From positions 1,116,001-1,180,000 of the forward strand of contig NW_026570225.1 in assembly GCF_019649055.1 (NCBI RefSeq): a DNA stretch of 64,000 bases, given 5' to 3'. The first letter of the stretch is position 1. Each line of letters starts with the position of its first letter. Of the stretch, positions 1-64,000 are shown one piece after another. The position numbers were made by a program, and so were the translations under genes. Under the pieces are notes generated by a model. It ran no database searches and was not told where the DNA came from. It saw only the letters and a list, made by a program, of their open reading frames with translations. This DNA comes from Paramacrobiotus metropolitanus. Its lineage: Eukaryota; Tardigrada; Eutardigrada; Parachela; Macrobiotidae.

Positions 1-1134
1 TCATGTAACACGAGACTGTAGTGCTTAAATGCATTAACACTCTTGGTCATTCATTACGTTGTATGCAAACAACCAGCCTCCCGGAGCCATTTACTTAGCA
101 CCCGTGCTTTGGAACCTCGGAGGATGCCGGTGCTTGACACCGAGAAGGCAGTAGCCCACCTACCGGATAAAGTGTTTTAAAAGCATTTGCCACTAAAAGC
201 CTTATCCTTTGGGTTGGCTGGCTAACGCATATATGATAATGATACACATCGCTGCCGTAAATCGCGTCTTCGTCGACGACGGTTTAAGGTCACGAAAACA
301 TGAGCAAGTAATTTCAAATTGCAGACACCACTGCGATGTATTATAATAACAAACACCATGGCTAGTTCTGAGTTTCGTACGCTCGCCAACTTTTTTTTAC
401 ACCCATAGATTTAACATTGAAAAATTATAACAAGGTGATGTTGATTTTTTTTAAATATCTGCATTGTTGGCCGCGCGTGATGCGAGATTTTTTCAATGTA
501 AAATCAAATTTACTGCTTCGTCGCTTGCTTTAATAACCGCAAAAACACCATTCGCCGCTACAGCGTGAGTGTGCGATGAATGAGAATAAGTTGTGATGAG
601 GGAATGTAAACCAAGCGCTGAAGACAATAATATGATTGTATTTTGTATGTGAATATATAAGTAATAATACCTTCCCGTCCAAAACATACCAAACGTTTTT
701 AGAATGTAAATTAGCCGCAAGAGGAAAATGTTTTTGCGATGCTAAGAAGTCCGGAAAGGACTAGCGTCTTCTTCTTCTTGCGTCTTGTATATTACAATTC
801 ATCAGACCTAATTCCTAAAAACATAACAGCTTGACGCTCAACAGAATAATGATAATGATGAATAGGCAGGAAAATATTAGGAGTCTTCAAGTGGTTATTT
901 TCGCATACCTGCTCAGTTTATTTAGCCAAGCAATGAAAAATATTTGCATGAACGCGGTGTCATTTGCAAGTCAGAATATTCAACTGCTGTCCGTTCGGTC
1001 CGACAGTCTGGCAATTTCCGAATGTTGGTCTTGTTCTGAATATAGCACTTTTACTAATTAAAATAATATTCCACAGTAGCGAAATATTGTTCGGAAAATT
1101 ATTACTCGAAAGCTCAGACATTTTATTAACTGCA
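1..1134. other. AT-rich spacer at window start
   Basis: I see no gene I can support here. A GC-richer patch around 99-180 reads through to a stop after a possible splice acceptor (ttacttag) and could be the last exon of a gene lying mostly outside the window, but nothing else supports this. The rest is AT-rich and lacks convincing open frames. Confidence 0.4.
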
Positions 1135-2369
1135 ATGTCAATACGGCGCGAAGATCTTCTGTTGCTAATCCACTTTCTTGTCAGTTTGATGGTCAGTTCG
1201 GCTATAATCCATGCGGCACCGTTATTCGAGGAGCAGTCATCCCAGGATTTCACCCTGCCTCCCGCAACCGATTGGACAAGCCCACCGGCATTTTTTACCT
1301 TTCCGCAGGCCGCCTTCACTGAATCTCCAGTTTTTGATCAAACTACGAATCAAGTATGTTACTGAGGTCTAACATAATTTTGCCTAATTAACTGCCCGTG
1401 TGTGTATTATGGCATGTTCATGCTCTTTTGTTTTGCTAGCAGCAGTTTCCTACTTTCTCCCAAGTGATATCGACAGAATCACCCGTTTTTGAACAACTGA
1501 CCAGCCAGGTATTTTACAAGTATACTTGCAGCAATCTTTACTTGCACCAACTAACCTCATAACCTCATAATTGCATAACCCTGCAATATGCACCGGCTTG
1601 GCTTTTGAATTTGTAAAGTCCGCCTATTTTAAATACTTTATACGTAAAAACTTGCAGTAATTACCTACCGGACAAAAAAGAGATTTTACAAAAGTACCTT
1701 GATACCAAAATTAATTCAATTTATTAATGACGCCGGTTAGAGTGTATTATGCAGCTGTGCCTTACTGCTAGGTCGACTATATATCATGTCACCTTTGATC
1801 ACTTAGAACACACGTTATACATAATGTACACCCACGTGTATTGTTCGAAAATTTTCATAAGATACAAAAATTCTCATAAGATTTTTAGACGACTGAAGCA
1901 TGTGATTTACGCATGCAATGAATTTGTGTAGAGCTGGACCAACATTCCCGAGCCAAACAGCTTACCTATCAGCCCGAATGCCGATGGTGCAGCACTCATC
2001 CACAACGCTACATCAGGGCCTGTAAACATTCCTCCCAGTCGGGAAGAGGAACTGCAGGCCATCAAAGACACGATGGTAACCGGTGTGACCGCCATCCGTG
2101 ACTCCCTGCTGCACTTAATCACCTTCGTCATGGGCGGCGCCAAAAGTCTGATCGAACAGCAAGTGGGCAAGGTGGCGGACGCCGTGCACAATACGCTCAA
2201 TCGCACCGCCGCCATCAAAGACAACATCCTCGCCGCCGGAAGCGGCATCGCACAGACGTTCGGTCACTCCATGGGACAGAGTAAAAATATCACACATGAT
2301 TTGTTTACTACCATTTTTCATGGTCAACCCATGCTGCCTGGCAATTACGCTTTGCACAATCGACATTAG
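1135..2369 (+). CDS. Small secreted helical protein, tandem family member A
   Basis: Exons 1135-1353, 1443-1508 and 1932-2369 join in phase 0 with GT..AG introns to give about 240 aa. Residues 1-28 are a signal peptide (basic start, hydrophobic LLLLIHFLVSLMV core, likely cleavage near HAAP). The mature part has a Pro/Ser/Thr-rich stretch, then about 85 residues of predicted amphipathic helix containing VTAIRDSLLHLITFVM and HNTLNRTAAIK. The same helical block occurs in the genes at 3714-4810 and 5970-7036, so this is the first of a tandem cluster. Exon 2 (22 codons) repeats the end of exon 1 (TESPVFDQ versus TESPVFEQ), so it is probably a duplicated exon. There are N-x-S/T sites in the helical part. 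A polyadenylation signal AATAAA lies at 2494. I do not recognise the family and assign no function beyond secretion. Small extra exons in the second intron cannot be excluded. Confidence 0.72.
1354..1931 (+). other. Introns of secreted gene A, with duplicated mini-exon
   Basis: The mini-exon at 1443-1508 (66 bp, phase 0 on both sides) sits between an 89-bp and a 423-bp intron. Its translation aligns with the last 21-22 residues of exon 1 (shared core TESPVF, then D/E-Q, then T-N/S-Q). Symmetric phase means it can be added or skipped without disturbing the frame. Confidence 0.6.
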
Positions 2370-3713
2370 TGCTTATCGATGTTAATAATTATAATCACAA
2401 GATTATAGTTATGGGAAGTCAGCTCGCTAAGAGCAACCATCCTAATCCCGACAGTAAATTTTCCTTCTTTCAGTGTTTTATTTACACTAGCGAAATAAAA
2501 AATGCATTGTCGTTGGGATGGAGACTTTATATTACATAGATACAGTTTTTTTAATTTTCTATAACGATACATTTAAATAATACAAGCTGCAAATACTTAT
2601 AATATATAAGTGTTATTCCAGTTTATATATAACAATCCATTTCGATATAACTACTGACTACTGTATTTATTATTAGTAACGGGATGCTTTTTATCGCGCT
2701 GACAAAAGTCCGACAGTTTATCCCCGTTCTTGAAATCTGTAACCTCAAACTTGAACTTTGTGTTTAGTTTTTGAAGGTTTTTACTTTTGAAAAGTGAGTC
2801 CGCGTATGATTTTCTGTTATTGGGCTGGCTATTGTCCAATAGACAAAATTGGGATTTTGAAAGTGATCAGGTACCACATTTTTCGGGGTACTGGGTCTCA
2901 GCTCTCAAGATACTAAATAATATTTAGTTTCGTCATTAAAATACGCTATTCCGTACCTACGAGAGCTTTGCAATTTCCGAGAAATAGCATGGGAATAATA
3001 CAATGATTACAATCATTGTATAACACGAATCATATGTATATCTATGTAAATGTCCGAACCCATGCACTCAAATCATAATTACTGTAAATAGCACCAAACC
3101 TTAGGTTATTAGAGTTGGCCCTATATATCTACACTAATTGTCTTGGATTTGCAGTACTGTAGCTGATGTGTAGCTGATGTTCTACACAATCTTAGCATTT
3201 GGCGGACGTTTCCAAATTGTTATTATCGGTAAACGACGAGTGACAAAACCATTCAAAATATGCAGATTAAGCGTCTGGTAGTAACAGTAATACTCGTAAT
3301 TATATTTGTTTATGCAAGTTGTTACACACGCAACCTCTCGTTGGCAGACTGCTGGAAGTGTCTGCCGGAAGACAAACTATCGTTATTTTATAGTAACGTG
3401 CAACCAGTAGGTTAGTCGAAAAACACGCAATTTGCCACAAAACTCCGGTCAAGTTTCAACAGACCATGTTGACATAAAAGCATCTGTCGGCCTATTAAAG
3501 GAAAACATTAAAATGTTACGCGGTATATTACGAGTTACGTTGCTGCTTATATCCTGAGGTGCTGCATCTCAATCAAAGAAGCTTCGTACATCTGCTCTGT
3601 GACTAGATGGAGACGTCGCTGTTGATATTAGAAAACAAATCGGTTATCGTATAACGCATCTTTTATTACGCTTCTCTGCTTTTTCAGTTGGACTTTTACC
3701 GATATTTTTCAAA
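2370..3713. other. Spacer between secreted genes A and B
   Basis: AT-rich spacer. It contains the small secreted-peptide ORF listed separately at 3260-3415 and a short inverted repeat near 2999-3022 (TACAATGATT / AATCATTGTA). An exact TACTCGTA octamer lies at 3291, inside that small ORF. Nothing else is supported. Confidence 0.5.
3260..3415 (+). CDS. Possible 51-aa secreted peptide
   Basis: A short open frame encodes a basic start (MQIKR), a strong hydrophobic core (LVVTVILVIIFVYASC) typical of a signal peptide, and a roughly 30-residue mature peptide with a CxxC motif (ADCWKCLPEDK). It lies about 300 bp upstream of gene B in a cluster of secreted proteins. The frame ends at a TAG in GTAGGTTAG. 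GTAGGT is also a usable donor in phase 0, and gene B's signal exon uses the same hexamer, so this could instead be the first exon of a longer or decayed family member. It has no recognised homologue, and an ORF of this size could be chance, so confidence is limited. Confidence 0.33.
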   Translation: MQIKRLVVTVILVIIFVYASCYTRNLSLADCWKCLPEDKLSLFYSNVQPVG

Positions 3714-4810
3714 ATGCTCTTCTTTCAAACCCATCCGGGAAACATCCTTGTGTTCGTGGCAGTGGCTGTTATTGTGGGATATTCAAGTGTGGTGGCGGCT
3801 CCATCTGCTTTTTCCGGTGGCTCGTCAGTGGCTGCCACTGATGACACCCCGTACGACTCAGATGTAGGTTCAAAAAACACTTGTACGTTCCTACAACTTA
3901 AATTTATTTAAGAATTAAGAACAGGTTTTGACTGTCATAAAATAAATGAGAAGTATCTGGAATAACTCATCTGCATCCAAATTTTCGAACCAAACAATCT
4001 GCCATATATTAAACCAATAATTAATTTGAATTCCTTTAATGAAGCAGTATGAAGCCGGTTTCTATTGTTAATGCTTTTTAAGGGTACGAGTATGTTTGAT
4101 AACGGAGTATGAAGATTAATTGGAATTTTCTTTTGCTTCCGCCAGAGGTTAGTAAACAACTTACCTAATTGTTTAAAAAAGTATTTTTGCAAAGGTGCAT
4201 GTATTGTTATTAGTATTAATACACATTGATTCATACATTTCGATTAGTTAATATTATTTTTATTTATCCAAAGATTAGTTCTATGGTTTACTGCAAGATT
4301 GTGATTAAGTTATGCGCTTGTTGAAATACATGCGAAAGGTCATCGTTGATTGTCTTCCTTTGACGAACAATAATCTAAGACGTCCGGTTTGTTTTACAGC
4401 CGGACAACTACACTTCTTCGTTTGAAGATTCCGATCATCACACACCGGAAGTTCCTGATCTGCGCATTCCGTCAGTGAAAATTCGCGACAAGGATGTGCA
4501 CGATGTACAAAGTGTCTTAATCGGCGGTGTAACAACCGTTCAGAATTCACTGATCAATTTCCTTTCGGGTATCTTTGACAGCGTGAAGAAGGTGATTGAA
4601 ACTAGCTCCGGAAAAGTGGTCAACATTCTTAATGACTCCGTCAATCGTACAAATGCGGTCAATGCGGATTATCTGGCGACCGGAAAAGAAATTGTGGACA
4701 CGTTCAGCCAGTCCTTCAAGAACAGCACAAAACTGACGAAGAATTTAGTAGGGGCTTTTTCTTCGCGTGGTGGTGGAGGAAAAGCGCTGGATGACGTTGA
4801 TTTCGATTGA
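3714..4810 (+). CDS. Small secreted helical protein, tandem family member B
   Basis: Exons 3714-3863 and 4400-4810 join in phase 0 to give about 186 aa. Exon 1 carries the signal peptide (hydrophobic ILVFVAVAVIVGYSSVV, likely cleavage near VAAP). Exon 2 encodes an acidic linker, then the helical block shared with genes A and C (VTTVQNSLINFLSGIF, then NDSVNRTNAVN about 30 residues later), and ends in a Gly-rich tail plus an acidic C-terminus (DDVDFD). The acceptor gttttacag is almost identical to the one used by gene C, and the intron sits in the same place and phase, which supports origin by gene duplication. There are no cysteines in the mature part and several N-x-S/T sites. Likely extracellular; function unknown. 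Confidence 0.78.
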
Positions 4811-5969
4811 ACAGTTCGAAACGCACTCCAGTACGGTTTAATGAAAACCGGGTATCGGAAAATCTAACTAAATCTTTCCGTATTGCATTGTCCAAAAAGA
4901 TGTTTTGCTCTAAAATAATTATGAACTGGATTTTTGGATATTAGTGATGACAATAAGCTCTTCTCTTTCCGAGCCGTGGCATTCACATGCATGTACGTAT
5001 ACGGTTTTATAGTATTATGACTATTGTTATTGGTTGCGGTACGCGTGAAAACATCTATTACAAACTGTCTCGTACGGTTATTACAACCGACCGCATTAAA
5101 AGTTTTTCAGTCCGAATAATATTTACGAACAACAAGCATGGGCGCATTTTAAACCGATTTCGTTATATTATAATAACGGGGCAACAGTTTCCGAGCCTCA
5201 ACTATATTGCTATTTAAAACAAAATTGATACTGACGACATAACAAAGCTGAATGGACGTACAACGTACAGAAATAAGCCTGTTTATTTATTGTGATAATG
5301 CTAAACAAGTAGGATAGTGTAATTAATGAGATATTCGTGCGATGCATGCTTTACGCTTGCGAAGTGATAAGTGGGGATTGTTGACCTGTAAGCCGAGATA
5401 ATTACGTGGAACATTTGATCATGAGAAGCACCAACAAACTTAAAGCAAATCAAAGTGGGAATGTTAATTTCCTGACAATATTATCTTCTGTCTTGGCCGT
5501 TAATGAATATCTCGCTTCTGATGAGCCAAATTTTAAGCCAAAAAACACTAAGTTAATTAACAAAAAGATCAGCTGCAACGCCGAATGCAGCTGCAGAATC
5601 ACGGCATATAACTGAAATCGGGGTAAATGAAATCTTAACCTGCGGTAATATGTTTGCACACGATGATCGGTTGCATTGCCTTTACATTGTACAACTATGC
5701 TGCACCTATATAATATTTGCATTTCATTCATTATATCACTAGCAGGTTCAATAAAAAAAATAGCCAGACATTGAGTATTAATTCTGCAGTTAAAAGAGTG
5801 CATTACTGCGCAATTTATGCCTTAGGCGTCTTGTTTTTCTCATAATGTACCCATTGCACCGCACTCGCGCAAGCAAATTCTGCGACAGTTTCAGTTCGTC
5901 TATAAGTTTTACAGATACGTACACAGAATCTGTCTACAAACATTTTTGATAGACTGCCTTGATTTTAGG
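4811..5969. other. Spacer between secreted genes B and C
   Basis: AT-rich DNA with no supported gene. The short open frames present lack signal peptides, splice support or composition shifts. Confidence 0.5.
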
Positions 5970-7036
5970 ATGAATTCCTTTGTACTCACCGCAGCACTGT
6001 TAATATTATGGGGATGTGCCAGTGTCTCTGCCGCTCCGAAACCGAAACCAGGAGCTGGTAAACCGGCGAAAGCACGGTCCGCCTACGCGCGGAGTGAATC
6101 AAATGCCACCGAGGTAAGCATTTAGACTAATAAGCATACTTTCCCAGAAAAAACGAATTCAGTTAAGTGCTTCTCTAATCCACGTCCATATTATTTCGTC
6201 TATGCGTTGAAAAATTCGTAATACTTTGTTTATGACAGATCGAAATTAAATAATGCGTTTATGACCTTTACCAGAACCGATACTTCCTGCACTAGTATAG
6301 TCAAACAAGTTACAATGCGCAACGTAGTAACTGCATATATGCTGCAGTATTAACAGCTTATTAGAGACAAGGACACAAATACCGTATACATTTTCCACAA
6401 ACAGAAAGGAACGATAAAACGGTTATAACGGTATTCTAATTATATATGCGGTTGCACCGATTTGCCGCCACCATTTTTTGTTGTGTTCGTATCGCGTCCG
6501 GTTCAGTCCAAGCTTTTTGTCTGCAAGCACAAGCATTCAGCAGCAAGGAAGCCACTTCGGCATATTGGCGCCGTTGCTGTTTGTTGGAACAGATTTTAAA
6601 TTTTTTTGTTTTACAGCCTTCTGGATCCGACAAACATGACCCAGCTGCAAAACCAGATGACAATGCGATGAATATCCCGCCGATTCCCCCATTTCCCGCC
6701 GACAACGACGTCCAGACCTTCCAGGACAGCGCAATCAGCAGTGTATCGTCCATACAAGACTCTCTGGTGTCCTTTATCGGCGAAATTTTCTCCATTGTCA
6801 AGAGCGTCTTCCAGACCACCACGGTCAAAGGTGCAGGTTTGATTCAGGAATCCATTAACCAGACCAATGCAGTTAACAGCAGAATTAATGCACTGACAAA
6901 GGACCTCACTGACGCTGGGAATAAAGCGGTCGCTAAAGCGTCCAAATTTGGGGAGGATATTGGCAGCGCTGTTTCTGGTGAGAAGCACGAAAAGCCGGCC
7001 GGCAAGCCAGAAAAGCCGAAAGGGAAAAAACCCTGA
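5970..7036 (+). CDS. Small secreted helical protein, tandem family member C
   Basis: Exons 5970-6113 and 6617-7036 join in phase 0 to give about 187 aa. The signal peptide is at residues 1-21 (VLTAALLILWGCASVSA, cleavage before APKPKP). The mature start is Pro/Lys-rich. The helical block (VSSIQDSLVSFIGEIF, then QESINQTNAVN) aligns without large gaps to genes A and B, and the C-terminus is a Lys/Pro-rich tail (KPAGKPEKPKGKKP). Gene B has a Gly-rich tail and gene A neither, so the tails diverge while the central helix is kept. The donor is a strong GTAAGC and the acceptor gttttacag follows a pyrimidine run. A polyadenylation signal lies at 7210. Family not recognised; it is predicted to be secreted. 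Confidence 0.78.
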
Positions 7037-10000
7037 ATTCCAACTGTCATCAACGGAACACTTTTTTAGGCTACACTTGGATTGAGCAGAATTCAATGTG
7101 TCACCTGACAAAGCACAAGGTTATTATACAACTTTTTTGCATAATAATATGAAACAGTGTGTTCTTTCACCTTTCCGTTGTGCATAAAATACACCCAGCT
7201 AAGTATTTTAATAAAACGACGAAAAGAAAGTGATTCAATTAATTCGAGTGGAATTGTAGCTAAGGAAGAATGACTACTAAACCAAATTACAGCAACGAAT
7301 AATTGAGTTAATCGAAGCATTGTTAATTTGAGGGACATCCTGCTGGAGGTAATTATGCACATAGACAGGATTTCTACATGGACATACGGTATAACCCCCG
7401 CTTACAGAATTCTATATAGCAATTTACAGTATGGTCCAAACACTTCTTTTGCAGTCACAGTTCTGCCATAATTCATGATGTTATCGATGCAAAACTTTTA
7501 TGTAGCTCGGACAGTCAGTTTGCTTCAATCTTCTTAATTCACAGACTGGGAGCTGTAGAAAAAGATACCTCAGAATGGTTTTCAGTTTTATTTTTAATTT
7601 TAGCAGTTAAAAAAATAGCAATATATCATTATCCACAGGACCAATTGCAAAATTTAATTAGGTTGCTGTCGCCTTTGCGTTACTCCCGGTTTTCTGTAAT
7701 GCTGTATCAAAGAATTTCTTTTAACGGATTCCTGGGAAAAAACCGACAGAATGATAAAGATTATCGACTTACGTTAGAAACAAAGCGAGCTCGTACTAAA
7801 ACAACTGGCCAACTAGCGGGCAAAAGCAGCATTTGGAATAATTTCCAAACGGAAAAACAACAAAATTATTGCTAAATTTTATACTGCATGTTCGCATTAA
7901 GTTCTGTGCAAGACAGTGTATACTCGTACATTAAAGGTACAGTTGTACACAGACATCAAAGGAATGCTCTAAACCTGCTACCGGTGATCCATAGGGATAT
8001 TCGATCCAGGAATATTTTATCTGTAGGCTCACCCGATGAGCAGCTTCGATGAAGAACCCTACAACGATATTTATTAGCGTAGTAAAAAATACAGGTTAAC
8101 ATTAAACATTCAGCTCGTAACGAGGTTTTTGGGTTCAGAAAATGCAAACTACTGGTGCCGAACTTTATTGCCAAATAAATACAGTAGTGTATCACATGTA
8201 TTGACATGTGAGGGTTGCAAATACCGGTAGCTGTAATTACCACAAATGGTGATTATATCTTCCAGCAGTTACTACATATTTTGTAAATAAAAAGTCCTGC
8301 GGCTTATATTTATAAATAAAAAATCCAATGGCAAGATATTGAACTAGTAAACCATGTCACGCTCGTGCTGATTCAGAATAATTTGTTATTATATTTATCA
8401 CACATTTTCCTGTATATCACAAAGGTCATGGCGTGAATGTTCGCACATGGCATTAAGGAGACTGCTTTTCTTAAGTATAATACGATTTCATACATGAGCT
8501 TTTTCGTTAGGGCTACGAACGCTCTATATATGTTTCTTACACATAACTATGCGAACTTCCGGTTAAATCAATGTTCGGTGGTTAAGAAAAGCCATGCCCT
8601 GTACTGCGCATTATCAATGCGCAATCAATATACATGAGAAATGATCATAGTGAGGCAGGCAAGAAGAAAGAGAGTATAATATGCAACATCTTGACGAGTC
8701 TAATTTTTTACATGTTCCAGTGGCTGTCCCGTTCCGCGACGAGGCCGACCGGGAAGAGGGACGCTGCCGCATCCGGATGGAGGGAGAGAAACAGTAGTGG
8801 TCATATGCATAAATCAATTGCGCTTTTCCAATTACACGCCGAAATCTGTACGAAGTATGCTTAACAGATTCAGCAGTGTATACATAAGCCGCGGCTCAGC
8901 ATAACCTAATGGTGAGTACGATAACGCGGCAGTGTGAGCGCGTCCAGGACACACACAAACATCCACACATCCACTCGACAGTTAAGCCAATATTGTGGTC
9001 GACCACAACGCTGCCTGGGAATCCCTGACGTTAGAAACCTTGTGCTAATAAAAGTGATGAATACACATCCCCGAGGGACATTGCAAGCACACTAACTTGG
9101 CATGGATTTTCCATCAGACAAATGGACGTTTGACTTGGAATTAAGCAGCAGTTAACTTCTTTTCATGTCACCTGTCATAAATTTTTAATTCTCTTCGGTA
9201 AGACTAAGGTAAGACACTTTCTTGCCCTAATTGGACAGCTTCGAACTAACTTCCACGGAACAAAAGAAACTCTTTTTCTGGAAGAACGTTTTCTTTTTCT
9301 AGCATGGTGGGGTCATTCCATAGCATAACTTGCGACGTGATTCACGCTTTCCGACATCTTCCTTTAATGCAGCTCTTGATAAAACGCATTACACCAGAAT
9401 GAAAGCATTTGTAACACATTTAAGCGCATATTGTTCCAAACTGCATGACACTGCATGAAAAAACAATAAACAGCCTTATTTGAAATATTATTTCTTCATC
9501 TACACGTGTAGATGAAGAAATATATACACTGAATATATACACTGAAGAAATATATATACACTCATAATATTACACTGAAATATGTACAGTGTGTTATAAT
9601 TTCCGGCTCCTTTTATTTCTTGACAGGTTAAATTAACACCTTCAGAACGTATCAGGCACTGGCTTATATTGTGCGCTTCTTCTAGTGCTACGTTACCAAT
9701 AAATGCACAGAATTTGTGTACTTATTGATAACTTAATGTAAGTTTAAGTCTAAAGGTAGTTTGTCCGTTCAGCGTAGTGGCCATTTTATTTTGCTACACC
9801 GGGATCAGTTGTAGTATTAGTATATCTGTATAGTGATAAGTTGTTTAGATGGGTTTCTCCAAATTTTGTGATATCAAAAACTGTATCTGCATAACAACAT
9901 TAACCCGCGCATAGCACTAAATGAATTTCGCACAATTATAATCGTCTGCATGCTGCAAGATTTGGTGGTCTAACTCGTTTGCGGTAGAAATGTAAAAAGT

Positions 10001-11061
10001 ATTAGACAAATATCGTATTTTATCGCTGATTGGCAAGATCAGGAACTGTACTATACAACAGCTGGTGGTCTTCCCTTGCGGCTACACTGCACCGCACTGC
10101 ACCGACCCCACACTCAGCACATCTATCTCCATAAGATCCCGTCCCCGACCCAGGCAGCAGCTGTCGGCGATGATCCCGCTCATCCACCGCCAACGATCCC
10201 CCACTCGTGCGCCTCCCACTTTTCCGGAGTTACAGCTTCTGGCTATAAGCCATTGACTTCGTATTTACATACACACATTACAAGCCATACAATTAAAATC
10301 TGTCATTCTGACAGTGCACTCTATGGGAACATTTCCACGGCTATGGCCCCATGAATTTCCCATATAAGTAGCAGTACGCGCGGTATATGCACGCTCCGCC
10401 GGTCGCTACTGTTTTATCCGTATACTGGTCCGATTTATATGCACGGTAACTGACAGTCAGATATCTTCGACACATAAATAACATGCATGAACACTTTCCT
10501 ACATATCACTTAAAGAAATGAGACATTTCCCTTTTATCCCCCACAACACACATCCCATTCAATCTGGCCAATATTGATTCAACTGCCTTGCCACTGTATA
10601 CTGTGGCCGGGGACGATCGGCATTGTTTGTACACGGGAAAAGCGAGACCGGCACTTTTTGCCCAGCACACCCTGACGCGCGCGTTTGGATACAGTGTTCT
10701 TTGTCATTGCGGTCAAATTTCAAATGAGTGAGAGTTATACGCCAGCGCCGTGGCCTGCAGACCGGGAAGAACGCTCTGATACCGCGTGGATAAATCATTG
10801 TCCTCATCGGTGGATATACACAGTACGTCTGTTTACTTCGAAAACATCCCGTCCCCGTGCAATTCAGTATTCATGTCAGAGAGATTTTATGCCCATACCA
10901 AAACACACACAACCGGCATTTTAATGGGATTATCTCCTGTAGGCAATCCGCTGCAGCGCTCCTCACTCGTCCATGCACGCCGGTCAGCATGGGCGTGGCC
11001 TAAGAATGTCCATTGTCAATTGCCGGTTTCCGGTTCCGTGCGGCTGTTGCGCTCATGACGG
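7037..11061. other. Long spacer upstream of the UNC-93-like gene
   Basis: No gene could be supported in about 4 kb. A GC-richer patch at about 8720-8800 follows a plausible acceptor (catgttccag) and reads open for some 25 codons, so it might be an isolated exon. A C-rich stretch at 10060-10260 and GC-richer DNA at 10560-11060 may be 5' untranslated or promoter sequence of the next gene. The 34-bp palindrome at 9489-9522 lies here, followed by short imperfect repeats of gaagaaatatatacact to about 9560. Confidence 0.4.
9489..9522. repeat. Perfect 34-bp palindrome centred on CACGTG
   Basis: The left arm TATTTCTTCATCTACAC is the exact reverse complement of the right arm, with no spacer. The centre TACACGTGTA contains an E-box (CACGTG). 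Part of the right arm is repeated directly downstream (GAAGAAATATA), so the region may have grown by replication slippage. Confidence 0.9.
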
Positions 11062-14000
11062 ATGAGAAGAATGCCGGCCGCGATGTTGGCTCGCTCCCAT
11101 TCGGACGGTCATCTAGCCGGCAAATCATTAATCAAGCATCATTACCCACCACTAACCGATAACGATCCCCCAGCGGCACATTCCGCCGGCATTCAGCCGA
11201 CGACGACCTGCCGATTACACAATCCCCATGGAGCGCATTATGACGGCTCATACTGGAGTCCGGCAATCAGCGAAATCACTCCGCTCACCCGTCCCCTCGG
11301 ACCCACCGTCATTCGCACCATGTACGCCGGCCATGTTGCCGTTATGACATTAATCAATCTCAGTATTGTCACGACACAAACTGTCTTCGCCTTGTTTGCT
11401 AACCGCGAACTCGCCGTCCAGTATGCTAATCTCACTGTTTTCTATTCGGCCGCGTTTTTATCGTCAGTATTCTTGTACCCGCTGGTCTGCTACTGGATCA
11501 AACCGGACCGTGTTCCCATTGTCACCGGGGCAACGGCCGTCGGGTACGCCGTCAGTTTGACCTTTTTCCCGGGGGTGTACGTTACGATCCCTGTGAACGC
11601 CGTGTGCGGCGGCATGCTGGGCGTGCTGAGCGTATGGCAGGGGGAAAAGGTCATCGGTCTCGCTGTCCAGTACGCCCATGTGAAGGTCAACGCTACCAGC
11701 GACGCCAAATCCACGGCGGGAGAATGGTATGTGTGGTCGCAAGTGTGGCTACAGACTGGGATAATGCTGGCCGCCATAACCTGCAGTGTGGCGCGGATGT
11801 GGGTGATTCCCTCGGAATTCAAGAGAGTAATTGTCCATCCGCTTGATATGCAGCATCACTGTGGTTCGCACGTCTGCCAGCACGATGTCGCCGCGCGGCT
11901 GCACCACCCGATGATGATGGATGAGGCCGGTGATTATCTGAACATGATTCTCTTCCTGTTGGCTGGCTGCGTAGCGGGCCTAGGCAGCCTGGCCGCTGGA
12001 CTGATGGTGTGCTTCGCTAGAGCGCAAAACAACATTAACCACAACCGGAAGCAGCGCGGGCGCAGTCGCGCGGTGGTGTCACATGAGCAGCAGCCGGCCG
12101 AGGAGGAGTTGCTCTCCGGTGGTTCCGCGTCGGACAGCAGTGAGTGCACGTCGCTGCAACAGCACTACTCCCCGCCGATCATTAGTCAGTTACGTGGCCT
12201 TGTTGACTTGCTGTGCTACAATCATAAATTACAGACGCTCCTCCCGGTGTGTTTTCTCATCGGACTGCACTGGGCCTTTATGCTGACAAGCTTTTCACAG
12301 GTAATTAATAATCTTTCGATGGGCATGGGCAATGGATGGTGTGCTCCCGCTGCAGTGTGATGGGTATACAGTACATGTATGTGTACACAGTACGGGGTGA
12401 TTAATGGGCAGCGGGGGGATGACTGCTACTTCGTACTGTTCATTTCCGGTGCTCAGAATGGAAGTGGGCCGGGGGCCGTGAAATATTGCCGGTGCCGACA
12501 TGATACAATTTTTCATTGCAGTAATAAGTTCGATACTTTTCGACAAATCGATACATTTTGCGCTTTAGCAAGTCTAATTTTTGCAAAAATATACTCGTAC
12601 TTTTATTTGCCTGGATACGCTGGAAGCTTCGCACATTGGAACAATAACAATGTTTCCGGAGTAGTAATTGCTCAATTAATATTATTTTGGGACGAGAGCT
12701 ATCCATATATGTCGCTGTTCAAGTAGTAATTACTTCAAGGCTTTCTTGAATTTATGTAGTTTATTTTCGGGTGCGGCGTGCAGAAAGCGGAAAAGCGGTG
12801 ATTTTTAAAATGGCCACGTTTCGCCCTAAATGGCATTACAGCCGATTACATTTGATCAGCTGATGCATTAAAAATTGCTGCCGTATATGTAATCGAAGCA
12901 ATTTTATAACCGTTTCCGGTCTCCATTAACTGCCACCACAATCAATCTGACATTTCCCGCGTCCCATAATGTTGCAGTATACATACTGTACGAGTAACAT
13001 ACATGACGTTCCCTCTACAATCACACAGTGCAACATTTATGATATTTTCAAAAGCAGCAGTGGTGCAACTAATGTCATAACGTACGCGACAGCCGCTTAC
13101 TGCCGCAGCAGCTGGTACAAATTATAGCAAGCACGCAGAATTAGGCATAGCAAAACTTTATTTTCAACAGTATTCCTTTTGGTTTCTGCTAAACAAAATA
13201 CAAACAATGAAATAATCCCACAAAATATTGATTTGAAATATCAGCACAGCAGATATTGAAATCAAGTCGTCTAGTCGATCTAAGTCAACTAACTTACTTT
13301 TAACAGCAGTTGTTTTCTGCCTTGTTCAGCTACTACGTAGTTGCAATAATTAGCTTTTTGAGTAACAAGGCTCTTCATAATTACATGTACAGCTAATAAT
13401 TACGTGGCCGGTGGCATCACTAGAATACGGTGGTAGAATAGCAAGCACCGCGCCGGCTGGAATTAAAGGCAGTTCCCTAATAAGATGGTGCTTTGCAGGA
13501 CTTTATTGAATGTGCATTAACAGCAGATTATGTGGGCTGGTCATTGGCAGTGTACGCCGGAAGTTGGGCATTATCCCTATATGTAACTTATCAAATGAGT
13601 CGTCAGATTAAGCGAGTGCACATTTTGATCTGGATCACGTTCTTTCAAGCTGGGATCGAAATTGTATTGTCTACTTGGTTGCCCGGAAATCATGATGTTC
13701 CTGTCTTCTTCGTTATGTCTGGTGTCTTGGGATTGACTCAAGGGGCGTACTCGGCCCTCATAACCGGTAATTCGATAACTCTAACGAACTTTTTAGCTTT
13801 TTCTTAGCCTGATCCTATCACAGTTTCTTACTAACAGAAAAAAACCTATGCAAGCACTCATTCGAAACTATATACCGAATGTATTTCAACAGTTATTATT
13901 AACAATCATTATAATTACTGTAGTTATAATTGTATAATTTACAGTTATTATCTGACAATAATTGTTGCCTATGTACAAATATGCTTGGAGACTTTGGTGA

Positions 14001-14522
14001 TCAACCATTTAGTAAAAGTACTTACAGATATGCAGTCGCACGTAATACGACGTTCCCATTAGATATCAATATTTTTACCGCTATATTTGAATAAATAATG
14101 CTAATTTACGTATACAACTTTACGCTTACTGGTTACATGGACTGATTTACATATTATTATAAGTGTGCATTTTTCTTACCTAGAACGTATCCCTGATCAA
14201 AATCATGAAAATAGAGTCAGAAAATAGTTTAATTGTTGCGACTGAGTCTGATTGAATTTCCCAGTGCATGCAACTAAATTTTGTTCAAGGACTTTGGATC
14301 AGGATATTTGCTGACGACTGGACGGGATCATACTCATTCATGATGGCCTTCAAATTTGCCGGATGTGCTTTTGGATTATTTCTACGAGCGTTTGTGTGTG
14401 TCGTTGTACAGGTGTACATTTTGTTCGCCTTTCTCTTGGTTGCAACGGGATGCTTTGGTTTGTTGGAATGGAAATACAGTATTTATTTGTCCCGCACTAA
14501 GCAACTGGGAATCTTTGTATAG
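11062..14522 (+). CDS. UNC-93-like multi-pass membrane protein
   Basis: Exons 11062-12300, 13499-13766 and 14290-14522 join (phases 0 and 1) to give about 579 aa. UNC-93 proteins are MFS-like membrane proteins; members regulate K+ channels (UNC-93) or traffic Toll-like receptors (UNC93B1). Matches to the family: a first TM pair around residues 94-150, a loop with VWQGEKVIGLAVQYA resembling the family's W-x-A-K-x-x-Y segment, then at the exon 1/2 junction IGLHWAFMLTSFSQ followed by DFIECALTADYVGW, which fits the family's GLEQAF..DFTKSF..CALG region very well. Exon 3 supplies the last TM pair. The N-terminus (about 75 residues) and the loop near residues 320-370 are hydrophilic and divergent. 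Three in-frame ATGs (11062, 11071, 11083) compete as starts, and the first is used here. AATAAA lies at 14572. It is a divergent member, so its physiological role cannot be read from sequence. Confidence 0.75.
12301..13498 (+). other. First intron of the UNC-93-like gene
   Basis: A 1.2-kb phase-0 intron with donor GTAATT and acceptor ctttgcag. AT-rich, with exact TACTCGTA/TACGAGTA octamers at 12592 and 12989. No nested gene is evident. Confidence 0.6.
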
Positions 14523-14647
14523 CTTGTTTAAGAGCGGCACACGGTTTGTTGTCGATTAATACTGCTTGAGCAATAAAACTACAGAAAAGGAGATATTATT
14601 AAATAAAATCAATCAATCACCCATCACAATCATATGCTGAGCAAATA

Positions 14648-15606
14648 CCGGGTGGCTGAACAAAATGGCGGTCTCGGATTTTCGTTTGCTGCTTGCGGGC
14701 CAGTTGTCGCACCGCAAACTGTTTAAGCTCATCTGAAAGAGAATTTATTCAGCTACCAAAATCAGCAAAGCGTTCTTAAAAATTTTTAGTCGTGGTCGTT
14801 TGCACTGGAGCTATTTGAAATCGGGTGAAAATTTTTCGTGTCCCAGGTCTCAAAACCCAGAATCTCGTAGCATTGCTTTCCCGTACGTACTATTTGAAAA
14901 ATCTCCAGTGTCTTATCTAGAGCATGACGTCTACTTTGACTGTAAAAAAAGTTGTAGACATCGTGCATTCACAGAAGTAGTTATGCAGTTAGGATAATTT
15001 GTAACTTTCCGAAAAAATGCTGGTTTTTTAATTGATTTTTATGAGTATTTTTCATCTGATTTTTGCCCGCATTACGGACTGCACCAAAAAATGCCGGTTT
15101 TAGCTTCTTACAGTAGCTACTAGCTGTATTGCTCTTGCAGAGGCAGTGCTGAACCAGATAAACGTCTGAAGGGCTGGCCAGAAATTTACTATCAAAATCT
15201 CTGCTGACGAATTTCATGAAAATTGTCCCGTGCCCAATCGCCGTCATTCCGTGTATTGGCCAAACACGGTTGCTGGAATACAGCAGTTCTTTACATAAAA
15301 AGAACTGGAGACCACCCCCAAACCCGAAATAGCAACGTAAATTACATTAACGCTCTCTGCTGAACAACAGCAATTTTTAATTTGTAATAGGTGTTTTCAG
15401 ATTTCCGTTTTCAGGACATCATCAAAACCTGCCCAATTTTTAAAAACAATTTAAGATAAAACCAGACCTCTGCCTAATGTAATCCGAGTTTAATTTTTGT
15501 ATGCGGTAAACATTGCTCTTTCGAATGAAATAATTATCGCAATCGAACATTGGACGGACCCAGGGCGACTGTGTAAATGAGACCGCCATTTTGTTCAGCC
15601 ACCCGG
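14648..15606. mobile_element. Non-autonomous DNA transposon (TA target site), 959 bp
   Basis: The ends are perfect terminal inverted repeats of 28 bp. The left starts CCGGGTGGCTGAACAAAATG, and the right at 15579-15606 is its exact reverse complement through GAGACC. Both ends are flanked by TA (14646-14647 and 15607-15608), the target duplication made by Tc1/mariner-type transposases. The interior has no open frame longer than about 90 codons and no DDE-type motif, so the copy needs a transposase in trans. Perfect inverted repeats suggest recent insertion. It lies between the UNC-93-like gene and the GPCR and interrupts neither. Confidence 0.85.
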
Positions 15607-16609
15607 TAGTACAGTTTTTCTTTTAAAAAGCCCATTTTATTAACTTTGATTTCTCATTGATCACGAAAATTTAAAATTAATGAACTTTTTGTCTTATCGT
15701 TTTGCATATTCCATAAAGCGCAACTGCATAATGGAGTAAGAGCTTGAATAAGATCTCGTTAAAATCGGCCACCTTATAGAACTTGAATGTGTTATGATAT
15801 GGTGCATCTGCCTAAATACTTACCCACACAACAAAAATTGTTAAACTTGGGCAATTACATACATTCATAAACGAGAACAGTAAATGAAAAAACATTACAC
15901 TACAAAAACGAATTTCCTTGACAAGGACAGTTTTTGAAATTACCAGCGTACTAGCAAGTAACAACGGCCATCAAGCAGTAAGCATACCTTTTATTTCTTG
16001 GAAACGAGCATTTTTGGGTTGGAAGCCATACCATAGCTCAGATCATATTACCAATTTTTCCGGTGACAGCAAAACTTTCCACTTGAGAATCTCAATTAAA
16101 TTTCATGATCGGCCAATATAATCCAACATTGATGCGCAGCCGAGCATATATTTTGTTTAGTAGCTCTGTTTGGAAAGTTGACACTTACAACAGCTAGTTT
16201 TTTCGGTGGACGAAAACACATTCATGTGCAGTGCTTTTTGCCGGAGTAAAACGTAGTTTTACAACTTAGATTTTGCAATTATACGGCACTGTATAAAGCA
16301 ATTAATTAGAAATTGCTGCTTTTTGACAATGAATTTGCGCAATTTACCTGCTTTGCGTTTGCGTTCAGCACATCAACCACTGCATGCAAGGTACTATGCA
16401 AGTACCTTGCATATACTAGTATTTTATATATTATATTTTTCTGATGCTTACAGTTTTTGTTGTTTTCATACTGGTTTAGTATGATTGTTTCTCAATTGGC
16501 AACGTGTCATTAAAGCTCCAGTGTGCATGTTGGAATTTTGAAAAAACTTGGAGCCGAGAAAGATCACAGCAGTTTTAAAATTTAGCAACCAAAGCTTTGC
16601 TAATAACAA
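15607..16609. other. Spacer between transposon and GPCR gene
   Basis: AT-rich spacer, probably with the promoter of the downstream GPCR. It has a 12-bp inverted repeat ATGCAAGGTACT / AGTACCTTGCAT (16384-16395 and 16401-16412, 5-bp loop). No other feature is supported. Confidence 0.5.
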
Positions 16610-18110
16610 ATGTGGAACAATAATACTTCAGAAATCGAGGAGTACATCACAAATGCGACATCCAGCCAAAAAGGTGTGAACACGGATCGCGTCATCGGGC
16701 TAATGTTCTCGTTCACGGCAATATCCTGCCTCGCCACATTGCTATTTAATTCCCTAATCATCTTAGTGTTCCTCCGCTATCGCCACGTCCGCACGGCTTT
16801 TAATATGTATGTGGCCAACCTGTGTATTTTGGAGTTTTCACTGGCTATTACGTCGATGCCGGGAAATTTAATTAGAGAATATTACGGCTACTGGCCGTGG
16901 AATGATTTCCTCTGTGGGGCGTTTTTATATTGTGACGTCATATTCAGTGCGGCGGTGCGCTACGGCCATGTCCTAATCGCGATAAATCGGTTGTGGGCAG
17001 TGACCTTCCCGGTAGCTTACAAGGAGCGACACACGAAAAAGTTGGCGGTAATTTTGATCGCCGGTTCATTTGCTTTCGTCAATATACTGAATTTACCGGT
17101 GATCATTCGGGGAAGAGTTTGGAAGGACCCGTACGACATCGAGTGCTTAGTTAATACAAGTGTACAGTATTATTCGGCACTTTTTGTGGAGATATTCAGT
17201 TTCACAATAACGGAGGTAATGGTGTTACTGCCTTGCCCATTTATTTTCTGGAAACTACACAAGAAGCGTTTGCGACCTAGCGAGAGCGGCGTTAACCTTA
17301 ATCCTTTAGGTACGATTTTGCATTAATCTGATGATTTATGTCATGTACTAATGTAGCTATTTCCTGGTAACGTGTTGTGAGATGCATATGTTATATGTAT
17401 AATGTAAACTATGATGTTTCTTATGGTCTGCACTGAGTTCGAAGCTTCCAGCAGTTCATAAAAGTAACAAAACCTGCGGATTTGGTCAATAATCACGAAT
17501 AAGATGAGAATGTATATAGCGCTTTTGTTCAGTAATAACTGCTCCAACAATGCAAATATTACATGTTGTATTATTATCATTTTTAAGGCTCGTTTGTAAT
17601 TTTTAAGAGTGCCACAGCAGTGAACATACGTCATCTGCTAGTACTACGTCATTTATGAACGTGGTCCGCTTTCCAGATTTTGTTTGTGCTACAAATTCCT
17701 TTCCGGATCCTCCAGTTGCTGCTTGCCGGAAGCGTCGCTCTGTCAGCATTTCCCTGGAGCTGGACCACGAAATTCGCGTTTACAGAATCACGGCGGAAAG
17801 CAAAAGACGCAAACTGTCAAGTATGATCCGCGCCAAGCATGCGAGAACCAGTTCCCACAATCGCATCTTGCTGTACCTTGTGTTGACCGTCATTGTCTTC
17901 TGGACACCTAATCATGTCTACTGGATCATGGTGTATACGACGAAGTACTGGAACGCAGTATTCTTTGCGGTGCAGCAGTTCTGCATTTTGACCAATGCCT
18001 GGGTTAATCCGTTGCTGTTTTATGTTGGTTTGGGCAAACTGCGCGCTGCCATTAACGATCTCGTTAAAGCAGCATTTTACAAATGTCTCTGCTGCAGCAA
18101 AGGCGATTAA
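16610..18110 (+). CDS. Class A (rhodopsin-like) GPCR, orphan
   Basis: Exons 16610-17309 and 17677-18110 join in phase 1 to give about 377 aa. The N-terminus is short with N-glycosylation sites (NNT, NTS, NAT). TM1-TM7 can all be located: TM1 about 33-55, TM2 66-88, Cys102 before TM3 with its likely disulphide partner Cys179, TM4 146-166, TM5 190-214, then a long third intracellular loop at the splice junction, TM6 with FWTP in place of CWxP, and TM7 ending NPLLFY (NPxxY-like). The DRY motif at the end of TM3 is replaced by N126-R127-L128 within INRLWAVTFPVAY. The other GPCR in this window has the same motif. The ligand is unknown. AATAAA is at 18142, followed by a 23-bp tandem repeat in the 3' region. 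TM spacing and phase make the two-exon model firm. Confidence 0.85.
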
Positions 18111-20240
18111 CGAAAGACGTAGTAATATGACACTTATCGAGAATAAAACAAAAAAGTTGACAGAAAGGCATCGGTTGAATTGACAGAAAGGCATCCGTTG
18201 AAAATAAACGAAATTTGTTTTAATTTATCGTATGCAGGAGTGTTTTAGCGACTAGTGTAGGCCAGAAGCACTGAAAAATTTCAGCAGACGTTGCCAGAAT
18301 TAAGGCACCCACAAATTTTTATATATTTTCACAATAATCTGCACGCCGAAAATGCTGATAAAATCTGTAAATTATCCATTTTAAAACTAAAAACTGAAAA
18401 ATGTTAAAAACTCGCATTTGTAATAAGGTTAAAATTGACCTCAGCATTTTTAACCTTTTTAACCTTGGTGTACAAGTACAGTAGCATTCTGTGCTCCCCA
18501 ACAGTACTAGTAAGAAGCGGATTTTCGCGATGCACAAACTGAATTTTAAAGTGTCATAGGATACAAATTTGATCACTTCACCGATCTAACAGCACACCTT
18601 TACAAAAATCAGAGACAAGGCTCCAAATACCAATCTTTTCCGTTTTTAGAGGAGAGAATTGGCAATCCAAACGACATGCAGAATGATGTGCGTTTGTTGA
18701 TGACTTCTATTTAATTTTACGCTATGTGAGAGGAGTGCAACGAAAAAGAAAAAGTTGCGCTTTTTGGAACAAGTAAGTAAAAAAATCTTGGCTGTCTATG
18801 GATGCTGGATCGCGATGGTCAAAATAAATAGCAGCGTAACAGTCACCTGTAATTTAATTCGTCAGTATTACGACACTCGATGTAGACAGAGCAAAGGTCA
18901 TCCCTAAGTTCAAGAAGAAAATAGCACCGCGGGTGCTGTAATCTTTCGAGCCCATTCATTTTAGTGCCGGACAATGAAGAACTGCATTATAACAAGCATC
19001 AAATGCCAAACGGTTCATGAATGTGGCTGTTTGCAATGAAATATTTACCGAGCTCAGGAGATTCCCGGCAATCACATTACAGAACACCATCAATTTACGC
19101 CAATGAGGAAATGTGGATGGGAGGTGTTCTTCGGCAGTGTCAAAAGCAATGACCACAGCGCAACGTTCGAGCGCTTCGGTCGTGAGTGTGTCTGTAAAGT
19201 AAACTACACAGGAACTCGAACAATACGAGTACATTACATGTTATACAGTTCCTCGGAATCCGAGGACTTTTTTTTGGAGGCTGATGGATGCAGGGTGCAG
19301 AGCAATACATGACAATTTACCAGAGCGCTTTCCACTGGTAAGGAGCTGTATTGTGTATGAAGCGGACAGCTGTCCATTTTGACACCTTTTGTACTTCAGT
19401 ACCTATATTTTTTTAAATACATTTCACGTTATGGGACTTGGTAGGTGCGACGTTGGGAATATGAGGGTACGCTGACCCATAGCCATTTATGCATAAGTAT
19501 CGATCGTGAATACTTTCGTAAAGTGTTTGGTCATGCCATTGTTTTCTAACCATTTTGTACAGTAATCATAGTCCATAGGCACAATAATTTGGAGATTCGG
19601 TGCAGTACCTGTTGCTGCTTAACAATCGTTACCGGTCCATGTTACATACATCTATCGTCCAGTATTTGACTAGTAAGCTAGTATGACTCTGATTTGACTA
19701 TTAACCGTTTGAATATGAACGTTATAAATATTTCCCTGTGGCAAAATGAAGGTAAATATTGCATAAGTGCACTTATACAAACAGGAATAATTGTTATCAC
19801 CTCAATACATGGATCATAAAGTTAATGTACGACAATTCTATGCAAACGAGACCTAACGTTTTACTGCCTAGACACGCGGTTTGTGAGCAGCCGTCTAGTC
19901 GAGTGCGACGTCATCGCGTTGGAAAGGGAATGCAAAATAAACCGGACAAATATAAAGGAGCCAGGTAACTCACGGAATCCCTGGCAGTTAGGCCCTGGAA
20001 AACTGTTTAACTTATCCAACAAATGTTAGGTGTCCGGGTGTTACCCCGCGTCATTTCAAGCTATAAATTATACAGAAAGGATGTTATCACAACATAATCA
20101 TTTTGACTTTGACACAAAAAAGGCTCACATCAGGATATATAAAGACCCTGAATCTCCTCTCTCTTTGCACAGTCACCTCAGTCGTTCTTCCTTATTTATG
20201 AGCAGAAGCTACAGAAATTTCATTTGTCAATGAAACCACA
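18111..20240. other. Spacer with core promoter near its end
   Basis: It starts with a near-perfect tandem repeat of TTGACAGAAAGGCATC[G/C]GTTG (18157-18202). The rest is AT-rich. An open frame on the minus strand around 18956-19234 looks mildly protein-like but has no recognisable domain or splice partners. The last 110 bp hold the TATA promoter described separately. Confidence 0.45.
20136..20180 (+). promoter_or_regulatory. TATA-box core promoter of the secreted catalase-like gene
   Basis: TATATAAAG at 20136-20144 is followed 25-40 bp downstream by initiator-like sequences: GCACAGTC at about 20168 and CTCAGTC at about 20177-20183. The ATG at 20241 is 60-70 bp further on, giving a short leader. 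Spacing and motifs match the standard metazoan TATA/Inr layout. Confidence 0.6.
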
Positions 20241-21320
20241 ATGGTACCGCTGTATTTGGTTTTAAGCAAAGCCTTCTTCATATGCGGCTTTTCCATAGGA
20301 AGGGTTCCGTTCGTCTTCTCCGTGCAACTGGATCTCGACGCATATCAGCTCCCCGATAACGACTACCAGGATGACCTTTCCGTCCTTACCCGACATGTAG
20401 CGCCAACACTGCCACTCCCACGATTACTTTCCTTGTCGCCATTGTCCCGCGACTACGAATCTTTGCCGGCGTGGATTAAGCAAGAGATTCTCTGGAGAAA
20501 CATCGCAGCAAAACCTTATCAGTCTAACGCTCTACCAACTGAATGTCACAAACCTCCAGTGTCCGATCAGTTGTTTAATCAGAGTTTTGTAATCATGTCG
20601 TTCAAAATGAGCGGGGATGAATTCCCCATGGACCGACCTAAACTAACGCATACATATGGAAGCAGCGGAAAAGTGCTGCTACAGATATTTCCTAATTCCT
20701 CCTACACCGGAGTGTTCAAGGCGGGTGCGCTTATTCCTGGAATTATTCGATTTTCTTTGGGTCCTTGTGACATCAACAATCCCAGCTTCAAACCGTCCTT
20801 CGCAATGAAACTGCTCGTGGATGGAAAGCCATCGGAGAACATTTTTACTTTTAATATCCATGGTACCGATGGTCAGGGAGACGACCGCAACGTTTTCTCT
20901 CTGCCGTTCTCCACTTTCCGTCCGGCTTCGCTCGATCCCAACGTCACCAAAATTTTGACCGTCCAGCACGAAGCACTAAAGCTTTTGCCGGGAGGGGACT
21001 GCCACCGACCGCTGGATGAAAATCGATTGCCAGTGTACGACGCGGCAGCCGTCAGCACCGACACGAAAAAGGTAAAAGCGCCGACACTCCTCCGTTTCCT
21101 GCCTAATGCGGTTGTCGGATGGGACTCAAAGAGTAAATTGGATTACCGCGTTAACCTCTCCAAAGTCCGGCCGAATTCCTTGCTGTACACGGTGGCTGCC
21201 AGAAAAACTGAAGATGGGCGAGATCAGATTATCGGCAAATTGTGGTTGATGAGCCAGTTGGTCGCCTCAGAATACCAGGACAGGAAGCTGTTCTTTAAAC
21301 ATTCTCCTCGAAGCTGTTAA
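20241..21320 (+). CDS. Intronless secreted protein with catalase-like resemblance
   Basis: A single open frame of 359 aa. The N-terminus (residues 1-28) is hydrophobic and probably a signal peptide. The middle resembles the haem-binding core of catalase-related proteins: R132-x-x-L-T-H137-x-x-G, then GVFKAGALIPGIIRFSLG (158-174, like the family's G-x-F....P..VRFS), then FAMKLLVDG and NIFTFNIHG in the order expected for the RG-x-A-x-K-x and N-x-P-x-F segments. The C-terminus LWLMSQLVASEYQDRKLFFKH resembles the end of short bacterial catalase-like proteins. This is a pattern-level similarity, not a proven assignment; the proximal Tyr ligand is not identified. Most neighbours have introns and this gene has none, which fits retrocopy or horizontal origin. 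AATAAA is at 21491. It is a confident gene of uncertain function. Confidence 0.6.
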   Translation: MVPLYLVLSKAFFICGFSIGRVPFVFSVQLDLDAYQLPDNDYQDDLSVLTRHVAPTLPLPRLLSLSPLSRDYESLPAWIKQEILWRNIAAKPYQSNALPTECHKPPVSDQLFNQSFVIMSFKMSGDEFPMDRPKLTHTYGSSGKVLLQIFPNSSYTGVFKAGALIPGIIRFSLGPCDINNPSFKPSFAMKLLVDGKPSENIFTFNIHGTDGQGDDRNVFSLPFSTFRPASLDPNVTKILTVQHEALKLLPGGDCHRPLDENRLPVYDAAAVSTDTKKVKAPTLLRFLPNAVVGWDSKSKLDYRVNLSKVRPNSLLYTVAARKTEDGRDQIIGKLWLMSQLVASEYQDRKLFFKHSPRSC

Positions 21321-22113
21321 AAACATTTACTCTGCTGGCCTAGTCTGGTTCCCTTGTAGAGCTGCACTTCTTTCTAGTAAGCTTGGTTTAGAATTACCGC
21401 TTCACTGACTTTAACTGTACTTTTATACTTAACATACTAAAAACAGAAAAAGAAGCGTAATATGTTCTTTTAATTATACAGAACTTTTCAAATAAAAAAA
21501 TTTGCACTTTTCCGAAGCGCTAGCGAACAAAACCCAAAACGGGTATATGTACAATTGTACTATTGTGCTCCAACTTGTGAATGGACATACACTAGGTTTA
21601 TTAATGGAACAGACGCAATGAAATGGATGGCCAGACGAGATAACTACACAGTGTGTATCGAGTCATCGACAATAACATGCGACAATTATGTACTGGTGCA
21701 ATTATATATTTTTACTTATATATATTATCTTAAATACGAATTTGCCGTATTGAAAGCTTTCTCACGTGCGATCTCACTACTGGCTTTGAGGTGTACGCAG
21801 AGTGCACATAGATGATATTAAATAAAATTTTAAAAAGCGATGAATGTACATTTACATTAAAAAACATGGTTGAATAAACAAGGCCTATTGATTCATCATG
21901 TAATGCAGATATGCAGATATACAAATATATAACGATCCGATGTTTTAAATTTTAGCGCGGTGCAGGCAAGCCTGACGCGGATGATTTTGGTTTCACAGTG
22001 CATAAGAAATCTATCCTATTGTGCACACTTGTACAAGCGATAAAGGTCCTAAAACAATCAGGTGGAAATTTCTTTATATATGGACACTCAACTCTTAAGA
22101 AATGTGTATCCAT
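21321..22113. other. Spacer upstream of the hAT element
   Basis: AT-rich, with no supported gene. The last 8 bp (22106-22113, GTATCCAT) are the left target-site duplication of the hAT-type element. Confidence 0.5.
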
Positions 22114-22632
22114 CAGACTTGGGCCGCCAACGACATCTCCGCTTTCCGCCCGCCCCGCTCTTGCTAAAAATTTTCCGCCCCGCTCCGCCCCGCCGTAACA
22201 AAAAATTTCCCACTTCCGCCCGCCATATTTTAATTTCCCGCCACCCGCCCGCCAAAATTGAGAAAAAAATTTTCGGTGCTTTTCCTTTTTTAATTTTTTT
22301 CCGTGTGTTCTTTTTCAGAAATGTCTGTTCAAAGACCACACCAGTTGCCAATTTTGCGCGAAGCTGAAGCCAACAACCAATTTCGCCGCAAAACCGTTAG
22401 AAATTCTATAAAAAATAGTGAAGATATTTCAGTAAATGATGTTAACTTTTATTTTATGCTTGATCTCCGCCCGCCTTTGAAATAATCCCGCTTCCGCCCG
22501 CTCACACTTTTTTCCTCCCCGCCCCGTCCCTCCAAACTCAAAACTTCCGCCCGCTCCCGCCCTCCAAAAAAGCGGGGAGGGGCGGGAATGGCGGAGAATT
22601 TTCCCGCTCCGCAAAAAGGCGGCCCAAGTCTG
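22114..22632. mobile_element. hAT-type non-autonomous transposon, 519 bp
   Basis: The terminal inverted repeats CAGACTTGGGCCGCC (22114-22128) and its exact reverse complement (22618-22632) are flanked by a perfect 8-bp direct repeat GTATCCAT (22106-22113 and 22633-22640). An 8-bp duplication with CAG-starting termini is the hAT superfamily hallmark. The subterminal regions are crowded with CCGCCCG/CCGCCCC motifs on one strand, arranged like hAT transposase binding arrays, and enclose an AT-rich centre. There is no transposase frame, so it is a MITE-like derivative. Intact duplication and termini imply recent insertion. Confidence 0.92.
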
Positions 22633-22638
22633 GTATCC

Positions 22639-22674
22639 ATATTGTTGATCTGCAAGTTTGCAAATCAACAATAT
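22639..22674. repeat. Imperfect inverted repeat next to the hAT insertion
   Basis: ATATTGTTGAT and ATCAACAATAT form an 11-bp inverted repeat around CTGCAAGTTTGCAA, overlapping the right end of the hAT target duplication. It may have been the palindromic target preferred by the element. Confidence 0.6.
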
Positions 22675-22836
22675 CAAACTTTATCAAAATTTTATCAACA
22701 TTTACAAAGCGCTACCCTCACAGGTTGTACACCTTGCTAGATATTTGCTCACCGCAGTGTCTGTTTGTTCTGTTGTCAGTGTTATTTATACTTAAGTATA
22801 CTCGTATAAACCGTATTTCTGCATCATTCCCCCATT

Positions 22837-23030
22837 ACGTAATTTAAGTAATCGTCATAATTTTAAATGTTGTTATCAACATGTAATAATTTAATAACGA
22901 ATAAATTTATACCCGTGCTTTAGTGAATGCTCAACGTAATTTAAGTAATCGTCATAATTTTAAATGTTGTTATCAACATGTAATAATTTAATAACGAATA
23001 AATTTATACCCGTGCTTTAGTGAATGCTCA
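22837..23030. repeat. Perfect 97-bp tandem duplication
   Basis: Two identical 97-bp units (22837-22933 and 22934-23030) lie head to tail with no mismatch, starting ACGTAATTTAAGTAATCG and ending TTTAGTGAATGCTCA. No open frame or motif explains them. Identity implies a very recent duplication, or an assembly artefact. Confidence 0.95.
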
Positions 23031-26000
23031 CATAGTGCGTAGCAGCGCAAGGGCTTCCTGTTCCCGTGCATCACGATTAATTTTCATAGCAATTCATTAA
23101 CAGGGTCATTGCGGCTGACCCACACGCGATTGTACAGAGTAGGCAGCATGCAGTGATGCGACCAACAGTTGCAGCGGAAACACGCTTCGATTTTAATATG
23201 CGTCAACATCTGAAGTGCTGATCTTAAACGAAAACACCTTTCATGTTTATTGCCTTGCTCAACACGCAGTTTTTGACAAATATTCCTACACTATGTCAAT
23301 AAGCGAAGTACAGTACAGCATCGGCACGCTTTTAGGCCTTTCACGCCAAATGGATGGATGGCTAACGCTGTCTTGGACAGCTACCTCTACTTTAGACAGA
23401 CTGGTTATATGCATGCACATTAAAAACTGAAAATTTGAAATTACTCGTACATACAAGTAGTCGAGCAAAAGGAGTGCATGGTGGCAGAAGTTGTTGTATT
23501 TAATCATACCATACACATGAAGGAAATTAATTATGAGAAGTGATTTTGCGAGACCGAAGAAGAGCTGATGATGCAAGTAATTATTACGAACAGTTGTATG
23601 CTCGGCCCATGTGGAGATCACAGAATAGTGGAGTATTAGGACTTACGGACGCGAATGTGAAAGCTCTGCCTACACAGATAATAAAATTAATGGAAATAGT
23701 GATACAGTTGTACATAATATTATAATATACATGTGTTATTTGTATACAGCTCTATGCTCTTATTTGTTTTTGATATCGTCAAGTTAACAAAACAGGTCAT
23801 GATGATTCATAGAAGAAACAAAAGTTCTAATGGCTACTTAATTACAAGGTCACCATTACTGTTAATGTGTCTGTGCAATATAAATACGTATAGATTTTAT
23901 TTCAAAATTCACATTTCCTTGAACAAATTGTAGTACTGTAACCAAATCAGGAGCAGCTTAATTGGTCAGTTGCCGAGCAGGAATATACTGTAGAAATGCT
24001 GCAATGTACTGCTGCTGCGGCAACTGAAATTTTTGAAGTTAATAATATTAATTACTACATCATACCAATAAACAAATAAATTATCCAAGATAATACCGCA
24101 GCTGCACGTGAGAAACTGCGAACAATATACAGTTTGAAAAATCCAATTGACCGGCATGAAATAGGACGCGACCCTAAAATTGCATGCAACAATCGAGTTC
24201 TTCCTTGTTGTACAAGTTGAGAGGATTTCTGTCGTGAATGTAATACGAGAAGTGCCCAACATGTTTAACTAGCAACTAGGCCGTTCCGTTCCCTAACATA
24301 CGGTCCTTTTCATTAATATCAAGTTTCCCTCGCTACTAAATCACATGGAAACTTTAGACGCGTGTCCGTTTAAGCAAGCGTCTATACTCAATACGTATTT
24401 TTACTCGAATCAATTGCAGTACGTAGAATGCCGCTTACCAGAGCATATGAATCGGTTATTTCAACTGCGAATGTGCCAAAATTGCGCTGTTCTTCTAATC
24501 GACCAATGTTTCGCTTTGTAGGATTTGTTCCAAACGGCCCTGTTATGCGGATCACTGACGAAGCTGGCTGGCAGGAAAATAATTTTTCCTGCCAATCAGT
24601 TGTCTGTCGTTCTGCCGGGTGACCTTATCGATCAGTGCGAGCCATGCTTTAAATGCTTTACTATGGTCAAAACCGGTTCCACTTGCCACTTCAGAATGAC
24701 AAGTCCAAATAAAAAATTGCCTAATCATGGCCTTTTAAACTTACGCTAGCCAAGCAGTTTAAGTTTGAGCTAAGGATGACTTTTGCTTCTCGGCAAAGCG
24801 TAATAATTTGGTTTTTGATGAAAACTACTGTACAGTAACCAACTTTTTTGATAATCAGTCAAATAATTACGAATTACTACAGTAATCTGCTCCATGGGAA
24901 GCATCATCCATCGTTGATAAACGAAGCAGATCGATGATGTTGCAGGACTGCACAATGCACTGTGCAAAGGTTACCACCACCAAAGCGTCGAGGATCAACC
25001 AGATTATTACTTTACAATAGAACTTTATTAATTCTAATAGACTGCTTTGGTGGCGTTACAATCCAGTACAAATTGCGGATGAGTTTCCCAAGAGCGAGAT
25101 CAAATTATACAGTAAACTTGTCAGCGGAAAATTGTCGATTTAACGTTTAGCGAGTTTCGCTTACAGTAATCTCAACAGTTTAAAGAGATTAGATTGCCTG
25201 AGTATGGTTTCTGTAGTTAGATCGCTTTCCATGGGCTCGCGTTAAATTACAGGAAATAAGTGACCTGATTACTGTCTTAAAGCGAATCAGTGGTCTTAAT
25301 CGTCCTAACTTTTGTCATTCAAACACTAACCGCAACGAACACAATCAAATTACTTTGTAAATCAATTATGGTGAGTATGTGTATTACACGGTGGCACGGA
25401 AAACTAGTACAAGTAACTGTTTAACAATTTCTGAACTGTTTCTATTTGACTATTTCGTTACTATCTGCAGACGCTATGTGAATTACTTGCAATTAGTTCA
25501 CAGTACAAAAGTTAACAGCTGATGAAAGCCATCGTTTCATCTTTCCAGCTTTTATTCGCTACATTTGTTGTCTACACAAGTCTGAAAGACTTGTAGACAA
25601 AGTTTTCTAACTTATAAACTCTTTGTACTCGTATATCGCAACGTCAGTCTGCCGTGTAGGATTTTTCCGGAAATGTTTCGGTTGAAAGAATACATGTACA
25701 ATTTCAGCAAAAATCCGTTTTACTTAATTCTGGCAAGAGATCCGCCAATCATGTTGTTGATATCCGTAAACTAGGTCTGCTTTCGTAAAATATGGAATCT
25801 AGAATTTCTTTGACAGATTTTTATGAGCCAATGCGCGCGCGTCAGTAAAACGAATAAGCTATTATTGAATAGAAAATTTGCGTCAAGAATTATCATCATC
25901 GAATTTCCAGTATGTTGATACAGTGGTACACAGTGAGAGAAAAGCAATTTTGTCCACATTATTTATCCTAACAGAACCTAGTGCGCGATCAAATGTTAGC

Positions 26001-28649
26001 CCAACAGATTGGATTACGTTCCGATAATATGACTGGTGCCCGTTTGAGAAATTCAAAACCTCTTTCTCATCAGCGGTAGGACGCGCGGTAGAAAAAGACG
26101 GTCTTGTCAATATTTTCCATTTCGGACTGCCGCGGCCGGTTAATGTTATGTCACAAGCGTTGTCACTGCCGGTTAACGGTTGATTGCTATTAAAAATTTC
26201 CAACTACCGGCATTTGGAGTCTTAGATTAATTATTCCGTTTTGTAAATAAAATGCTTATCGCCCCCGTGATGCAACGTAGGGTGGAAAAATAATCTGCTG
26301 CAACGAGGCAGTCGGCGGCTCAAATGTGCTTGACAGTGGATGCGAATGGCATTTTAGCCGAATAACTCCAAGTGTGAAAATTGCATTGTTAATAAGCGAG
26401 TTATCAACGAGTTATTGGGCAAGGTCTCTTCTGCGCGTTGGGGGAGCAGTGCGCGGTGCAAGTGGAAAATTTGGCCGGCTCCCTAATAGTGTACTGATTG
26501 AGAGCGAGAGTGAGAGCTGTACAGCTATGAGCGGCTGGTGTTGAAGGGCAAAGATGCGGATCCCACGGCTAGATCGGATTTCCTTCTCAGCGTGAGCACG
26601 CCAGTCATTTTCCACTGCACCAGGCTGAAATTCGAGACTGATGGATGGGCTTCAGCTGCCTATGTCAACAAAAAGGCAAGAAGGGAGAAACACACGGCTG
26701 CGGTCATTTTCCATTTTGGATGGCAACCGACCGGCGCTTCCACTGCGCCAGAAGCAGCGAGCAGTCCTAACACTTGCCACTCCGCTTTAGACACGGGCAT
26801 CCTTATCTTTCCACTCTTCCAGACACTTGCACTAACGAAAGGAAAGTCTGTCTGAAGACTGTAAATGGACAGGAAGCCCATTAAAACTGCCGTCTTAACT
26901 CCCCTGCCATCTTGCTCTGCCTGTTCGCAACCCTTGAACGAACGATAACGAAGAGTCAGGCACGACACTGCGATAATTGATTACGATTAAATTGAACTGG
27001 AAACGCAAGCTGCGCGTTCTTAGTATTTCTTAACTATAGCGTGATATCCCAGGCCTGAAAATGAACCGAAGAAGTTGAAATTTAAAAATCGCATCGGTAA
27101 AATAATGAGAAGTCCGTGGTATTTTATTAATCAAGAAATTAAGAAGCCATGGTAATTAAGACAATTTTCTTCCGTTTTAAAAGGGCACTTTGTGAGATTC
27201 GAAATGTTTTGCGGGTGTGCTCAGCATGACTGCTGTTTCTCCTGTACTCTCATTTGGAAGGACAAATATGCGCAGAATTGGCGGAAACAAAGTAAACATA
27301 CGGAAGCACTTCGGTACACACTTACACACATCCCAGCAGCTTTAACTTATCCATTGTGGAATTGACAAGAATTTCGGCTGACTGCATCAGCGCTGCTGTT
27401 AGTGCTGTAGTAGGCATTATTATTGGTCTCTTACTCACATGATGAGTATACACCAGTTCATGAATGAGTAAAAGGCAATATTTGATTTTGATTGTTAGTA
27501 AACCAAGCTCTGACTGGTAATCTCTCAATACCATCCATTGACACTCAACCCTTAAAAGCCTCCTCGCATACTAACCCAATACAATAATTCTCAATGTTTA
27601 TCCGACGAATGATTCAGGCGCCAGTTGGCTATGATCATGCGGCCTCACCGCGCCGGCATCACTTGACAACTGACTTCCTGTCCATTTTCTCCTGTTTGGA
27701 TTAGCAACCGAGTCTAAATATGCTTTTAAGTGTCTTCCTTTTAGCAGGACACTATTAAGAAAAATTTGTCTAGCTTTTCTTAAAGATGGCGAATGTTAAC
27801 TAGCTCGCTAATATGCTCTTAGTTTTCAAGCGAAATCACAAAGCATTTTGTGACCTGGAGGGTGGCCAACCATCGCTGAAAAATGTGCCGTTTATCAACT
27901 GCTTTATCAAAATGACAGCTACCAGTACCAACTCAGGGAAAACTTATCGATTCCGACACATGTTCAGATTTAATCAGGGATATTAATATCCGATTACTGT
28001 GTCGATGGTACCGATGGTACAGAGAGTGCGCAGCTAAGTTTAGCCGTAACGACCAGATTGTCAATCTCCATTAACTCATCGTCCAACATTGGCCAATCGC
28101 GGCGACAAATAGGCGGGGCTACACAATGTCTACCATTTAAAATGATTAAAGGTCTTTAATACACTGCATAGTGGATACCCGTCATTTTGCGTCGCTTATA
28201 CAGTACCAAAGCTTGTACGTACCAGTCACGCCTCTTCCTGCACGTTCCCTTCAGTGAACCCAGTTGACTCTGAAATATCTCAATAACTGGCGATAATTTC
28301 CAATAGTGTCAGGTTTTAAGCTGCGGCCGTTTGTTCTCTGGGTGTGTACGCGGCCTGTGTATATGACAATATTTTATTACCGCACATTTTCGCGCTGGTG
28401 TCAGCTACAAATTAATCCAACACATGTTGTTTAAATCAGACACATGCACACACGGAGGAGAGAGAGGAGCAGTGATGGTATTTTAAAAGCGATCTAGCCT
28501 TTTGATCCCGAGCGATATTCAAATCGGTAAAACTAGCTCAGCTAGCGTTCAACGCAATCTCATATTCCGTCCTTTCCCGTACCGCGACGTGGCAGTTATC
28601 AAATTGCTTAATGCTGTAACGTGTTGCGTTGGGTTTCTCCGCTTCCTCC
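23031..28649. other. Gene-poor region upstream of SIX1/2, probable regulatory DNA
   Basis: I found no supportable gene in about 5.6 kb. GC-richer stretches at about 26280-26960 and 27600-27690 stand out from the AT-rich background and may be enhancers or untranslated exons. A homeodomain-type cluster (GATAATTGATTACGATTAAAT) lies near 26970-26990. An imperfect inverted repeat GTCTAC..CAAGTCT / AGACTTGTAGAC is at about 25571-25599. The promoter-like block at 28088-28119 is listed separately. Confidence 0.5.
28088..28119 (+). promoter_or_regulatory. Double CCAAT palindrome and GC box upstream of SIX1/2
   Basis: ATTGGCCAAT at 28088-28097 is a perfect palindrome of two overlapping CCAAT boxes. 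GGCGGGGC, a GC/Sp1-type box, follows at 28112-28119. They lie about 530-560 bp before the ATG of the SIX gene, a reasonable proximal-promoter position. NF-Y and Sp/KLF factors usually bind such sites; binding here is inferred. Confidence 0.4.
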
Positions 28650-31491
28650 ATGTCCTGCAGTGACCTGGGAATCGGGTTACCATCTGTACAGATGACCGCG
28701 ACCGACCTTATGCCCAGAATGGTTAGCGATCCCTACAACATGGTCGGGGTGCCGACTAACCGCATCAACATGAATCCGCCCTTCATGTTCACCAGCGAAC
28801 AAGTGGCATGCGTATGCGACGTGCTACAGAACTCGAACAATATTGGCCGCTTAGAATCTTTCCTCTGGTCCTTGCCGCCACATTGTCCGGAGATCCAGAA
28901 GAACGAAAGCGTACTGAAGGCCCGAGCAACAGTGTACTTCCACCGCAATGACTACAAAAGTCTGTACATGCTACTGGAGTCGCACCACTTTAGTCCGGAA
29001 TCTCATCCCAAATTACAGCAGTTGTGGATGCGCGCGCATTATAACGAAGCGGAGAAGTTGCGCGGCCGTCCACTGGGTGCCGTGGGGAAGTACCGTGTAC
29101 GACGCAAATTTCCGCTGCCCAGGACAATCTGGGATGGCGAGGAGACAAGTTACTGCTTTAAGGAAAAGAGCAGGAATGTGTTGCGCGAATGGTACACTTC
29201 GCAGCCATATCCATCGCCACGAGACAAGAGAGAATTAGCGGAAATTACCGGGTTGACCACAACCCAAGTGTCCAACTGGTTTAAAAATCGACGGCAACGG
29301 GATCGCGCCGCTAACGAAAAAGACGGCCGGTAAGTCAACAGTGTATGTATCTGCAGGTGCTACCGTAACACATTCTTGCGATCAGTCGAACGCAAAAATG
29401 ATAATTTGAGAATGATGACATACAGCAAGAGGACAATTATAAAATTAGTGTCGCGTTATCACATACTTTTAAAGTATACAAGACACATAAAGGTGTAACA
29501 ACCAAATATTATGGAATATTGTTCATAACACATGATTATCACTACAGGCAACTTGATCTAGTATTGTTTGTGATGAAATTTTAGTCGGGTGTCTTAGCTT
29601 GCACAAGTTTTGCAGCTGGTAGCAGTTTTCTTAACATTAAACGATTGGATTTCGTCAAAACTGACAGCTTGCTCCATAAAAAGTCGAAATCGATTGATAT
29701 CAAAAGCTAGAGAGACATTATTGCGTTCTGTTTCTGAAAATTCTCCGATCACTTTAAACAGCAGTTTGCACATGGACTATACCGTGGCACGTTGTATGGC
29801 AAACCGCATGTTAATTATGATGGGTCGGGATTTGATGCTGTTGCTCCCTTGGAAATTTTTTTTTCTTGCGAAATCGTGCGAGAAGACCATTTAGTCCATA
29901 AATGAAATATTAAGCACGCACTGTAAAGCAGTGATCGCAGAATATGCTAGTCTCTGTGGCTATACGTCTGTCGTTCGTGGTGTGACCTTTCATATCATTT
30001 GGTAAGTGATCTGTATTTGTACTGTATACTTTCGGCATAGCCATAAATATGCAATCATATGAAATAATAAAGTCGTTTGCATATGCGTTATTACATTTAC
30101 CTACTGTTATTCTTTCCAGTTTTTCTTAAATCTCTTTATTAATCCTTATTACTGGCATCACCGGTACACCATAATTAGGCCCAACTTTAACTTTAATCCG
30201 ATATGATTTGTTTTTTCTTTTTGGCTTAACTAAGTTTGTTGAATAATATGTATTATGCAAATATCTTTAGCATTAAGAATTCTTGTATCGTACTATTTTC
30301 AAAATGGTCGACGATATGCAAATCTTTCTGAAACGAGCAAGGTGTAGACGTTGAGATCTTGTCCTCGCATTACAAATCTTATCGCCCGTTTCTTTCTCTC
30401 TTAGTACGCTGCATGCATTCAAAACACTTGATTTTTTGTCGTTGTTTGTTTATTTTCACCGCTCAAACAATAGGCGAGTTACTTTAGCCTAATTCCGTCC
30501 GAGCGCGTCATTGTTATGCTTTCTATTCTTTGTGAACTTCCTTTGCCCACAAGATGCAACTTGTACGAACGGCACAAACGAACCTACCACAGTCCGACTA
30601 ACATACACAGCTGCACTTTAACGTTTTTTGCGCAAATTAAACCAACAAACGTCAATCGGCAAATTAAACTAACATGCATTTTAGATGTAAAGTAATGTAC
30701 AATGCAATGGGTAATGAATTTCAAACAACAGAGGCAACACAGCTACATAATTATCTACGTAATAAAATAACGTAGCAAAAGTCACTCTAAAGTCTGACCG
30801 CACTTATACATACACCCGCAAGCCATTTAATAGTGTTTAATATACATATATCACTAACAGTTGTAAATAATAAGGTGTCAGTCTTTCAGCAGTAGGAGTT
30901 GTAATCGCAAAGGCTGAACTACTGTATACATAGTTGATTTTTATATTAGCACAAGAAAATTTCAAGTAGCGCCAGAAACTGCAGTTATATTAATTGTGTT
31001 GTAATCGCTTAAAGGCCAAACTACTGTACGTAGACTTTAGAGTAAAAGCGTGGCGCCTGAACGAAAAAATAGAAAAATTAATCTATGCCGTATGTTTATC
31101 GAAGACGTACTGTAAAAATGTCGAAGAGATGTGCATGACAATTATGTCAAAATAAACTGGTTTTTATGAAATATTTGATTCTTGCAGGTCATCCCCGAAT
31201 TCAAATTCAGCATCGAATGATCCGGCCAATTTGAACGACGGTGACGATTCCTCGCACGATGGCGATAGTGGGCCGTTAACGGGATCGATCGGCTCTATGG
31301 GAAGCGTATCGGGAGCACTGTGCATGGAGCCGGTGGACAGCAAGCGCTCTGTCATTAGTAGTGTCAATATGAATGGCACATTCAACCCGTTGGCGGATGA
31401 TTTTCGATTACGGGATAACAGTAACAGTACTGTTATTCAAATGGCCAAAATGTCATCAGTTAATCATAATCAGTATTTTAAAACGGAGTAA
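28650..31491 (+). CDS. SIX1/2 (so): SIX1/2 homeodomain transcription factor (sine oculis orthologue)
   Basis: Exons 28650-29329 and 31188-31491 join in phase 2 to give about 327 aa. The SIX domain spans residues 46-157 ([51 protein letters not shown]). The homeodomain follows (158-217) with the SIX1/2 tetrapeptide ETSY in [15 protein letters not shown] and recognition helix [18 protein letters not shown] separates the SIX1/2 group from SIX3/6 and SIX4/5. The intron falls just after the homeodomain. The C-terminal exon is Ser/Asn/Gly-rich, as usual. These proteins act with Eyes absent and Dachshund in eye, nervous-system and muscle development. The ATG at 28650 is the first in frame. The 1.86-kb intron and gene-poor flanks suggest complex regulation. 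Confidence 0.95.
29330..31187 (+). other. SIX1/2 intron
   Basis: A 1.86-kb phase-2 intron with strong donor GTAAGT and acceptor gattcttgcag. AT-rich, with no nested gene or repeat family recognised. It could hold enhancers. Confidence 0.7.
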
Positions 31492-33095
31492 CAATCATCC
31501 CCAGAGCGGATATTATATGGAGTGGAAAAACTGGAAATTTGATCTCAATCCTGTAATAAATCAGCTTAATGCGCTATATGACTGCTCTGTACCGTGTTCA
31601 TATTTCACCGACCGTTTTCTCAATTAAGTATGATTTTCTTTTGTCGCGTGCGTTCTGTTAAATTATCTCATGTACAGCGCGTATCTTGTAATTCGATGTC
31701 GTACAACATTTCGCGGTTGCCCGAATCCATTAAATTTCTTATTCGTCTGCCGGCGGTGCATCAATTTGGTTTTTATTATTTTTGCCAGAGGTGTAGTGAA
31801 GCCGTGTTTCGGTTTAATTTATAACCTGATATACGGAATAATATCATGATCATGAGTCGGCAAGCACCTGTAAAATTATGTATACAAAAAACACAAGAAA
31901 ATTCGACGTATACAAGTATTAATTAATATGAGCGTATGCTTTTACAAAAGACTTGCTTTGTAACTCGTACAAACTCGTAATAAATTATAAGCCTATTTTT
32001 AAAGCAATCTGGCTTTAAAAATGATTTCAAAATTGGCGACGATAGTACAGATACTGCACAAATAAACATCTTTCTAACAGCTTTTTGGTTTTTTTGCTAC
32101 ATGTTGCTCTCCTTGTGATAAGTATTTGAATAAAAAGAAAAACTTCGGCAGAATCCCAAAGCATCAGGATTATGAACGTCGCCAAAGTGATGGAGTCGGG
32201 TGGAAATAAATCGTTTACAAGTTAGGTGTGTCCGAACAAGCGCAGCAAACCCATCAGTTAATGAACTAATTATGAAGACTGCAGAGATAAAAGGGAAATC
32301 AGTGTTTGGCCGAGAGTGTATCGACTGACGGTGGGAGTCAGCTATATCTCATTTCACTTAGTTAAGGATTCCATTTTGCTTTAAATGCCATAATAGTAAA
32401 TCATCAAATGGTGGGAGATAATTAGAGCACATAAGGTAATTGGCAGCTGCTTTGTTTGTACAAATGTCTCATTTGTCTCATTTATTGTTCGTGCAGTGTC
32501 TGGCAAAAGCATTTTGCCGGCCGGTGCGAGTTCGATCACATGCATCAGTCGAATACTTTATGGAATGGGAAACAGCGTAGTGGCTACTCGCTAGCGCATT
32601 TGAAGGATCTCCTTCATATGCATCAATATATGCAGCAACATAATTATGCTTCATATGCATCAGCATCATGCACTACTGATATGAGTACAAACATAGTCGA
32701 CTCTTGGCACTGAATACTTACAAAGATGCAGTACATGGCTATACAAACTGCAGCTACCTTTAAAAAAACTAATTCACTAATGTAAATCTCCAAAATGCCG
32801 AAAACTACAACAAGTGAACTAAAACTTCTAGAGTTCTAGCTAATCTACTGTCACCAGTAGATTTCACAATAGAAAGAGTTCACTTAATTTTTGGTAGTCA
32901 GCCACAGAAACCTAAACCTATGTCGAAGCCATGCAGTGCGCTGTTGCAAAAACTGGCAAATTATTACAGGACTGCTCGTTTATTATGAGCCAGTAGTAAG
33001 CACTACGGTCACAGGAGTAACTTTTCCCACGGCCCGAGGATTGCGAGGATCGGATCCTGATCGTAGCCGGCGATCCTCAGCAGAAGTACAATATA
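31492..33095. other. Spacer downstream of SIX1/2
   Basis: AT-rich spacer with no supported gene. Several ATGCAT/ATATGCAT motifs cluster at 32535-32670 (CATATGCATCA occurs twice); they resemble POU/homeodomain sites but could be simple low-complexity sequence. Confidence 0.5.
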
Positions 33096-33879
33096 CAGGG
33101 TGCACACGCCAAGTTGTCACCAAAAAGTAAATCATTTTTAAAAACTGAAAGAAGTTCACCAACTCAAGTTTATTTGTTTGTTTCTGGTCCAGAATTAAAT
33201 TCTACGCCTGCTGATATTAGTTTCTGACCGTTGGCTCTAAAACTGCTGTCAGAAGGCAGATCCAAAGGGGAATCTTTAATTTGGTGGTGTCTCTCTGGTC
33301 AGTATACTCAAGTTATCAGAAAATCAGGAAAGCACTTTCCACGCTGGAAATTAGTTTAAATAAGCTAAAAAACATTAAATAAGCGCTGAGAATAAGTAAG
33401 AAGACAATAAACGCAATGGAATCATTAAACCACATAGGGTAAATTTTTTTGGAAGTTTTCCCGGCTTTCGAATGTTTAACGGTACGAGCGGCGAAAATTT
33501 TTTTGCAGATGCCCGAGACCTTTAAAAGTTCAAATGATTGTTAAATTAGGCAAGGATCCCTCTGAACGATTTAAAAGTAAACAGGGACATACATAACTTT
33601 CCTGAATTAATGTTAATTATGGACGACTAGAAGAAAACGTAACAAAGCAAGTACGTGCTAAAAACAGCGATTTTCGCGATGGCAGAAAAACTGATATATT
33701 CGGTTGCTAGTTGCTGCTGTTCGAAACACGCTCACTGCATGTTTACAGTCTATGGCTCGCCGCTCAAACGATAAGAATAACAACAGCAACCACAAAAACG
33801 ATAAATAAATATTTCCGGTTTTATCAGAAAATCTAGAAGATTTAAAAAGGTTTGATGACAACTTGACGTGTGCACCCTG
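33096..33879. mobile_element. Second TA-target non-autonomous transposon, 784 bp
   Basis: The terminal inverted repeats begin CAGGGTGCACACG at both ends and extend 26 bp with two mismatches (C/T at positions 14 and 25), through CAAGTTGTCA. The element is flanked by TA on both sides (33094-33095 and 33880-33881). There is no long open frame inside. The CAGGGTG termini with TA duplication fit Tc1/mariner-like non-autonomous elements. Its termini differ from those of the element at 14648-15606 beyond the GGGTG core, so it is a separate family. Confidence 0.8.
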
Positions 33880-35138
33880 TATATATACTGTATCACTGCA
33901 CACACGTGATAAAAGGTGCACATATCCAACGGTTTTTAGCAAAATACAGTCGACCGAGGTCTACCACACAAGCTGGAAGTTCCGACTCGGAATGCATACA
34001 TGGTAATGAATTTCATAATCCAACAAGGACGCTCCATCTCGTTAAATGGTGGCGTGCAGAGAATAGCTGGCCGCGCAAGGGCGTCAAGGATCATGACTTA
34101 CATACTGTATACATCACAGTATTGTAGCATGGGACATCATATACAGGTGCATCAGCATGCATCTTTTTGCATCTAGTAGAAGACCGGTAGACCGTATGCA
34201 AAACCCCTAACAATGCTTATCGATTTTTACAAAACCAAACAATCATTATTATCGGCGGCTAGGTCGACACAATCACTATTATTATTAGGCAGAGAGAAGG
34301 TGCATCCTGCATAAAACATTCTGATTTTTTTTGCTGAAACGCAAATCAGGATTTAAAATAGGTTAAAGTCAAGTTAAATTATAATCTTAAACTATATAAG
34401 TAATGTATAGTTTTATTCTTGTTATTTGTTCAATTCGTTCTGGACTTAACGGTATCTCCAGGAAAAGATCCCTTGTTACCGTGAACAAAGGCCGCCGGTC
34501 GGTTCACACGGAACTTCCTGTGACCCCTGTCATAGGGTAGGCAAGAAAGCAGCCGTTTAAACTGGTCTGATCTGTACGAATTATCGTGCTATATTTCCAA
34601 CAGCTATGCTTGTTAGCATCACTGAAAAATTTATAATTAGTCAGTTAATATTAACCACATATTATGGTTACCGAATATAATTTACAGATAAATGACAAAA
34701 AATTACAAAAATTCGGCAATCCTTCAATAAAATTACAAAAATTCGGCAATCCAGTAATAAGTAATAGCTATAATACTCATGCAGCACCCTCTCTCGGGCT
34801 ACTGTTACATACGTCAAATGTTCCATGACCATGCCATGGCCCATGCATGCCTTTTTTTGCAGTTCCACACGCTTGTAATCTGTTTCGGGGTTTACAGGTA
34901 GTACTTATTTGATTTTGAACTAAAAATATAATTATAGTACCATATCTATCGGGCTGGCATTTCGTCTGCGGATTCGAGTACGCGCACATTCTTGAATCTC
35001 CTGTTATTCAGTTGACCAACTGTGTGAGAACGGTCGAGGAATCAGTTTATTCTATTTCTCGAAGCCTGTGACTGTTTCTGGTTTCACATCAGAAATCACG
35101 GTTAGATTGGTCAACGATCCAACGACCAAGTGGCAGGG
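33880..35138. other. Spacer upstream of SNW1
   Basis: AT-rich spacer with a 30-bp tandem duplication at 34701-34760 and, at its end, the probable SNW1 promoter and 5' leader. No gene is supported. Confidence 0.5.
34701..34760. repeat. Two 30-bp tandem units
   Basis: The units 34701-34730 and 34731-34760 share AATTACAAAAATTCGGCAAT and differ at two bases near their ends (CCTTC versus CCAGT). It is a simple local duplication. Confidence 0.85.
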
Positions 35139-37768
35139 ATGTCAGGCCTCAGTCGCATTCTGCCTCCTCCGAGCCTGATCATTCACGATCGGGACGCTGA
35201 ACGTCAGCGTGTGGCCAATGAGTCGCAGCGAGCCGTGGTATCGCGTCAGAAACAGATTCCTCCGTATGGCCACCGTAGTGGCTACATTCCGCGCATTCCC
35301 GAAGATTACGGTGATGGAGGCGCTTTTCCCGAAATCCCCGTGGCCCAGTATCCCCTGGAGATGGGACGGAAGCGCGGGGAGAAGACCAATGCGCTGGCCG
35401 TGGCGGTAGATGAGGCGGGCAGTATCAAGTATGATGCGCTACTCCGACAGGGACAACGCGCGGATAAAGTCATACATTCCAAGTATCAGGATCTGGTGCC
35501 CAAACCCATTCGCAACGAATCAGCGCCAGAATTGCAGGTAACAAGTTTTTTATGCCATTCATTAGCCAGCTTGAATTAGTTTTTCGATGTTCTATTCCAC
35601 AATGTCTTTGGATACAACCTCCGAGTATTACAGACTGCGTAAAGCCAAGGGAGTTCTCTGGAACTCCACACAAGATGATGTTCTTTAGAAACGTACAACA
35701 CCACACATTTAAAATTTAATTATGGTTTTAATACTGTTTGTGATGTTTCCTCTGGTACTTTCTTTGCTGAGCAAACTTAACTTTTTCCACTGTTTTCGTT
35801 TTTATATTACTACTCAGTAGTACATAACGTCTTAATTGTAGTTGGTGTTTAGAATGAAAAACTTTGAAATTAATGTATTTCTTGTTTCATAAGATGCAGA
35901 GATGCATATGGGCGTTCATTTTACATACGTATTTGAATCGATAGGGCTATGTTCTTGTTCAGACAGGTTGATTTGGTTTATCCCTGCTTTGAATAAGTAA
36001 CTTGCGTTCAGTATTAAGGTTGTTTAATCCATGTTTTGGTTGATTCGACAGAAACCCGACGAGGAAGAAATTGCCAAGCTAGCGGAGGAGACAAGACAAG
36101 CCCTACAAGTGCGCGTTGACACCAAAATTGCTGCCGCCATGCCAGTTAGGAGAGCAGAAGCCGTCGGACCTGATCAGTATGTCCGCTACACACCCTCTCA
36201 GCAGGGCGACAACTTCAATTCGGGTGCGAAGCAGCGCATCGTCCGCGTCGTCGAACAGCAGAATGATCCCATGGAGCCACCGAAATTCAAAATCAACAAG
36301 AAGCTGCCTAAACCTCCTCCCTCACCGCCGGCCCCGGTCATGCATTCGCCTCCGCGGAAGGTTAGTCACATCGTGCTGTTTAAATGTGCATCCGTTCTGA
36401 AGTAACGCTCGGAACTTGGTTTTTTAATCGTGAGAGTCATAGCTGTTGTTTTCCGCGATTTAGGTAACCGTCCAAGAGCAAGCCGACTGGAAAATCCCTC
36501 CTTGCATATCCAACTGGAAGAATGCTAAAGGCTACACAATACCGTTGGATAAACGCTTGGCTGCCGATGGACGCGGCCTGCAACAAGTGCATATCAATGA
36601 AAATTTTGCCAAGTTTGCGGAGGCCCTGTATATTGCCGATCGCAAGGCCCGTGAAGCTGTAGAAGCCAGATCACAGTTAGAGCGTCGGTTGGCACAGAAG
36701 GAGAAGGAGAGGAAGGAAGAAAATCTTCGTCAACTGGCTCAGAAAGCTCGCGAAGAGCGCGCTGGGATTCGCAGTGCGGCAACGGCACCGGAAGAAGCTA
36801 GTGCGGAAGAAGTTAGGGAGCGAGAACAACTCAGGTACTTAGTAGATGTTTTGCATAGAAAATCTGACTTGGATCCTCAAAGACAGATCTTTATTTCACG
36901 TATTGAGTTGCGGTTATCATACAGTGTGTAGACTTGTTTTTAAGTAGAATGTAGTGTTTGTATCATCTTGTTATTGTTCAAGCTAAACTTTCTTATTGTC
37001 ACTTCGGTTCACATGAACCCAGCAGATAATTTTTTTATCAGTAGGTTGTTGCTTGTTAGTGGTACTAAACAAATTATCAGGATTTTTTCTGTTGGCTTTT
37101 GAAATGTAATTTTTCGGTTATTACTGCAGACTCGATCGTCATAAGGAGCGTGCTCGTGACCGCAACATTCAGCGGGCCGCGCCCGATAAACGCACGAAGC
37201 TGCAGCGGGAGCGCGAGCGCGACATCAGCGAGAAGATCGCCCTGGGTATACCGGCGAAGGTTAACCAAGGCGATGATTCGGCATTCGATCAGAGATTATT
37301 TAACCAGAGTCGAGGTATTGATACAGTTTCTTGTTCATTTCGGAATTCTTACTATGCTTTGCTTTGTTAGGAATGGATAGTGGTTTCGGAGGCGGAGAGG
37401 ACGAAAGTTACAACGTTTACGACAAAGCCTGGCGTTCAGAGAAGAACATTGGCCAGTCGCTGTATCGCCCGAATAAGAACGTCGATAAGGAGGTGTACGG
37501 TGATGATTTTGATGAAATTGTCAAGACCAATCGTTTTGTACCAGATAAAGGATTCGAAGGAGCCGATCGTGCCCAGCGACGCGATGGACCCGTACAGTTT
37601 GAACGACACGCGGCAGCCGCCAAGGACGAGCGGGAAGCCGATCCTTTTGGGTTGGATAAATTCTTGGGGGAAGCGAAAAAAGGCGCTAAGAGAAACGAGG
37701 AGGAACGCCGTCGCGGTACCCCGGAGCGGGACCGCGATTACGATCGCAAGAAGCGCCGTGGTAGTTAA
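35139..37768 (+). CDS. SNW1: SNW1/SKIP (Prp45) splicing factor and transcription co-regulator
   Basis: Exons 35139-35537, 36052-36360, 36464-36834, 37130-37314 and 37371-37768 join without frame breaks to give about 553 aa, close to the usual animal length (about 536-550). Collinear hallmarks: PPYGHRSGYIPR, GDGGAFPEIPVAQYPLEMGR, AAMPVRRAEAVGPDQYVRYT, PSQQGDNFNSGAKQR, the SNW core with S252-N-W-KNAKGYTIPLDKRL, HINENFAKFAEALYIADRKA followed by a charged coiled coil, and the C-terminal GMDSGFGGGEDESYNVYDKA, YRPNKNVDKEVYGDD and EADPFGLDKFLGEAKK. SNW1 sits in the spliceosome active-site core (Bact/C complexes) and acts in nuclear-receptor and Notch transcription. It is almost certainly an essential nuclear protein. 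AATAAA is at 37978. All introns are short (36 bp or more). Confidence 0.96.
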
Positions 37769-38466
37769 AAATTGGTTTTATTCGTTTGCTTATGATGTTA
37801 ATTGTATCGTATGAGTCATCGTTGTATGGTACTTAACGCCTTGTTGATTTCCACTGTTTTCATTTTTGCGCTGATATCTCCACTGATGGCGTTCGGGATT
37901 TTAACTGTCTGAACTATCGCAGTGCTTGTGTAAAATGTTCATTATTTCTCCCCTTTCCTGGTGGTACAGGCCACTAAAATAAATTCGTACACAGCAGGTT
38001 ATAATATTTTTATTCCAACCGCAAGAAAACCATTGGATACTTTCGTGTTGCGATAAAGAACACACAAATCCCGTTCTGATTTTTCGAAAGTTCCGCAGTT
38101 GTGCCCATTGTAGTGAAAAAAATTATGATCGCATCCCCATGATCTCACCGGACAATTTATTTATTTCTATAATATACAGAAAACAAACCTTAGAGTTTCA
38201 GGCATGAAACATTGTATAATTTAGCAAACGAAACAAATAAAAATCTATATTTAGAAAACGCGCGACTGTCGCGACATACAAAGTAAGAATTATAACGGGT
38301 CAAAATAAAAGATAGAGGCAAACTGCACACGATGAAAGGCAAAAATAAGTAAGTGTACGGTTATCCACGGAAGCTGCTGCATTGAGCACGGACCAAATTG
38401 AACGGCTTTCGTTTCAAATATAAAAAAAACAGTGCTTCATGAGAGGACCAGAATTCCAAATTATCG
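37769..38466. other. Convergent 3' region of SNW1 and coronin
   Basis: About 700 bp holding the 3' ends of two convergent genes. AATAAA at 37978-37983 serves the plus strand. TTTATT copies near 38008 and 38157 can serve the minus strand. The transcripts may overlap slightly. Confidence 0.6.
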
Positions 38467-46593
<8,127 letters not shown>

Positions 46594-46877
46594 TTAGGCG
46601 GCTGCTCTTTGGGACGGTGCGATTCCTCCTACGGTCATACCCAACAATAACTCCAACCCGACGGACCGAATATGATATCCTCGTTTCACGTTTTCTGCAA
46701 CAAAATTGCACACATCAAAAGGAATTTCGGAAACTAGTAAGTACACTACGAACCGAATAAAAACGCCTCCGCTCCGATAAAAAGATGAACCAATCTGCAG
46801 AGTGCAGACGACCGACCTGTTCGGCTGTTGAGCAAACTTTCAAAATGAAACCTTGTGCTTGTAAGCTTGTTGGCCAT
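46594..46877 (-). CDS. Possible 53-aa small protein, two exons
   Basis: Exons 46817-46877 and 46594-46694 join in phase 1 across a 122-bp intron (donor GTCGGT, acceptor ttgttgcag). The start MANKLTSTRFHFESLLNSRT is followed, after a split Glu codon, by NVKRGYHIRSVGLELLLGM and TVGGIAPSQRAAA, then TAA. The product has a basic N-terminal half and one hydrophobic segment (VGLELLLGMTVGGIA), like many tiny mitochondrial or membrane proteins. I cannot name it. The GC-rich composition against an AT-rich background and a good acceptor support it. The alternative is that the block is 5' untranslated sequence of coronin, which is transcribed in the same direction. Confidence 0.35.
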
Positions 46878-47867
46878 GTACACTGAAGTGACTGAACACC
46901 GAAGAGCAGATGCATCGAATCACGACAGCCAAACGAAATCGAAATCGTTTAAAGGGAGCCGACTCACAGTAGTTGCCAACTAGCAACAAACGCGTAACCG
47001 CCTTCCCGATAGGTGCGACTGTGAGGAATGGTTAGGTAAATTACAATAATTATTACTTGCACTTCGTAATTAGTAATGTAGAACTAGTTCTCTTATTATT
47101 TCAATGTGTTCTGTAAAATTGTACAGTAAATGATGCTCGGCAAAGCCTTGCATATTACACATACAATATTCTGAACAAAACAACGCGCTTTTCTTAAAAA
47201 TGTTTTTCTTGTTTTAGATACATCGAAAAAAATATCAATAATTCCGAAGGTAGCTGTAGCACAGTTAGATCGTCACTCTAAATTTATTATAATTCGTTAC
47301 GATCCATTTAATGGCAGCGAAAAATATAGTGTACTTGTACACGACTTGCAGCATGGATGACCTAACGGGATTACAAAGAAAATTAAATGCATACCACATT
47401 TTGCAAAACTGCGAAAAGTGGACTGAATGTGCCGGTCAGATAAGTGTCAACAGTTCTCTGCAGATGCTATGTGCGGTGCACTCACTACAGCAAATCGGCG
47501 ACATTACGGCACCGGCCGCAAACGTTTCCTAATCTGTCCTCTCCACGAATGTCTTATCTGGCTCTGCGAAACAATTAACCACGAAATACAACATGAATGC
47601 GCATAATTTTGGACTAGTTGATTTCTAATTAATTAACGGCTTGACAAGTTGTACTGGAACGCACTGCACGACAGCGCATGCTGCAGAATTCCGTTGATAA
47701 GGTTGAACACCGTTGTTGTGCCATTACATATGCAAAGTGCAACAACACCTGAAAAGTGCCAACTCTCATCGTCGTGGGTGCAAGCTTCAAGAATTTTAGT
47801 GGAAAGCATCGTCCACCACTGATGCCGCTTTTTTTTATGTTATTCGCTTCGTTTTTCGATCGACAAA
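46878..47867. other. Spacer upstream of the OATP gene
   Basis: Divergent intergenic region between the coronin side and the OATP start, likely with the OATP promoter and leader (GC-richer from about 47700). A 73-codon open frame at 47311 has no supporting features. Confidence 0.45.
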
Positions 47868-50800
47868 ATGCCGTACGGAAATCCACACAATAAAGGGGAA
47901 GATGCCGAAGAAACTGTCTTCGATGTGTCCATGCACCGGCAACAGCCGCAACCGCCCAGTTACAATGGCAAAAATACACCGCTGATGACGGAAACATTTG
48001 TCACCTCCGATCCGGAAGAAGGGATTGCGATGAACGGACATCACCATCATCATATAGATCCGGCTGATATTCCCTATGAAGACCGGTGTGGGATAGCCTG
48101 CTGCAAACCGAACTGGCTGCAGAAACTGCGCAATATGAAGGTGTTTTTGTTGGTGTTTATTATTACCGGCCTAACGCAAGGTAGGCAAAGCAACGTTCAC
48201 ATTTGCGTTAAATTACGCTGGTATAAGCACACCGTCGTTGCGTGCTCTACTTAAGAAAGTATGTAATTAACCGTCAAAAGTCGAAAGATGTGCTGTGCAA
48301 GCACACTAAATTTTGTCGAATTTAAAATTTCGCAACATAAACAGTTTTGTGGTGTGTTCTTACAGAAATACTTAGAGTCTAAGTAATAATCATTTTTCTC
48401 TTATTTTCAGTAGAAATTCCCGCTGTTGTTGCGTTAACATTGATAAACGAAAATATCCGCCCGATTACGAACTGCTATATAATGCATTCGTGCTGCGCAT
48501 AATTTATAATCAATCCGCATTCTTAAACAAGTAAAATTTTTCAAATTATGTATTTGAGCGTGTTTAGTCGCCAGAGTTGGTGGTGAGAATGTTCCTTTAG
48601 ATACTTGCATTTATGGAATATATGTAGCACCACTTTCAGTTTACAGTTTTGTTTAAATTAGAAGAGTCCGAATAAGTCTTCAATGAAAGATGATATGAAA
48701 AATCATGATAAAACAATCAAAGTTTTTCAGGATGCAATTTTCAATGGTACATACAATAATGCATACGTTATTTACAGTATTGAAGTATTTTATAATTATA
48801 TCTGTAATTATATGTGTACAGGATGTTCAACGCTATGCTCTGTCTGGGTTACGAGTCACGACAAAGTAATTATATTAAATCAGTTCCATTATTATTTATT
48901 ACGTACGCATAAAGAACTTACAGCTGACCAAAGTGTATCTCATGCAAGAATTTACACACTTTTGAAAAGGCAAAGAATTTATAAACTGTGATTTGTGTTT
49001 AAGGAATGTATTATTCGTACTGGAACATGTCTTTGTCATCCATTGAGAAACGATTCCAAATTCCTAGCCGTACTACGGGGATTATTACTGCAATTAACGA
49101 TGTCAGGTAAATTCTGTAGAACTTGCATCCTTATATTAAAAAATACAATATATAACAATTATGAATATTTTATTCTTAACACCGAAGCATGCGCTGGGAC
49201 TTGCTTATCTTTAACATTATTTTGTAGTCACATTGCTGTGGTGTTACTTGTTGCACATTTCTGCGGGAAGGGACACCGTCCACGCTGGCTAGCGGTGTCC
49301 AGCCTCTTGTTGGGCATTGCCATTCTGACCTTTGCCACGCCGGAACTCTTCGCTCCCAAATGGGATGCCGAGAATATTCGTATGGACAATTCCAGTATCG
49401 ATAAGGAGATTTGTCTGAATGAAGCACAGGCCCAAGAGACCGCTGATAAGTGCGATGCCGAATCACAGGCCATACGCAACGATAACATGTGGGCTTTGAT
49501 CCTGCTGGGTGTTGCCCAGGTTTTACTGGGAATCGCCACAACTGGTGAGAAACGATATGTTACCGAATTTATAAAGATATCAGATTCCTTAATTAGTCAC
49601 GATACAACAATTTGCACATAAAACAATGTTATCTAAATGTGAACTCATAACAGCCCCGATTGTGCTGGCGATGCCGTTTATCGATGACAACGTGGAGACC
49701 AAAAATACCGCTGTATATTTTGGTGAGCAACTTTATCTGTACCTTCTTAAATCTGTATGGCGAGTCACGTACTTCGAAGTATTATATTGTATTATATGTT
49801 TTATCTGTCTTTCATTTAGCGCTTGGACTGGCTGGACGTCTTATTGGTCCGTTGATTGGTGTTTTCGTGGGCTCGTTTAGCCTTTCAACATACGTTGACC
49901 TTACCAGTAAGTCCCGGTCGTTATCGAAAAAGTTAAAATGTGCTAGTGATCAAATGCAGTTTCTGACGTTTATCTATCAACTGTAGAAAAACCTAACATT
50001 GCGCAAACCGATCCCAGATGGATGGGAGCATGGTATTTGGGATTTGTCCTAATAGGATCTCTTGTCTGTTTGACCTCGACTTTATACTGGGTATGCTATA
50101 AATACCAACGGGCACTACCGGCTACCACCGTCATCTTGTGTTATTGTGCTTCCAGTTTTTTCCGCGACACCTATCAAATGAATACCTTGTTAAACATGGC
50201 AAACGGAAAATATCCCGAGTTAGCGCAACATCACAGCAAGAGCAAAGCCTTTCACAGAAGCTGGCTGGTAAGCTTAAGTTCTGCCCGTTTGCTAGCTTCC
50301 AGTTGTTAACAAACTATTATCTATGTATTATAATTTTACTGTAATCGGTGCTGCTTTTTAGTTCTTCCTAGAGATATGAAGCGGCTGCTTGTGAACAAAG
50401 TTTTCATGTGTCGGTTAATCAACGACTGCATCGATATGCTGGTCGTGTCCGGTATGTAGGATTTCTATATTATTATTTATTTACTTTTGGTTTATTTCTT
50501 TAATGCTAGCTCGTTTATTGTGTGCATACGAATACTAATTACTCATTACTAATTTCTGTGAATTACTCATTTTTGTTCGTGATTTACAAATATTTTAATT
50601 TTGTTATTGATTTTTATTCTAGAGGTTGTGCACGTTTTACAGGGTATTTCAATTTTTCATCCAAATATATTGAATTCCACTTCCGTATGTCGCCCGCACA
50701 GGCCGGCAAAGCCAGCGGTTTATCAAGCATCCTAGCCATGGGGTACGTTAGATATCTGTACGAGTAATTAGAGTAAAACCATATGCAGTTAACGCAGTCT

Positions 50801-53066
50801 ACGATAACAACATCAACGACACGCAACGATTTAGCTTTATTTGGGCACTGGGTGAACACATTAGCACCGGAACACGGGTCACCGGTACAACCTGGTCACC
50901 GGTACAACCTGTGGAACTGTATGTCGCTATGCGACATACAGTTCCACTATCGAAAATGCATTGCTTATCCAGCATCAGGGTGTACATCCCAACGACACAC
51001 TCTAATGGCTTTTTTCGGCTGGACATCGGTCAAGCAGGTAGTCTAGCCTCGCAATCCTCTCCGCTGAGTTTACCGGAATTAGCTTAGCTAATTCTATTTT
51101 TAAACTGCTACTTATTGTTTTTGGCGAAATATTTCTGCTCAGAATTGTATGTAGTTCTGTTATCTACTGCTATTTCCGGTTACAAATCTGTTGTACTGCT
51201 CCGTATCAATGGAGCAGATACTTATATATAGATATAGGGTTTGTAGTTAACTTAAGTATAGTACAGCTTCTTCTGCATCATTCTGTAACCGTTAGTAAAG
51301 ACTTTTACTGTCCCAGTGACATAGTAAATATGAATCACTACTGAAAGTTGTACTCGAAATTTAATTAGCTTTGACGTTTTATTGAATGGCAGCGTTTTCA
51401 TATCATGAAATCTGACTATGCCATGGTTGTTACAGTTTAGGAGCGGCGGTCGGCGGGCTGATTGTCCGGCGTTTCAAGATGACACCAAAGCAAATCGCCA
51501 TAGGATTGGCCATCTCATCCTTCCTGATCTCCATTTGTTACTTTTTCCTCATGCTCATCCGATGTGAACCGCGAAATTTACACAGCATCCCCGGTCCTGA
51601 TGAGTAAGCAGTTAAAAAAACAGAAATCATACAGCCGGTACAAATTGAACTGACCCGCTACCCGCATTATAATTTCAGAATGCTGATTGTCGACACGATG
51701 TGCAGTAATGGGTGCAATTGTGCCGGGAAGTCGTTTTCTCCGGTTTGTGACGAACTGACCCAAACCAACTACTACTCTCCATGCCACGCTGGGTGTACTG
51801 CAACGGTCACACGTGGCGTAAGTACCGCTTTTGCATTTTCAGATCTATCTTATTTTTTTGCTGAGCTATCTTATTTTTTTTAAAAGGCCGAAATGCAATA
51901 CGAACGCCTTCGGCGTGTTAGAATAATTCCTGTTATCCTGATATTCTTGTGTGTAAATTTGTAATAATTCTGCAGCTCAATTATTAACAGATGGGACAAA
52001 AGTTTTATGAAAACTGTCAATGTCTTCTCAATATTACGGCACCTCAATGGATTCAGCCGGCTAGTCCAACTCCCACGTCACTGTGGACACGCTTGACCAC
52101 CACGTTGGAGGATCTGGTCAACGGTCCACCGGCAGATGTTAAGTACCCCGGCGCCACCGTTAAACGCGGTTTCTGCGAAGGCGGCTGCAGTGGATTCTGG
52201 ACCTATGTGGCCATCAGCGCTTCTTTCAAATTTATCGGGATGCTACCGTTCTCTGGAAACACCATGCTTTCCTTCCGGTAAACGGATTTCTGACTGTTTT
52301 TGAATCCCATGAAAGTGACTGTGCGTGTTTCTGTTAGAATTGTTGAACCGGATCTCAAAGCCTTATCCAAAGCCCTGCAAACATTTTGCGCTTCTCTTTT
52401 CGGTGTGTACTTAATGATATATTTTCAGTACATAAGAAAATATACCGGTAAGACACGAAGGATATGCTAATAATCCAGATGTAGCACTTAACTTTATGCA
52501 TTGCATGTTATTACGTCCTGATATTTCAGCATTGAGTACCCTTTGTGAGCAAAATAGATTGAACAAGTTCTTATACCGGCTAGAGAAAGTTTATTGCAAT
52601 ATTTCGCTCTTGCAGCTTTTATTCCTGGTCCGATTATTATGGGAGCACTCATCGATTCCACATGTCGTTTATGGAACACCCAAGCGTGCGGTCAGAGAGG
52701 AGCCTGCTTGATCTATGATTTAGACAGTCTGCGCTACAAAATGCACCTCTATGTTGGAGTTATAAAGACGTTGGCCTGCATTATGGATATTTATGTAAGC
52801 ACATATTTATTTGCCAACTACAATATTCTATACAATTCTAAACAATTATATTATATTACAATTATTTTGAAGATTGTCTAGATACATAATACAAATTTTA
52901 CAAACTTTTCACGCAGTTTTGTCTGGCGTAGGTTATTTTCAAAGTGAAAAATTTATCCTTTGACCGAGAACCCGAGAAAAGAAAAGAAGATGAGGAGAAA
53001 ACCGAACTGCAGGCTTCCACTGTAGCCACCATCGGAAGCGCAAGAGATCTTACGAATTATGACTAA
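47868..53066 (+). CDS. SLCO (OATP): Organic anion transporting polypeptide (SLCO/OATP)
   Basis: Fifteen exons: 47868-48180, 49004-49106, 49228-49544, 49654-49722, 49820-49906, 49987-50090, 50156-50267, 50362-50451, 50625-50742, 51436-51603, 51679-51817, 51991-52277, 52338-52402, 52616-52794, 52932-53066. Phases are consistent, giving about 761 aa. OATPs are 12-TM sodium-independent carriers of amphipathic organic anions in the plasma membrane. Family marks in order: LLVFIITGLTQG (TM1), SSIEKRFQIPSRTTGII, RPRWLAVSSLLLG, IDDNVETKNTAVYFGA, GRLIGPLIGVFVGSF, TDPRWMGAWYLGFVL (superfamily signature D-x-RW-x-GAWWxGF), a large Cys-rich extracellular loop with the Kazal-like pattern CSNGCNCAGKSFSPVCDE, GPIIMGALIDSTCRLW near the C-terminus, and a charged tail. 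The N-terminus is His-rich (HHHHH). The first intron is 823 bp. AATAAA is at 53169. Substrate cannot be inferred. Confidence 0.95.
50743..51435 (+). other. OATP intron 9 with repeat-hairpin structure
   Basis: A 693-bp phase-2 intron. It holds two tandem 17-bp copies of GGTCACCGGTACAACCT (50877-50910) joined directly to a perfect 17-bp hairpin (50911-50947). The exact TACGAGTA octamer lies at 50759. Confidence 0.8.
50911..50947. repeat. Perfect 17-bp inverted repeat with TAT loop
   Basis: The left arm GTGGAACTGTATGTCGC and its exact reverse complement are separated by TAT. Two direct 17-bp repeats lie immediately upstream. It can form a stable hairpin in the intron RNA. Confidence 0.9.
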
Positions 53067-53808
53067 ATTTAGGAAAAGTTTGTATTCCTACTTTTTGGCA
53101 GCGGTTTCGTTATTTCATAACTGCGTAAATGTAAAACTAACTCGCGTCTATTTGAAATATGTGGTGTAAATAAATCTGTGATTCGTGCAGCATTTTCTGT
53201 TAAAATGTAATTAATATTCGGCTCGAACGATATAGTTCTATCTGTACTGAGCGTACTAATACTTGCAAAATAATTATGCAGTATATTCTGTTGCCGTATT
53301 GCCACTAGTGTATTCTACTGACTGTGCAAACCTAACTTGCACTAACTTTTAATTTGTCATACCCGAGACTTGTACGAGTATTTCTATAGCGAAACCGGCG
53401 GGGAATCAGAAGGTACTAAACCTTACTACAAATGCCAAAATGTAGTTATCATCGACTTGTGATAGATGCAGGATATCTTCATTGTAATACAGTAACAACG
53501 AGCGTGTTACTGTAATTCTGATCACACCTTGGCATCGTGCACGTGCAGGAACAAAATTTAATGTATGTGGATGTTGTTGTGCCAGTCTATTGTACATGGC
53601 TTTACCATAATGATACCGTGTATTTCAAGCCACTGACAAGAAATGTATTTTTAGCAGCTCTTCCTGTCCATCATCTGCCTCACTATTATTCGTATTTGAA
53701 AACTCGTACGACTAGGATACATGATCTGATGTAGAACATTCATATTGATTTTTAAAGGTCACGAATAAGTGCAACAAGGTTTGCGCTCTGTGGTACTGGT
53801 TTGCCAGG
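53067..53808. other. Tail-to-tail spacer between OATP and GPCR
   Basis: The OATP 3' end (AATAAA at 53169) and the GPCR 3' end on the minus strand. AT-rich with no other feature. Confidence 0.5.
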
Positions 53809-54822
53809 CTATGCTTTGGTCCGGCGTAAACTAGCAATCCACATCAGAGGATCAAAAACCATTTGCAAAAAATACAGGATCTCAGTAAACTGAAAGACAG
53901 CGCTGGAGAACCAAACATTGCAGAATACCACAGCAATCCAGAACACGTCTTCCGGTAGCCAACAGGTCACTACGCTGATCGTGGTGATCGTCAGAATAAC
54001 AAACGGTCGCACCTGTCGTTGACCACCACTTCCAATCGGCTTTCCAGATGAGGTCATTCGGCTTTCTTCGTGTTTGCCGGTGTTTGTTTGTCCAACTGTA
54101 CCTGTTGTGTTGCCCGACGCAACCGGTAGTTCTTCCACCGCACCCACACACACAGCACTCCGACGCTTCTTCTGCCAGCGCTTAACGATCAAAAAAACGT
54201 AAATACTGATGACCAAGGAAAGCGGCATCAGTCGGTGTATAATCGTCTGCGCTCTGCTCCAAGCCGGCATGGCAATATGATGGCACCCTTTGTCGGCATC
54301 GGAGCGCTGATAGCGGATTGTCTCCACAAGGAACGGCGGCAACGAAATAATGTGCACGTAGCCGAGCATACCGAGATAGATCAAAACAGCGGTTCGCTTC
54401 GTGTGGCGTTCGCGATACGAAATGGGATACGTGACGGCCCACAGACGATTGAATGAGATGAGGAGATGGGACATGACATGGATGACGGTCACAATGCGTT
54501 GTGCGTAGATGTAGAAGACGCACACCGGATGACCCCAGAACCATTCCCCTCCGTACAGGTTGCTGATGGTTCCTAACGGGGCGATGATCATCAGGAAGCA
54601 TACATTGGCGGTGAATAAGAACAGCAGATAAATGGTGAAGGGGTTGATTAGTGTTGGACGCAGAATATGCAGGAGTAAGATTGCTCCGTTCAGAATGAAC
54701 GATGCCACGCCGATGAATGCTTTCAGACCAATTATTATGGTCCAGTTGGGTGCTGGAGAGAGGGCATAAAGGAATGAAAAGGAACTGGTATTCGTTAAAT
54801 TGCTAAAATTACTGTTGCTCAT
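53809..54822 (-). CDS. Intronless class A GPCR, orphan
   Basis: A single exon encodes 337 aa from the ATG at 54822; upstream in-frame codons lack an ATG. Seven hydrophobic segments are clear. The N-terminus carries several N-glycosylation sites (NFS, NLT, NTS). Cys101 at the top of TM3 pairs plausibly with Cys180. The DRY site is N125-R126-L127 in SFNRLWAVTYPISYRERHTK, nearly identical to NRLWAVTFPVAYKERHTK of the GPCR at 16610-18110. TM6 has CWLP (287-290). TM7 has DPLMW in place of NPxxY. The third intracellular loop (about 215-272) is long, hydrophilic and Ser/Thr/Gly-rich. The two receptors look like members of one expanded family. Ligand and coupling are unknown. The lack of introns contrasts with the two-exon relative and may reflect retroposition or intron loss. 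Confidence 0.88.
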   Translation of the reverse strand: MSNSNFSNLTNTSSFSFLYALSPAPNWTIIIGLKAFIGVASFILNGAILLLHILRPTLINPFTIYLLFLFTANVCFLMIIAPLGTISNLYGGEWFWGHPVCVFYIYAQRIVTVIHVMSHLLISFNRLWAVTYPISYRERHTKRTAVLIYLGMLGYVHIISLPPFLVETIRYQRSDADKGCHHIAMPAWSRAQTIIHRLMPLSLVISIYVFLIVKRWQKKRRSAVCVGAVEELPVASGNTTGTVGQTNTGKHEESRMTSSGKPIGSGGQRQVRPFVILTITTISVVTCWLPEDVFWIAVVFCNVWFSSAVFQFTEILYFLQMVFDPLMWIASLRRTKA

Positions 54823-55608
54823 GATGAAGACCGGTGAAGTTTTTGAAACTGATGAACAGACAATCAGATCGCCGACCAACGCAAAGTAGTCCGAATTTTG
54901 GTGAAAAGTGGATTTACGGGCAGTAAAGAAACACCGAAGTTGCGATTTAGCGTGCCCTTTTCTGTTATGAAATCAGTTAGATTCTGCAAGATTCAGTATG
55001 TTTCTGAATATGCACAGGTGATTTGGTACTGGCATTTGAAAAATTGCTTGAAACTGATTAGTGAGCGGTTACATGATACCACTACCAGGTCGTTCCGCGT
55101 CCTCTAGTGATAAAGCGCCTCATGATTATCAACTGAGCAAATCTGCGAAACCATACGCTGGAATATTGTAATGACTGCTGTGCTTCATCAATTTCCGTAC
55201 CCAACCGCGGTAATGAGCACCCAAGCTCTTTTAATTAAGACACCGTAACACTGTAATGTTTCGTTCACCAGTCACTCGTATACGTACACTAACTGCACAT
55301 CACCGTGCGTGGTTTCCGTCATAATTGCACTGCCGATGTTAATGCATATTGCATATGCATGTAGTCTTACGCAGTACTGTAGCTGATCATCATAAAAAAA
55401 CATCCTACATCACGCACACGCCCATCTATGGGCAAGGTCATCTTTAATACTTTAACAGAAGCTCAATCACAATAATATTTGTACACCGACTTCGATGCGA
55501 AAAACATTGATCAGGTTGCAAATGAAATGCTGGTAATCTTTTCTGTAGAAAAGTGTGTGCTATTTGTGGTTTTTGTTGCTCATATTCCGCAGTCTCTCAC
55601 TCATCCCA
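54823..55608. other. Spacer between GPCR and strawberry notch 3' end
   Basis: Contains the GPCR promoter on the minus strand and the 3' region of strawberry notch. No other gene is supported. Confidence 0.5.
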
Positions 55609-58600
55609 TTACTGCACATCCTCGTCATCCGATGACGTCAGACAAATCAACTCTATTTCCCTTTTTTGGTGAGAAACTGTGTTTGGTTCTGCTTCTATTT
55701 CACCAACACAGAATCGTTTGGAGTAGGGTGGAGCGTTGTCGTCCGGTTTAGTGTCGCAGATTTCGGCATTGCATGACCTTTTGAGACATGGTGTGCCGAG
55801 CCCTGTTTTCGCAATCAGATCGTCTACGCAAGCTGCCGTATCGTCTATTGGCTGACCGAGCACCTCAGTTAGTGATGTCACTATATCGTTGTGTTTGGTT
55901 TCTGGCAACCAAACTCCTGCAATGTACAGAGAAATATAGCAGCTCGTATACTAATTACGAAATTCTGAATGCTTCTGATCGCTCTAAGTTTTTGTCGCTG
56001 CAGATAATTAATACACACACTCGCACCAATTATTGTCTGTGCGCTGAATACCACACGAACGATTTCTACGCGATTTTCGTATGGTGTCCCGAATGATTCC
56101 AGGGTGCTCCACACGCTCAATATGTTTCCACTGGAAACAAAAAAAATAGAGATGTATATGCAGTAAGTCTAATAGTTGTTGGGATAGCGCATTAGAATTT
56201 TCTTCAAGATAATCATTAAATGCAAAAAAAAATCCCAAAGTGTTTAAACATGTTTTTATTACCGGCACCTTAAAATTCGACCACGAAGATGTCTTTTTCC
56301 GATACCACAACGCGGCCCATTTTCGCACCACCCTTTTTCAAAAACATGACTGCACCGTTTAGCCATATCGTCGTAAATGTTGGTCCACAGTTGCCGCGCA
56401 TAATCGATATCCACCATATTCGATGTTTTCAGGTTCTGAAGACGTTGGCCAATCTGGTAGCCGGTGTTTGGCCGATAAATGTCAAAAAACTGCTGAACGG
56501 CCAGCTGGCCAGGTTCGTGTCTAGTTTTCGAATGCACCGCCAAAAATACATACTTCCGTCCACGACTCTTCAAGCAACATAATTTAATCCATTTTTCACA
56601 TGGATCTAGAGTAGTGCTGCGGTATCATTATTTACCTTTGTGACGTAGAAACCGTTAGAAAGGCCAGCATTGTCCTTCCAGATGTTTTCGGCATCGGCAA
56701 AGGACATTCCTCTATCGAAAGCAAAAGAATAGACGTGTGAAGTGTTGGTCGTTTTTGCATCTTTCAGATCCTTTTTAAAGGTCAAACGCTTTATGAGTTT
56801 CGCCGGATGTGAGCATGATCCTACATAACGCCAAACATTTCGCAGTGGAATAAAATAGTTACATTATTATGTACAATGGTATCATGTGCAGTAGCGTACC
56901 ATACTCTTTCAGTCCTGAATCGAACTTTCCAGTCCTTTTCGCCTGTGCGTATAATACTGACGATGAAACTATGTAGTATCACTTTAACACTAATTAAAGG
57001 CAGCGTAAAATCAGTGGTGTACAGATAACAGGTGTCACTCACAGTTCGGATGGCTTTGTCATAAAAATTGATGAAATACTGAAAAATTCTTTCTTGCATC
57101 AAAATCTCCATTCCAAGAATCCGATTCAGCATAAGACTAACGGACGAAACTAAAGAATATTGGGCGATATCATGTCCTAAAGTTCTTATGCAGTTTTGCG
57201 AATGTACTGTAGTTTGTATCTGCTTCTCTTAGCGTACCGTTTCGGCGGTAACAGCCGGAATTGTCAAGAAGGCCGATACCTTGTAAACCCTGCGTAAGAA
57301 CAAAATTGTTGATTATATATCTTATAGTCACGGTCAATTACGGTTCTGGTCAATCTGCTTGCCTTTTTTACTTCGTTCAAATCCACATCGAAATGATCTC
57401 CAAGAATGTCTTCATCATAATCAGTGAATGCCTTCATCATCTTCTTGAGAGCTATTTTACCTTCCTTGCCAACTATGTTAAACTGGGTCAGTCCCCAAGA
57501 TCTCGTCGCGCGACGGTCTCCGTGCGTTAACGCCCCCAGTTGTTCTAGTCGGGCGGCTACTGCGCTAGCGAAACGCTTTTCGCCGACAACATCACTGATC
57601 AAGAAGATGTATTTTGGCGCTGATGTCTGGTTGGCCCGATGTGTTCGCCCGAATTGCTGGATAGCGTGATCAGCGCTCCACGGCAACTCCAAGGTGATGT
57701 GCAGCCGACGACGCTGGTTGGGGACTCTACGATCGGCCTGAAGCGAAATGCCGCTGCTAGCAGCTTCACTAATGATGGCGATCTAAACAAAATGTACCGT
57801 ACGGTTGTGGTCACTTGTTTAGCCGGATAACTTGAGCAGTCAGTGTATAATTAAAGTCCTGTATATGCTTACGGTTAGTTGCGCGTGTACACTACGCATG
57901 TAGTTACTGCAATACCAACCAACTTTTCTCCCCTCATAAACATTTCTTTTTCTTCGGAGTTTATGGAAGCAGTGCCAGAACTGTGTTTCCGCTGATGGTA
58001 CTTAGCCAGTCCGTTTGGATCTTTGAGAATTCGCCCTTTGCGCCCCGTCATCTGGAAATTTATTCAAGAAGTGAATTTTCCCGAATCCGCTAGAGGAGAT
58101 ATGCAAAATCGATATTTCCATATCATGTAGCTAAAAACTATTACATTATCGGTGCAACACCGAACGAAGGAAGTTATCCTTCGCTCCCGATTACTTTAGT
58201 TTATCTTTGTGTACAGGTACTCACCTCGGCAACTTTCTCACTCCCACCAAGGCGATGGATCAACTCATCCAGTACATTTTTCGGTAAATTATCAGCAAAG
58301 CTTTCGAATTCTGCTAGCAGAGTTTCTTTCATTTCTTTCAGTTTTTCTTCGACCTCGGCAGGTTTAGCCAGTACGAGTTCTAAAATTTGATACCATAACC
58401 ATGGATTACATTCAAAGTGGTCGATGGGAGCAAATATTTGCTCCCAGCTTTCAAATGTGCGATGTTCCATACTCGTATTCAGTAGGCGGTATGTAAATCT
58501 CCTATAAGCTCTTACATTTACAATTGTTGGTAATGATGTTGTCATTACTTTGTACGCACACGTGCATTACTCCATACTGCAGTATATATAGTATTATATA

Positions 58601-61600
58601 CGAGTGATTGCAATTAACATGAGATTCAACCATAACCAATAAATAATAATTTACTCATACAGCAGGAAATAACGCAAGAGAACTCATCCAATGGTAGCTG
58701 ATACACTATCAAGGAACTAGATCTATAATATAACTACAAAAAAAGCTGACACATCGAGATCGGAAAAACCAGAACATAATCAAAAAAACTGTAAAGGCCA
58801 TTAGATTCAGCATGTTCAGAAACTGTGTCACATGGATTTTATTTTTTAAAATAATTATTTGAACCCGTCCCACCGGACCGATGCCGGTTCCGGCAAAACG
58901 GGCTTCGGTAACGCTTTCAAGGTGACTTGAGGATAATAGCAGTGCCAGTTGCTTAGAACATTAACTAAAGTATTAAGTATGCACTATAATAAAAATGTAA
59001 ATATTTTATTTGCAAACATGCTAAATTTTAATAGCCGGATTGCTGTAAATCAAATTAGAGTGTTCAAATGCATAAAAATAACAACTTGATTTCCGAACCA
59101 TGTTTAAATTAGCCCAGGTTTCGAAGGGACTAAAATCCAGTGAATAAATTGCTAGGTGAGTGAGTGACCCAGCTACCACCACTGTCCAGTGAACAAAAAA
59201 TCGCTAGGTGAACAAAATCTCTACCCGAGTAGGTGAGTGAGTGACCGAGCTAGCACTACCGTCCAGTGAACAAAATTGCTAGGTGAGTGAGTGGCCGAGC
59301 TACCACCACTGCCCCCTGAACAAAATTGCTAGATTAGTGGGTGACCGAGCTACCCCCACTGTCCAGTGAACAAAATTTCTAGGTGAGGAAGTGACCGAGC
59401 TAGACTCCTTGCCTAAAGAAGTTTTACAACAACTGCTAAGTCGAAGTCAGTTAGTGAATTTGCTAACGAATTAAATGAAATTATTTGTTCAAAGCGGCCG
59501 TGGATCACAAGAAACGCGGAGGCGAAGCCGCAGCGGTTTCTTGTACCTCTTATTATCACCAAAACACCGAACAGCTTAATTAATTTTGCTCGTACTTTCA
59601 TCGAGACCGGCTTCCCTAAACTGATCCTTCCGTTCTTCTAAGAAATCCTCCGCATACTCGTCATCAGTAAAACTGTTATCCACACTTTCGTTATCCGAAC
59701 CATATCTCTGCCAGTGGTGCGCTCCAAAAGGAAAAGAATTAGCCACAAGAGGGAAACAATCCATAATGTCCATGAATACGGCTCTAATGGTAAGGGGAAA
59801 TTGGAGAAAAATTACGCTGCAGGAAACCACAAATTATGAAAAATCACTGAAACCGTACTGAGCCGTCGATACGAAATCAGTCGCTTCGTCATCCTTTCCT
59901 TCGAGTACCAGACGCAACTGATTGGTTTTGGACTCCCCGGTTGATTGCAGACCAATAACCACACACTGCAACATACTTTACAGACGCTACGCTAATAAAT
60001 TATTTCGTATTTTGTATGGTACACACATTCATATAATTATTATTGTATCGGTTTTACAAACTTATATTTGTTTTGGTTTTTTTTCAGATAATCATAACGC
60101 ACATTAAGATTAAGCACAAAACACGTTCACGTCAAAATGGAAAAAGGTCAATATATCTAAAGTACAGTACAATACATAACACCATACAGTAACTATATAC
60201 GCTCACCATTTCTTGCTGAATAGCACTGTGAGCCACTGCTACCGCTGCCTCCACTTTGGCTGACAGGCACAAACAATTAAAAAATCGCTGATGCACGTTC
60301 CAAAATCGCATCCAACTTTATGAATTACCAACAAAAAAAGATTCAGGTACTCGAAGAAATAACAATCTTCGCACTCAGATAACGCTTACAACAGAGTGGA
60401 TGTCTTGTAGTTCCACGTGGCAATCAGTGCGGCTTCCATAAACTTTTCTCTAACGCAAATCCACTATAAAGCGCAAATTACGAGTACTTATACGTTTTTA
60501 CATGTAAAAATACACAATCAGTAAGTTTGATTAATACAAACAAACACCGATGGACTAAGCTACAATAAACGAAAAATCTAGACACTGCAGGTGTACATAC
60601 AAGCCGGGAGCACTGATTATAAAGTGCTATAAAATCTTCGGTCAGCGGAACATGATGGATTTCAAAGGTCACTCCTTCAAAGCTCAGCTGACGAGCCAGA
60701 AAAAGTCCTTTGCGTTTCATATCCATCGCTACAACTTCCATTGCCCCTATTCCGCTAGAAAAACCACAATTTATTTTAAACAACATAAATAATTAAAAAA
60801 CATACATTTACGAAGCAGTTTAATACGAAGCAGCTTTCAGCCACGTCTAATGAAGTGAAGACGGCAAACCGTTTATCGATTGATTCTGCAAAATGTTTGA
60901 AGCTCTTGAAAGCTGTACTCTCGCCCCACAGTCCTAAACGAGTCATATATCCCATATTTCGCGGTTCAGATGCCCCTAGTGCAACCGGATTAGAGAAAGG
61001 TCATGGAGAACCGCCATGCTGAAATTTACACGTACCAGTAGCCGTAGCATAAACCACTCGAGCCTCTGGCAGTTCGCGTTGAAGTTTAGCTACAAATAAT
61101 CCAGTTTTTGTCGGCTTTGTGTGCCTGCTTCGTCCAGGTGGGGGATAAAGATTTTTCGCCCGGTGGCACTCGTCAAACGCTATGACTCCGTCGAAGTCCG
61201 CGCCGCACCACGATATAAGTTGGCGTAGCCGACTACGAAACATGCCTTTTCGCTGGATGGTTCCCGATGTCAGACTGCTGTATGTGGCGAAGATAACTCC
61301 TTCCTTTTGGCCAAGTGCGTTGTACGCGTACGACTCCTTCTCCAGTCGGTGCACGGGAATATGGCTGGCGCCGACTTCCTCCAGGCTCTGTTCGGCATCA
61401 GCTGCAAGGTCGGTGGATACACTAAACCAGAGGAACTTCCGTTTTCCTCGGAGGAAATTCTCCAGGATGATTCCGGCTACAGTGCGGCCTTTTCCCACGC
61501 CCGCCCCATCGCCTGCGACATCCGTATTCGATATTAAAATATAGGGCTTAAAATGAACTGCTCCGAATAGGTAGTTAAATCAGTAGCTGTAGTTTTACGT

Positions 61601-62212
61601 TTCGTAATATTATATGCGTTGGAGATACGATCCTGCACCCCCTAAAGTGTGCACGAATAAAGGTAACGTTCGAAATTTTAATGATACAAAAGGCAGACCT
61701 ATTAAAAATCCAGCGCGATAGCCGTCCGGCAGAAACGAACGATGCATTTGACAGGCGTAGGCGACGGTTTCCAGCTGGACAATGGAGAGTAACCCTTCAT
61801 CAATAGTTCGTTGGGGTAACTTCAAGGAATTGCTATAAGCAGACAACAAAACACAACGTGTATTATCAGACGAAATCCATATACTGCCCGCCCTAGTATA
61901 AATGACGTAAGGTTTGCATAATTAAACTAATTTACTTATGAGTAACTTTACATCTACCTAAATTACAAACTACAAATGTATTTTAGTTTGCAAGCTAAAA
62001 TTATACATATTTATTAGTAAACTGGCATATTTACAAACATTTAAGTTTACAAACTGTAAGTAATATTTATAGAAGGGCTGCTAATGCCTTCATCTGATAT
62101 GTAGAACGAAAAACGATTGCTCACAAAGACTGGATGTCCGGCGGGCAGACACTCCGAAGGGATGTCGTTTCCACGAGAGGATCAGGATGTTTTTTGCCAG
62201 AATTCCATTTTA
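55609..62212 (-). CDS. SBNO (sno): Strawberry notch helicase-like co-regulator (5' part missing)
   Basis: Nineteen exons in frame: 62125-62212, 61699-61832, 61036-61512, 60870-60975, 60601-60754, 60390-60463, 60207-60315, 59854-59965, 59596-59781, 58225-58379, 57920-58051, 57342-57782, 57208-57289, 57043-57149, 56900-56942, 56636-56820, 56269-56567, 56021-56130, 55609-55901, about 1,095 codons. Collinear marks: [37 protein letters not shown], Walker [15 protein letters not shown], motif [76 protein letters not shown], motif VI-like [19 protein letters not shown], and YRPNTG. Strawberry notch proteins act in the nucleus downstream of Notch/EGFR signalling as SF2-like ATPases. The last exon is a lineage-specific tail. 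Donors at 60869 (GTTTGC), 59853 (GTTTCA) and 57919 (GTTGGT) are weak. The N-terminal exons were not found and probably lie beyond the window. Confidence 0.93.
58380..59595 (-). other. Strawberry notch intron with minisatellite
   Basis: A 1.2-kb phase-1 intron. Its main feature is the 50-bp minisatellite at 59136-59409; the rest is AT-rich. The exact octamer TACTCGTA is at 58470. Confidence 0.7.
59136..59409. repeat. Minisatellite, five units of about 50 bp
   Basis: Units start near 59136, 59185, 59262, 59312 and 59362. Each reads TCCAGTGAACAAAATTGCTA followed by GGTGAGTGAGTGACCGAGC and TACCACCACTG, with a few substitutions. The second unit is 77 bp because part of itself is duplicated. Every unit carries GGTGAGTGAG-like sequence, which resembles a splice donor on the plus strand (antisense to the gene). 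Confidence 0.88.
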
Positions 62213-64000
62213 CTGCTTCGTATGGAGAAAATATTTCAGCCATTACGGTGCTGCACATTCAAGGGCAACGGCAAATTACTAAATCAATTCATTAGTAACT
62301 ACTGCTAGTTGTCAAACTGCTAGCGAAAGAATGTGCAGGATTACGAATAATTTTACAATTAAGGCGTTAAGACTATTGTACATAGAACTTAATTGCACAC
62401 AAATCACAAGCCTACTATTATCAGAAGTCAGCCAAGTCGATAAGACATGCGAAACTTGTAATCCACAAACTCAACATTCCACATGCCGGAAAAAAACATA
62501 TTTTTATGTGCCGCAGAGTACAGTACTGTATAATTTATGGTTGTTATTGTACGTGGTATATAGGTATACCGTATATCTATTTAATCGTAATATCTATACA
62601 CTATCACTCACACAATCTACTTTGCATATCACTTGGACGTGCGCGGAACCATGCATGAGAATTGACCTTCGACCACGCGTACTTTCGAAAGAACTATTCG
62701 TAGCCGAAGAAAGCAATCGCAAAGTACAGTACGGCTGTGCTTTTTTTGCAAGACTGTCACAATTTGTCGCCGTCGCAAGCCATCGATCGTGCTCACCATC
62801 AGATAATATCTGATTTTATGTTTGTATGGACACATAATATTATATATTATGTGTCCATACATGCATATCTGTTAGTTAGATATGCAAGTATTAATAAATA
62901 AATATGAAATTTTGAAATAATATAATTGCCTGTTTTTGCTGGTCCAAAAGGTTAACTGAGAAACATTCCAGGGAACATGGCGCAAATCCATACGTAAATT
63001 TTATGCTTAATTCTGCAATACTCAGTTCCTACTCTAGCTGAACAAGCGAAACATTACTTCTGTGTGAGGTCGCAGATTCTCGGATGCTGGTTGTTACAGA
63101 TCGAAGCGCAGTTTGCAGATCGTATGAATTCTCAGAATTCAATTCTGATGACTTTGGCTGTACGAGTACCGTACTTCTAATTTGGCTGTACCGCTCTTCT
63201 ACACAGAAAGAATTAGTTCACCATCAAACTAATTTTGAATTAGTTTTGATGTACTACAGTTCTGCATAATTATTTTCTGGAAAACTACAGCCAAGTGCAA
63301 CTTGTACTTTTTTAAATGTGAAGTAGTGACCAAAAACCACTCAAATTGTAAACAGTTCTGTGAAATATCACAGGAGTCACAGGAATAATGAGCCTCTTAA
63401 TAATGAGAGTTAATTATTCATTGTTCGATTTCTTGAAGAAAATTGAAATTACTGTACACGGTGATGCGAACTCGCACTTCTGGTCGAATTTACGCCAGAA
63501 AAGTGGGATATATTTGATCACATTTCAAATTTAAATTCTTGGAACGAAAATTGTACCAAGTCTTATACGGCAAAAATTATTTTTTGGACCGATCGCACTT
63601 CTGGTCCTTTTGGTTAAATGATGATTACATCTGCTTAGAAAACGCCGCGTATAGTACAACAAAATTACTACGAGTACAGTAATTTTATTTTATTTTATCT
63701 GTTTGTCTGTGGTTATGGCGTCCTACCATCACGTCTCAGCCACAAGTATCCCATCTCAGAATCTTGGATAACAGGCAGTCGAGTCAGTCGACCACACTTG
63801 GATTCTTTGGAAAACGTGATTGTTGTAAAGCAAGCTGCAAGTACTTTGCAACTGCAGTAGATTATAGGTACAGCAGCTACTTCTGCTGTAGTAAACCGAA
63901 CGTTAATCGGGATTTGAATTTGCAACACGTTGGTATCCCATTTTCGCCACGTGATCAGGGATTTTGCTGAATCATCTGGAAATGTTAATCTGCTGGCAGG
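62213..64000. other. Right-hand spacer or 5' intron of strawberry notch
   Basis: Probably an intron or upstream region of strawberry notch. I searched both strands for its conserved N-terminal segment and found none. It includes the perfect hairpin at 62823-62861 and octamers TACGAGTA at 63161 and 63669. Nothing else is supported. Confidence 0.45.
62823..62861. repeat. Perfect 18-bp inverted repeat with TAT loop
   Basis: The left arm TGTATGGACACATAATAT and its exact reverse complement are separated by TAT. It has the same design as the hairpin at 50911-50947 (17-18 bp perfect stem, TAT loop), with unrelated stem sequence. Confidence 0.9.

Follow-up and report, generated by a model that had tools for sequence, protein, structure and literature searches.

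What kind of protein do three adjacent genes near the start of a 64,000-nucleotide stretch of the Paramacrobiotus metropolitanus genome (hereafter, the window) encode? A first-pass annotation, made from the sequence alone, placed the genes (here g1, g2, and g3) at positions 1135 to 7036 and described them as a tandem cluster of an unrecognized secreted amphipathic-helix family. Models built at these positions keep their frames open across GT..AG introns (Table 1) and predict proteins of 241 aa for g1, 186 aa for g2, and 187 aa for g3. The annotated layout, with a signal-peptide exon followed by a phase-0 intron, was found in all three, and all four introns of the trio are in phase 0, but g1 has three exons because of an extra exon of 69 bases. 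Compared by eye, this exon is a copy of the last part of exon 1 (TESPVFDQTTNQ and TESPVFEQLTSQ), and skipping it keeps the frame. The candidate signal-peptide exon listed in Table 1 could be an alternative first exon or a piece of another gene.

Table 1. Exons of the three genes and a candidate exon in the window
Feature	Position	Strand	Content
g1 exon 1	1135..1353	+	Signal peptide, then Pro/Phe-rich linker; end CAA/GTATGT (exon/intron), phase 0
g1 exon 2	1440..1508	+	23 codons (69 bases), both ends phase 0; copy of exon 1 end
g1 exon 3	1932..2369	+	Linker; 11-residue units (eight); short tail; stop codon
g2 exon 1	3714..3863	+	Signal peptide; end GAT/GTAGGT (exon/intron), phase 0
g2 exon 2	4400..4810	+	Acidic linker; 11-residue units (eight); Gly-rich tail; stop codon
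g3 exon 1	5970..6113	+	Signal peptide, Lys/Pro linker; end GAG/GTAAGC (exon/intron), phase 0
g3 exon 2	6617..7036	+	Pro-rich linker; 11-residue units (eight); Lys/Pro tail; stop codon
Candidate extra signal-peptide exon	3260..3406	+	49 codons, phase-0 donor GTAGGT; in frame with g2 exon 2

By sequence similarity, the three genes are related beyond chance: the whole 170-Mb assembly, searched with g2 exon 2, yielded g3 (E 2.3e-11) and g1 (E 6.7e-10). This search returned 11 matches, of which we dropped five with E values of 0.8 to 8 (L007, L008, L009, L010, and C99:435504); L007 and L010 sit, as judged by eye, inside reverse-transcriptase-like ORFs. Other weak genome matches fell at C35:175290 (E 1.4) and on C152 (E 6.8). 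We count at least seven family genes, spread over four places in the assembly (g1, g2, g3, C70a, C70b, C5b, and C13), with identities of 13 to 43% over the shared units. A profile of the seven, run over the window, L022, and 58 kb of excised sequence, brought up no further member above the inclusion threshold. In a tree of the family, g1 joins the C5b and C13 genes (support 92/88), while the side that holds g2, g3, and the C70 genes is poorly resolved. Because g1 groups with C5b and C13, the trio probably does not represent three recent tandem copies. The label of a tandem cluster is thus too narrow and slightly off. As a mark of tardigrade origin, we searched the assembly for three tandem copies of the telomere repeat GATGGGTTTT, which PMC5531438 reports for H. 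dujardini; there were 0 matches, a result that counts against such an origin.

Members share a signal exon, a phase-0 intron, and a block of 11-residue units with the anchors GVxxI and [FW]xQS. The anchors vary in some genes: g1 has FGHSM, g2 has GVTTV, g3 has SVSSI and GNKAV, and C70b has GMDVF and FDQAV. The signal exon and phase-0 intron are present in 7/7 members, the splice sites of the C70, C5b, and C13 genes being read by eye, and we inferred the exon joins from splice sites, frame, and this common layout. Signal peptides were assigned by hydropathy only: in the seven proteins, the Kyte-Doolittle mean of the best 12-residue stretch among residues 1 to 35 is 2.36 to 3.32 (2.72 in g1), and no 19-residue window past residue 35 exceeds 1.32. 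The precursors contain few cysteines (0 to 2 each). Tails have diverged within the trio as the annotation stated, being Lys/Pro-rich in g3, Gly-rich in g2, and neither in g1; those of C5b and g3 are basic. Compared by eye, the three genes all agree with one of the two motifs it proposed, [ST]-[LVI]-N-x-T-[NA]-A-[VI], but the serine of the other, x-S-[IV]-x-[DN]-SL, occurs in g3 alone (SSIQDSL, beside TAIRDSL and TTVQNSL in the other two).

The helical block is conserved, but the first description overlooked its defining feature, which is that it consists of 11-residue units, with 6, 8, or 10 units per member (6 in C13, 10 in C5b) in a nearly unbroken stretch of 65 to 109 residues. Two conserved anchors, picked by eye, lie 58 residues apart in g1, g2, g3, and C70a, 57 in C70b, 80 in C5b, and 36 in C13. 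The two length variants, C5b and C13, differ from the common spacing by exactly 22 residues, or two 11-mers, longer or shorter. Across members, the hydrophobic period is 98.6 to 100.4 degrees per residue with one choice of block limits and 98.8 to 101.0 with another, with C70b, which is one residue short, at 100.4 to 101.0 degrees. Phase coherence over the four quarters of the block is 0.80 to 0.99 at 99 degrees, compared to only 0.08 to 0.63 at the heptad angle of 102.9 degrees, and a coiled coil was rejected given how poorly its period fits the blocks. As a comparison set we used 110 chunks cut from ORFs of the window outside the family, mostly not real proteins, rather than ordinary helical proteins; none reached the weakest family power (maximum 6.5 versus 9.9).

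Pooled BLOSUM62 autocorrelation over lags 2 to 35 peaks at lag 11 (z 7.1), and further helical lags are raised too (lag 25, z 6.4; lag 18, z 5.5; lag 7, z 5.3). Lag 11 is the top lag in only three of the seven members taken singly (g1, g3, and C5b); it is weak in C70a (z 0.2) and C70b (z 0.7), and in C13 it is exceeded (z 1.9) by lag 7 (z 4.1) and lag 22 (z 3.5). As a positive control, five LEA_4-like ORFs from the same genome, analyzed with identical code, gave 98.2 to 99.4 degrees. The pooled angle of the family, 99.0 to 99.2 degrees, lies between those of an 11/3 helix (98.2) and an ordinary helix (100); therefore, the period alone is no proof of the 3-11 form. Taken as a whole, the family agrees with what defines a 3-11 helix, uninterrupted tandem 11-mers at approximately 3.67 residues per turn, the exceptions being the missing residue of C70b and the weak lag 11 of C70a, C70b, and C13.

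The blocks have a mean moment of 0.33 to 0.43, a hydrophobic fraction of 0.38 to 0.46, a charged fraction of 0.15 to 0.22, and a net charge of -2 to +1. Their moment, hydrophobic content, and low charge fall within the values for lipid-surface helices of the perilipin, synuclein, and apolipoprotein kinds. In Table 1 of PMC5889406, these published helices span moments of 0.257 to 0.69, hydrophobic fractions of 0.32 to 0.72, and charged fractions of 0.05 to 0.49, with Plin4 at 0.257, 0.35, and 0.15 and apoA-I at 0.39, 0.40, and 0.35, respectively. All 10 block sequons face 116 to 179 degrees from the hydrophobic centre; their number is not above that in shuffles (10 versus 7.2, P 0.16), and we set the count aside as evidence of glycosylation. 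Prolines occur within the blocks of C70a and C70b (two each) and C5b (one). The first-pass annotation had suggested structure prediction, and AlphaFold2 did give long helices, two per model, interrupted about halfway (H30-70/H73-123 and H37-88/H92-130), but at low confidence (pLDDT 50.0 and 48.5).

A strong profile match to a known family was named in the annotation as the result that would speak against its reading; in Pfam, every family stayed below its cut-off with whole g1, g2, and g3, with exon 2 of C13, C70a, and C70b, and with exons 2 and 3 of C5b. The DUF5304 match of g1, at 20.6 bits, fell short of the cut-off of 26.8 (E 6.2e-4 with the exon alone, 0.0016 with the full protein) and did not recur in the other six members; we took it as an effect of composition. 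No Pfam row for perilipin, apolipoprotein, apolipophorin III, or synuclein appeared with E limits of 1 and 10; as HMMER filters drop most weak matches, distant homology could escape such a scan. The proteins and exons scanned also gave no row for LEA_4 (PF02987) and no match to the lipocalin profile. Against PDB, we searched g2 exon 2 and the last exon of C5b, which returned just short or weak matches: for the former, a TAL effector (E 0.003 over 22 residues), then IpaD (E 0.26) and weaker; for the latter, a phage neck protein (E 0.03), a tape-measure protein (E 0.15), and weaker. A profile of the three window exons gave 91 pattern matches in prokaryotes, 0 of them confirmed as relatives. In Pfam, PDB (two exons), and prokaryotes, the family apparently has no convincing relative, and it appears to be undescribed, as first proposed.

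On balance, and with little better than even confidence, we favor a secreted protein that is unfolded in water and takes up a long helix where it meets lipid surfaces. After a cleaved signal peptide, such a protein would carry a linker (Pro-rich in most members), the 11-mer stretch, and a variable tail. The repeat would probably be largely unfolded in water and, at a lipid-water interface or another apolar surface, would form one long, slightly unwound helix of approximately 3.64 residues per turn. This helix would lie flat, with the hydrophobic positions 1, 2, 5, and 9 of each 11-mer facing down and a near-neutral polar face bearing N-glycosylation motifs pointing up. Its role may be to coat and stabilize lipid surfaces outside cells or within the secretory pathway, candidates being lipid particles, a cuticle or eggshell lipid layer, and outer cell membranes during drying.

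The low-charge 11-mer helix is best known on intracellular lipid droplets; if the preferred reading is true, the family would represent an independent origin of this helix outside the cell. Heat-soluble tardigrade families reviewed in PMC7640644 are the cytosolic CAHS, the mitochondrial MAHS, and the secreted SAHS barrels. It is a rather unlikely but specific proposal that a tardigrade lineage gained, apart from LEA, CAHS, and SAHS, secreted low-charge perilipin-like lipid coats that guard outer membranes or extracellular lipids on drying, with length tuned by pairs of 11-mers.

The most plausible of the other readings, which we regard as possible yet doubtful, is an extracellular drying protectant, which would act as the secreted equivalent of LEA or CAHS proteins and, in anhydrobiosis, protect membranes or proteins in the body cavity, the cuticle, or the egg. 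It is compatible with the lipid-surface reading, and the probabilities we assign to the two overlap. The helix period of the family equals that of the LEA_4-like ORFs of the genome, two of which have, by eye, a signal-peptide-like start, and PMC10808001 describes a tardigrade group-3 LEA that binds membranes by a disorder-to-helix change, with secretory-pathway homologues predicted; however, the family has approximately half the charge of these ORFs (0.15 to 0.22 versus 0.31 to 0.47) and about double the Gly/Ser/Thr/Asn/Gln (0.36 to 0.43 versus 0.16 to 0.26). A folded helical bundle in body fluid, comparable to apolipophorin III and small carriers, would split the 11-mer array into two to five helices and open on lipid or carry a ligand. 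We consider this unlikely: the broken two-helix predictions and the prolines of C70a, C70b, and C5b are consistent with it, but the predictions have low confidence, and helices joined by loops would not require a single phase through the block or 22-residue length steps in register modulo 11.

The signal peptides, the Pro/Gly/Lys-rich flanks, and the strong divergence would also suit a cuticle or eggshell matrix protein whose coiled coils assemble into fibers, an explanation made improbable by the poor heptad fit of the blocks, though C13 alone does best at lag 7, and by the scarcity of cysteines. Quite improbable, in our view, are reproductive or seminal-fluid proteins with divergence driven by sexual selection. 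C5b (C5:2.308 Mb) lies within 1.96 to 2.37 Mb of scaffold 5, a stretch drawn around a male-biased DMRT pair (PMC11191345), and we found DM-domain matches there at 2.135 and 2.163 Mb, two of the five DMRT genes in the assembly being at the published place, in agreement with P. metropolitanus as the source. However, PMC11191345 states that genes in or near male-biased bins are expressed in females too, the sections of it consulted do not name C5b, and the six other members are located elsewhere. Membrane-attacking, antimicrobial helical peptides cut from precursors are very improbable, since the blocks are not cationic and conservation spans the whole block rather than a short peptide, even with a signal peptide, an amphipathic helix, and basic tails on C5b and g3.

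Helices of 11-residue repeats coat fat droplets and membranes in other animals, and exchangeable apolipoproteins are secreted. The core of the family agrees with lipid-droplet-coating helices in period and chemistry, without a convincing relative in the libraries searched. It is closest to the perilipins, above all Plin4 with its 11-mer/33-mer 3-11 helix, in its 11-residue repeats, low charge, and comparable moment and hydrophobic fraction. Perilipins are not known to have a signal peptide. They differ further as intracellular lipid-droplet coats with a predicted C-terminal four-helix bundle (PMC5889406), and the family lacks a Pfam match. Alpha-synuclein and apoA-I also have an 11-mer helix that folds on lipid (PMC5889406), and the repeat of synuclein is likewise approximately 90 residues long, but both carry more charge than the family (0.24 and 0.35, respectively) and lack a sequence match to it; the apoA-I helix differs further in being interrupted by seven prolines.

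Among desiccation-related proteins, group-3 LEA (PF02987; e.g., tardigrade HeLEA1) share the 11-mer period, but the family lacks their highly charged 11-mers. The LEA_4 profile gave seven matches in the genome, none at family loci, and the LEA_4-like ORFs score below the cut-off of that profile. CAHS carry the ASAARIS motif (PMC7640644), for which a check of the seven proteins by eye was negative. MAHS are marked, in the same source, by a mitochondrial signal together with an 18-mer motif. SAHS are tardigrade proteins and secreted, and the family too has signal peptides (by hydropathy only), but SAHS resemble fatty-acid-binding-protein barrels (PMC7640644), whereas the family has a helical periodicity and no lipocalin match. 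As an aside, a lipocalin search of the genome gave three matches, the best of which (L029) resembles, by eye, an ordinary fatty-acid-binding protein.

We rebuilt the models of g1, g2, and g3, three neighbouring genes in the window, from raw sequence. All three have intact frames and canonical GT..AG introns, and all four introns are in phase 0. These models confirm the gene outline proposed in the first-pass annotation (a signal-peptide exon, a phase-0 intron, then an exon with a conserved helical block), except that g1 has an additional third exon of 69 bases. This exon (exon 2) can be skipped in frame and points to an internal duplication: by eye, TESPVF[DE]Q-x-T-[NS]-Q is common to exon 2 and the end of exon 1 (1300-1353), and a phase-0 donor follows both copies. 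Of the two motifs proposed for the block, [ST]-[LVI]-N-x-T-[NA]-A-[VI] matches all three genes; x-S-[IV]-x-[DN]-SL-x-x-[FL] does not hold as written, its serine being present in g3 only. Between g1 and g2, we observed a signal-peptide-like exon of 49 codons (3260-3406, +) with a phase-0 GTAGGT donor. It would join g2 exon 2 in frame, and could serve g2 as an alternative first exon or come from a different gene.

Coordinates of the family genes and neighbouring features in the window
Feature	Position	Strand	Basis
g1 exons	1135-1353, 1440-1508, 1932-2369	+	rebuilt from raw sequence
g2 exons	3714-3863, 4400-4810	+	rebuilt from raw sequence
g3 exons	5970-6113, 6617-7036	+	rebuilt from raw sequence
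Long ORF, 433 aa	11059-12357	+	no Pfam match at E 0.01
Rhodopsin-family receptor ORF	16607-17323	+	7tm_1 E 9.1e-24
Long ORF, 372 aa	20202-21317	+	no Pfam match at E 0.01
SIX-type homeobox gene exon	28620-29330	+	SIX1_SD E 8.2e-47, Homeodomain E 1.7e-13
SKIP/SNW domain	36464-36928	+	ordinary neighbour
OATP-type transporter pieces	48992-50306	+	ordinary neighbour
Rhodopsin-family receptor ORF	53812-54972	-	7tm_1 E 3.5e-25
Strawberry notch-type helicase pieces	57267-61579	-	ordinary neighbour

When the second exon of g2 was searched against the whole assembly (169.8 Mb, 533 contigs), it recovered g3 (E 2.3e-11) and g1 (6.7e-10), which places the suggested kinship of the three genes beyond chance, together with two genes on contig C70, C70a (5.2e-17) and C70b (1.2e-5). 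Queries with g1, g3, C70a, and C70b recovered the same five genes, with weak single links from g3 to C70a (E 0.24) and C70b (0.05) and from C70a to g3 (0.26). C5b, on contig C5 at 2.308 Mb, is a weaker match (E 0.017 from g2, 2.5 from g1), and C13 was reached via C5b (E 0.0024). We count both as members because phmmer matched the spliced C5b protein to C13 (2.6e-9) and g1 (3.2e-7) and C13 to g1 (2.7e-7) in a small database of fetched ORFs, where E values are not genome-wide, and because in both, by eye, a phase-0 intron separates a signal exon from the rest of the gene. C5b has an extra phase-1 intron within the block. The family therefore comprises at least seven genes at four places in the assembly, a lower bound because the search scores best candidates only and the queries were single sequences rather than a profile. 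In all seven members the N-terminus is hydrophobic and the signal exon ends at a phase-0 intron, predicting a secretion signal throughout, and five of the seven have A-P near the likely mature-protein start (alignment, by eye).

The defining feature of the family is an 11-residue repeat, hydrophobic at unit positions 1, 2, 5, and 9. Counted from the first of two conserved anchors chosen by eye, there are eight units in g1, g2, g3, and C70a, eight minus one residue in C70b, ten in C5b, and six in C13. The anchors lie 58 residues apart in each of the first four, 57 in C70b, 80 in C5b, and 36 in C13, so that the two length variants differ from 58 by exactly two units, one longer and one shorter. 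Part of C5b is a clear tandem run (GVSNAVHNVKE GVVGAVNAVEE GVANAVRPVVD). The Fourier peak of hydrophobicity falls at 98.6-100.4 degrees across members, or at 98.8-101.0 degrees with a second choice of block limits, and phase is kept from one quarter of the block to the next (coherence over the four quarters of 0.80-0.99 at 99 degrees), whereas coherence falls to 0.08-0.63 at the heptad angle. None of 110 other ORF chunks from the window, mostly not real proteins, matched the power of the weakest member. Pooled BLOSUM62 autocorrelation over lags 2-35 has its maximum at lag 11 (z 7.1); however, several results argue against a clean 11-mer. The other helical lags 25, 18, and 7 are raised too, and only three of seven members, taken singly, score highest at lag 11. 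The single-protein value at lag 11 is weak in C70a (0.2) and C70b (0.7), and lags 7 and 22 outscore it in C13.

The description of the family as unrecognised stands within the collections searched. No Pfam family reached cut-off for whole g1, g2, and g3 or for the exons scanned from the remaining four members, queries with one g2 exon and one C5b exon found nothing convincing in the PDB, and the window alignment, scanned against a collection of prokaryote genomes, yielded no confirmed relative. No such family is described in the titles and abstract openings among the literature matches listed.

In a tree of the seven proteins, g1 groups with C5b and C13 (92/88), and C5b with C13 (98/96); branching among g2, g3, C70a, and C70b is not resolved. 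Given this grouping and pairwise identities of 13-43% over shared units, the window cluster probably represents old family branches rather than three fresh copies.

Across the seven members, the block has a moment of 0.33-0.43, hydrophobic fraction 0.38-0.46, aromatic fraction 0.03-0.14, charged fraction 0.15-0.22, and net charge -2 to +1. Table 1 of PMC5889406 gives, in the order moment, hydrophobic, aromatic, and charged, 0.257, 0.35, 0.002, and 0.15 for Plin4; 0.30, 0.47, 0.02, and 0.24 for alpha-synuclein; and 0.39, 0.40, 0.065, and 0.35 for apoA-I. Comparison of moments is only approximate, because ours are means of 33-residue windows at 98.18 degrees and the published ones are Heliquest values. 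As a positive control, we ran the same code on five ORFs of the same genome that hold six of the seven LEA_4 profile matches, all under cut-off. They share the period (98.2-99.4 degrees) but differ in chemistry: their charged fraction is 0.31-0.47, and their moment, at 0.23-0.33, is lower. Two LEA_4-like ORFs, L037 (G000:C4:3137 kb) and L038 (G000:C3:2711 kb), have a signal-peptide-like start by eye. Both combine the 11-mer period with high charge, lie under the LEA_4 family cut-off, and are probable secreted LEA-like proteins.

AlphaFold2 models built on the three window exons contain two long helices at a confidence (pLDDT 50.0 for g2, 48.5 for g1) too low to tell one long helix from a hairpin. 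We infer a secreted protein whose repeat would be unfolded in water and would settle as a single helix on lipid, or on some other apolar surface, with linkers and tails determining place or partners. A role in desiccation is an attractive possibility, because LEA-like proteins of the same genome share the period, two of them with a signal-peptide-like start, and because one tardigrade LEA protein works through a disorder-to-helix change on membranes (PMC10808001).

Every block except that of C13 contains N-x-S/T motifs, ten in total, which is not significantly more than in shuffled sequences (P 0.16). Each of the ten points to the polar side of the helix, at 116-179 degrees to the hydrophobic centre; their average is 155 degrees, compared with 120 degrees for 183 other N/Q/D/E/K/R residues. 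Allowing 22-residue and 1-residue shifts, one place is common to g1, g2, g3, and C5b, and another to g1, C70a, C70b, and C5b. This placement is what one would expect if the proteins travel the secretory pathway and hold the glycan clear of lipid, but by itself it is no proof.

Two observations go against our reading of the assembly as P. metropolitanus: G+C content is 40.8% in the window and 43.5% in the published genome (PMC8277472), and the repeat reported at H. dujardini scaffold ends had no match in the assembly. A DM-domain search of the assembly gave five matches over cut-off (16 candidates scored), of which two lie on C5, at 2.135 Mb and 2.163 Mb. PMC11191345 reports, in agreement with this, five DMRT genes in the published P. 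metropolitanus genome, two on scaffold 5, which we take to be contig C5, and describes H. exemplaris as being without the DMRT region and its surroundings. C5b (L015, G000:C5:2308 kb) lies inside the 1.96-2.37 Mb stretch drawn there around the male-biased DMRT pair.
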